Assembly (NCBI GenBank): GCA_913062615.1
Contig: CAJXXI010000004.1
Coordinates: forward strand, 1-36,165
Reading direction: 5' to 3'
DNA from: an uncultured bacterium
GTDB taxonomy: Bacteria; Planctomycetota; Phycisphaerae; Phycisphaerales; UBA1924
DNA length: 36,165 bases
Part shown: positions 1 through 36,165 of the stretch, one piece after another
Layout of the letters: every line of letters begins with the position of its first letter
How positions within the stretch are numbered: position 1 is the first letter of the stretch
The notes under the pieces: generated by a model
What the model saw: only the letters and a program-made list of their open reading frames with translations
Told to the model about the DNA's origin: nothing
The model's database searches: none
Position numbers and translations under genes: made by a program

Positions 1-539
1 CCAACGCAGGATGCAAGATCGGGATCATGCCAGGGTATATCCATACGCATATCTCTGAAGCACCGACCGGCAAGAGTGTTGGGATTGTGTCGCGTTCGGG
101 GACGCTGACTTATGAAGCCGTCTGGCAGACATCGCAGCTTGGGATCGCGCAGTCAACCTGTGTCGGCATCGGCGGCGACCCGGTCCGCGGGATCAATCAC
201 ATCGATTGCTTGCGGATGTTCGAGGCTGACCCGGACACCGATGGGATTTTGATGATCGGCGAGATCGGCGGCGAGGACGAAGAGGCAGCAGCCGAATACA
301 TCAAGAATCATGTGACGAAACCAGTCGCGGCGTTTATCGCTGGGCGGACAGCTCCGGCTGGAAAGCGGATGGGTCATGCGGGAGCGATTATTAGTAGCGG
401 TGCCGGCGGGAAGCCGACGGGGACTGCGGATACGAAAATTGAGGCACTGCGGGCTGCGGGCGCTGAGGTTGCGTTGAATCCGAGTGAGATGGGTGTTGCG
501 ATGGCCAAGGCGATGGGGATCGCGGCGGTGACGGCGTAA
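1..539 (+). CDS. sucD: Succinate-CoA ligase alpha subunit, 3' part
   Basis: The reading frame is open from the left edge, so the ORF-track ATG at 27 is internal and the true start lies outside the window. The product is the C-terminal part of the alpha subunit of succinyl-CoA synthetase, the TCA-cycle enzyme converting succinyl-CoA to succinate with nucleoside triphosphate formation. Visible hallmarks are KIGIMPG and [15 protein letters not shown] of the CoA-ligase domain and [12 protein letters not shown], which carries the phosphorylated active-site histidine. The protein ends in [12 protein letters not shown], close to the usual family end, so nothing seems missing at the C terminus. The partner sucC would be expected just upstream. 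A hairpin followed by a T-run at 568-599 probably terminates the transcript. The identification is secure. Confidence 0.95.
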
Positions 540-561
540 GAAGAGTTAACATCCAATCAAA

Positions 562-595
562 GGGTGCCATGCAGGTGACGAAGTCTCCTGCATGT
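562..595 (+). repeat. REP-like hairpin, left copy; possible sucD terminator
   Basis: The element GGGTGCCATGCAGG-N9-CTCCTGCATGT forms an 8-bp stem (CATGCAGG/CCTGCATG). It recurs in inverted orientation at 1141-1177, so two copies bracket the transposase gene. Five T residues follow the stem, so it may also terminate sucD transcription. The outer bases and stem are conserved between copies; the loop differs in sequence and is 3 nt shorter here. Confidence 0.8.
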
Positions 596-611
596 TTTTA
601 TAGATAAACAC

Positions 612-1130
612 ATGTCTCTCAATCGCATCAGCAATCCGAATCATGCTCGATTCTTGACAGCATCCACTTTTCGTCGAACGAAGTTGTTTGATTCAGTCAG
701 TATCCGTGACGACTTTGTTGATCAGCTTCAAAGTTCGCGAGAAAAGCATGCGGTCTTGCTCTACGCATGGGTCATCATGCCTGATCATGTGCATTTACTT
801 GTTCGAGAGCCCCATAGCGGCGATATTGAGCCGTTCCTTCGATCGCTTAAAACTGGATTTGCCAAACGGAAACTGATCGAATGGAGACAATCAGATCCTG
901 GACGGATCAACCAGCTCACAAGCCCGAAGGGGCAGGTTCGATTCTGGCAACGCGGCGGCGGGTATGATCGTAATATCAACTCTGATATGGAGTTCAATGA
1001 GAAAACCGACTATATTCATATGAATCCGGTGCGGGCGGGGCTTGTAGAACGCCCGATTGATTGGGTGTGGAGTTCGGCTCGTTTTTGGTCGGGGGATGGT
1101 GAAGCTCGGCTTATTTGTGATTATAGGTAA
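612..1130 (+). CDS. REP-associated tyrosine transposase (RAYT, Y1_Tnp / IS200-like fold)
   Basis: This 172-residue protein belongs to the HUH single-strand endonuclease superfamily, in the TnpA_REP group. The metal-binding HVH triad is at residues 59-61 (MPDHVHLLV). The likely nucleophilic tyrosine is Y118 in FWQRGGGYDRN. The family's C-terminal block YIHMNPVRAGLV...WVWSSARFW is intact. Known members bind and nick REP hairpins and are usually single-copy domesticated genes rather than active insertion sequences. The gene sits between two inverted copies of a REP-like hairpin (562-595 and 1141-1177), which are its likely substrates. There is no accessory TnpB. The ATG at 612 has no clear ribosome binding site. 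The family call is secure; present mobility is unknown. Confidence 0.9.
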   Translation: MSLNRISNPNHARFLTASTFRRTKLFDSVSIRDDFVDQLQSSREKHAVLLYAWVIMPDHVHLLVREPHSGDIEPFLRSLKTGFAKRKLIEWRQSDPGRINQLTSPKGQVRFWQRGGGYDRNINSDMEFNEKTDYIHMNPVRAGLVERPIDWVWSSARFWSGDGEARLICDYR

Positions 1131-1140
1131 GGGATCAAAG

Positions 1141-1177
1141 ACATGCAGGAGCCGGGGACGGCACCTGCATGGCACCC
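1141..1177 (-). repeat. REP-like hairpin, right inverted copy
   Basis: The minus strand reads GGGTGCCATGCAGGTGCCG...CTCCTGCATGT, matching the 562-595 element except for the loop (37 versus 34 nt). It lies 6 nt beyond the stop codon of the convergent amidohydrolase gene and just after the RAYT gene, so it may also act as a shared terminator structure. No flanking target-site duplication was evident. Confidence 0.8.
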
Positions 1178-1183
1178 GCCCAA

Positions 1184-2506
1184 TCAATCTTTGATGATCT
1201 CGCCTCTGGCCATCACGAACTCAATATTGAGCATGACTGAGATGTCTTCGAGGGGATTCTCGGGGACGGCGATGATGTCGGCGGCTTTGCCGGCTTCTAT
1301 TGTGCCGGTGATGTTGGAGATGCCGCAGAGGTCGGCGGCGTTGATGGTGGCGGAGATGAGGCAGTCGACCGGGGTCATGCCGGCTTGGTTCATGTAGATG
1401 AACTCTTGGGCGTTTGTGCCGTGGGCTCCGACACCGACATCGGTGCCGAAGGCGATGTTCACGCCGGCAGCATATGCACGCCCAAACGACGCTTGGATCA
1501 ACGGACCGACAGCAGCAGCTTTGGATTGGATTGCGGGTGGGAAGTACCCATCGATTTTGGCTTTGTCTTCAACGAACTTGCCAGCATGGATGGTGGGGAC
1601 GAGGTAGGCGCCGTGTTCGATGAAGAGGGCGATGGATTCGTCGTCGAGGTATGTGCCGTGTTCGATCGAAGAGACTCCGGCGCGGAGGGCAGCGTTGATG
1701 CCGTCGGTGCCGTGGGCGTGGGCAGCGACTTTGCGACCCATCATGGTGGCGGCTTGGACGATTGATTCGAGTTCATCAACGAAGAACTGTTGGTCGACGC
1801 CGGCAGCGGTTGGGGAGAGGACGCCACCGGTCGCGGTGATTTTGATGAGATCAACGCCTTCGCGGATTCTTGCGCGGACGGCTTTGCGCGCTGCGGCTGG
1901 GCCGTCGGCGGTGTCGAGGTGGTCGGCGAGGTCTGGTCGGAGGGCGGGGGAGAGTGAGTTGGTCGGGTCGCCGTGCCCGCCGGTGACGGAGACGGGAGGT
2001 CCGGAAACGAGCATGCGTGGGCCGGGTATGATGCCTTGGTTGATGCGATCGCGGAGTGCGAGGGCGACTGAGCCTGGCGACCCGACATTGCGGACGGTGG
2101 TGAACCCGGCCATGATGGTTTTTTTGGCGTTTGCTACGCCGTCGATTGCGGCGTGTGCTTCACCTTCTTGCATTCGTGCTCGCATGCGTTCGAGCGCGGG
2201 TTTGATTTCGCCGGTGAGGTGTGTGTGGCAGTCGATGAGTCCGGGGAGGACGAAGGATCCTGAGAGGTCGATGATTTGGGTGTTTGGTTGGTCGGGGAGC
2301 CAGGATTCGACGGTGATGTAGCCTTCGCGGATTTCGGAGATGATTCCATTGGTTATGAGGACGGAGACTTGGTGTTGTGGCTTTTCGCCGGGGACGGCGA
2401 TGAGGGTGCCACAGTGGATAATGGTGTTGTCTGATCCGGTGTTGGCGGCAGAGACAGGTGTGGTAGTGATGATTGCGGCGGCGATGAATGCTTGGATTGG
2501 GCGCAT
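1184..2506 (-). CDS. Secreted metal-dependent amidohydrolase (imidazolonepropionase / Xaa-Pro dipeptidase-like)
   Basis: I chose the ATG at 2506, which gives 440 residues, over the ORF-track TTG at 2572. It starts a clean signal peptide (MRPIQAFIAAAIITTTPVSA) and is preceded by an AAGGAAA ribosome binding site. The amidohydrolase TIM-barrel motifs are all present: the HxH pair in GLIDCHTHL (about H94/H96), a probable carboxylated-lysine motif DLIKITATGG, AHAHG, SIEHGTYLD and the catalytic aspartate in AFGTDVG. Related proteins act on imidazolonepropionate, organophosphates or C-terminal prolyl and arginyl dipeptides, so the substrate cannot be read from sequence. The signal peptide favours periplasmic peptide degradation. 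It ends against the REP-like hairpin and appears monocistronic. Confidence 0.88.
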   Translation of the reverse strand: MRPIQAFIAAAIITTTPVSAANTGSDNTIIHCGTLIAVPGEKPQHQVSVLITNGIISEIREGYITVESWLPDQPNTQIIDLSGSFVLPGLIDCHTHLTGEIKPALERMRARMQEGEAHAAIDGVANAKKTIMAGFTTVRNVGSPGSVALALRDRINQGIIPGPRMLVSGPPVSVTGGHGDPTNSLSPALRPDLADHLDTADGPAAARKAVRARIREGVDLIKITATGGVLSPTAAGVDQQFFVDELESIVQAATMMGRKVAAHAHGTDGINAALRAGVSSIEHGTYLDDESIALFIEHGAYLVPTIHAGKFVEDKAKIDGYFPPAIQSKAAAVGPLIQASFGRAYAAGVNIAFGTDVGVGAHGTNAQEFIYMNQAGMTPVDCLISATINAADLCGISNITGTIEAGKAADIIAVPENPLEDISVMLNIEFVMARGEIIKD

Positions 2507-2815
2507 GTGGTGTTTCCTTATATTGTTTGAAGAGGTTACCACAGAATTGGGGTGGGCGTATCGGGCGCACAAGTTGCGCGTGGTCGAGTTGGGTGGTAGT
2601 GAAACTGGAGGGTGAAGGGTGTTTTTAGGCTTCTAGCGGCTATCGGGGAAGGGCATGATAATCGATACGTAGAAGGCGGGTCTATTTTTGCCTTAATGCC
2701 AAATGGTCTGGGTATTTCCCTCTATTGGGGTGTGGGTATTGTCGAGATATACCCCATCAAAGAAGGGGTGCTCCTTCTGTTCATTTCGAGTTGCTCGGTC
2801 TCGTTTTATCTTCTT
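2507..2815. other. Divergent intergenic region / uncertain 5' end of the kinase gene
   Basis: This 309-nt stretch separates the divergent amidohydrolase and hybrid kinase genes. It contains a small GCGCA-CAAGT-TGCGC hairpin at 2565-2579. The kinase frame stays open through 2612-2815, with alternative starts GTG 2612 and ATG 2696, but neither has a convincing ribosome binding site. I saw no clear sigma-70 promoter. Confidence 0.5.
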
Positions 2816-5137
2816 ATGGCTACCAATCACGATTCATCACATGATTCTGCTCACGCCGCTGTAGTCGGCGGGTGGTCTCGTCTTATCGACGGGTACTTCG
2901 CGGTGGTGCTGGTGTGTGTGATATCGTTGGCGACCTGGATCTCGGCGTATACACATATCTTCCATACATCTCAGCGTGCCAAAGCGATCGAGCATCAAAG
3001 GCAAGTAGTTGAGATTCGGGACGATATTTTAGAGCGGTTTGAGTGTTATCATATTGGTCTCGAGTTCGGATTGAGCTTTATCAACTCGAGCGACTTTGTT
3101 TCTCGCAGCGAGTGGGCGCAGTTCTACAACGATCAGAGGCTTGAGGAACATTTTCCTGGGATATTGGGATTCGGGTTTGTCGAGGTTGTTGAAGCTGATC
3201 GGGTTGATGAGTTTGTCGAAGCGGTCCGGAGCGACGGCACACCAGCGTATCGTGTGCATGCGTTTCCTGGATTTGATGAGCCCGATGAGGATGCGACCAA
3301 GTATCTGATTAAATACAATGTGCCGGCGTCGAGGAATCAGAGCGCGTGGGGTCTTGATGTCGCGGCCAGGCCAGCAAACAAGATTGTGTACGATCAGTCG
3401 CGTGATTTGGGTGGGATAAGCGTGTCTGATCCGATTCAGCTCTTCCAAAATGGCGAAAGCGAATGGGGGTTGGTATTTGCGATGCCCTTGTATCAAAAGG
3501 GTGTGGTAGTGTCGACACTTGAGCAGCGGCGTGAAGCGATCGTCGGTTGGGTGGTGGCGGCGATCAGTCTCGATCGTTTCTTCGCATCCGAGTGGCCTGA
3601 GGGCTGGGATAGGTTTGATATCCAGGTCGAGAGCCGGGCTGGCGGAGTGATCTATCAATCTTCTGATTACATTCCGGGTGGACCAAATGCAGAGCGCGAG
3701 GAAATGACGCGTATTTCATTGCCGGTCGATAATCTGCCGTTGGTGTTGGGTGTGGCGCCAAAGCAGCCTGCAAAGGTCTGGGCAGCATCTCGGCTCGGTG
3801 GCATAGTTCTATTTAGCGGGCTCTTGATCACGGTGTTGTTGACGATGATTACGTGGTCGTTGACACGAACACGGGCCAATGCTATTGGTATTGCTCGTTC
3901 GATGACGAGTTCGATTCGAGAGAGTGAATACCGTTTGCGGGTGTTGGCGCTCCAGGCGGACGCGGCGAACAAGGCAAAGACTGAGTTTCTGGCGAATATG
4001 AGCCATGAGATTCGTACGCCGATGACGGCAATACTTGGGTACAGCGAGTTGCTCGAAGAGAAAATGACTGAAACTACGAGCACATCAACTTTCGAGGCGA
4101 TCGACGCGATTGGGCGTTCGGGCAAGCACCTGATGAAGATTATTAACGATGTGTTGGATCTTTCCAAGATTGAGTCTGGCAAGTTCAGTGTTGATATTGA
4201 GCCATGTTCAATCCTTGAAGCTGTTCATGATGTATTAGCAGCGATGCAGATAGGCGCTCGGAAGAATGGTCTTGACTTGAGTGTGGAGTTTAAAAACGAG
4301 ATTCCCACACAGGTTTATACTGACGGGTATCGGATCAGGCAGATTTTGTTGAATCTTATTGGTAATGCGATCAAGTTTACGCCGACTGGAACGGTGAAAG
4401 TGGTTCTTGATTTGGATGATCAATACATACGTGTTTCTGTAGAGGATTCTGGTGTTGGTATTCCTGAGTCAGAACTTGAAGGGCTCTTTGATCCTTTCGA
4501 GCAGCTTGATAGCTCGTTGACACGCAATCATCAGGGGACCGGGCTTGGGCTCACTATCTCTAGGCATCTCGCTCAGATGCTCGGGGGGGGAATCGAAGTT
4601 GAATCATATGTGGGAGTTGGTTCTACATTTACGCTTACCATCCCCGCGAACTGTCTGCCCGATTCATTGTTTGCAACCGAGTTGCCCAATAAGGGGGGGG
4701 CTGATTCAGATGATAGTGCGCGTAAGCCTCGTCTTGAATCGGCCAAGCTCTTTGGGCATGTGTTGTTGGCCGAGGATGGGGTAGATAATCAGAAGTTGAT
4801 CTCGCGGGTGTTGCGCAAGGCGGGGTTGGATGTTGAGATTGTTGAGAATGGTCAGCAGGCGATTGATTTTCTGAGTCAGCCTCACACGATTGATTTGGTT
4901 CTGATGGATATGCAGATGCCGATTGTTGACGGGTATGCAGCGGCCCGCGAGCTGCGTGAGCGTGGGTGTGATCTTCCGATTGTCGCGCTCACTGCGCATG
5001 CGATGGCGGGGTCGCGGGATGATTGCATGAATGCGGGGTGCGACGATTACGCGACCAAGCCGATCGAACGAGACAAGCTCTTTGAGATTCTCCGTCGTTT
5101 GCTCGATCAGGAAATCGCCCGTAAGCCCGCGGCTTAG
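2816..5137 (+). CDS. CHASE-domain hybrid sensor histidine kinase with C-terminal receiver
   Basis: The ATG at 2816 (773 residues) places the first membrane helix at about residues 24-46, as usual for this architecture; the frame is open upstream to 2612. A periplasmic CHASE-type sensor follows (RNQSAWGLDVA is typical of this domain), then a second helix near residues 320-345. The HisKA domain carries the phospho-acceptor in NMSHEIRTP (about residue 397). The HATPase shows its N, G1 and G2 boxes (NLIGNAIKFTP, DSGVGIPE, GTGLGLTISRHL). The receiver from about residue 648 has acidic AED, phospho-acceptor LMDMQMP, TA and KP. CHASE domains sense small ligands such as cytokinin-like molecules, but the ligand here is unknown. 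No phosphotransfer protein or output regulator lies next to it. Confidence 0.92.
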   Translation: MATNHDSSHDSAHAAVVGGWSRLIDGYFAVVLVCVISLATWISAYTHIFHTSQRAKAIEHQRQVVEIRDDILERFECYHIGLEFGLSFINSSDFVSRSEWAQFYNDQRLEEHFPGILGFGFVEVVEADRVDEFVEAVRSDGTPAYRVHAFPGFDEPDEDATKYLIKYNVPASRNQSAWGLDVAARPANKIVYDQSRDLGGISVSDPIQLFQNGESEWGLVFAMPLYQKGVVVSTLEQRREAIVGWVVAAISLDRFFASEWPEGWDRFDIQVESRAGGVIYQSSDYIPGGPNAEREEMTRISLPVDNLPLVLGVAPKQPAKVWAASRLGGIVLFSGLLITVLLTMITWSLTRTRANAIGIARSMTSSIRESEYRLRVLALQADAANKAKTEFLANMSHEIRTPMTAILGYSELLEEKMTETTSTSTFEAIDAIGRSGKHLMKIINDVLDLSKIESGKFSVDIEPCSILEAVHDVLAAMQIGARKNGLDLSVEFKNEIPTQVYTDGYRIRQILLNLIGNAIKFTPTGTVKVVLDLDDQYIRVSVEDSGVGIPESELEGLFDPFEQLDSSLTRNHQGTGLGLTISRHLAQMLGGGIEVESYVGVGSTFTLTIPANCLPDSLFATELPNKGGADSDDSARKPRLESAKLFGHVLLAEDGVDNQKLISRVLRKAGLDVEIVENGQQAIDFLSQPHTIDLVLMDMQMPIVDGYAAARELRERGCDLPIVALTAHAMAGSRDDCMNAGCDDYATKPIERDKLFEILRRLLDQEIARKPAA

Positions 5138-5194
5138 AGTGTTGTGTGGGTTGGTGGCGGTGTCTGAGCCATGAGAATCTTGTGATTAAAAAGT

Positions 5195-5210
5195 ATTTGT
5201 GAGAACAAAT
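5195..5210. promoter_or_regulatory. Palindromic operator 1, upstream of marR
   Basis: ATTTGTGAGAACAAAT is an inverted repeat (ATTTGT/ACAAAT) 30 bp before the marR ATG. It fits the pattern A-N-TTGT-N4-ACAAAT shared with two sites upstream of the pirin gene. MarR repressors bind such 16-bp palindromes, so autoregulation is likely. This is inferred from sequence only. Confidence 0.65.
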
Positions 5211-5239
5211 GTGCGTGCGCGATGCGCATAGCATGTGCT

Positions 5240-5740
5240 ATGGCACGGACACTCAAAGAACAGATCGGTAAGCGAGACGGGTTCGCGTCGGCTCAAGAAG
5301 AGGCGATGCTGAATGTGTATCGAACCGCGTCGTATTTGAGCGGCCCGGAGCACGCGTTGTTCAAATCATTCGATCTTTCACCCGCATCATACAACCTGCT
5401 TCGGATTCTTCGCGGGCACGATCGGCGCGGAGAGCGTGATGGTGTGCGGGCTTCAGAAATCGGGGGCGAGATGGTGGTGCGGATGCCCGATGTGACCAGG
5501 CTTGTCGATCGGCTTGAGGCGAAGAAGTTGGTGTCTCGGCGGGTTGGTGCAGACGACAAGCGGGTGAAGTTTGTGAAGATTTCCAAGCGTGGGCTCGGAT
5601 TGCTCGAGCAGATTGGTCCCAAGATTGATCGGCTCATTGATGATCAGCTCGGGCATCTGTCGGCGAAAGATGTCAATGAGCTGTCGCGGCTGTTAGAGCT
5701 GGTTCGCAATGAAGATGGCGAGAAGAAAGGTCTAAAATGA
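5240..5740 (+). CDS. MarR-family transcriptional regulator
   Basis: The protein has 166 residues from ATG 5240 (MARTLKEQIGKRDGF); an in-frame ATG at 5222 would add six residues. Winged-helix features typical of MarR are present: LSPASYNLLRILRG, the recognition region GEMVVRMPDVTRLVDRLEAKKLV and the wing SRRVGADDKRVKFVKISKRG. MarR dimers repress genes for efflux, oxidative or quinone stress and release DNA on ligand binding or thiol oxidation. A palindrome 30 bp upstream is repeated before the pirin gene, so this regulator probably controls itself, the overlapping flavodoxin-like gene (ATGA overlap) and pirin. The effector is unknown. Confidence 0.9.
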   Translation: MARTLKEQIGKRDGFASAQEEAMLNVYRTASYLSGPEHALFKSFDLSPASYNLLRILRGHDRRGERDGVRASEIGGEMVVRMPDVTRLVDRLEAKKLVSRRVGADDKRVKFVKISKRGLGLLEQIGPKIDRLIDDQLGHLSAKDVNELSRLLELVRNEDGEKKGLK

Positions 5741-6372
5741 CGCGAGTAGTTGTTGTGTATCACTCTGGGCAAGGGCACACCAAGGCGATCGCGCAATCGG
5801 TGGGCAAGGGTGCAGCGATGGTTGAGGGTGTTGGGGTTGATGTGCTCAATGTTGATGATATTCCCAAGCTTGAGGGTGATGGAACCGGGCAGCCCGAGTG
5901 GGAAACGCTCAACAGTGCCGACGCGATCGTGTTCGGATCCCCGACCTATATGGGCAGCGTGTCGGCGGCGTTCAAGGGGTTTATGGATATGACGGGTTCG
6001 CTTTGGTATGTGCGCAAATGGATGGATAAGTTGGGTGCCGGGTTTACGGTTGGCGGCGGATTGGCGGGCGATAAGCAGGGGACGCTTCAGTCGCTGCACA
6101 CCTTTGCATCCCAGCACGGGATGGTGTGGGTGTCGATGGGGATCGGGGTTGGTGAGGAAGGGATTGATCGGCTTTCGAGTTCGATCGGGCTGATGGCCCA
6201 GGCGGATGATGGGCCAGCCGACGAGACGCCTCCGCGTGAGGATCATGTGACTGCTGAGCGGTTTGGTGAGCGGATAGCGAAGTCGGCGGTGCGGTGGGGG
6301 TCAGTTTTTTGGCGTCAAATGCCTAGTTCTGGCCGAATAACCGCGATAATCACCCTGCGGGGTGATTTTTAG
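5737..6372 (+). CDS. Flavodoxin-fold protein, WrbA / NAD(P)H:quinone oxidoreductase-like
   Basis: The start codon overlaps the marR stop (ATGA), implying translational coupling. The N-terminal YHSGQGHTKAIA is the FMN phosphate-binding loop, and FGSPTYMGSVSAAFKGFMD is the second flavin-contacting loop. GGGLAGDKQGTLQSL matches the NADPH-dependent FMN reductase/WrbA pattern. Such enzymes perform two-electron quinone reduction, which avoids semiquinone radicals and fits a MarR-controlled stress operon. The last codons (about ITLRGDF) lie inside a strong terminator hairpin and the stop is in its T-run, so the extreme C terminus may be a recent read-through extension. At 211 residues it is near family length. 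Family assignment is firm; the substrate is inferred. Confidence 0.85.
   Translation: MTRVVVVYHSGQGHTKAIAQSVGKGAAMVEGVGVDVLNVDDIPKLEGDGTGQPEWETLNSADAIVFGSPTYMGSVSAAFKGFMDMTGSLWYVRKWMDKLGAGFTVGGGLAGDKQGTLQSLHTFASQHGMVWVSMGIGVGEEGIDRLSSSIGLMAQADDGPADETPPREDHVTAERFGERIAKSAVRWGSVFWRQMPSSGRITAIITLRGDF
6348..6370 (+). terminator. Intrinsic terminator overlapping the 3' end of the flavodoxin-like CDS
   Basis: An 8-bp stem AATCACCC/GGGTGATT with a TGCG loop is followed by TTTTT. The stem and T-run lie within the last codons of the preceding gene, whose TAG stop is at 6370-6372. Confidence 0.8.
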
Positions 6373-6386
6373 TTGTGATCACAAAT
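6371..6386. promoter_or_regulatory. Palindromic operator 2, upstream of pirin
   Basis: AGTTGTGATCACAAAT contains the perfect palindrome TTGTGATCACAA. It aligns with the marR site at 5195 and the site at 6430 in both half-sites. Confidence 0.65.
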
Positions 6387-6429
6387 AAAATTGAGAAGCG
6401 GTGGAATAATTGTGTCGATGGGGCTATTT

Positions 6430-6445
6430 AATTGTTGTAACAAAT
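6430..6445. promoter_or_regulatory. Palindromic operator 3, upstream of pirin
   Basis: AATTGTTGTAACAAAT is the third copy of the A-N-TTGT-N4-ACAAAT palindrome. It lies 59 bp downstream of site 2, counted start to start, and 32 bp before the pirin ATG. It is positioned to block transcription of pirin. Confidence 0.65.
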
Positions 6446-6477
6446 AATAATCGATTCTCCAGCAAAAGGGGCAGGGC

Positions 6478-7173
6478 ATGATCACGGTACGGAAAAGCTC
6501 AGATCGCGGACACTTAGATCACGGGTGGCTCGATGCTAATCACACATTCAGCTTTGGGCAGTTTGTTGATCCCGAGTGGATGGGGTTCCGGTCGCTTCGG
6601 GTGATCAACGAGGACCGCATCGCAGCCAAGAAAGGCTTTGGCGAGCATGGGCATCGGGATATGGAGATCATCACTTATCCGATCTCGGGCGCGTTGCGTC
6701 ATCGTGATTCGCTCGGCAACGAAGAAGATATTGAGCATGGGATGATCCAGCGGATGAGCGCCGGGTCGGGGATTCGGCACAGCGAGTTCAATCCGGGCGA
6801 CGAGAAGACACACATGCTTCAGATCTGGATTGAGCCGAGAGAAACAGGGATTGAACCAACGCATGAATCCCGTCGGTTCCCGATTGTCAACAAGCCGGGG
6901 CGGTTGCATTTGCTGGCGTCGGGCGATGGAGAAAATGGATCGATGGTGATCCAGCAGGACGCGTCGCTGTCGGCTGGGGTGTTTGGGGTGGGTGATGTCG
7001 AACAGGTATCACTTGAGTCCGGTCGCCATGCATGGGTGCAGGTTGTTCATGGCAGCGTGCGTGTGCTCGGGGAGTTGCTCTCGACGGGCGACGGGGCCGC
7101 GATTAGTGAAGAAGGATTGGTCGAGTTTGAGTTTGAATCACCGAGCGAGATTCTTGTCTTTGATCTCGCATAA
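6478..7173 (+). CDS. Pirin-family bicupin (YhhW/YhaK-type)
   Basis: This 231-residue protein has the length of E. coli YhhW, which has quercetinase activity. The N-terminal cupin supplies metal ligands in FGEHGHRDMEI (H57, H59) and GIRHSEFN (H101, E103), the His3Glu set expected of an active metal site. The C-terminal half forms the second, metal-free cupin (HAWVQVVHGSVRVLGE). Two copies of the putative MarR operator lie upstream, so it probably belongs to the same stress regulon as the flavodoxin-like gene. A GGGGCAGGGC tract precedes the ATG. The substrate (flavonoid, quinone or other phenolic) is not readable. Family confidence is high. Confidence 0.93.
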   Translation: MITVRKSSDRGHLDHGWLDANHTFSFGQFVDPEWMGFRSLRVINEDRIAAKKGFGEHGHRDMEIITYPISGALRHRDSLGNEEDIEHGMIQRMSAGSGIRHSEFNPGDEKTHMLQIWIEPRETGIEPTHESRRFPIVNKPGRLHLLASGDGENGSMVIQQDASLSAGVFGVGDVEQVSLESGRHAWVQVVHGSVRVLGELLSTGDGAAISEEGLVEFEFESPSEILVFDLA

Positions 7174-7227
7174 CGAAATACACAGAAGTTTAATCACAGG
7201 TTACTCCACACAGAAAGAAGGATTACG

Positions 7228-7596
7228 ATGACACAGACAACAACAACAGTGAGCCAGCGCGTTGAGCAGCTTCAGGGTTTTATCAACGAGGGCAAGATAC
7301 TCGAAGCGATGGACGAGTTTTACGGCTCGGATATCTCGATGCGAGAGAACAACGAGCCTGCGACGGTTGGGCTGGCGGCGAACATCGTCCGCGAGAAGGA
7401 GTTTCTCTCGGTGGTGAAGCAATGGAACTGGACCAAGTGGCACGCGGTCGCGGTCAACGAGGACACGGGCGTTGCGTTCTTGGAGTACTCGTTCGAGTTT
7501 GTCAATACCGATGATCAGACGATCACCTATGAGCAGGCAACGGTTCAGCGGTGGGTCGATGGGAAGATTGTTTCCGAGCGTTTCTACCACGGCTAA
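7228..7596 (+). CDS. SnoaL-like / NTF2-fold protein
   Basis: This 122-residue protein has the short alpha+beta cone-barrel pattern of SnoaL/NTF2 proteins: an N-terminal helix (RVEQLQGFINEGKILEAMDEFYGSDISMREN) and C-terminal strands with VNEDTGVAFLEYSFEF and YEQATVQRWVDGKIVSERFYHG. Many such proteins are small isomerases or ligand-binding proteins without a fixed catalytic set. It follows pirin by about 50 nt with a good AGAAAGAAGGA-type ribosome binding site, so it is probably co-transcribed and under the same operators. A terminator follows. Function is unknown; a role in detoxifying small electrophiles is inferred from context only. Confidence 0.85.
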   Translation: MTQTTTTVSQRVEQLQGFINEGKILEAMDEFYGSDISMRENNEPATVGLAANIVREKEFLSVVKQWNWTKWHAVAVNEDTGVAFLEYSFEFVNTDDQTITYEQATVQRWVDGKIVSERFYHG

Positions 7597-7623
7597 GGTG
7601 GTCGCTCTGATTCGTGTGTGCAT

Positions 7624-7650
7624 GCACCCGGGCTTTGGTCCGGGTGCTTT
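7624..7650 (+). terminator. Terminator after the SnoaL-like gene
   Basis: An 8-bp GC-rich stem GCACCCGG/CCGGGTGC with an 8-nt loop is followed by a short TTT. It closes the pirin/SnoaL unit just before the dinB remnant. Confidence 0.65.
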
Positions 7651-7653
7651 GCA

Positions 7654-7963
7654 TTACAGGCGATCTTCTGGGTTGGAGCCCGGGCCGTGGAGGCCGTGTT
7701 GGGGCTTGGCTTTGAGGGTGGACGCGCGGGTGAGGGCGGATTTGCCGAACTTTGCGATGATGGCGTCGGTTGCTTGGTCGACCGCCTTGTTCGCGTTGCT
7801 CGATTGGTCATCGAAGAGACCTGCTTCAGCGGGGGATTCGGTGAGTTGAGTTAAACCGACGCCGATGAGGCGGACGGGGCGGAAGGTCTTGGCCCAGTGA
7901 TCGAAGAGGGATTTGGCAGCGTTGCGGATCGTGTTTTTGGTTTTCGATGGTGAGTGAACAGGT
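7654..7963 (-). pseudogene. Detached 3' fragment of dinB (duplicate of the intact gene's end)
   Basis: This minus-strand stretch is a close copy of the last roughly 100 codons of the intact dinB at 10739-11953. The translated frame ends in STLKAKPQHGLHGPGSNPEDR plus a stop, almost the same as the intact copy. The reading frame stays open through the C-terminal part despite scattered substitutions and a 3-nt in-frame difference near the stop. Upstream, towards 7940-7963, similarity decays with a deletion of about 20 nt and then ends, so the polymerase core is missing. It cannot encode a functional polymerase. The two dinB ends are direct repeats about 3.1 kb apart, bracketing cassette A. Confidence 0.85.
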
Positions 7964-8089
7964 ATCGATGGCGGCGGTGCGGTGGGGGAGATCAGCCTAT
8001 CGCCCTCAATCAGGGTGATGGCGATTAAAAATCATATTTATATGAGATTATGGCTTGTCCCCCCTCCACCGTTGCAGTAGCCTGATGAA
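7964..8089. other. AT-rich leader region of cassette A
   Basis: Between the dinB remnant and the first cassette A gene lies a hairpin ATCGCC...GGCGAT (7998-8024), then an AT-rich stretch (about 8024-8050) that may hold the cassette promoter. No clear -35/-10 pair could be assigned. Confidence 0.4.
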
Positions 8090-9175
8090 ATGTATAGATT
8101 TCGATCATGTATTGTTGCGATGGTATTTGTTGTGGGTGTGGAGGCTGCTTTTGGTCAAGAACACTCATTAGAGCAGCTTTTTCGGAAGCACATAGATGAG
8201 TCGCGAAAATTCGTATTGCATGAAAATATTGAGATATCCATGGACATGTTGGTAGGGATCAGGCTGCTAACTGACAAGGAAGTGGATAAGTTGAGCAGGC
8301 TTGCACCTACAGATATTGGTGCCGAGCATAGATATGAGAAATATCTTTCGCAAAGCAAGGCTGGTGGAGAGGCAAGTCGGTTCGAGTTATTTTATGGGAA
8401 TTCGGACTTGTGGCGATTAAATACTACTCCGATGACATACTCGGTTGTGCCTTATGTCGACCGGGCATCTGGAAGCGACGGGGATTGGATTCTTTCGTCG
8501 TATCAACTTCAAACATCGAGAAATTGGCGAGGTGTAGATGAAGACGCGGGGTACCGGCCTCAGGACAGGGTTGATCTTGTGATTAGAGGCATAGGTGTGA
8601 TGGTCGCGGGGGTTCCGTGGCCGGTTGATATGGAGTACTCAATTCTCAGTATCAATGATAAAAATGGGCAATCTGAGATACTTCTTGCTGTAGGTGAGGG
8701 GCAATATCGTTTAACGGTTGAAGTTGTGGGAGGCGGTGACCGCTTAAGAGTTAAGCGTGTAGAAAGTCTTCAAAGCGATGGGGCGAAGCCTGGGGTGGGG
8801 GAGTTTCAGGATTGGGAATATTCTGATATTTTGGGCGTGGATGTTGCCCGGACTTATATTTCAATATTGCCGAGTGGGCAGATGGAGAAAGAATGTCGAT
8901 TATTCCATATTGGAAAGTTGTCAAAGGATCTTGATGTGATTACTCGATCGCCATCAGCAGATGGGGTTGATGAGTTTCGCGGTGCGGCGACATATACCAG
9001 TGTAATTAAGCATACGGCGGGTGATCGTGTAAATGTAGACCACGAGTCAAGGGGCATAACGAGTGTTGTGGGCTTGGATTATGATAAAAATAGAGATTAT
9101 TCGTTTGTGTTTGTAGTGTCAGTTGTATTAGCCGCAGTGTTTGCGGTCATGGTTGTTCGAAAACGATCTGTTTGA
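8090..9175 (+). CDS. Cassette A: secreted, membrane-anchored protein of unknown function
   Basis: I do not recognise a family. The 361-residue product has an N-terminal signal peptide (hydrophobic SCIVAMVFVVGVEAAFG, cleavage probably before QEHS), a large extracytoplasmic domain rich in beta-type sequence, and a single C-terminal membrane helix (FVFVVSVVLAAVFAVMVV) followed by RKRSV. This gives a type I, periplasm-facing topology. The gene is visibly AT-richer than its flanks and leads a compact operon: the next ORF frame overlaps its stop, with the likely peptide start at 9187, then the MauE-like protein and the pseudopilin. Cassette B holds a different membrane-anchored protein at the equivalent functional slot. 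A scaffold or receptor role for the small Cys-rich product is only a guess. Confidence 0.8.
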   Translation: MYRFRSCIVAMVFVVGVEAAFGQEHSLEQLFRKHIDESRKFVLHENIEISMDMLVGIRLLTDKEVDKLSRLAPTDIGAEHRYEKYLSQSKAGGEASRFELFYGNSDLWRLNTTPMTYSVVPYVDRASGSDGDWILSSYQLQTSRNWRGVDEDAGYRPQDRVDLVIRGIGVMVAGVPWPVDMEYSILSINDKNGQSEILLAVGEGQYRLTVEVVGGGDRLRVKRVESLQSDGAKPGVGEFQDWEYSDILGVDVARTYISILPSGQMEKECRLFHIGKLSKDLDVITRSPSADGVDEFRGAATYTSVIKHTAGDRVNVDHESRGITSVVGLDYDKNRDYSFVFVVSVVLAAVFAVMVVRKRSV

Positions 9176-9186
9176 GAGGTGTAAAA

Positions 9187-9528
9187 ATGAAAGTTCAGTT
9201 GTTTGGTTTGGCAGGGGTGTTATTGTTCGGAACGGTTGCTGCGGCAGAGTGTTGGGACTTATTTTCGTTGGGAAATGCATGTGATATTAATCCTTGTTAT
9301 CGAAACGGTGTTTGTTCAGGAATTGTTTCGGACACGATAGATGAGGAGGTATTTATCGCTGTTTCTGGAAGCCCGGGTCGAAAAAAAGCGCCTAAAAATT
9401 ATTTGTGCCTGCAAGAGTGGACAGGACGTGATCAGTTTCAAAATTGCGGTACACCAAAGAGTTGCGAAGGGTTAGTTTCGGGTGATATTTTGACCGGGGG
9501 ACTATGTCCTGTTAGTGGTCCCGAGTAA
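9187..9528 (+). CDS. Cassette A: small secreted 8-Cys protein
   Basis: I chose the ATG at 9187 (113 residues) because GAGAGGTG is correctly spaced upstream and it opens a signal peptide (MKVQLFGLAGVLLFGTVAAA, cleavage before ECWD). The ORF-track start at 9172 is a TTG overlapping the previous stop. The mature part has eight cysteines (ECW, ACD, PCY, VCS, LCL, NCG, SCE, LCP), an even number that suggests four disulfides. No known domain is recognised; the DINPCYRNGVC stretch is superficially EGF-like. A MauE/DoxX-type membrane protein, a class needed for disulfide-rich methylamine dehydrogenase maturation, is encoded 18 nt downstream. Cassette B has a 6-Cys counterpart. Confidence 0.8.
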   Translation: MKVQLFGLAGVLLFGTVAAAECWDLFSLGNACDINPCYRNGVCSGIVSDTIDEEVFIAVSGSPGRKKAPKNYLCLQEWTGRDQFQNCGTPKSCEGLVSGDILTGGLCPVSGPE

Positions 9529-9546
9529 TTCGTAGGTGGAACGATT

Positions 9547-10002
9547 ATGAGACATGTATTCTCGACAGCGGCGGCATTCCTTGTCGCCGCTTTTATGATC
9601 TTTGCTGGAATCTCAAAGCTTGTGTTCTATGAGGAATTTGAAGCGGTGTTGAAGGATTGGTTGATCTTGCCTCAATGGGGATTGCCGATGATCATCATCG
9701 GGGTGCCGTTTCTTGAGATCATGCTTGGTCTTTGGCTTGTTTCTTCGCGATCGGATTGGCGGCCTCGGGTGTTTCTCATAGCGCTCCTGTGTGTTTTCAC
9801 GGTCACGGTGCTTATCGAAAACAGCTACAGCGGGAATGTTTCGTGTGGGTGTTTGGGCCAGGCGATGGATACGCCAACGAACATCGGTTTGCTCGTTTTA
9901 CGAAATATGGGACTGTGTTTGGCGTTAGTATTTCATCCATCCCTATTTACAAAGTTAGGGCGATATGCTCAATCGAAGAGAATCCGGATACACGCTGATT
10001 GA
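9547..10002 (+). CDS. Cassette A: MauE/DoxX-like redox-associated membrane protein
   Basis: This 151-residue protein has four predicted membrane helices (about residues 4-27, 45-65, 74-92 and 112-130). A periplasm-side CGC pair lies at C100/C102 in NVSCGCLGQAMDTP, the pattern of MauE/DoxX-type proteins. In methylamine utilisation, MauE is required with MauD for correct formation of the disulfide-rich MauA subunit. Here it follows a secreted 8-Cys protein gene by 18 nt, with a GTAGGTGG ribosome binding site. Its last 38 nt overlap the pseudopilin start, so expression is coupled. A role in thiol oxidation of the neighbouring protein is inferred. Cassette B carries a paralogue. Confidence 0.85.
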   Translation: MRHVFSTAAAFLVAAFMIFAGISKLVFYEEFEAVLKDWLILPQWGLPMIIIGVPFLEIMLGLWLVSSRSDWRPRVFLIALLCVFTVTVLIENSYSGNVSCGCLGQAMDTPTNIGLLVLRNMGLCLALVFHPSLFTKLGRYAQSKRIRIHAD

Positions 10003-10714
10003 ACTCTTTGTGGTGATCGTAGTAATTGCGGTGTTGATTGGGATTTTGGTGCCCACGCTCAAGCATGTTCGACGCAGTTCGCAGGATGCGGTGTCGCTTG
10101 CGAATATGCGCTCGCATACACAGGTGATGCATTTGTATGCGGGTGATTTTCGTGACTTTGCACCGTTCTTTGCCGACCCTAATGCGACTTATTCTGTGGC
10201 GCGGGGCGGGGGGCTCACGGTGACATTCGAATACTTTGGGAGTGTTGAGATGTGGGTGGTGGCGTTGGTTGATCGGTATTACGGGTTGGGGTTTGGGACG
10301 AATCAGTGGGACGAGAATATTGAGTGGAGCGTGTTTGCTCGCCCTGGGGTTGATGGGCACTTGTATCAATACAGTCCGACATTTTTGGCGCGGCCTCAGT
10401 ATTGGAATGAGAACACACGAGCCGAGGGGCAGCTGGGAGCGATTCGGATGAGCATGGTGCGCTATGCGTCTTCGAAAGCGTTGTTGTTAGAACTCGACGA
10501 GCAGCGGAGTTTTCCGGTTTGGGGTTCGAGGGGTTTGCTGGGTGATCGAGGGTGGGGGTTCTCGTTTGTTGATGGATCGGCGCGTCGGCCTTCGGCGGAT
10601 CGACTTGTTCAGCCGTACCATCGCGGGGAGGGTTCCGCGCATGGCGGGAGGTTTAATATCGGCGTTGTTGGTATGCATACCGAGGATGGCGTGCTGGGGC
10701 GTGATGTTGAGTGA
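9965..10714 (+). CDS. Cassette A: type II pseudopilin-like protein
   Basis: The 249-residue protein starts with a class III prepilin signal, ESG|YTLIELFVVIVVIAVLIGILVPTL, with the expected glycine at -1 and glutamate at +5. Its globular domain shares ARPxxW, S-x-VRY-x-S-x-K and FVDGSA with the cassette B pseudopilin at 22007, so the two are paralogues. The FVDG(S/H)A block resembles the H-x9-DG region of the planctomycete DUF1559/prepilin family. It overlaps the MauE-like gene and is the last gene of the cassette, convergent with dinB. No prepilin peptidase or ATPase is encoded in the window, so these would have to be supplied from elsewhere. Confidence 0.9.
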   Translation: MLNRRESGYTLIELFVVIVVIAVLIGILVPTLKHVRRSSQDAVSLANMRSHTQVMHLYAGDFRDFAPFFADPNATYSVARGGGLTVTFEYFGSVEMWVVALVDRYYGLGFGTNQWDENIEWSVFARPGVDGHLYQYSPTFLARPQYWNENTRAEGQLGAIRMSMVRYASSKALLLELDEQRSFPVWGSRGLLGDRGWGFSFVDGSARRPSADRLVQPYHRGEGSAHGGRFNIGVVGMHTEDGVLGRDVE

Positions 10715-10738
10715 TTTAGCCGAACGCGTTGAATAGAT

Positions 10739-11953
10739 TTATTGCGGGCGGTCTTCTGGGTTTGAGCCGGGGCCGTGGAGGCCGTGTTGGGGCTTGGCTT
10801 TGAGGGTGGACGCGCGGGTGAGGGCGGCTTTGCCGAACTTTGCGATGATGGCGTCGGTTGCTTGGTCGACTGCCTTGTTGGCGGTGCTCGATTGGTTGTC
10901 GAAGAGCCCGGGTTCGGCGGGGGATTCGGTGAGTTGGGATAAGCCGACCCCGATGAGGCGGACGGGGCGGAAGGTCTTGGCCCAGTGATCGAAGAGGGAT
11001 TTGGCAGCTGCGTGGATGGTGTTGGTTTCGTTGGTTTGGTTATCGAGGGTGGTTGAGCGGGTGATGGTTTCGAAATCGCCGAACCGGACTTTGATGGAGA
11101 TTGTTTTGGCGTAGCGTTCGTGCTTGCGCAGGCGCGACGCGACATCGACGGCTTGTCTCGCGATGATCGCGCGGACTTCGTCGGCGTTATCGAGATCGGT
11201 CTCGAAGGTGTGTTCGTGGGAGATGGATTTCGCGCCGCGGTCGATGCGGACTGGGCGGTCGTCGATGCCTCGTGATAGGCGGTAGAGTTTTTCGCCGAAG
11301 TCTCCTAGGCGTGCGGTGAGGGTTTCGATGGGGAGCCCGCGGAGCTGGGCGACGGTGTGGACGCCGAGGCGTTCGAGGTTTCGTTGGGTGGATTTGCCGA
11401 CGCCCCAGAGTCTGGAGACGGGGAGTGGGTCGAGGGTTGATTGAATGGTTTCGTTGGTGATGACGGTGTAGCCGTCGGGTTTGTTCATGTCGGAGGCGAG
11501 CTTGGCGAGGAACTTGTTGGGCGCGATCCCGACGGAGCAGGTGAGGTTGAGTTCTTGTTTGACGAGTTTGCGGATTTCGATGGCGATGGTTGTGGGGGAG
11601 CCGAAGAGATGGAGTGAGCCGGTGACATCGAGGAATGCTTCGTCGACGGAGATGGGTTGGATGGCGGGGGAGAAGCGTTCGAGGATTTCGAAGACTTGTT
11701 TGGAGACTGTGGAGTAGACGCCGTGGGAGCCTTTGACGAAGATGGCGTTTGGGCAGAGTCGTTTGGCGATTGATGATGGCATGGCCGAGTGGCACCCGAA
11801 GACGCGTGCTTCGTAGGATGCTGCGGCGACGACTCCGCGTGGGCCATCGCCGCCGACGAGTACGGGCTTGCCCCGCAACTCAGGATGATCCCGCTGCTCA
11901 ACAGAAGCAAAGAAGGCATCCATATCGATATGAAGAATAGAGCGGGGAGGCAT
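10739..11953 (-). CDS. dinB: DNA polymerase IV (Y-family)
   Basis: The 404-residue protein is a complete translesion polymerase. HIDMDAFFASVEQ carries the first catalytic aspartate (D10) and the steric-gate region; SVDEAFLDVTGS provides D104/E105. The thumb helix-hairpin-helix (LPVSRLWGVGKSTQRNLERLGV) and little-finger domain follow. Translesion polymerases bypass DNA damage at the cost of fidelity. The gene is last in a tight minus-strand run behind an FHA-GAF kinase and a membrane-anchored protein (6- and 7-nt gaps). Its 3' end is duplicated at 7654-7963, on the far side of cassette A. No clear ribosome binding site precedes the ATG. Confidence 0.96.
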   Translation of the reverse strand: MPPRSILHIDMDAFFASVEQRDHPELRGKPVLVGGDGPRGVVAAASYEARVFGCHSAMPSSIAKRLCPNAIFVKGSHGVYSTVSKQVFEILERFSPAIQPISVDEAFLDVTGSLHLFGSPTTIAIEIRKLVKQELNLTCSVGIAPNKFLAKLASDMNKPDGYTVITNETIQSTLDPLPVSRLWGVGKSTQRNLERLGVHTVAQLRGLPIETLTARLGDFGEKLYRLSRGIDDRPVRIDRGAKSISHEHTFETDLDNADEVRAIIARQAVDVASRLRKHERYAKTISIKVRFGDFETITRSTTLDNQTNETNTIHAAAKSLFDHWAKTFRPVRLIGVGLSQLTESPAEPGLFDNQSSTANKAVDQATDAIIAKFGKAALTRASTLKAKPQHGLHGPGSNPEDRPQ

Positions 11954-11959
11954 GGATGA

Positions 11960-12619
11960 TTAATCAGGTGTTGGTGGCTGATAGTTTGGCTTGAGCGTGG
12001 CCGCGAAATCTCGAAGGACATCCAAGGTTTGGGTATCCAGCGTGTAAGCGTGGTCATCGATTGATAAGGAAAGTGATTCAGAGTTAATCGCGTTTACTAA
12101 AAAAATGATCGGGATTTCGAATCTCAAAGTCTGGTCGTGATCAACATCATACGAAGATAGGTGGAGGTGAACTATCTCATCAGATCTCAATGTAAACCGG
12201 GTATTCGCCCAATCGTCAAAAGATCGTCGGTATGACCCGCTGGCAATTAGATCAAGTTTGATTGTTGGTGCGTAGTAAAACTGCGGATCATAAATGAGAA
12301 TGTAAGCGCTCAGTTTAATCTTCAATTCAGACGACAGCATGATTCCGTCGGGTTGCGGCTCGATGATTATTGAGTTTGTGTTGACTCTTAAGTTAGAGGA
12401 GCTTTGGTCGAATACCAATCGGTTTTGAATTTCGACAGATGGTTCTGGGTAATCAAGGTTGGTAATCCGATCTTGTTCTTTTTTGTCAAGGTAATAGCGT
12501 ATGGGAAAGTACAGCCAGCTTACACTGCCTAAGAGAAGAAGCCCGGCAATAAAACATGTGACCGGGCGGGCCCGGCGTAGTTTTTTGTCTCTGCGTATAT
12601 GAAACGAACTCTTCATCAT
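11960..12619 (-). CDS. Membrane-anchored protein of unknown function
   Basis: This 219-residue protein is not recognised. A basic N terminus (HIRRDKKLRRARP) precedes one membrane helix (VTCFIAGLLLLGSVSWLYF, about residues 20-38), giving an N-in, C-out topology with about 170 residues outside. That domain looks beta-rich and has no cysteines or catalytic motif I can name. It is squeezed between the FHA-GAF kinase (7 nt) and dinB (6 nt), so it is probably co-transcribed with both. It is clearly AT-richer than either neighbour, which may indicate later acquisition. It has a start choice at the first or second codon (MM). Confidence 0.75.
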   Translation of the reverse strand: MMKSSFHIRRDKKLRRARPVTCFIAGLLLLGSVSWLYFPIRYYLDKKEQDRITNLDYPEPSVEIQNRLVFDQSSSNLRVNTNSIIIEPQPDGIMLSSELKIKLSAYILIYDPQFYYAPTIKLDLIASGSYRRSFDDWANTRFTLRSDEIVHLHLSSYDVDHDQTLRFEIPIIFLVNAINSESLSLSIDDHAYTLDTQTLDVLRDFAATLKPNYQPPTPD

Positions 12620-12626
12620 GGTTGTC

Positions 12627-14348
12627 TCACAATAATCCCAACGAGTCGGTCATTTGGGGGCCGTGGCGGTTGGATGTGGCGGATGGGTCGAGCATGGTGT
12701 CGAGGTCGGCGGGGAGGATGATTCGGAAGGATGCGCCTTTGCCCGGGGTGGATTCTAAACGGATGCGGCCTTTGTGTTCGTAGACGATTCGTTTAGTCAC
12801 GGCGAGCCCGAGCCCGGTGCCTTTTAAGCCTTTGGTGGTGTTGAAGGGCTCGAAAATCCAGGCGAGTTTGTCTTCTTCCACGCCCGGCCCGTTGTCGATG
12901 ACGGTGATGGTGGCGGCGGGGCGGAGCATCGCGCCGGGCTTGTTTGGGTCTGGGCGTGATTCGTTAAATGCGACGCGGACGGTGATGACGCCGGTCTCTG
13001 GGGCGACGGCTTCGAGCGCGTTGGCGAGCAGGTTCATCATGGCTTGGTGGATCAGGTTGGGATCGACCATGATCGGGGGCATTTCTGCGTCGGCATCGAT
13101 GATCAGGGCGATGCCTTTTTCTTGGCATTGTTTTTCGAGGAGCATGGCGCAGTCGTCTGCGATTTTGTTGAGGCGCGAGAGTTCGAGTTCGAGCTGGAGT
13201 TTGCGGCCGAAGGCGAGCATGTTGATGGTGAGCGATGCGATGCGATCGAGGTTTCTTCGGAGGATGCCCCAGCCGTTCTGTGCGATGGCGAGGTCGTTTT
13301 TGTTGAGTCCGATCTCGACGACATCTGCTCCGCCTCGGAGTCCTTGGAGGATATTTTTGATCGAGTGCGAGAGGGATGCGACGGTCTCGCCGATGGCGGC
13401 CATTCTTTCGGAGTTGACGCGTTTGAGGTGTTCGTCGGCGTTGGCGAGCGCGAGTCCGGTGTGTTGTCCTACGGCGTTGAGCAGTGCGAGTTGTTCGCGG
13501 ACGAAGGCGTGGTTCTGGGTTGAGGAGTCGATGTAGATGGCGCCGAAGAAGTGATCGCCGAAGACAACGGGGGCGCAGATCGCGGATCTGATCTTGTATT
13601 TCTGGACCGAATCGCCCGCGGCGAACCGTGGGTCGGTCATCGCGTTGGTCGAGAGCACGCCTTCGCCGATCATCGCGGCGTTGAGGATGGTGCGCGAGAC
13701 ATGGATGGTCTGTACTTCTTCGGGGTTTTGTTCTTTGGCATAGCGAACGACTCCGGGCACCATTTGGTCTTCGTCTGTTGCGCCGGGGATCATGACGACG
13801 CCTCGCTCGGGCTTGAACTCGGTGAAGACCAGATCCATCACGGCTTCGAGGAGTTCTCGTTCGTTGACGATCCGTGCGGTGATCGCGGTGAGTGAGTAGA
13901 TGATTCGGAGGTGATCGACCGCCGCGTCGGAGGCGGGGGAGTCTTCGGCGGCTTCGGGCGCGATGAACGATTCGCTCGGCGCGATGATCCGTGCTTCGAC
14001 TTCGGTTTCGAGATCGTAATCATCGGTGATGAGCACGGACGGTCTTTTGATGATGTCGGCGGGTTCGCCGAAGAGCAGGACGGTGGCGCCGACACGGATT
14101 TTGTCTCCGGTTTCGAGTCGGATGCGGTTGACGATGGCGACATTGTTGACGAGTGTGCCGTTCTGTGATTTGAGATCAGAGAGGTACCAGACGTCGCCGT
14201 CGGGCGTGAGTTCTGAGTGTCTGCGTGAGACGGTGTTGTCGGTGATGGGGAGCGCTTCTGAGGATCTGCCGATGAGTTGGGGCTCGCCCGTGGGGAGGAC
14301 AAATGTTTTGCCTTCGTCTGGGCCTTCGATGACGGTGAGTCTTGGCAT
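12627..14348 (-). CDS. FHA-GAF soluble sensor histidine kinase (NtrB-like catalytic core)
   Basis: The 573-residue protein has no membrane helix. Residues 1-95 form an FHA phosphothreonine-binding domain (LIGRSSE, NTVSRRHSEL, DLKSQNGTLVNN). A GAF domain follows at about 160-315. The kinase core starts near 320 with a HisKA-like helix (SLSHSIKNILQGLRGG), then an ATP-binding domain with NLLANALEAV, DNGPGVEEDKLAWIFEPF and TGLGLAVTKRI. Fusion of FHA to a histidine kinase suggests recruitment through Ser/Thr-kinase phosphorylation, linking two phosphosignalling systems. No cognate response regulator is encoded nearby. It heads a tight minus-strand run ending in dinB. Domain calls are secure; the signal is unknown. 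Confidence 0.93.
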   Translation of the reverse strand: MPRLTVIEGPDEGKTFVLPTGEPQLIGRSSEALPITDNTVSRRHSELTPDGDVWYLSDLKSQNGTLVNNVAIVNRIRLETGDKIRVGATVLLFGEPADIIKRPSVLITDDYDLETEVEARIIAPSESFIAPEAAEDSPASDAAVDHLRIIYSLTAITARIVNERELLEAVMDLVFTEFKPERGVVMIPGATDEDQMVPGVVRYAKEQNPEEVQTIHVSRTILNAAMIGEGVLSTNAMTDPRFAAGDSVQKYKIRSAICAPVVFGDHFFGAIYIDSSTQNHAFVREQLALLNAVGQHTGLALANADEHLKRVNSERMAAIGETVASLSHSIKNILQGLRGGADVVEIGLNKNDLAIAQNGWGILRRNLDRIASLTINMLAFGRKLQLELELSRLNKIADDCAMLLEKQCQEKGIALIIDADAEMPPIMVDPNLIHQAMMNLLANALEAVAPETGVITVRVAFNESRPDPNKPGAMLRPAATITVIDNGPGVEEDKLAWIFEPFNTTKGLKGTGLGLAVTKRIVYEHKGRIRLESTPGKGASFRIILPADLDTMLDPSATSNRHGPQMTDSLGLL

Positions 14349-14497
14349 GGGTGCTCCGCGGTGTGGGTCGGGGGTCGGTGTATTGATGATAGTGTGTAAA
14401 GCTACCCGCTGTTTAGTGGGTGGGGGATTGTTTGAGCCCGGGGTATATATATGTATGCCGGTTTGCCTTGTGGTGTGGTGGATTGGCGATTGAGATG

Positions 14498-14523
14498 AGC
14501 CCTCCGTGTGTTTGGAGGGCTTT
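14498..14523 (+). terminator. Hairpin terminator or attenuator upstream of the cupredoxin gene
   Basis: An 8-bp stem AGCCCTCC/GGAGGGCT with an 8-nt loop is followed by a short TTT. It lies 37 nt before the cupredoxin start. No plus-strand gene ends just upstream, so it may insulate or attenuate rather than end a known transcript. Confidence 0.5.
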
Positions 14524-14559
14524 GGACAAACACTTGCTATCTATATAAGGGAGAGCGGA

Positions 14560-15009
14560 ATGAAACAGAATGGAAAACAGCATACAAAACGGACAATGGC
14601 ATTGGCGATGATCGCGCTGGCGTCGGCTGGGGTTGTCACCCAGGCGGAGATCTTTGTGGTCGAGCTTGATGGGCGATCGTTTGTGTACGATGGGCTTGCG
14701 GACATGGATATTGATCTGACGATCAATGTCGGCGATACCGTGCGTTGGGAATGGATATCAGGGTTTCACAATGTTGTCAACGGGTTCCCTGGCGACCCGG
14801 ACGAGGACACGCTTTTTAACTCAGGGCCTCCAACGAGTGATACTTCGACTTTCTTTGAGTACGCCTTTGATGATGAGGGCGTGTTTGGATATCACTGTGA
14901 GGTGCATGAGGGTATCGGGATGATCTCGTTTGTGACGGTGGTACCAGCGCCGGGGACGATGTTGGCGATGGCTCCTGTTGGGCTGATGCTCACGCGTCGT
15001 CGTCGATAA
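14560..15009 (+). CDS. Secreted cupredoxin (plastocyanin/azurin-like) with PEP-CTERM-like tail
   Basis: The ATG at 14560 (149 residues) follows AAGGGAGAG; the ORF-track start at 14506 lies inside a hairpin and is unlikely. A signal peptide ends near VTQA|EIFVVEL. A full type I copper ligand set is visible: H70 (GFHNVVNG), then C113, H116 and M121 in YHCEVHEGIGM. The C terminus VPAPGTMLAMAPVGLMLTRRRR is a short PEP-CTERM-like sorting tail (motif, hydrophobic stretch, arginine cluster), with PAPG in place of PEP. The product is likely a small electron carrier held transiently at the cytoplasmic membrane before processing. No obvious redox partner gene is adjacent. Confidence 0.88.
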   Translation: MKQNGKQHTKRTMALAMIALASAGVVTQAEIFVVELDGRSFVYDGLADMDIDLTINVGDTVRWEWISGFHNVVNGFPGDPDEDTLFNSGPPTSDTSTFFEYAFDDEGVFGYHCEVHEGIGMISFVTVVPAPGTMLAMAPVGLMLTRRRR

Positions 15010-15121
15010 CGAGCCGAGGAGAGACATCACATGCGCTCTGGTTGTGCGTTTTCCGGCCAGGGCGTTTTTTGTGGCTGGTCTGCGTCTGGGTTTGGGTGTG
15101 GGATTGTGCTATTGTTGAGGG

Positions 15122-16123
15122 ATGGCGAAGAAAGCAGGATCATCTCGGGCACCCAATGCGGAGGATCGCATTGTTGTTTTGATCGGCAAGGAGCTGTTCT
15201 TGCGGAGCCAGTACACCAGCATGCTTCGGGCGTCGCTTGAAGATGTGCACGGCGAGATTGAGACTTTTCAGTTCAGCGGCGAATCGGCCGAGCCGGCGAT
15301 GGTCCTCGATGAGTGCCGATCGTTTGGATTGATGGCGAGTCACAAGCTGGTGATTGTTGACGATGCGGATCAGTTTGTTCGCGCGGACACACGCCCGATG
15401 ATCGAGCGGTATGCCCAGAACCCGAGTGAGCAGGCGACGCTTGTGCTTCGGGGCGGTAAATGGAATAAGGGTAAGCTCGACGACGAGATCTCCAAGGTCG
15501 GGTTGATCCTCAAGTGTGATTCGGTTGACGAGGGCACCGCGATGCGTTGGGCACAAGGGCGCGCGAGCAAGGCGTATGAATCGACGATTGATGCCAATGT
15601 TGCGGGGATGCTTGTTGAGCGATTGGGTACGGATCTGGGTCGGATTGATACCGAGCTGAGCAAGCTGGCGACAGCTGCGGGCAAGGGGAACCCGATCACA
15701 GCCGAGTTAATCAAAGAACTCGTCGGGATGACGCGTGAGGATGATGTCTGGGCGATCCAGTCGTATCTGCTCTGTGGCGAAGCGTCAAAGACGCTGCATG
15801 AGCTCAAGGTGATCATGAACAACGCTGCGCGAGGCACGCATGTGCCCGTGTCGTTTGCGTGTACTGATTTGGCGCGGAAGTTGTTGGGGATCGCGGAGGG
15901 GATGAACCAGGGGATCAATCCGCATACGCTTGCCAAGGACATGAAGCTGTGGGGGCCGAGCCGAGACCCGATTATGCATACTGCCCGGAAGATCGGGCCG
16001 GTGCGGGCGAGGAAGCTCTTTGACGAGTGTATTGCTGCGGATATGGCGCTCAAGAGTTCGATCGGGACTCCGATGCGTACATTGGAGATGCTCGCGATGT
16101 CATTTGCGAGGCTCTCGCGGTAG
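15122..16123 (+). CDS. holA: DNA polymerase III, delta subunit
   Basis: The 333-residue protein matches the clamp-loader delta subunit: an AAA+-like domain without a Walker A motif, with SHKLVIVDDADQF and RIDTELSKLATAAG typical of the family, and a C-terminal collar domain (LARKLLGIAEGMNQG...RTLEMLAMSFARL). Delta opens the beta clamp during replication. An early window resembling a -10 element (TATTGT, 15110-15115) ends 6 nt before the ATG, so translation may be leaderless. Alternatively TTGAGGG acts as a poorly spaced ribosome binding site. It is followed about 110 nt later by a lipoprotein gene. Confidence 0.9.
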   Translation: MAKKAGSSRAPNAEDRIVVLIGKELFLRSQYTSMLRASLEDVHGEIETFQFSGESAEPAMVLDECRSFGLMASHKLVIVDDADQFVRADTRPMIERYAQNPSEQATLVLRGGKWNKGKLDDEISKVGLILKCDSVDEGTAMRWAQGRASKAYESTIDANVAGMLVERLGTDLGRIDTELSKLATAAGKGNPITAELIKELVGMTREDDVWAIQSYLLCGEASKTLHELKVIMNNAARGTHVPVSFACTDLARKLLGIAEGMNQGINPHTLAKDMKLWGPSRDPIMHTARKIGPVRARKLFDECIAADMALKSSIGTPMRTLEMLAMSFARLSR

Positions 16124-16231
16124 TTTTGGACGAGAATCGTTCGATCGGTCGATGTATAGTCGTTGATATCTACACAATGAGCGATCTGGGCAGGATGCCC
16201 AAGCAGGGAAGATGAGCAGGAGGCTCGACGC

Positions 16232-17587
16232 GTGCACACTACACAAAGAATATCTATCGGCTGGACGGCCGCCGCATTGCTCTTGGCAGCGGGGTTGTGT
16301 GTGCCTGTTTCTGGGTGCAAGGGTCAGCCCAAGCGTGGGGCTGTGAGTTCCAATGAGTCGGTGAACACTGGGCTTGAGAACATAGAGAATGGTGATGGAT
16401 TAGCCTTGCCGGCCAACAGTGAGTTGTTGGCGCGCGGTGGCGACTTCGGATCGGTGAGCGATCAGATCGCGGAATCTGCCCGTCAGCTCGATGTGTACTT
16501 CGCCAATATTGAGATTGATGGCGTCGATCCGACGGACGGCGATGGACGCGATTCGACGAGCCTTGAGAATGAGGCTTCGGATTCGACCCAGGAACAGACA
16601 TCATTCGAAATTCCGGTCGAAAGCGTGACGCAAGAGTTCGCACAGGAGCGGACGAACGAGCCAACAGCTGACGGGATTGAAGATGATGGTTCGGTGCATG
16701 TCTCATTGCTCGGCGGCGGCAAGCTGAGCGAAGACCAAGCAACTCACCAGGCGGCCCAACAAGCCGCCCAGCAAGAAGAACCAACAAGCACGCCATCGCA
16801 GTTGGTTGATACGACGGGTGATTCACCGATCGAAACACAGGATGTTGTGGCCAGGCCGAGCGTTTCTCAAGACCCGATCGTGCGCAAAGAAGAACTCGCC
16901 CGAGAGTTGGCATCGATCTTGACATCGATGGCTGCATCGAGCGATGATCCGGGCTCTGCAGCGTTGGCCTTGGCTGGGCTCGAGATGCTTTTGCCTGATG
17001 ATACTGATTCGTTGGTGGATGAGGGTGTACTTTCCGATGCGGAGCGGGCGTCGCTTGATGCGGCGAGATCGTTCTTGCGTTCGATGAGTTCTCAAGGCTC
17101 GATCGCCAGCCCGGGTGAGGTGGCATCACAGCTTGAAGACATCCAGGCTCAGCTCAACGAGTGGGCGGGGTTGGTGATCAAGAAATCGGCGTTGTGCACG
17201 CGGGTCGATGGGTATGGGCGGTATGAGACTTTTCCGTCGTATCGGTTTATCGCAGGGCAATCGCAGCCTGTGATTGTGTATGCCGAGCTCGAGCGGTTTG
17301 GTCAGCGTGAGTTCGTCGGGCCAGACGGTCAGGCGCGGTTTGAGACGAAACTGAGCCAAAGGCTCGAGTTGTATCATGTCGCGGATGATCTCAATACTTG
17401 GAACCGGGCAGCCGACACGGTGACAGATGTGACGCGGAACCATCTGCGGGATTATTATTTGATTAACCAGATCACGCTGCCTGCGAACCTTGGGGTTGGG
17501 CGGTACCACCTTAAGGTGGTGATGCGTGATCTGATCGCGGATAAGGTGGCAGAGACAATCATCCCGATCGAAATCGTTGTGCGGTAG
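16232..17587 (+). CDS. Large lipoprotein of unknown function
   Basis: The product has 451 residues from a GTG start, which is supported by AGGAGG 8 nt upstream. A lipobox PVSG|C (C29) follows a hydrophobic segment, so it is probably lipid-anchored. Residues about 90-215 are low-complexity and acidic/Gln-rich (HQAAQQAAQQ), probably a disordered linker. The C-terminal half is structured, beginning near LARELASILTSM and ending in a beta-rich region (YRFIAGQSQPVIVYAELERF... YHLKVVMRDLIADKVAE). I do not recognise a named domain. It lies between holA and recR, but that says little about function. Confidence 0.8.
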   Translation: MHTTQRISIGWTAAALLLAAGLCVPVSGCKGQPKRGAVSSNESVNTGLENIENGDGLALPANSELLARGGDFGSVSDQIAESARQLDVYFANIEIDGVDPTDGDGRDSTSLENEASDSTQEQTSFEIPVESVTQEFAQERTNEPTADGIEDDGSVHVSLLGGGKLSEDQATHQAAQQAAQQEEPTSTPSQLVDTTGDSPIETQDVVARPSVSQDPIVRKEELARELASILTSMAASSDDPGSAALALAGLEMLLPDDTDSLVDEGVLSDAERASLDAARSFLRSMSSQGSIASPGEVASQLEDIQAQLNEWAGLVIKKSALCTRVDGYGRYETFPSYRFIAGQSQPVIVYAELERFGQREFVGPDGQARFETKLSQRLELYHVADDLNTWNRAADTVTDVTRNHLRDYYLINQITLPANLGVGRYHLKVVMRDLIADKVAETIIPIEIVVR

Positions 17588-17633
17588 AGGCTTGCAGATT
17601 AGGGTGCTTTGGCGATGCCATCCAAAAAAGAAA

Positions 17634-17679
17634 GCAGCCCTGGGACCTACCTCTCTCCACAAAAGAGTCCCAAAGCTGC
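17634..17679 (+). ncRNA. Candidate structured RNA element
   Basis: Two nested stems, GCAGC/GCTGC and GGGAC/GTCCC, are separated by a 3-nt asymmetric internal loop and close a 20-nt unpaired loop. No T-run follows, so it is not a standard terminator. I could not match it to SRP RNA, tmRNA, RNase P or a riboswitch. It could be a 3' UTR structure of the lipoprotein transcript or chance. Confidence 0.25.
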
Positions 17680-17907
17680 CAACTTGAGTACAAAGAGTAC
17701 AGAAAATGGTTTGTTCATGCAACAGTTTCTGGCCACGAAAGAAGAGGAAAAGTCCGTTTTATTCGGGTTTCAAGTCGCTTGGCTAGTATTGACCGCTTCG
17801 GTGTGCTGCAATAGGTGATTTGTGGTAGTTTAGGTAGTTTGCACCAATACGCGATGCGATTCGGGCGGTCCCAGGCGTGGGATTTGGTGGATCAGATGTG
17901 AACAACT

Positions 17908-17936
17908 TTTTCAATGAACCCGAACGAGACTAGAAT
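17908..17936 (+). promoter_or_regulatory. Candidate sigma-70-type promoter of recR
   Basis: TTTTCA (-35, 4/6 match) and TAGAAT (-10, 5/6 match) are separated by 17 nt. The -10 ends 8 nt before the recR ATG, which has no ribosome binding site, so the transcript may be essentially leaderless. Confidence 0.5.
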
Positions 17937-17944
17937 ACCCAACG

Positions 17945-18607
17945 ATGTGTGCGATGAATACTCCTCAAAATAGAAAAGCCCCGAGCAGTGTGTACCCCTC
18001 AGCGGTGCGTGAGTTGATCGAGCAGCTGGCCAAGCTGCCCGGGATCGGGACGCGCTCTGCAGAGCGGCTGGCGTTTCACGTGCTCAAATCAGACTTGGAA
18101 TCGGCGATGGCGCTTTCAAGTGCGATCGCGGCGGTGAAGCAGACGGTCGGGCATTGCCAAGAGTGTTTTAATCTTTGCGACGGGGACATGTGTTCGATCT
18201 GTAGTGATCCCCGGCGTGATCACAGTGTGGTGTTGGTGGTGGAACAGCCTAAGGATTTGATTGCGTTGGAGCAGACGGGGATGTATCGCGGGTTGTATCA
18301 TGTGTTGATGGGGAGGCTCTCGCCGCTCGATGGGATCGGTCCTGATGATCTGACGGTCTCCCACCTTTTTGATCGGATAAAAAGCAGTGCCAGTGCGGAC
18401 GATCGCAAACCGATCGGCGAGATTGTGTTGGGGCTCAATCCGACAGTCGAAGGCGATGGCACCGCGTTGTACTTGGCATCGGAACTCAAAGGGTTTTCGG
18501 TGTTGGTGAGTCGATTGGCGCGTGGGTTGCCCAGCGGCGGATCGCTTGAATATGCCAACAAGGCGGTGCTCGCGGATGCGATTCTCGGTCGTCAATCGAT
18601 GGGGTAA
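17945..18607 (+). CDS. recR: Recombination mediator protein RecR
   Basis: The 220-residue protein has every RecR landmark: the N-terminal helix-hairpin-helix (LAKLPGIGTRSAERLAFHVL), a four-Cys zinc motif (C71-x2-C74-x8-C83-x2-C86), a Toprim domain (VVLVVEQPKDLIALE) and the C-terminal Walker B-like region with LARGLPSGGSLEYANKAVL. RecR with RecO and RecF loads RecA onto gapped DNA. The start may be ATG 17945 or ATG 17954. A promoter-like pair ends just before the start codon. The gene lies upstream of rpoN, 121 nt away. Confidence 0.95.
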   Translation: MCAMNTPQNRKAPSSVYPSAVRELIEQLAKLPGIGTRSAERLAFHVLKSDLESAMALSSAIAAVKQTVGHCQECFNLCDGDMCSICSDPRRDHSVVLVVEQPKDLIALEQTGMYRGLYHVLMGRLSPLDGIGPDDLTVSHLFDRIKSSASADDRKPIGEIVLGLNPTVEGDGTALYLASELKGFSVLVSRLARGLPSGGSLEYANKAVLADAILGRQSMG

Positions 18608-18728
18608 GTGATTGATTGAAGAAATCGATGGAACTTGCAACCGGAATCGGTGCAGATGAGCCGATTAGTAGTGATAATACAGCATTGAAGGAACAAGAGC
18701 CGACGGTCGGCAAGTTGAGTGATTGCGT

Positions 18729-20279
18729 ATGCGTTTCCAAACCTCCCAACAGATGAAGCTCGGCCAGCAGATGAAGCTGGCACCCCGGATGATCCAGTCG
18801 ATGGAGATTCTGCAGATGCCTCTCGCTGAGTTGTGCGAGCGGATCGAGCAAGAGCTCGAATCGAACCCGACGATCGAGCTGACCGAGATTGATCCGTCGC
18901 TTCAAGATCGTTCGGAAGAAACAGCTTCGACGGCTGATCAGGAACTGAATATTGATCCCGAGAGCGCATCGGACTTTGCTCGGCTCGACGACTATACCAA
19001 CGCGAACCCGGACGCGGCCGAGAACACCTATTCTGATTCCAAGATGAAGCGGGACTTTGATGATCTGCCAAGGTCACGGGCGCAGGCGGGCGATCGCGAT
19101 GCAAAGATGGACGCGATGGCATCGGCTCCGGCGCGGGCGGCCTCGCTGACGGATCAGCTTTTGGATCAGTGGTCGTTGACGGATGTGGACGAGCGGATCA
19201 AGAAGATGGGCGAGGTGCTAATCAATAGTCTTGATGAGGACGGGTATCTGCGGGTGTCGTTTGAGGACATCGCGGACCGCTCGCCGATGCTGGTCAAAGA
19301 GTTTTCGCCGAGCGATGCGGACTGGGAGTTGTCGCTCCAAGCGGTACAGCTGTTGCTCGAGCCTGCGGGTGTTGGTGCACGAGATGCGAAGGAATGCTTG
19401 TTGATCCAGATCGATGTGCTCGCCGATCGGCTCGGCGAAGAGCGCGACGATGAGATCACGGTGACGGGCGAAGCGATCGAGATCGCGACACGGTTGGTTG
19501 CCGAGTTCTTTGAAGAGATGATGAAGAACAAGCTGCCCAAGGTGGCGGCCAAGTCTGGGTACGATCTCGATGAGATCAACATGGGAATTGATCTGCTGCG
19601 TCGGTTGAGCCTCTCGCCGGCGCGTCGATTGGTCACTGATGCACCATCGGTTGTGATCCCCGACGGGATTGTTGAGTATGACGAAGAGAACGATCGGTAC
19701 TTCGCGTATCTGAGCGATGGGCGGATCCCTGATGTGCAAATCAACAAGGAATATGCACGGATGTCCTCGGACAAGGCCGTGCCCGATTCGGATCGGACAT
19801 TCCTCAAGAAAAACCTATCGAATGCGCAGTGGTTGATCGATGCGGTTGGGCAGCGCCGGCACACTTTGCTCCGGGTGATCAACGCGGTGGTTGACGAGCA
19901 GCGTGACTACTTTGACTTTGGTCCTGAGTCACTCAAGCCGTTGCCTATGAAGACGATTTCTGATCGGCTCGGGATCCATGTCGCGACGGTGTCGCGTGCG
20001 GTGTCTGAGAAGTACATCATGACACCCAGGGGTGTCGTTGCGTTGCGTGGTTTTTTCTCGGGTGGTTTGGCGACGGATTCTGGCGAGGAAGTAAGCTCGA
20101 ACTCGGTGAAGGCGTCGATTCAGGATCTGATTGAAGGCGAAGACAAAGCCAAGCCATATTCTGACGAGGCGGTGGTGAAGCTGCTCAAAGAGCGTGGGAT
20201 CGAGATCGCGCGGCGGACGGTGGCGAAGTATCGCGATCAGTTGGGGTTGCCGACGGCTCGGATGCGCAAGCAGTTTTAA
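18729..20279 (+). CDS. rpoN: RNA polymerase sigma-54 factor
   Basis: ATG 18729 is preferred over the ORF-track TTG at 18723, giving 516 residues. Region I is Gln/Met/Leu-rich (QQMKLAPRMIQSMEILQMPLAELCERIEQELESNP), the part that contacts AAA+ activators. An acidic region II follows. Region III includes the core-binding domain, the helix-turn-helix (ISDRLGIHVATVSRAVSEKY) and the diagnostic RpoN box ARRTVAKYRDQLGLPTARMRK. Sigma-54 holoenzyme recognises -24/-12 promoters and needs an enhancer-binding activator. No such activator is present in the window. A weak terminator hairpin follows the stop. Confidence 0.97.
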   Translation: MRFQTSQQMKLGQQMKLAPRMIQSMEILQMPLAELCERIEQELESNPTIELTEIDPSLQDRSEETASTADQELNIDPESASDFARLDDYTNANPDAAENTYSDSKMKRDFDDLPRSRAQAGDRDAKMDAMASAPARAASLTDQLLDQWSLTDVDERIKKMGEVLINSLDEDGYLRVSFEDIADRSPMLVKEFSPSDADWELSLQAVQLLLEPAGVGARDAKECLLIQIDVLADRLGEERDDEITVTGEAIEIATRLVAEFFEEMMKNKLPKVAAKSGYDLDEINMGIDLLRRLSLSPARRLVTDAPSVVIPDGIVEYDEENDRYFAYLSDGRIPDVQINKEYARMSSDKAVPDSDRTFLKKNLSNAQWLIDAVGQRRHTLLRVINAVVDEQRDYFDFGPESLKPLPMKTISDRLGIHVATVSRAVSEKYIMTPRGVVALRGFFSGGLATDSGEEVSSNSVKASIQDLIEGEDKAKPYSDEAVVKLLKERGIEIARRTVAKYRDQLGLPTARMRKQF

Positions 20280-20297
20280 AAACTCATTATTGAGTTT
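20280..20297 (+). terminator. Weak hairpin after rpoN
   Basis: A 7-bp AT-rich stem AAACTCA/TGAGTTT with a TTAT loop begins 1 nt after the rpoN stop. The following GTTCT is a poor T-tract. Confidence 0.5.
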
Positions 20298-20331
20298 GTT
20301 CTAATGTATGTAAAATAGATTCGCTATCACC

Positions 20332-20360
20332 TTGACACCGTGTTTATGATGTTGTAGGGT
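20332..20360 (+). promoter_or_regulatory. Candidate sigma-70-type promoter of cassette B
   Basis: A perfect TTGACA is followed after 17 nt by TAGGGT. The -10 ends 6 nt before an ATG at 20367 that opens the frame MESQS, suggesting a leaderless start. That frame is closed by a stop unless the heptamer repeat at 20399 gains one copy. Confidence 0.55.
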
Positions 20361-20386
20361 ATGGTCATGGAATCGCAATCCACAGT

Positions 20387-20866
20387 TTGTGTTATAGACC
20401 CGCCTCCCGCCTCCCGCGTTTAGCAGTTGCATTGGGTGCGAGATCAGCAACCATCGCGTTGGGGGTCATCTATTTCATTGCCGCGATTGGTAAGGGGACT
20501 CAGGTGCCCCGGACAGCCACGGTTGTGGAGTCGGTATTGCTTGTTGGTAGCCAGGTTTCACATCTCATTGTTCTGATCCTTGTTCTGGCCGAGCTCGTGC
20601 TTGCGGGGATGTTGGTTGGTGGGTATCGTCTTCGGTCGGCGAGTATCGCTAGTTTAGCACTTGGTGTGGTCTTTCTATTGTGGCACCTTCTTGTGTGGCT
20701 AGAGCCATGGGCTACAGATTGTGGGTGCGGGGCACCGCCAATGATGAAGAAGCTACTCAGTGATTCGAGCGCAGGGCTTGGGCTTGCGGGTATCGTTTTT
20801 GTGCTGTCTGGGGTTGCTGTATTGGGGTATGCGTGTAGAGATTTTAAGTTGGAGAACTCGTTGTGA
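20387..20866 (+). CDS. Cassette B: MauE/DoxX-like redox-associated membrane protein
   Basis: The paralogous slot to 9547-10002. The 159-residue frame opens at a TTG (20387) and shows four membrane helices (about 22-36, 57-80, 86-105 and 132-152). The CGC pair lies at C112/C114 in WATDCGCGAPP. The start is uncertain: no ribosome binding site precedes the TTG. The ATG at 20367, right behind a good promoter, is in another frame and stops at 20421. The two frames would join if the heptanucleotide CCCGCCT between them had one more copy. MauE-type proteins support disulfide formation in secreted Cys-rich partners; a 6-Cys secreted protein gene follows 34 nt later. Family call good, start poor. Confidence 0.78.
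   Translation: MCYRPASRLPRLAVALGARSATIALGVIYFIAAIGKGTQVPRTATVVESVLLVGSQVSHLIVLILVLAELVLAGMLVGGYRLRSASIASLALGVVFLLWHLLVWLEPWATDCGCGAPPMMKKLLSDSSAGLGLAGIVFVLSGVAVLGYACRDFKLENSL
20399..20417 (+). repeat. Heptanucleotide tandem repeat (CCCGCCT, 2.7 copies)
   Basis: CCCGCCT-CCCGCCT-CCCGC lies within the first codons of the MauE-like gene. Adding one unit would fuse the upstream ATG frame (20367) to the membrane protein. It is a candidate slipped-strand switch or the scar of one. Confidence 0.7.
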
Positions 20867-20900
20867 GTTGTCTGTTATCAGTTTGAAAAGGAGAAGTAGT

Positions 20901-21161
20901 ATGATTACTCGTAAAACTTTAGTTCACTCGGCAATGGTTTTGGGCGTGTTATTTGTAAGTGTGATGATCGCGGACGCAGCGGCCGGTGGTCTTCCTTTGC
21001 CGCAATGTGAGCATGTGCAATATTGCTACGACGGAGAGGGCAATCTCACCTCAACAACAACCGCATACGGTGGTGTTTGCCGCATAAATCAAAAATGTGT
21101 AGGGGATGGTGGTTGTGATCCAACGCCATGGGCCGTGGCGGATTGTGTAGACCAGCAATAG
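20901..21161 (+). CDS. Cassette B: small secreted 6-Cys protein
   Basis: The ATG at 20901 has an ideal AAAAGGAG ribosome binding site, giving 86 residues; the longer ORF-track frame from 20760 overlaps the previous gene. A signal peptide (KTLVHSAMVLGVLFVSVMIADAAA) releases a mature segment of about 58 residues with six cysteines (QCE, YCY, VCR, KCV, GCD, DCV), so up to three disulfides. There is no known domain. Size, Cys-richness and position next to a MauE-like gene match the 8-Cys protein of cassette A, but little sequence identity is visible outside the spacing of cysteines. It could be a secreted peptide, a small redox subunit or a structural cap. Confidence 0.8.
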   Translation: MITRKTLVHSAMVLGVLFVSVMIADAAAGGLPLPQCEHVQYCYDGEGNLTSTTTAYGGVCRINQKCVGDGGCDPTPWAVADCVDQQ

Positions 21162-21233
21162 TGTTTGTCGGTCGTTAAGATTGAATGCGTGCGGTGGAAT
21201 TTGTCTGAAGTCGAAGTAGTGGGGTGGTTTTTT

Positions 21234-22010
21234 ATGTCAACAAAAGTTCGAATGATGGTCGCCGTTGCAGTTGTTGCAGGTGGATTGTTTGTGTTACTTC
21301 GCAGCTATATGTTGGCAGGCCCTCCTTCTGCGACAGCAACTTCTGAAAATGAAATATCTGCAGTTGTTGCAAAGGAACTCGGATCTGATCGGTTTAGTGT
21401 CAGGCTCAAACCCGAAGATGTTTCTGATTCCTTCGATATCATTCACGCTTCGATCATTGAGCAGGCCAAAGAGATCCAATCAGTTCGACAGCTCGGTACA
21501 TTGGGAGTTGAGGATCTGGCGTCAGGATTCGTGGAACGAATTCGGTTTATGCTCGCGCCTGACATATCTCGTGATTATGTTTCATTCAAAGCACGAGGTG
21601 ATCCGAGGGGCATTGAAGAATGGACCGCGGATTTTGAGAAATACATCGAGTATACACAGGAAAGTAAAGAAGTTCCTGGGATGGATTTAGAGGGCGTCGA
21701 GGTTCGTCTTATCCTTTTCGATAGGGATGGTGAGCAGGTGCTTGGGCAGGAAAGGCTTGCTCAAGGGTTTGGCATGACTATTGGGACTGGGGTAAAATCG
21801 GGTGTGTTGCCCAAAGAATCCAGGATTGCAGGTATGCTTGTAGTTGAAGTAGTGATGCCGATCGAGCGTATGGATATGATTAAGCGACATCTAGCGCCAG
21901 CGATTCAGGGATATCATTTTGCGTGGAGTCCGAAGATTGAAAAATGGATTCCCTATGAATCAGTTGTTTATAGTGTTCGGGGTAGCGCGTTTGGTGCACC
22001 GCCGGTATGA
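21234..22010 (+). CDS. Cassette B: membrane-anchored protein of unknown function
   Basis: The ATG at 21234 gives 258 residues and follows a GGGGTGG ribosome binding site; the ORF-track start at 21165 is less likely. One N-terminal helix (RMMVAVAVVAGGLFVLLRSYML) anchors an outward-facing alpha/beta domain without cysteines (ENEISAVVAKELGSDRFSVRL... GMLVVEVVMPIERMDMIKRHL). I recognise no family. The stop overlaps the pseudopilin start (ATGA), a sign of translational coupling. It is AT-richer than rpoN or clpC. It fills the position of the unknown anchored protein of cassette A, but I could not align the two. A bitopic partner of the pseudopilin is possible. Confidence 0.78.
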   Translation: MSTKVRMMVAVAVVAGGLFVLLRSYMLAGPPSATATSENEISAVVAKELGSDRFSVRLKPEDVSDSFDIIHASIIEQAKEIQSVRQLGTLGVEDLASGFVERIRFMLAPDISRDYVSFKARGDPRGIEEWTADFEKYIEYTQESKEVPGMDLEGVEVRLILFDRDGEQVLGQERLAQGFGMTIGTGVKSGVLPKESRIAGMLVVEVVMPIERMDMIKRHLAPAIQGYHFAWSPKIEKWIPYESVVYSVRGSAFGAPPV

Positions 22011-22777
22011 ATAATGATCGCAATAACAACGCATTTACACTCATTGAGTTGATGGTCTCGATCGGTATCATTGCGATTTTGATTTCGATCGCGATCCCTG
22101 CGCTTAGCGGGGTTCGTCAGCGAGCGAGAGATGCGATCGGTTTATCAAATTTACGCCAGACAAGTGTGGCTATGGAGAACTATGTGCAGGCGTATGGGGG
22201 GTGGCTACCCTACGCGAAAGAGGGTAGTGGTTTTCGTCTCACGCCTGAAGTGCCGCCGTCGAGTGTGATTCGGCCGGGCTATTGGGATACAAGTTCCTAT
22301 TGGTCGTCCTTATTCCACGAAGTTGCTCCGTGGGACCAGTGGTTTGGGATGTGGGTCTATCCGGATCCTCGACGACCGACGAGCAAGCCTTGGGCTATTG
22401 ACTCAACCTCGGATTCACCGTTTAGTAATGGGGTGAGTTCGTTGGAATACGCCCGTTCGCTTTATGCTCGCCCTGAGATTTGGGAATCGGGCGGGATTAT
22501 TGAAGATCGAGACTCGGTGCTCCGCGGGGTTCGGCATTCTGAGGTGCGATATCCATCTGCAAAGGTGAGTTTGTTTGATAGCGAGTTATGCGCGCGTGTG
22601 CGGTGCGATGATCCTAAAACGGTCAAGCGGGCGATGCTCTTTGTCGATGGGCATGCTGCCATGAAGGCGTTGAGTGATGCCAACGCGCCGGTCAAGGGAC
22701 GTTTACCCGAGTTGGCGGCGTATGGCGCGTTGGCGGTGCATGATACGGCCGGTGGGGCTCGAGGGCGAGATTATTAG
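22007..22777 (+). CDS. Cassette B: type II pseudopilin-like protein
   Basis: The 256-residue paralogue of the cassette A pseudopilin. The N terminus NNNA|FTLIELMVSIGIIAILISIAIPAL is a class III prepilin signal, but the residue before the cleavage point is alanine where glycine is usual; glutamate +5 is kept. The globular domain shares YARPEIW, SEVRYPSAKV and LFVDGHAAMKAL with the cassette A protein. The last motif is the H-x9-DG-like block of planctomycete DUF1559-type pilins. It is coupled to the upstream gene by ATGA and ends the cassette, facing the convergent ABC permease gene with only 19 nt between stops. Confidence 0.9.
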   Translation: MNNDRNNNAFTLIELMVSIGIIAILISIAIPALSGVRQRARDAIGLSNLRQTSVAMENYVQAYGGWLPYAKEGSGFRLTPEVPPSSVIRPGYWDTSSYWSSLFHEVAPWDQWFGMWVYPDPRRPTSKPWAIDSTSDSPFSNGVSSLEYARSLYARPEIWESGGIIEDRDSVLRGVRHSEVRYPSAKVSLFDSELCARVRCDDPKTVKRAMLFVDGHAAMKALSDANAPVKGRLPELAAYGALAVHDTAGGARGRDY

Positions 22778-22796
22778 ATCAAGCAGAGAGCTTCTG

Positions 22797-24665
22797 TTAT
22801 GATCCTGCGAGCTTGCGTACGGTGAAGTCGAAGTTGCGGACGAGGGCTGTTAATACGGCGTAGACGATGGCGATGTAGATGCCTGCGCTGATCAGGGTGC
22901 CGACGATCATTGCGTAGCGGGCGGTGGTGAGCCCGGTGGTTGAATCGTTTACGGTGTCTTCTAGTCGTGTGACGGGGGAGATTAGGGCGTCGAGCAGGCT
23001 TGCTGGCGAGAGTGAAACGAGCGCGGGGCCGATGACTGGCATGTCTGATCCCGCTGCCCACCCGCAGAGCCCGAGGATTCCTGAAACGATGAAGACAACC
23101 GCGACGGTGCCGACGACTGAGCTGAGTGTGCCTTTGGATTTGAGCGACCAGTGCAAACCGATCATCACGCAGAAGGCGATGAACGGGATGAGCAGGATGG
23201 CTGCGAGGAGCCCGGCTTCTGGGAGGACGACGGGGACTTCGATTGATGCTGCGCCGCTGGGGAGCCTGTGGGTGTAGTAGGCGAGTGACTTGTTGCCCAG
23301 CCCGCCGGAGAGGCAATATACACCCGCGATGCCGACGGTGAATACAGGGACCGCGATCAATGGGAGTAGATACGACACGAGCCCACGGAGCTTGCCCGCG
23401 AGGTACATCTTCGGGGTGATCGGTGTGGTGAGGATGAGATCGAGGGTGCCGTCTTCTCGTTCGCCCGCGACCGCGGTGGCGGCCATGTTCACCGCGACGA
23501 GCGCGATCAGGAAAACCTCGGTGAAGGTGAGCGACTTGATGATGAACTGGAAGTCGGCGGTGTTGATTTTTCCCATGTGATAGAAGACAACGACGAGCAA
23601 TGCGGTCAGTGCGCCCAAGCCAACGAATGACCAGCGCATCAAGATGCGGGTGAAGGTCGCGTTGCGGGATGCGGCTTCGCGCCAGGCGATGGGGTTTGAC
23701 CATACATGGCGAGGCGGGCGGTGTTCGATGTTGACTGCGCCGAGTTTGAAGAGTCGGCGGTACCAGGGGATTCCCGAGGTGCCGTTGGCGACTTGTTTGA
23801 TGCCTCCGGTACGAACCGTGAGGGTTGATGCGCCGACGAGCAGTGCGGAGAGCGCGATCGAGAAGGAGCTCCATGCGACAGCGGGCGATGCGAGCATGAA
23901 CCCTTTGAGCCCGGAGTATGCTGCGGGGTCAGCCGATGGGTAGGCGGTCGGGGAGAGCAGCGAGCGGATGGCGAGGAATGGGTTGAGCGAGGTGAGCCAG
24001 GTGACGCCCGAGTTATTTATTCCCATCCCGAATCCGCGTGAGGAGAGCCATGCGTCGATGGCGATGGTGGTGGCGATGTAGGTGACGACGGAGACATAGA
24101 AGGTAAAGACCGCGCGTTGCCCGACGAGGCGCGACACGGAGAGCGAGATGGCGATGGCGCCGACGAGGATCGCTGCGCCGGCGGAGACAATGTAGGAGGC
24201 GATGATGGACTTGCCGGGCACGCCACCAAAGAACTGGGTGAGTGCGAAGAGTGGGAGCGATGCGAAGAGCAGTGCGAGGACAAAGAAGAGCCGACCGAGC
24301 AGATTTCCGAGCACGATCTCGAGCTTGGACATCGGGGTGGTGAGCAGGATGTCCCAGGTCTTCGGGTTTGCTTCTTGTGCGATCGCGCCGGCCATGAAGA
24401 CGGGCGAGAGGATGCAGATGAGCCCGACCTGGAGGTAGGCGATCCATGCGAAGCTTGTTGCGCCGGCGGAGGCGAGTTCGCGGTAGGAGACATTGCCGCC
24501 AGGCGTGTTGCCGAGCATTGCCCAGAGGAGCACGAGGATGAGCACGGCGAGGTAGGCGCTGCGGACATAAAGATGTTTGTTTCTTCGCGAGGCATTCTGG
24601 ACCAAGCGCACCGCGATTGGGTTCATTGGTCCGAGTCGTAATAGCCAGCGGAGGAATATGGGCAT
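22797..24665 (-). CDS. ABC-2-type transporter permease (two fused modules)
   Basis: The 622-residue integral membrane protein has about twelve hydrophobic helices arranged as two ABC-2 modules. Each module carries the cytoplasmic loop typical of the family: AGAIAQEANPKTWDILLTTPMSKLEIVLGNLLG in the first, VAGEREDGTLDLILTTPITPKMYLAGKLRGLV in the second. The modules are separated by a soluble stretch of about 60 residues (RTGGIKQVANGTSGIPWYRRL). Such permeases work with a separate ATPase subunit, which is not in the window. The substrate is unknown; candidates in planctomycetes include multidrug export or gliding/Nat-like systems. An in-frame ATG at 24626 is an alternative start. Confidence 0.88.
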   Translation of the reverse strand: MPIFLRWLLRLGPMNPIAVRLVQNASRRNKHLYVRSAYLAVLILVLLWAMLGNTPGGNVSYRELASAGATSFAWIAYLQVGLICILSPVFMAGAIAQEANPKTWDILLTTPMSKLEIVLGNLLGRLFFVLALLFASLPLFALTQFFGGVPGKSIIASYIVSAGAAILVGAIAISLSVSRLVGQRAVFTFYVSVVTYIATTIAIDAWLSSRGFGMGINNSGVTWLTSLNPFLAIRSLLSPTAYPSADPAAYSGLKGFMLASPAVAWSSFSIALSALLVGASTLTVRTGGIKQVANGTSGIPWYRRLFKLGAVNIEHRPPRHVWSNPIAWREAASRNATFTRILMRWSFVGLGALTALLVVVFYHMGKINTADFQFIIKSLTFTEVFLIALVAVNMAATAVAGEREDGTLDLILTTPITPKMYLAGKLRGLVSYLLPLIAVPVFTVGIAGVYCLSGGLGNKSLAYYTHRLPSGAASIEVPVVLPEAGLLAAILLIPFIAFCVMIGLHWSLKSKGTLSSVVGTVAVVFIVSGILGLCGWAAGSDMPVIGPALVSLSPASLLDALISPVTRLEDTVNDSTTGLTTARYAMIVGTLISAGIYIAIVYAVLTALVRNFDFTVRKLAGS

Positions 24666-24747
24666 GCAATGAGTTTAGCCGGGGATGATGGTATGTGTGT
24701 ATATATGGATCAAGAGGGATGTTGGTTGCATGATTCGGCATGGATAT

Positions 24748-24780
24748 AAAAAAGCTGCACACTCGAGTTGAGTGTGCAGC
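24748..24780 (-). terminator. Strong terminator of clpC
   Basis: An 11-bp perfect stem GCTGCACACTC/GAGTGTGCAGC with a 5-nt loop is followed on the minus strand by six T residues. It lies 26 nt beyond the clpC stop. Confidence 0.9.
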
Positions 24781-24806
24781 GATTGGATTTGATAGTCAGC
24801 AACGAG

Positions 24807-27356
24807 TTAGTTCGACTTGGAACCGGCTTCTTCTGCCTGTGACTTGCTTTCTTCTGCATTCTCATCAGCGGGTGCTTCTGGTGGTGCGACGAAGGTTGTG
24901 TCGAAGGAGAGGAACTCGTCTTCGCCCTTGCGGGTTGCTTTGAGGATATTCTTATCGTTGAGCTCGCCGCTCAAGAGCATTTCTGACAGCGGGTCTTCGA
25001 TGTAGGACCCGATGGCGCGACGCAGTGGGCGGGCACCGTAGTCGGGGTTGTATCCCTTATCGATCAGGAAGTCCTTAGCGGGCTGATCGAGTTCGAACGA
25101 GAACCCTTGCATGGTGAGACGCTCGGCGACCTTCTTGACTTCGAACTCGACGATCGAGACGAGATCTTCTTTGGTCAAAGGCTTGAACACGATGACATCA
25201 TCAAGACGGTTGATGAACTCTGGGCGGAAGAACCGCTCGATTTCTTTCATCAGCACGGACTTGATTGATTCGAACTTATCATCCGAGGTGTGCTTACCGA
25301 ACCCGAACCCGCCGCCACCCTTGATGAGATCGGCGCCGATGTTTGAGGTCATGATGAGCACGGTGTTTCGGAAGTCGACATGACGCCCGAAGGAGTCTGT
25401 CAGGCGGCCTTCTTCCATGATCTGGAGGAGCATGTTGAAGACATCTGGATGTGCCTTTTCGACTTCGTCGAGGAGAACGACCGAGTATGGGCGTCGGCGG
25501 ATCGCTTCGGTGAGCTGCCCGCCTTCTTCATACCCGACATACCCGGGAGGCGCGCCGACCAAGCGTGAAACGGTGTGCTTCTCCATGTATTCGGACATGT
25601 CCAAGTGGATGAGCGAGTCGGCGTTGCCGAACATGAACTCGGCGAGTGCTTTGGAGAGCAGGGTCTTGCCCACGCCCGAAGGACCAACAAAGATGAAGCT
25701 GCCCATTGGGCGCTTTGGGTCTTTGAGCCCGGCGCGAGCGCGGCGGATTGCTTTGGAGATGACCTTGATCGCGTCGTCTTGTGAGATGACGGACTTGTGG
25801 AGCTCGTCTTCGAGCTTGAGCAGGCGTTGTGCCTCTTCCTTTTCGAGTTTCTGCAAAGGCACGCCGGTCATTTTGGAGACGACCTCGCGGACGATTTCTT
25901 CGTCGACGACGCCGGCAGATTCTTGCTGCTTTGCGCGCCATTCGGCTTGGATATCTTCCTTCTTCTTACGCATCTGCTCGGCCTGGTCGCGCAGCTCGGC
26001 GGCCTTCTCATAGTCGGCGCCCTTGACGGCTTCGTCCTTGGCGACGGAGAGCCGTTCGATGTCGGCTTCGATGTCGGCGAGATTTGGCGGCTTGCGCATC
26101 GACTTGATCCGAACGCGGGCGCCGGCTTCGTCGATGACATCGATGGACTTGTCAGGTTGGACACGCCCGGAGATGTAGCGATCAGAAAGCTCGACGGCAG
26201 CAACGAGGGCATCGTTGGTGATTGTCACGCGGTGATGGTCTTCGTACTTGTCGCGGATGCCTTTGAGGATCTCGATGGATTCAGATGCGTTCGGCGGATC
26301 GACCGGGATCGATTGGAAACGACGGGCGAGTGCAGCGTCTTTTTCGATGTACTTGCGGTACTCGTCGAAGGTGGTGGCGCCGATACACTGGATCTCGCCT
26401 CGGGCCATTGCTGGCTTGAGGACATTGGATGCGTCGATCGCACCTTCAGCGCCGCCCGCACCAACGAGGGTGTGGAGTTCGTCGATGAAGAGGATGACAT
26501 TGCCCGCTCGGCGGACTTCGTTCATGACCGCTTTGATGCGCTCTTCGAACTGCCCGCGGTACTTGGTGCCCGCGACCATCATCGCGAGATCGAGCACGAC
26601 CACGCGCTTGTCGTGGAGGATATCGGGGACTTCGTGCGTGATGATGCGTTGGGCAAGCCCTTCGATGATCGCGGTTTTACCCACGCCTGCTTCACCCAGA
26701 AGGACTGGGTTGTTTTTGGTGCGTCGGCACAAGATCTGGGTGAGGCGTTCGATCTCGTTGGATCGCCCGATGACCGGATCGAGGTGCCCGTCGATGGCGA
26801 GCTGGGTGAGATCGCGACCGAAGGAATCGAGTGCGGGGGTCTTTGATTTGCCCTTTGGCTTGGAGGACGATCCGGATTCGGAGTGTCCGCCTGCGGCCAT
26901 TTCAGAATCGGCTTCGGCGCCGGCTCCGAGCAGGTTGAGGACCTCTTCGCGGACATCTTCGAGCTTGAGCCCGAGGTTCATCAGGACCTGAGCGGCGACG
27001 CCATCGTGCTCACGCAACAACCCAAGCAAGATGTGCTCGGTGCCCACATAGTTGTGGTTGAGGTTGCGGGCTTCTTCGATCGCGTACTCGATGACCTTTT
27101 TGGCACGCGGGGTCTGTGGGAGCTTGCCCATGGTGACCATTTCTGGGCCAGCCCGGACGAGTTTCTCGACTTCGAGGCGGACCTTGCGAAGGTCAACATC
27201 GAGGTTTTTGAGGACATTGGCGCCGACGCCTGATCCTTCTTTGACGAGTCCGAGCAGTATGTGCTCGGTCCCGATGTATTCGTGGTTGAAGCGTTGGGCT
27301 TCTTGGTTGGCCAAGGCCATCACTTTGCGGGCTCGATCTGTGAATCGTTCAAACAT
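24807..27356 (-). CDS. clpC: ClpC, AAA+ unfoldase of the Clp protease
   Basis: The 849-residue protein carries two Clp_N repeats ([33 protein letters not shown] and a second [20 protein letters not shown]), a first AAA+ module ([21 protein letters not shown]), a UVR-type segment in the middle domain ([20 protein letters not shown]) and a second AAA+ module ([35 protein letters not shown]). The UVR segment distinguishes ClpC from ClpB/ClpA. ClpC unfolds proteins for ClpP and controls stress responses. The C-terminal tail ([29 protein letters not shown]) is acidic and probably disordered. The ATG follows a GGGAGAAG ribosome binding site. Confidence 0.97.
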
Positions 27357-27834
27357 GCTACTTCTCCCGCTGCTTGAATCCTGCGATCCAAGCGGCTCTT
27401 TGGCGTTTTCACGCCTTCCATTTTGCCGAGTTACCTACGAGTACAACTCTGCTCGACACTATCTTGTTCGCACCAATCGGGTATTGGGATCGGGATGTTC
27501 CGATTCCATTCCGAAAAGACACGATTCTGTACTCTCTATCGGCTGCATTGGGCATGCCAGATTGATGAGAGCGTAAAAGTCAGTGAATATCGAGTTAATG
27601 GTTTGTGGGGCGTGGTTTATGGCTGCGTGTTTTGGTGGTTGTGAAGAATGTGCAGGCAGGGAGAGCGCAAAGTCTGTCATTCCGGCAGGGAAGATGAGGC
27701 GATGAGATAGTGGTTGCTTGATGGTCGAGGCTTGGGGGCGTGAATTGACGTTGGGCGCGCTATAGTCTCTTTCTTTGAGTTTTAAGTTCAACGCAATTGC
27801 CCCCCTATTTGGGCCAGTTTGTGAGGATTTCGTC
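27357..27834. other. Divergent intergenic region between clpC and lpd
   Basis: This 478-nt region should hold both promoters. A GGCGT-TTTC-ACGCC hairpin (27402-27415) lies in the clpC leader. On the plus strand TATAGT (27761-27766) could be a -10 for lpd, but the only TTGACG nearby is 10 nt away, too close to be its -35. I saw no CIRCE or CtsR-type operator and no gene. Confidence 0.45.
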
Positions 27835-29376
27835 ATGGCGAACAAGCACTTTGATGTTGTTGTAATTGGTGGTGGGCCTGGTGGTTATGTCGGAGCGATC
27901 CGTGCGGCCCAGCTTGGTTACAAGGTGGCGATCATTGAGCGCGCGAAGATGGGGGGCGTTTGCCTCAACTGGGGCTGTATCCCGTCGAAAGCACTCATTT
28001 CCAACGCCGAGCTGATGGAAAAACTTGCTGAGCAAGAAGAATGGGGCATCTCCACAGGCGAGGTGAAGTTCGATTGGAACAAGGTCATCGGGCGGTCGCG
28101 CGATGTGGCTTCGAAACTCAACAAAGGCGTTGAGTATTTAATGAAGAAAAACAAGATCGAGTTTATTAACTTACATGCGAAGATCGTCAAGGCCGGACCC
28201 AAAGTCGAGATCGAGCTTCGCGAGTGTGATCTCCAAGAAGAACTCACACCATCGCCTGTAAAGGTGAATGCGGTCAAGGAAACCATTACTTGTGACAAGG
28301 TGATCGTCGCGACCGGCGCGGTCGCCCGCGATCTGCCTTTCGCCAAGTTTGATGGCGACAAGATCTGGGGTGCGCGTGAAGCGATGAACAATACGGATCG
28401 TCCGGAGCACCTGATCATCGTCGGAGCCGGCGCGATCGGGATGGAGTTCGGATATGTCTACAAGAACTTCGGCTCGAAGGTGACGATCATCGAGATGCTC
28501 GATCGCTTGGTCCCCGTCGAGGACGAGCAGGTCGGCAAAGAGATGACCAAGATCTACAAGAAGCATGGGTTCAATATCAAGGTCAAGACCGGCGTGATGG
28601 ATGTCGATACCAAAGGCAAGGGTGTCAAGGTCACTGTCGCGCCGATGGGCAAAGACGGCAAGCCCGACGCGTCCAAGAAGGAAGTCATCGAGGGCGACAA
28701 GGTCTTGCTGGCGATCGGTGTCGTCGGTCGATTCGACGGCTTGTTCGACGATTCGCTCGGGCTTGAAACCGTGCGTGGACATATCAAGACGGATTATGTG
28801 CCGTTGAGCGACGATACGCCCAGCGAGCCCAGAGCCCTTGACTACAAGACAAACTTGCCCGGGATCTATGCGATCGGCGATGTGATCGGCCCGCCTTGGC
28901 TCGCCCATGTGGCCGGCGAAGAAGCGGTGCTTTGTGTTGAACGCTTTGCGTTCAAAGAAGGCAAAGCCAAGCATGATCCGATCCCGATGGACTACACAGT
29001 GATCCCAGGATGTACCTACTGTCATCCGCAGGTCGGTAGTGTTGGCTACACCGAGCAGGCGCTTAAGGCTCAGGGCTTGAAGAAGGGCGAAGACTACGAT
29101 GTTGGCGTCTTCAACAACGGCGCACTCGGCAAAGCCATCGCGACGCGTCACACCGACGGGTTTGTCAAGATCATCCGCGGGCTCCCCCGCGGCGAGATCC
29201 TGGGCACCCATATCCTGGGCGATCAGGCGACCGAGTTGATTGCTGAAATGACCCTCGCGCGTAGGCTCGAAGCGACGACCGAAGAGATTATTGCGACTGT
29301 CCATGCGCATCCAACAATGCACGAAGCGGTGCATGAAGCGGCGTTGGCGTCCGAGGGTCGTGTGATTAACTCGTAG
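27835..29376 (+). CDS. lpdA: Dihydrolipoyl dehydrogenase (E3)
   Basis: ATG 27835 (513 residues) follows TGAGGAT; the ORF-track start at 27775 is an upstream extension. FAD binding is shown by VVIGGGPGGYVGAIRAAQLG. The redox disulfide is in GGVCLNWGCIPSKAL. NAD binding is seen in IIVGAGAIGMEFGYVYKNFG, the second FAD motif in LPGIYAIGDVIG and the catalytic His-Glu pair in HAHPTMHEAVHEA. E3 reoxidises lipoamide in the pyruvate, 2-oxoglutarate and glycine-cleavage complexes, which matches the presence of the TCA gene sucD. The extra roughly 40 residues over typical E3 proteins appear in lysine-rich surface stretches. A strong terminator follows. Confidence 0.96.
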   Translation: MANKHFDVVVIGGGPGGYVGAIRAAQLGYKVAIIERAKMGGVCLNWGCIPSKALISNAELMEKLAEQEEWGISTGEVKFDWNKVIGRSRDVASKLNKGVEYLMKKNKIEFINLHAKIVKAGPKVEIELRECDLQEELTPSPVKVNAVKETITCDKVIVATGAVARDLPFAKFDGDKIWGAREAMNNTDRPEHLIIVGAGAIGMEFGYVYKNFGSKVTIIEMLDRLVPVEDEQVGKEMTKIYKKHGFNIKVKTGVMDVDTKGKGVKVTVAPMGKDGKPDASKKEVIEGDKVLLAIGVVGRFDGLFDDSLGLETVRGHIKTDYVPLSDDTPSEPRALDYKTNLPGIYAIGDVIGPPWLAHVAGEEAVLCVERFAFKEGKAKHDPIPMDYTVIPGCTYCHPQVGSVGYTEQALKAQGLKKGEDYDVGVFNNGALGKAIATRHTDGFVKIIRGLPRGEILGTHILGDQATELIAEMTLARRLEATTEEIIATVHAHPTMHEAVHEAALASEGRVINS

Positions 29377-29420
29377 CGGTTCTCGGTCTTTGGTAGCTGT
29401 GTATCTGCTTCAATTTGAAG

Positions 29421-29448
29421 ACTCTGGGCTTGGCTCAGAGTTTTTTTT
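29421..29448 (+). terminator. Strong terminator after lpdA
   Basis: A 9-bp stem ACTCTGGGC/GCTCAGAGT (one G-T pair) with a TTG loop is followed by eight T residues. Confidence 0.92.
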
Positions 29449-29504
29449 GTTTACACTGCATCCTCAAGACCGGCGTCTCAAACAGGATCACGAAGGATGT
29501 TATT

Positions 29505-30389
29505 ATGAAGTTGAATCGCAAAATCGTTGGGTGTGTCTCGATGTCTGTGTTGTCGATCGGATCGGGTGGGGCGATTGCTGGGGGAGGAGAGCCTTGTCCA
29601 GACTGTGTGATCGAGGTGCACGCGATCGCTGATGAGGCCTTGTTCGCACTGCTTGGGTCGGGGACCGAGGATTACATCCGCGATGTGATCGAGGGGATGG
29701 ATGCGGCGTGGTCGATGCCGACGGCTGATGGAGGGATGGGGGTTGGTGTGGTGCTCAGCGAGTTCACTGTGTATGAGAAGAGTGATCCTTGGGCAGTTTC
29801 AACGAATACGAATGTGCTCTTGCCGAATGTCCAGGAATATGTGTCTTCAACAATCCCGATGAATGCTGATGGTCAAGATGTGGTGCTGATGTTCAGCGGG
29901 CTGGACTTTGATGGGAGCACGACGGGGCTTGCGTATGTTGGTGTACTCTGCCGATCATTCTCGGTCGGCGTTTTGGAGTCGAGCCCAGACAACTTGGCGT
30001 GGGCAATTTCCGGAGCCAACCACCAACTCGGGCACATCGTGGGTGCGAGGCATGATGGAAGCGGAAACTCCTGCCAACAGGGCCCATACATCATGAGCCC
30101 ATTTTCGAATCCTTTATCTCCGCCTACGACCTTCAGCACATGTACCGTGGATTACTTTGCCGATCTAATCACAAACTCTTCCATCGATATCCCCGCGTGT
30201 CTTGCAGCACCGGCCCAGGCGTGCCCGGCGGATCTGACGGGTGATGGTGTGTTGAACTTCTTCGATGTCTCGGCGTTCCTTGGCGCATTTGCTCAAGGTG
30301 ATTTGATCGCTGATTTCACTGGTGATGGGCAGTTCAACTTCTTCGATGTGTCAGCGTTTCTTCAGGCCTTCGCTGCAGGGTGTCCATGA
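29505..30389 (+). CDS. Secreted metzincin-fold protein with E-to-Q active site and dockerin-like tail
   Basis: ATG 29505 (294 residues) follows GAAGGAT. A signal peptide (IVGCVSMSVLSIGSGGAIAGG) precedes a reprolysin/astacin-like domain. The zinc motif reads HQLGHIVGARHD (H173, H177, H183), so the three zinc ligands, the glycine and the adamalysin-type aspartate are intact, but the catalytic glutamate is Q174 (CAA codon at 30024). A Met-turn YIMSP (M197) is present. A bound zinc is therefore plausible while hydrolysis is not. Residues 240-294 are a twin EF-hand tail (DLTGDGVLNFFD and DFTGDGQFNFFD) ending AAGCP, shared with three other proteins here. It may act as a binding or decoy module. Confidence 0.85.
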   Translation: MKLNRKIVGCVSMSVLSIGSGGAIAGGGEPCPDCVIEVHAIADEALFALLGSGTEDYIRDVIEGMDAAWSMPTADGGMGVGVVLSEFTVYEKSDPWAVSTNTNVLLPNVQEYVSSTIPMNADGQDVVLMFSGLDFDGSTTGLAYVGVLCRSFSVGVLESSPDNLAWAISGANHQLGHIVGARHDGSGNSCQQGPYIMSPFSNPLSPPTTFSTCTVDYFADLITNSSIDIPACLAAPAQACPADLTGDGVLNFFDVSAFLGAFAQGDLIADFTGDGQFNFFDVSAFLQAFAAGCP

Positions 30390-30418
30390 GTTGGAAATGA
30401 TTCGCATCGAGTGTTTTT

Positions 30419-30440
30419 CCCGCTATTGAGCGGGTTTTTT
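30419..30440 (+). terminator. Terminator after the metzincin-like gene
   Basis: A 6-bp stem CCCGCT/AGCGGG with an ATTG loop is followed by six T residues. Confidence 0.88.
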
Positions 30441-30509
30441 ATTGGTGTTTTTTGACGCGTGTGGTAGGATGATCGCTGGTATTTCAGGCTGAAAATCAAG
30501 GGAGATGTC

Positions 30510-31562
30510 ATGGTCCGATATTGTGTGTTGTGGTGTGCTGTTGCTGGGGTTTGTGTGCAGGCGGGCGCCCAGGATGTGCTGTTGATTCCTGATTCCAACG
30601 CTGACCGGGTCTGGGTGTTTTCGGCTGTGGACGGCTCGATGATCGACAACGCGTTTATTGTTGATCCCGGATCGGCCAATGGCGTCGATGTGTTTGATCG
30701 CCCGATGGAGGTGCTTCTGGCGAGCGATGGGTCGTTGTTGATCACGGACCAGTTTGCCAATGTGGTTTCACATTTTAATGCGGATGGTTCGTTTATTGGC
30801 GTCTTCTCGCTCGGCGGGATCGAAGATAACAACATCATGAACAACATCCGAGGCGGGCATGTGCTCACGCAGGGCGACGGGGCTGGCGATGTGCTGGTGA
30901 CGAACTCGGGGGCGTTTAATGATCTGGTCGTGTCGCAGAAGAATGTGAAGCGGCTGGATCCTGTGGATGGTTCGGAGAAGCAGGACTTCGCGTTTAATCG
31001 ATATGGCGGGATTCGTGGCCCGTTCGATGTGATCGAATACAACGGCGAGGTGTTGGTCGCTGACGAAGGGCAAGACAAGATTGTTCGGTACACGCTTGAT
31101 GGCAAGTTCAATGAGCGGTTTACGAGTTCGTTCGTTGTGCCTCAGCTTGATTTTCCGCAGCAGATGGCGATCGCGAGTAACGGGAACCTGCTGGTGTGTT
31201 CGTTCTCGAACGGTGTGATTCTTGAGTTTGATTCCGATGCGAATCTTGTTGGTCAGTATGACCCGGGGACGCTTGAGTTGTATCGCGGGATCGCTGAGCT
31301 TGATAACGGGAATCTGTTGGTGAGCACAACAACCGGCGTGTTCGAAGTGACGCGTGCGGGTGTGGTTGTCGAGACCCAAGCTGCGGGGACGGGGTTCCGG
31401 TATATGACGCGATTCACGCCTCCCGCTGGGTTGTTGATGGGCGATGAAGGTTATTCACCATCGCGTGAGCCGATCGCGATGCCGATGCCTGATCCACGAT
31501 CCAAGGCTGAGGTAATCGCAGACGAACTCGGGGTGTCGACAAGCGTGGAGGGTTCGAAATGA
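30510..31562 (+). CDS. Secreted beta-propeller-like protein (NHL/SMP-30-type repeats), no dockerin tail
   Basis: The 350-residue product has a signal peptide (VLWCAVAGVCVQAGAQ|D). It then repeats blade-like units with the pattern G-x-L-L-V/I-T/S-D-x-x-x-x-x-V-x-x-F/Y: PDSNADRVWVFSAVDGS, SLLITDQFANVVSHFNADG, EVLVADEGQDKIVRYTLDG and NLLVCSFSNGVILEFDSD. This is the NHL/SMP-30 style of a six-bladed propeller. The C terminus (SREPIAMPMPDPRSKAEVIADEL) lacks the EF-hand tail its neighbours carry. Its stop overlaps the next start (ATGA), so both are made together and may function as a pair. Confidence 0.82.
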   Translation: MVRYCVLWCAVAGVCVQAGAQDVLLIPDSNADRVWVFSAVDGSMIDNAFIVDPGSANGVDVFDRPMEVLLASDGSLLITDQFANVVSHFNADGSFIGVFSLGGIEDNNIMNNIRGGHVLTQGDGAGDVLVTNSGAFNDLVVSQKNVKRLDPVDGSEKQDFAFNRYGGIRGPFDVIEYNGEVLVADEGQDKIVRYTLDGKFNERFTSSFVVPQLDFPQQMAIASNGNLLVCSFSNGVILEFDSDANLVGQYDPGTLELYRGIAELDNGNLLVSTTTGVFEVTRAGVVVETQAAGTGFRYMTRFTPPAGLLMGDEGYSPSREPIAMPMPDPRSKAEVIADELGVSTSVEGSK

Positions 31563-32593
31563 ATACGAATCGAAATATGAAGCAGGTTAGTTTGGCGATG
31601 GCTGTGGTTTCGGTGGCGGGCGCGAGCGTGTTTGCTGGCGGGGCAACCCGCGCGTACATCATCGAAGGGTCTGGGTTCTTTGGAGCGCCGGGGATCGAGC
31701 TTGGGCGTGTGGGGTTGGTTGATCTGTCTGATCCGAGCGTAGTGACATCGGTTGCTTTGGCTGCGGCTGATCTGCGGTTCGGCGGGGCGGATATCCGCCC
31801 GGGGACGGCTGACTTGGTGGCGTTCGAGAACACGACCAATGCGCTGCGCACGCTCGATCTGATCAACGGCGGCAACACGCTGATCGATTCGATCGGCTAC
31901 ATGGATTCTGGTGTTGCGGGGATGGCGTATTCGAATGATGGATCTGTTGTGTATGTCACAACGACCGTCGGCGCGTTTCTGCGGATTGTTGAAGCCGACG
32001 CGGTTACCGGGGCGGTGCTTGATGTGCACAACATATTGAGCTTCGTTGCTTCGTCGTTGGCTGTTGTGCCCGAGGGGCATCCGTCGTTGGTTGCTGGAGA
32101 TTTGTACGGCTTGTCGCCGAGCTCTGGTGGTTCGCTCCGATTGGTGAAGATTGATTTGGATACGAACACGGTTGTATCGCAGTTGTCGTTGTTTGGAATT
32201 GGGTTCACGCCTCAGTTTGAGACCGGGTTGGACTTCGCGCCCGACGGCACGCTGTATGCGGTGATTCAAGGGTACGATGAGGTTTCGCCCGACAACTTTG
32301 TAGAGATATCAAGCCATCTGTACACGATCGATCCTCAGATCGGATCGGTCGTTGATCTTGGTGTGATCGAGGGCGATCAGACCTGGGATGCGGTGACGCT
32401 GGTGGTTGATGATGGGGTTGCGGGGTGCATCGCGGATCTCAATGGAGACGGGTCGCTCAACTTCTTTGATGTGAGTGCGTTCCTGAACGCATTTACAAAC
32501 GGTGATCTTGTAGCCGATTTTACGGATGATGGGTTGTTGAACTTCTTCGATGTCTCGGCGTTCCTTTCTGCGTTTGCTGCTGGGTGCCCATAA
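31559..32593 (+). CDS. Secreted beta-propeller-like protein with dockerin-like tail
   Basis: The 344-residue product, translationally coupled to the upstream propeller gene, has a signal peptide (QVSLAMAVVSVAGASVFAG|G). Blade-like repeats follow (AYIIEGSGFFGAP, GMAYSNDGSVVYVTTT, GLDFAPDGTLYAVIQG). The last 58 residues form the twin EF-hand tail DLNGDGSLNFFDVSAFL and DFTDDGLLNFFDVSAFL, ending AAGCP. Calcium-binding dockerin-type loops would normally dock to a cohesin, but no cohesin is evident in the window. A terminator follows. The exact ligand or enzymatic role is unknown. Confidence 0.82.
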   Translation: MNTNRNMKQVSLAMAVVSVAGASVFAGGATRAYIIEGSGFFGAPGIELGRVGLVDLSDPSVVTSVALAAADLRFGGADIRPGTADLVAFENTTNALRTLDLINGGNTLIDSIGYMDSGVAGMAYSNDGSVVYVTTTVGAFLRIVEADAVTGAVLDVHNILSFVASSLAVVPEGHPSLVAGDLYGLSPSSGGSLRLVKIDLDTNTVVSQLSLFGIGFTPQFETGLDFAPDGTLYAVIQGYDEVSPDNFVEISSHLYTIDPQIGSVVDLGVIEGDQTWDAVTLVVDDGVAGCIADLNGDGSLNFFDVSAFLNAFTNGDLVADFTDDGLLNFFDVSAFLSAFAAGCP

Positions 32594-32628
32594 ATCCGAC
32601 TGAGTTCATGAGCCATAAAGCCATAAAG

Positions 32629-32649
32629 CCGCGGATTCGCGGTTTTTTT
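32629..32649 (+). terminator. Terminator after the propeller operon
   Basis: A 5-bp stem CCGCG/CGCGG with a GATT loop is followed by seven T residues. Confidence 0.85.
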
Positions 32650-32655
32650 AATTTA

Positions 32656-32687
32656 ATGCGATGTTATGCGATGTTATGCGATGTTAT
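32656..32687 (+). repeat. 10-bp tandem repeat (ATGCGATGTT)x3
   Basis: Three perfect copies are followed by degenerate units (ATGTGGTGAG, ATGTGGT). It lies between the terminator and the next gene's ribosome binding site, in the probable promoter region. There are too few units and no spacers for a CRISPR. Confidence 0.85.
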
Positions 32688-32744
32688 GTGGTGAGATGTG
32701 GTATGCTCTGTGGCAGTCAGCATTTATTCAAAAGGAGTTTGGTT

Positions 32745-34778
32745 ATGTATAAGTTTGTTTTCTTGGTTGGAGTGTGTCTTGCATCACAAAGTGTGGTTGC
32801 GATGCAATCAGACCCATGTGCACCCTCAGAGATTTCGGCTATCGAGCTTTCGAGTGGCTCGCCGGTTTTTCTAGCATCGTCCGCGTCGGTTGGATTGGTG
32901 GCTCAGGCGAACGGAGAGATTATGATTTATGATCTCTCGAATGGTCGGCTGGACCGTGTGGGTGAGATAGTGCGTCCTGTTGTGTCTGAGATTGTTTTTT
33001 ACAATGATGTCGCGTTCGTGATGTATGAAAACGACACGCAGCTTGAAGTGATTGATTTTTCGGTTCCGGCGAACGCCAATGTGTTGGGGACTCTTGATTA
33101 TCCATCAGGGGTGTTCGATATTGTGCTTGACGGTTCAAAACTTTTCGCGGCACTCGGGGCTGGCGGAATGGAGATACTTGATGTCACAGATCCCGCGAAC
33201 CTACAGGTTGTGGGTTCGATTACGAACGAGGACATCAATCATGTCAGTGCAAGTTCTGGCAAGCTGATGGCTGCTGTTCTTGGGGAGAATGACCAGCGGA
33301 CGAATTTCGTTTACGATGTGACCGATCCTGCGAGTGTAACAGTATTTGCTGACAATGTTCCGGGTGGATTCCTCGTGAATAATGTCGTCGTCAATGAGTT
33401 TTCCAAAGGGCGAGTGATTTATGGGCTCGATGGGGCAAAGCTTTCCGTTGATTGGCCTGGCAAAAACGGAACTTATTATGAATCAACGCGTGCGGGCGAT
33501 GTGCTCTGGCATGGTGTTGAGACCACTAATGATCAGTCTCCGGTCTCCTCTAATCTGCGGGCTCGTCGGTTTAACACAGATGCGTATCCCTACTCCACTT
33601 CTGTTGGATATTGGTCCTTGGGCATCCAAGAGAACGGTCTGATTGTTGGTCCATCCGACGCTGGCGCACTCGTCGCGAATACAAGTAATCTTTGGTTGAT
33701 CAATATCGATGAGGGCGTGATCGATCGTCAGCCTTTGGGAGGTGGGGCGGTCATGAATGGCGACGATCTCATTGTTACATGGGCTTCTGGGGTTCGGAAA
33801 TATGACCTGAGTGACCCTGAAAACCCAGTGCTGGCCGATGCCTTTGAGTGGGTGAATCAAGAGTTCAAGGCGGGAGAGGTTTTTCTGAGTGACGGGCTTT
33901 TCTTTGTACAAGGTGTGTACCAAAATGGATGGAACTTCCCCAGTGGGCTCATAGTTTATGATGCACAAACGCTTGAGGATGTTTTTAGCTCGGGCGGATT
34001 TAACGGAAACAGCTCGTTTGCCAGTCACAGAAGAAGGATCGCAGTCGGGGGGGACTGGGGCTCTGGTTATTACGAAATCGATGATGAAAACGAAGTCGTT
34101 TTGTTGGGCGATACATCTGCAGTTGATTTCAGCTATCGCACAGCGATGCATGGTGACTTGCTTGTTTCGTTAAGTTATTCAGGAGACCTTGCGGTGTACG
34201 ATCTTTCTGATCCGGACGCGATCACTGAGATCGGCGAGCTTCAATCGGCCACGTCTTCCAATAAAAATGTTGTGATGATTTCTCAGGGCGCGGCCGTGGT
34301 TACGGATAGTTCTGCGATCAAGTTTATTGATCTCTCTGATCCAACGAACCCTGTTCAGATTGATCAGATTGATTATGTAGGCGGTGGCCGGCCCTACATT
34401 AGTTTTAGTGATGGGCTCTTGGGTGTGTCCCGATTTGTAGACGATGTCAATGAGTACCTTGTGTATGATGTCACCAATGTACAGGACATCAGACTTGTCG
34501 AAGAGTTTCAGATTGATGGAGCGGGCGGTCCAAACGGGTTGACTATTCACGGCTCGAAGCGAGTGATATCGGGGCGGACCGTTCGTGTGTTCGAGTCGTG
34601 CTTTGCACCTTGCGATGCTGATTTTACTGGTGATGGCGTGATCGATTTCTTTGATGTTGATGTGTTCTTGGAAGCACTGGTCAACAACGATTCTTCGGCT
34701 GATCTGACCGGGGAAGGTGTCTTTGACTTCTTCGATGTTTCTGTGTTCCTACAGGCATTCGCTGCGGGTTGTCCGTAA
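32745..34778 (+). CDS. Secreted LVIVD-repeat beta-propeller protein with dockerin-like tail
   Basis: ATG 32745 (677 residues) follows AAAAGGAG; the ORF-track start at 32661 lies in the tandem repeat. A signal peptide (KFVFLVGVCLASQSVVA|M) leads into many LVIVD-type blades with the phrase 'D-x-S/T-D-P-x-N-P/L-x-x-V/I' (ILDVTDPANLQVVG, KYDLSDPENPVLAD, VYDLSDPDAITEIGE, FIDLSDPTNPVQID). Such repeats fold as surface propellers. The tail (DFTGDGVIDFFDVDVFL and DLTGEGVFDFFDVSVFLQ) ends AAGCP but differs from the others by D-for-N changes and an E in the second loop. The body is AT-richer than its neighbours. It probably acts at the cell surface or is secreted. Confidence 0.85.
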   Translation: MYKFVFLVGVCLASQSVVAMQSDPCAPSEISAIELSSGSPVFLASSASVGLVAQANGEIMIYDLSNGRLDRVGEIVRPVVSEIVFYNDVAFVMYENDTQLEVIDFSVPANANVLGTLDYPSGVFDIVLDGSKLFAALGAGGMEILDVTDPANLQVVGSITNEDINHVSASSGKLMAAVLGENDQRTNFVYDVTDPASVTVFADNVPGGFLVNNVVVNEFSKGRVIYGLDGAKLSVDWPGKNGTYYESTRAGDVLWHGVETTNDQSPVSSNLRARRFNTDAYPYSTSVGYWSLGIQENGLIVGPSDAGALVANTSNLWLINIDEGVIDRQPLGGGAVMNGDDLIVTWASGVRKYDLSDPENPVLADAFEWVNQEFKAGEVFLSDGLFFVQGVYQNGWNFPSGLIVYDAQTLEDVFSSGGFNGNSSFASHRRRIAVGGDWGSGYYEIDDENEVVLLGDTSAVDFSYRTAMHGDLLVSLSYSGDLAVYDLSDPDAITEIGELQSATSSNKNVVMISQGAAVVTDSSAIKFIDLSDPTNPVQIDQIDYVGGGRPYISFSDGLLGVSRFVDDVNEYLVYDVTNVQDIRLVEEFQIDGAGGPNGLTIHGSKRVISGRTVRVFESCFAPCDADFTGDGVIDFFDVDVFLEALVNNDSSADLTGEGVFDFFDVSVFLQAFAAGCP

Positions 34779-34812
34779 GTGGTACAGCGGGATTGGTAGA
34801 GAAGAGTTTAAT

Positions 34813-34845
34813 AAAAAAGGCCGACCCGGAAATGGGTCGGCCTTT
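34813..34845. terminator. Bidirectional terminator between convergent genes
   Basis: A 12-bp stem AAAGGCCGACCC/GGGTCGGCCTTT with a GGAAAT loop is preceded by an A-run (minus-strand T-run). It serves the LVIVD gene and the convergent subtilase gene. Confidence 0.9.
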
Positions 34846-34873
34846 GTTTATGAGACGGGTCGTTACTGAGAAG

Positions 34874-36165
34874 TTATGGGCACCCGGCGTTGAAGGTGCT
34901 CAAGAAGGCCGAGATATCAAAGAAGTTAAACAGCCCGTCGTCGTTCAGATCGGCACCCGGGTCGCTTGCGCTGAACGCGGAGAGGAATGCCGAGACATCG
35001 AAGAAGTTCAACACGCCGAACGGTTCGGCGAGGTCTGCGTCATTGCAGCCGCCCGAGAGTTGATCGACGCCGACATAGATGTTGTCGATGTGGAACGCGC
35101 CGGTGGTTGATGCGCTGATCCGCAAACGCATCTCGGCGATCGCGATCGCGGTGAAGGGGACATCGATTTCGATGAGCTGGGCGTTGGTTGTCAGGTCTGC
35201 GCCGGTGATGGTGGCAGCGGGTATCCAGTCTTCGACGATATTGAGGACCTCGATGCTCAGCTCATCAGCTGGAGAAACCGATCCATCGGTCCACGCATCG
35301 AAGCGGATGAACGCCGGGACAACCCCGAACTGGTCGAGCGGGATATCACGTGATTCGATCAGGTCTCCGTCGGTGAGTTGTGCAGATAGGTTGTTCGAGG
35401 CGATCGATACGACGGCGCCTTGGACATCATCCCAGCGGGCACCTGAGATCATTGAGGACTCGAAGTTGTCCTCAAGCGGTGCGGTTGAATCGGCGAGGAG
35501 GTTGATGGAGAACGAGTCGATCATCCATGTGTCCGAAGCATCGGAGCCATTGGCAGCGAACCGGATCTTTGTGCCGTGCCATTCGTAATCGTTTGGCAGG
35601 ACGATCTCGTAGGAGACGAACTCTGAGCCGACGAGCCCTTGCCCGGAGATCGACACGAGTGTGGTCCATGTGTCGGGGAGGGTTTCTGGATTTTCTAGGT
35701 ATTGAACATCGAACGTTTCGCCCGGCTCGATGCTTGATGCTTTGAGATCAAACCCGAGGACAATATCACCAAAGAGCGAACGCCCCGCGAGGGCAACGGT
35801 TTCGAGGACATCGGTTTGGTTGAGTTCGAGCACGCTTGTGCCATTGGGCGCGTCGGGCGCCGTGGTTGTCTGGACACTGCCTGATGTCGCGACGAATACG
35901 TCTTGCCATGCGATCGATTCGAATGACTCGGCGATCGGTGTTTGGATCGGGCGGACATACGCCTGGGCGAGCTCGATCGCTTTTCGTGTGTTGACGCGTC
36001 CGCGTCCGAAGTGATCGTCGCGACCCGTTGCGCCCAGGTCATCGACGCTGTTGTAGAGGATGTGCTGGACATCGTCGCCGTTGAACTCTGGGTTGACGGC
36101 ATAGATCATCGCGCCGACGCCTGCAGCGATCGGTGATGCGTAGCTTGTGCCCGAGCCGTTGCCGT
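34874..36165 (-). CDS. Subtilase (S8 family) C-terminal part with dockerin-like tail; start beyond the window
   Basis: The minus-strand frame is open to the right edge, so the ORF-track start at 36109 is internal. At the edge the frame reads GNGSGTSYASPIAAGVGAMIY, the subtilisin motif with the catalytic serine; the Asp and His motifs must lie outside. The catalytic domain ends near GRGRVNTRKAIELAQAY. Two beta-sandwich-like modules follow (each with WMIDSFSINLL or FHIDNIYVGVDQL phrases typical of jelly-roll or P-domain-like modules). The tail ends DLNDDGLFNFFDISAFLSTFNAGCP, the same twin EF-hand sorting/docking tail as three neighbours. This is a secreted serine protease; the substrate is unknown. 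Confidence 0.9.
   Translation of the reverse strand, partial: GNGSGTSYASPIAAGVGAMIYAVNPEFNGDDVQHILYNSVDDLGATGRDDHFGRGRVNTRKAIELAQAYVRPIQTPIAESFESIAWQDVFVATSGSVQTTTAPDAPNGTSVLELNQTDVLETVALAGRSLFGDIVLGFDLKASSIEPGETFDVQYLENPETLPDTWTTLVSISGQGLVGSEFVSYEIVLPNDYEWHGTKIRFAANGSDASDTWMIDSFSINLLADSTAPLEDNFESSMISGARWDDVQGAVVSIASNNLSAQLTDGDLIESRDIPLDQFGVVPAFIRFDAWTDGSVSPADELSIEVLNIVEDWIPAATITGADLTTNAQLIEIDVPFTAIAIAEMRLRISASTTGAFHIDNIYVGVDQLSGGCNDADLAEPFGVLNFFDVSAFLSAFSASDPGADLNDDGLFNFFDISAFLSTFNAGCP

Follow-up and report, generated by a model that had tools for sequence, protein, structure and literature searches.

Four-gene cassettes pairing MauE-like proteins and pseudopilins with Cys-rich secreted proteins recur in a family of uncultured planctomycetes

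Four closely spaced genes at positions 8,090–10,714 of the window, as we call the whole 36,165-nucleotide stretch of DNA analysed here, bring together a small Cys-rich secreted protein, a membrane protein of the MauE type, a pseudopilin and an anchored protein, which raises the question of whether this combination is a chance neighbourhood or a unit that recurs in related genomes, and what such a unit might do. The first-pass annotation had read these genes as one compact operon, and all four ORFs were confirmed, with Pfam supplying the families of the MauE protein and the pilin; an Rfam scan gave no match. The genes of this set, cassette A, are the following.

8090–9175, + strand: type I anchored protein, 361 aa, with a signal peptide, a predicted LolA/LolB/RseB-like domain, a C-terminal transmembrane (TM) segment and a basic RKR tail
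9187–9528, + strand: secreted 8-Cys protein, 113 aa from the ATG at 9187, with a signal peptide and 8 mature Cys
9547–10002, + strand: MauE/DoxX-type membrane protein with a CGC motif (Pfam MauE PF07291, E = 6.1e-19)
9965–10714, + strand: pseudopilin with an N-terminal methylation motif (Pfam N_methyl PF07963, E = 1.7e-5, above the cut-off) and a C-terminal HT..G..GRD signature

The pseudopilin and MauE genes share 38 bp, and the MauE motif reads SCGCLG. A second set, cassette B (20387–22777), lies in the same window in the permuted order MauE, Cys protein, anchored protein, pilin.

20387–20866, + strand: MauE (Pfam MauE, E = 4.7e-11), start codon uncertain, 20387 or 20459
20901–21161, + strand: secreted 6-Cys protein, 86 aa, with a signal peptide, aligning with other type II Cys proteins
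21231–22010, + strand: type II anchored protein with an N-terminal TM segment, matched by HMM to type II anchors and without a Pfam family
22007–22777, + strand: pseudopilin (Pfam N_methyl, E = 2.9e-8) with a C-terminal GGARGRDY

The MauE of cassette B carries the motif DCGCGA, and the MauE profile scores of 69.0 (A) and 43.5 (B) bits compare with a curated cut-off of 27. The pilins of the cassettes have G or A followed by F-T-L-x-E and then a hydrophobic helix, as prepilins do; their family alignment is conserved, and their C-terminal domain (HT..G..GRD) has no Pfam match. A third four-gene set was found on contig C130 of the same genome, in the order Cys protein (10 Cys), anchored protein, MauE, pilin, so that three of the genome's six MauE matches belong to four-gene sets; the genome also encodes 34 pilin-type proteins and, elsewhere, a match to Peptidase_A24, the prepilin peptidase domain, with a score just at the family cut-off. 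The strongest MauE of this genome sits in an unrelated neighbourhood of rhodanese-like, MauE, bS21-like and GAF-type genes (names assigned by eye), and this neighbourhood recurs in relatives without pilins; the conserved orthologue so placed is seen at L001 (1134–1688), L067, L075, L081 and L087.

Of 100 genomes from the same planctomycete family, 97 encode MauE, with up to 18 copies per genome. Its neighbourhoods, read in four multi-copy genomes, two genomes of the same genus and others, display three principal layouts: type I, as in cassette A, with the anchored protein followed by the Cys protein, MauE and pilin; type II, as on C130, with the Cys protein followed by an anchored protein with an N-terminal TM segment, MauE and pilin, of which cassette B is a permutation; and type III, with the pilin followed by the Cys protein, anchored protein and MauE. 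Divergent arrangements were also encountered (L089, L097, L133, L138, L159 and L125), in which the anchored protein and MauE occupy one strand and a pilin with a G..GRD-type tail the opposite one. In the one-contig genome G036, which matches CP054186.1 (Phycisphaeraceae bacterium H1_PLA1), a pilin lies no more than 3.3 kb from 12 of the 13 MauE genes, a proximity with p = 3.7e-10 under even placement of pilins, and 9 of those 12 pilins carry the C-terminal G..GxD signature. By comparison, only 1 of 5 and 1 of 3 MauE genes are near a pilin in the two same-genus genomes, and the distribution of the cassettes is therefore patchy.

A test that does not choose loci by MauE was obtained with the type I anchored protein as sole query against the family; this protein is present in 68 of 163 genomes. 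Among 65 non-redundant loci with enough surrounding sequence, a pilin lies downstream in 64, MauE is present in 55 and all four genes in 54; both MauE and the Cys gene are missing from six loci, MauE alone from three and the Cys gene alone from one. Cassette A is one of many copies of a four-gene set in this family of uncultured planctomycetes. It had been proposed at the outset that MauE genes beside pilins, together with a small even-Cys ORF bearing a signal peptide, would form a recurring association, and the check was strongly positive, with neither chance-level co-occurrence nor an ORF lacking conservation or translation turning up. A phylum-wide search with the anchored-protein alignment, scoring 6 candidates per genome, found matches in the own family only, which is weak as a sign of absence elsewhere, and a degenerate genome scan with a 5-row pilin alignment yielded 11 loci.

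The MauE and Cys genes mostly occur together. They are jointly present or jointly absent in 60 of 64 anchored-protein loci (Fisher p = 7.5e-6), and in a pooled set of 90 loci, or 88 after excluding two without a pilin, 76 have both, eight have neither, three have the Cys gene without an adjacent MauE and one has MauE only; the Cys-gene calls include two revised by eye, one an intact frame missed by the filter and the other broken by a TGA. On the tree of the anchored proteins it takes six or more changes along supported branches to explain the absence of both genes; the independent pairs agree 5 to 0, although the phylogenetically corrected p of about 0.03–0.13 is weak and, the two genes being adjacent, a single deletion can take out both. 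The eight loci with an anchored protein and a pilin alone indicate that the Cys and MauE genes are a linked extra and not a constant component, and that the pilin is able to act without a Cys cargo.

The small Cys-rich ORF had been taken for a real gene in the first reading, and signal-peptide Cys proteins indeed occupy the equivalent position in nearly all related cassettes, which, together with dN/dS < 1 in close pairs, argues against a chance ORF. Their mature Cys counts are mostly even (6, 8, 10 or 12), and their Cys skeletons are partly conserved within a type, with Cys columns matched imperfectly (6/10) in one close pair. As judged from the substitution ratios, purifying selection acts on the Cys genes. 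Searches of Pfam and of PDB sequences identified no family or relatives for these proteins, and no binding domain was recognised. In two otherwise intact cassettes the Cys gene is damaged, by an in-frame TGA (L091, ~4840–5310) and by an apparent frameshift (L094, ~4930–5400), either through decay or through sequence error.

The anchored protein of cassette A, called unknown in the first-pass annotation, can now be given a probable fold from a fairly confident model. A PDB sequence search with it gave no match, and an AlphaFold2 model built with an 11-row alignment reached a pLDDT of 80 and a pTM of 0.71. Foldseek returned 18 matches with E ≤ 0.001, almost all LolA, LolB or RseB, with moderate TM-scores of 0.2–0.5; the PDB matches comprised LolA3, LolB, a LolA-superfamily protein, RseB and MucB (best E = 6e-8), with the LolA-type matches outscoring RseB. 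The type I anchored protein is thus predicted to have a LolA/LolB/RseB fold. In profile comparisons the type I anchors showed no homology to those of type II, nor did the Cys proteins of the two types to each other; at the level of sequence, the two types swap anchors and Cys proteins without detectable homology, yet keep MauE and the pilin.

In many cassettes MauE and the pilin are a single protein. They occupy one ORF at 48 of the 90 pooled loci and at 38 of 65 in the set chosen by the anchored protein only; assembly error is an unlikely source of these fusions, which span many genera and include examples from the one-contig genome. In a 406-aa example, Pfam MauE covers residues 14–144 and N_methyl residues 165–188, and solved pilins align to the fusion at the site that follows the MauE part, beginning with their mature residue 1. 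The prepilin motif within fused ORFs was located by pattern, which left 7 ORFs uncaught, and in all 51 fused ORFs in which it was found there is G or A at position −1 and E at +5. The CxC motif is likewise kept in 111 of 114 pilin-associated MauE proteins. If MauE consists of four helices with both ends inside, topology would place its C-terminus towards the cytoplasm, where prepilin peptidase makes its cut. An AlphaFold2 model of the fusion is confident in the MauE part and not in the pilin head, and Foldseek with this model gave no significant match. The full-length fusion was found in the own family only, in a class-wide sample with limited scoring depth. With a prepilin cleavage site inside it, the MauE–pilin fusion seems to be a protein architecture not described before, and it makes it possible to ask directly whether pilus assembly and disulfide formation are coupled.

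Comparison with related genomes bears on how the cassettes came to be where they are. Cassette B is a clean 2.5-kb insert after rpoN: 61 bp separate rpoN from the next gene in the sister genome G059 versus 2.5 kb in the window, and in five other genomes of the genus (G438, G441, G442, G431 and G436) the rpoN-side gene pair is adjacent and free of a cassette. Cassette A sits between SnoaL and dinB, which follow each other without a cassette in G441 and G434, while G059 lacks both cassette A and the two genes preceding it. The borders of the two insertions are given below.

7653–7950, − strand: incomplete copy of the dinB 3' end forming the left flank of cassette A, in direct repeat with 10741–11023 (90% over 299 bp)
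10739–11953, − strand: intact dinB (DNA polymerase IV; Pfam IMS, NCBIfam DNA polymerase IV) on the right flank of cassette A, its 3' end forming the second copy of the repeat
20280–22796, no strand assigned: region inserted with cassette B, flanked by rpoN and a gene for an ABC-type permease

The repeat of the dinB 3' end around cassette A had gone unmentioned in the first reading. A full dinB, an insert and a partial 3' copy are what would be expected if a circle with the dinB 3' end on it had integrated by a single crossover. In two members of the genus (G426 and G427; loci L244, ~7160–8870, and L245, 9753–11748) an anchored–pilin pair with neither MauE nor a Cys gene lies on the 5' side of dinB, so the flanks of dinB look like a repeated insertion spot. 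The AT-rich composition first noted is borne out, as GC contents of 48.5% for cassette A and 50.8% for cassette B fall below the 54.4% of the window. The mobility that it had suggested is supported by the empty sites in sister species, but no transposase or integrase lies between the borders of either insertion, and searches of phages, plasmids and viral contigs revealed no relative of the cassettes. Elsewhere in the window, a 219-aa membrane-anchored ORF with a low GC3 of 0.48 (11960–12619, − strand), between dinB and a histidine kinase gene, may be a recent arrival, and an ORF at 612–1130 resembles REP-associated (RAYT/IS200-type) transposases, as judged by eye from an MPDHVHLL motif.

Several known systems share parts of the cassettes. 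The Verru_Chthon cassettes of the PVC superphylum (TIGR02596 and TIGR02599 in NCBIfam) are also multi-copy and encode prepilin-type proteins; to our knowledge they include no MauE or Cys protein. The pilins of cassettes A and B score 12–21 bits against these models, whose cut-offs are 70 and 256.5, the cassette A pilin reaching 21.3 bits with TIGR02596 and 12.2 with TIGR02599, both below threshold. The type II secretion and type IV pseudopilins GspG, PilA and ComGC have the prepilin motif and N-terminal helix in common with the cassette pilins, which match them in the N-terminal part only, and cassettes A and B, unlike type II secretion loci, consist of four genes between their flanks with none of the GspE/GspF type. 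The type I anchored protein shares its predicted fold with the LolA/LolB/RseB/MucB superfamily but adds a C-terminal TM anchor, is ~10% identical and gives no sequence-profile match. The large lineage-specific DUF1559 (SBP_bac_10) family of planctomycetes, with 74 members in Rhodopirellula baltica (PMC2754498), is also distinct, as the cassette pilins have no DUF1559 match in Pfam.

For MauE of the mau operon, the proposed role is in forming the disulfides of the MauA (beta) subunit (van der Palen 1997, cited in PMC7794033). The MauE of the cassettes belongs to the same Pfam family and has the same CxC motif; in contrast to the mau operon, MauD and the methylamine dehydrogenase genes are absent from the cassettes, the substrate would be an unrelated Cys protein and MauE is often fused to a pilin. 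No cassette protein other than MauE matched the mau families, and the cassettes contain no further ORF. Candidate RiPP clusters of Streptomyces likewise have MauE outside methylamine metabolism, beside a candidate peptide gene (PMC7794033); their products are predicted modified peptides, as opposed to signal-peptide proteins with 6–12 Cys, and the passages on them mention no pilin or LolA-like protein. The open-access literature yielded nothing relevant on MauE with pilins, pseudopilins or planctomycetes. The component families are thus known, whereas the set, its repeated occurrence and the MauE–pilin fusion appear to be undescribed.

The gene sets themselves are observed, as are the way they recur, the fusions, the motifs that are kept, the selection and the insertions; the function proposed for them is interpretation. 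The reading that we favour, to which we give a little less than an even chance, is that the cassette is a mobile unit that produces, disulfide-bonds and exports or displays one small Cys-rich protein. Sec would deliver the Cys protein to the periplasm, where MauE, through the CxC between TM3 and TM4, would help to form its disulfides, a step suggested by the co-occurrence of the two genes and by what MauE is reported to do for methylamine dehydrogenase. We conjecture further that the LolA/RseB-like anchored protein holds or passes on the product or a lipid partner, and that the pseudopilin, cut at G|F..E by a shared prepilin peptidase, enters a pilus or pseudopilus of the general machinery by which the product might be carried out or displayed, export being suggested by the gene families. 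The absence of MauD, the partner of MauE, counts against this reading. An export system that is self-contained, as first imagined, is not apparent: the cassette encodes no ATPase, platform protein or prepilin peptidase, so general pilus or type II machinery would have to serve. In a more daring form, which we hold to be possible and rather doubtful, the cassettes would constitute an undescribed class of mobile, multi-copy export-or-display unit in which a disulfide-forming MauE makes up the N-terminal half of the pilin, acting in effect as a four-TM leader that prepilin peptidase releases, so that pilus assembly is tied to the oxidation of a dedicated Cys-rich cargo. Planctomycetes have dozens of pilin-like proteins of obscure purpose, and the subset described here has fixed partners (cargo, oxidase and carrier), which makes its role testable.

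Somewhat unlikely, in our estimate, is that pilin and anchored protein form a pilus-tip or surface complex with the Cys protein as a stable adhesin or recognition head, the divergent copies amounting to a repertoire of heads. Many divergent paralogues per genome, the near-constant presence of the pilin and, in some close pairs, a Cys protein less conserved than the anchor (44% v 80%, 66% v 85%) would fit such surface display, whereas other close pairs lack this faster divergence (79% v 71%) and the Cys proteins, as noted, contain no recognised binding domain. An interbacterial or self-recognition system, with the Cys protein secreted as an antagonistic peptide, the LolA/RseB-like protein conferring immunity and the cassette spreading by insertion at new sites, would suit patchy, inserted and polymorphic cassettes; we regard it as improbable and have down-weighted it because the anchored protein is retained where the Cys gene is missing, eight times with a pilin, unlike what is expected of an immunity gene, and neither Pfam nor NCBIfam matched a toxin family. 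A sensor of envelope redox state or stress, in which MauE would set the redox state of the Cys protein, an RseB/MucB-like anchored protein would sense it and the pilin would act as transducer, draws on RseB and MucB being among the fold matches, yet it is very improbable given that LolA-type matches are better, that no anti-sigma or sigma partner was seen in the cassettes and that the permuted order and fused pilin are left unexplained. A chance meeting of MauE with pilin-like genes, which at 34 to 74 N_methyl genes per genome are certainly numerous, is refuted by the counts in the complete genome G036 and is at odds with the fusions, the conserved gene order and the conserved MauE orthologue found in another context without a pilin.

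Towards the end of the window, a dockerin-like C-terminal segment (ADLTGDG.LNFFDVSAFLGAFAAGCP) is repeated in four neighbouring secreted proteins, at 30218–30387, 32422–32591, 34607–34776 and 34974–35017.

Follow-up and report, generated by a model that had tools for sequence, protein, structure and literature searches.

Two pilin cassettes in the window

The window, the whole 36,165-nucleotide stretch of DNA analysed here, is contig C4 of a Phycisphaerales MAG (2.4 Mb, 84% complete). At 20387-22777 the four open reading frames of a cassette, here named B, were confirmed, encoding a MauE-like protein, an exported protein with six cysteines, an anchored protein and a pilin. Start codons were judged by eye, and small genes were located by rule and by reading. 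Cassette B, of the type designated Ia below, comprises:

20387..20866, + strand: MauE-like membrane protein (PF07291, 4.7e-11) with the invariant K, E, F and C-x-C
20901..21161, + strand: exported Cys-rich protein, recognized from its sequence (86 aa, signal peptide followed by 6 Cys)
21234..22010, + strand: anchored protein ancI, assigned to its family by iterative profile
22007..22777, + strand: type IV pilin / pseudopilin (PF07963, 2.9e-8), with the C-terminal sequence HDTAGGARGRDY

The MauE-like protein, whose TTG start is uncertain, has four predicted TM helices, and its CGC lies in the TM3-TM4 loop, predicted by the positive-inside rule to face outward. The start ATG of the Cys-rich gene is preceded by AAAAGGAG, and its product is akin to the Cys-rich protein of another cassette of the same genome, C61 (E 1e-3 to 1e-4). 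In ancI a single N-terminal TM helix is followed by a periplasmic domain, with WSPKIEKWIPY at the C-terminus, and the end of this gene overlaps the pilin start via ATGA. Promoter and terminator scans of cassette B gave no clear excess over shuffles.

Cassette A (type II), at 8090-10714, contains these kinds of gene again, in accordance with a sequence-only reading of the window that had described the same four classes in a different order. The anchored proteins, however, belong to two families, ancI and ancII, and the six-cysteine class ascribed to both cassettes applies to B, whereas the protein of A has eight cysteines. Cassette A comprises:

8090..9175, + strand: anchored protein ancII, homologous to proteins in 12 further genomes of this family
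9187..9528, + strand: exported Cys-rich protein (113 aa, 8-Cys framework) with type II orthologues
9547..10002, + strand: MauE-like membrane protein with CGC (PF07291, 6.1e-19), within the type II MauE clade
9965..10714, + strand: type IV pilin / pseudopilin (PF07963, 1.7e-5), ending in HTEDGVLGRDVE

In this cassette ancII consists of a signal peptide, a periplasmic domain and a C-terminal TM helix, and its homologues in the 12 other genomes are mostly found a short way upstream of pilins of the same family. The Cys-rich protein has orthologues in further cassettes of type II, the best match being that of locus L157 (E=1.3e-16), and 7 of its 8 Cys are invariant in a seven-sequence alignment. 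The pilin gene overlaps that of MauE by 38 nt. Between the two cassettes, at 14506-15009, the window also encodes an exported, plastocyanin-like protein that has a short anchor at its C-terminus as well as a run of arginines and resembles a sorted exoprotein.

The only Pfam families found in cassettes A and B are PF07291 (MauE), scoring 69 bits in A and 43.5 bits in B (cut-off 27), and PF07963 (the pilin N-terminus). Both MauE-like proteins carry the CGC pair pointed out earlier, and they show no likeness to each other by direct BLASTP (E=2.4). The motifs ascribed to both pilins, ARPxxW, VRYxSxK and FVDG(S/H)A, are all present; the likeness extends past the N-terminal helix (BLASTP E=6e-10) and includes a C-terminal HxTxxGxxGRD that was absent from that motif list. 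The Cys-rich and anchored proteins had been regarded as diverged past alignment, which is correct for the Cys-rich pair (E=0.17), but the anchored proteins are unrelated families: an iterative profile unites all other cassette anchors with that of B and never with that of A (E about 1). Homology of all four genes between A and B fails, holding for pilin and MauE and not for the anchored proteins, with no detectable likeness between the Cys-rich proteins.

Types, distribution and genomic sites

The related contigs come from Phycisphaerales and Planctomycetota MAGs, all of them drafts. The genome of the window has at least seven loci of the pilin family, five of them with a Cys-rich gene (A, B, C61, C30 and C130). 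In C61 the MauE gene is truncated by the contig end, C30 is devoid of MauE, and in C130 the Cys-rich gene lies upstream of the anchored gene; C151 and C125 consist of anchored protein and pilin only. Seven pilins of this genome share the C-terminal HxTxxGxxGRD, and a profile of the pilin C-terminus finds seven strong loci in it, the same seven from which it was derived, the next match having E=1e-3. Two broad pilin alignments held no stretch conserved enough for a scan of the collection, for which a narrower alignment sufficed. A search at E<=1e-5 detects the pilin family in 40 of 81 genomes from this genus, family and order, counting that of the window, and one at a strict E<=1e-20 in 3 of the 294 genomes of a phylum-wide draw, all three from the same family and again with the window's own counted. 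One genome of a sister family, G074, also has it.

About 60 neighbourhoods were read to define the cassette orders, which are three: MauE-Cys-ancI-pilin in type Ia (B, C61 and others, some without MauE), Cys-ancI-MauE-pilin in type Ib (C130, L102, L106 and L109) and ancII-Cys-MauE-pilin in type II (A and most of L157-L171). By iterative profile ancI is a single family, the two-gene units included, although its links to the Ib members are weak. Linkage is conserved in more than 30 Phycisphaerales cassettes, with the pilin as the final gene in nearly all loci read. An accidental assembly of unrelated neighbours, which the commonness of pilins and MauE as families might suggest, is hardly credible given the overlapping reading frames, the linkage repeated across genera and the agreement of the trees described below. 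Moreover, 11 control pilin loci in this genome have no such Cys-rich gene upstream (0/11), and set against these controls the recurrence of the same cassettes in many genomes exceeds chance. The searchable literature yielded no description of such cassettes, nor any report linking MauE to pilins or dealing with pilins of Phycisphaerales.

In L086 (G016:C13, 143-2534), a C61-type cassette in a draft MAG, the frames of MauE, Cys-rich and anchored proteins are broken while the pilin frame is open, owing either to decay or to an assembly error. One genome has pilin loci of types II and Ia a few kb apart (L132 / L172). A subgroup of Cys-rich proteins (L031:6739-7032, with homologues in L097, L103, L120 and L122) has a CxxCH, the motif of c-type haem sites, near the start and further conserved Cys.

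Cassette B is flanked by rpoN and a permease gene, which are 32-158 bp apart in five close relatives that share this gene block (genomes G015, G016, G012, G008 and G010). Likewise, cassette A is absent beside dinB in G015, G013, G016 and G012. Since the closest relatives lack both cassettes at the corresponding sites, A and B are accessory, and their gain in the lineage of the window is a simpler reading than loss elsewhere. Neither an integrase nor a target duplication was recognized. In G013 (L199) the gap between rpoN and the permease gene holds a different stretch of 1.5 kb, with one frame resembling serine O-acetyltransferase, which marks a variable spot. Type Ia or II cassettes or pilin genes also adjoin dinB in L114, L174 and L231, as cassette A does, possibly reflecting a preferred neighbourhood.

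Descent and rates of change

Trees of pilin and MauE covered the 34 cassettes having both genes. Type II comes out as a single clade for MauE (95/93, recovered in 98% of bootstrap trees). On the pilin tree two label changes separate types I and II, versus about 11 when shuffled, and A and B stand apart; the Ib pilins adjoin those of type II on poorly resolved branches. The agreement of the main groups in the two trees indicates that pilin and MauE largely descend together and that A and B lie in different old lineages, although the placement of B within its group is unsure because its branch is long in both trees. The pilin and MauE pairs do not fall among unrelated families, and in other genomes the genes remain linked.

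Cassette B had been proposed to be a shuffled paralogue of A. The homology of their pilins and MauE-like proteins stands; judged from their sequences, however, the two cassettes belong to separate old lineages, within each of which gene order is fixed. That B is a reshuffled copy of A made inside this genome would account for the same kinds of gene and the related pilins, but it is very improbable, given that A and B fall into different groups of both trees, that each gene order is kept across other genera and that the anchored proteins are unrelated. The lack of direct likeness between the MauE pair argues in the same direction, as does the Cys-rich pair, which cannot be aligned although the protein of A has orthologues elsewhere.

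The expectation that the Cys-rich protein evolves faster than the pilin was borne out, with dN higher for the Cys-rich gene in every orthologous pair but L102/L106 (6 of 7). Identities agree with this: 75% for pilin, 36% for anchored and 36-44% for Cys-rich proteins in C61/L090; 85, 69 and 46%, respectively, in C30/L097; and 72, 50 and 53% in C130/L102, where MauE stands at 67%. The whole-gene omega of the Cys-rich genes is 0.06-0.49 where dS is unsaturated, several dS values being saturated. Cys-rich and anchored proteins thus outpace the pilin in most pairs, yet they are under purifying selection. Of the earlier picture of a diversifying system with conserved machinery and variable cargo, the faster change of the Cys-rich protein is upheld, but these omega values do not bear out positive selection; as read from the sequences, the rates are those of conserved machinery with faster-changing partners and fall short of proof for positive selection. 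In 24 of 26 cassettes GC3 is lower in the Cys-rich gene than in the pilin (p=4e-7), and 21 of 25 show the same for the anchored gene; the rows in both counts are not independent. No such difference separates MauE from the pilin. The similar speed of change of anchored and Cys-rich proteins suggests that they act on each other.

Putative redox partner, proposed role and related systems

In the MauE-like proteins K24, E57, F84 and C100-x-C102 (numbering of A) are invariant, and the C-x-C loop is predicted outside in most sequences by the positive-inside rule. Under a strict rule, which demands that an ORF for an exported Cys-rich protein lie upstream of the pilin, MauE and Cys-rich genes occur together in 27 loci, MauE alone in 10, a Cys-rich gene alone in 5 and neither in 36 (Fisher 4e-8; rows related). 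The rule is approximate: its first-listed ORF is wrong for L106 and L120, though a convincing Cys-rich gene is present there, and most of the 10 MauE-only loci contain such a gene when read. Several cassettes with a Cys-rich gene have no recognized MauE (C30, L097, L103, L120, L124, L135 and L090), which counts against the explanation proposed below. Two further MauE-like genes lie outside cassettes (L028:1134-1688 and L030:3326-3979), one of them beside a rhodanese-like gene. No VKOR gene was found in the 84% complete genome of the window.

Models of MauE (pLDDT 71.5) and ancI (pLDDT 67) matched nothing in the PDB at E<=0.001; a VKOR-like hit for the MauE model, at rank 4 with E=1.3, was set aside. 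Profiles of type II Cys-rich proteins, ancII and MauE led to no convincing solved structure, ancI and ancII belong to no Pfam family, and the anchored and Cys-rich proteins have no PHROGs match.

Methylamine dehydrogenase needs both MauE and MauD. The cassettes resemble methylamine utilization in that a gene for a MauE-family membrane protein neighbours one for an exported, Cys-rich protein, but they contain neither MauD nor a methylamine dehydrogenase subunit; the partners are unrelated, and a pilin and an anchored protein occur instead. In the passage of PMC7794033 that cites van der Palen 1997, MauE of methylamine utilization is speculated to have a role in disulfide formation of the small subunit. 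Given this known context and the co-occurrence of MauE with Cys-rich genes, MauE may aid the oxidation of the Cys-rich protein after export.

We hypothesize, with a probability of about 0.42, that the cassette is an accessory operon in which a dedicated pilin presents or moves, via a type IV filament, an exported, disulfide-rich protein oxidized with the help of MauE. Seen directly in the sequences are the classes of gene and their linkage in three fixed orders, the largely parallel descent of pilin and MauE, faster change and lower GC3 in the Cys-rich and anchored genes, and presence or absence at otherwise conserved sites. In the proposed sequence of events, the Cys-rich protein, exported by Sec, would be the functional product, and its disulfides would form as the predicted periplasm-facing C-x-C of MauE relays electrons. 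From their linkage, ancI or ancII could dock or hold the product at the membrane, while the pilin, cut by the general prepilin peptidase of the host, would join a filament run by host machinery and, again to judge from linkage, present the product or carry it from the periplasm. Genes of the secretion-ATPase family and one borderline match to the prepilin-peptidase family are found elsewhere in the genome. The presentation of an added module by pilins is a known strategy (PMC8179133). On this view the cell surface would receive different disulfide-rich proteins from different cassettes.

The pilin itself could instead be the product, an adhesin or sensor tip, with the Cys-rich protein acting as assembly or redox chaperone for anchor or pilin and MauE setting the redox state. 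The pilin is indeed the most conserved part and the last gene, and ancI-pilin pairs stand alone: those without Cys-rich gene or MauE (C151 and C125 types) are the more conserved form and count against the filament hypothesis, since there the pilin functions in the absence of the product. We nevertheless consider this unlikely, because cassette pilins and ancI have few or no Cys and would offer little substrate to a thiol chaperone, and because a chaperone is expected to be conserved, yet the Cys-rich protein is among the fastest changing.

A peptide bacteriocin or contact toxin, in which the Cys-rich protein is the agent, MauE the maturase, the anchored protein an immunity or guard protein and the pilin the means of delivery, is quite unlikely. 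It would suit a small, fast-changing, disulfide-rich and exported Cys protein, an anchored protein changing at about the same rate, an accessory and patchy distribution, and the occurrence of MauE in candidate peptide clusters, as given in the decRiPPter part of PMC7794033. However, the cassettes have no dedicated peptidase or ABC exporter, the signal is Sec-like, purifying selection acts over the whole gene, and Pfam and the PADLOC anti-phage models give no match (PADLOC, 0 of 8 proteins of cassettes A and B). Compared with a RiPP cluster, which would have a precursor with leader and core, a tailoring enzyme and an exporter, the cassettes show Sec-like signals and contain neither a peptidase nor an ABC transporter; MauE may act as a tailoring enzyme. 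According to that part of PMC7794033, MauE homologues occur in candidate peptide clusters of Streptomyces, in which, as in the cassettes, a MauE homologue adjoins a small precursor-like gene. Those clusters, as described there, belong to another phylum and concern ribosomal peptides, with no mention of a pilin, whereas the cassettes encode Sec-exported proteins.

Regarding the pilins, PF07963, covering the class III signal and N-terminal hydrophobic helix, is above cut-off for A and B, and all 16 cassette pilins that were aligned match it. Verru_Chthon cassettes (TIGR02596, TIGR02599), from a neighbouring phylum, are likewise short and include pilin-like proteins. Unlike Verru_Chthon C and D, the pilins of cassettes A and B score 12-21 bits against cut-offs of 70 and 256.5 (18.9 and 18.2 bits, respectively, for B), and the match of cassette pilins is confined to the N-terminal helix. 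With DUF1559 pseudopilins (PF07596) they share the pilin N-terminus and an FxDGxA stretch, but A and B do not match that family, only 1 of 16 cassette pilins does so (E=0.04), and the cassette pilins differ in ending in HxTxxGxxGRD and in having linked partner genes. They are probably distant kin of the planctomycete DUF1559 pseudopilins.

A wider and more doubtful extension of the filament hypothesis is that of a lineage-specific surface display, in which planctomycete type IV filaments would bear interchangeable, disulfide-rich exported proteins, each with its own membrane thiol oxidoreductase, anchor and pilin, through operons gained and lost at conserved sites. Planctomycetes have many pilin-like genes. 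In the cassettes one well-bounded pilin family is linked with both a redox partner and a small exported protein, which supplies at least some of these genes with a testable product. The cassettes would also place MauE outside methylamine metabolism, and their number, in the dozens, allows presence or absence, gene order and rate of change to be compared.
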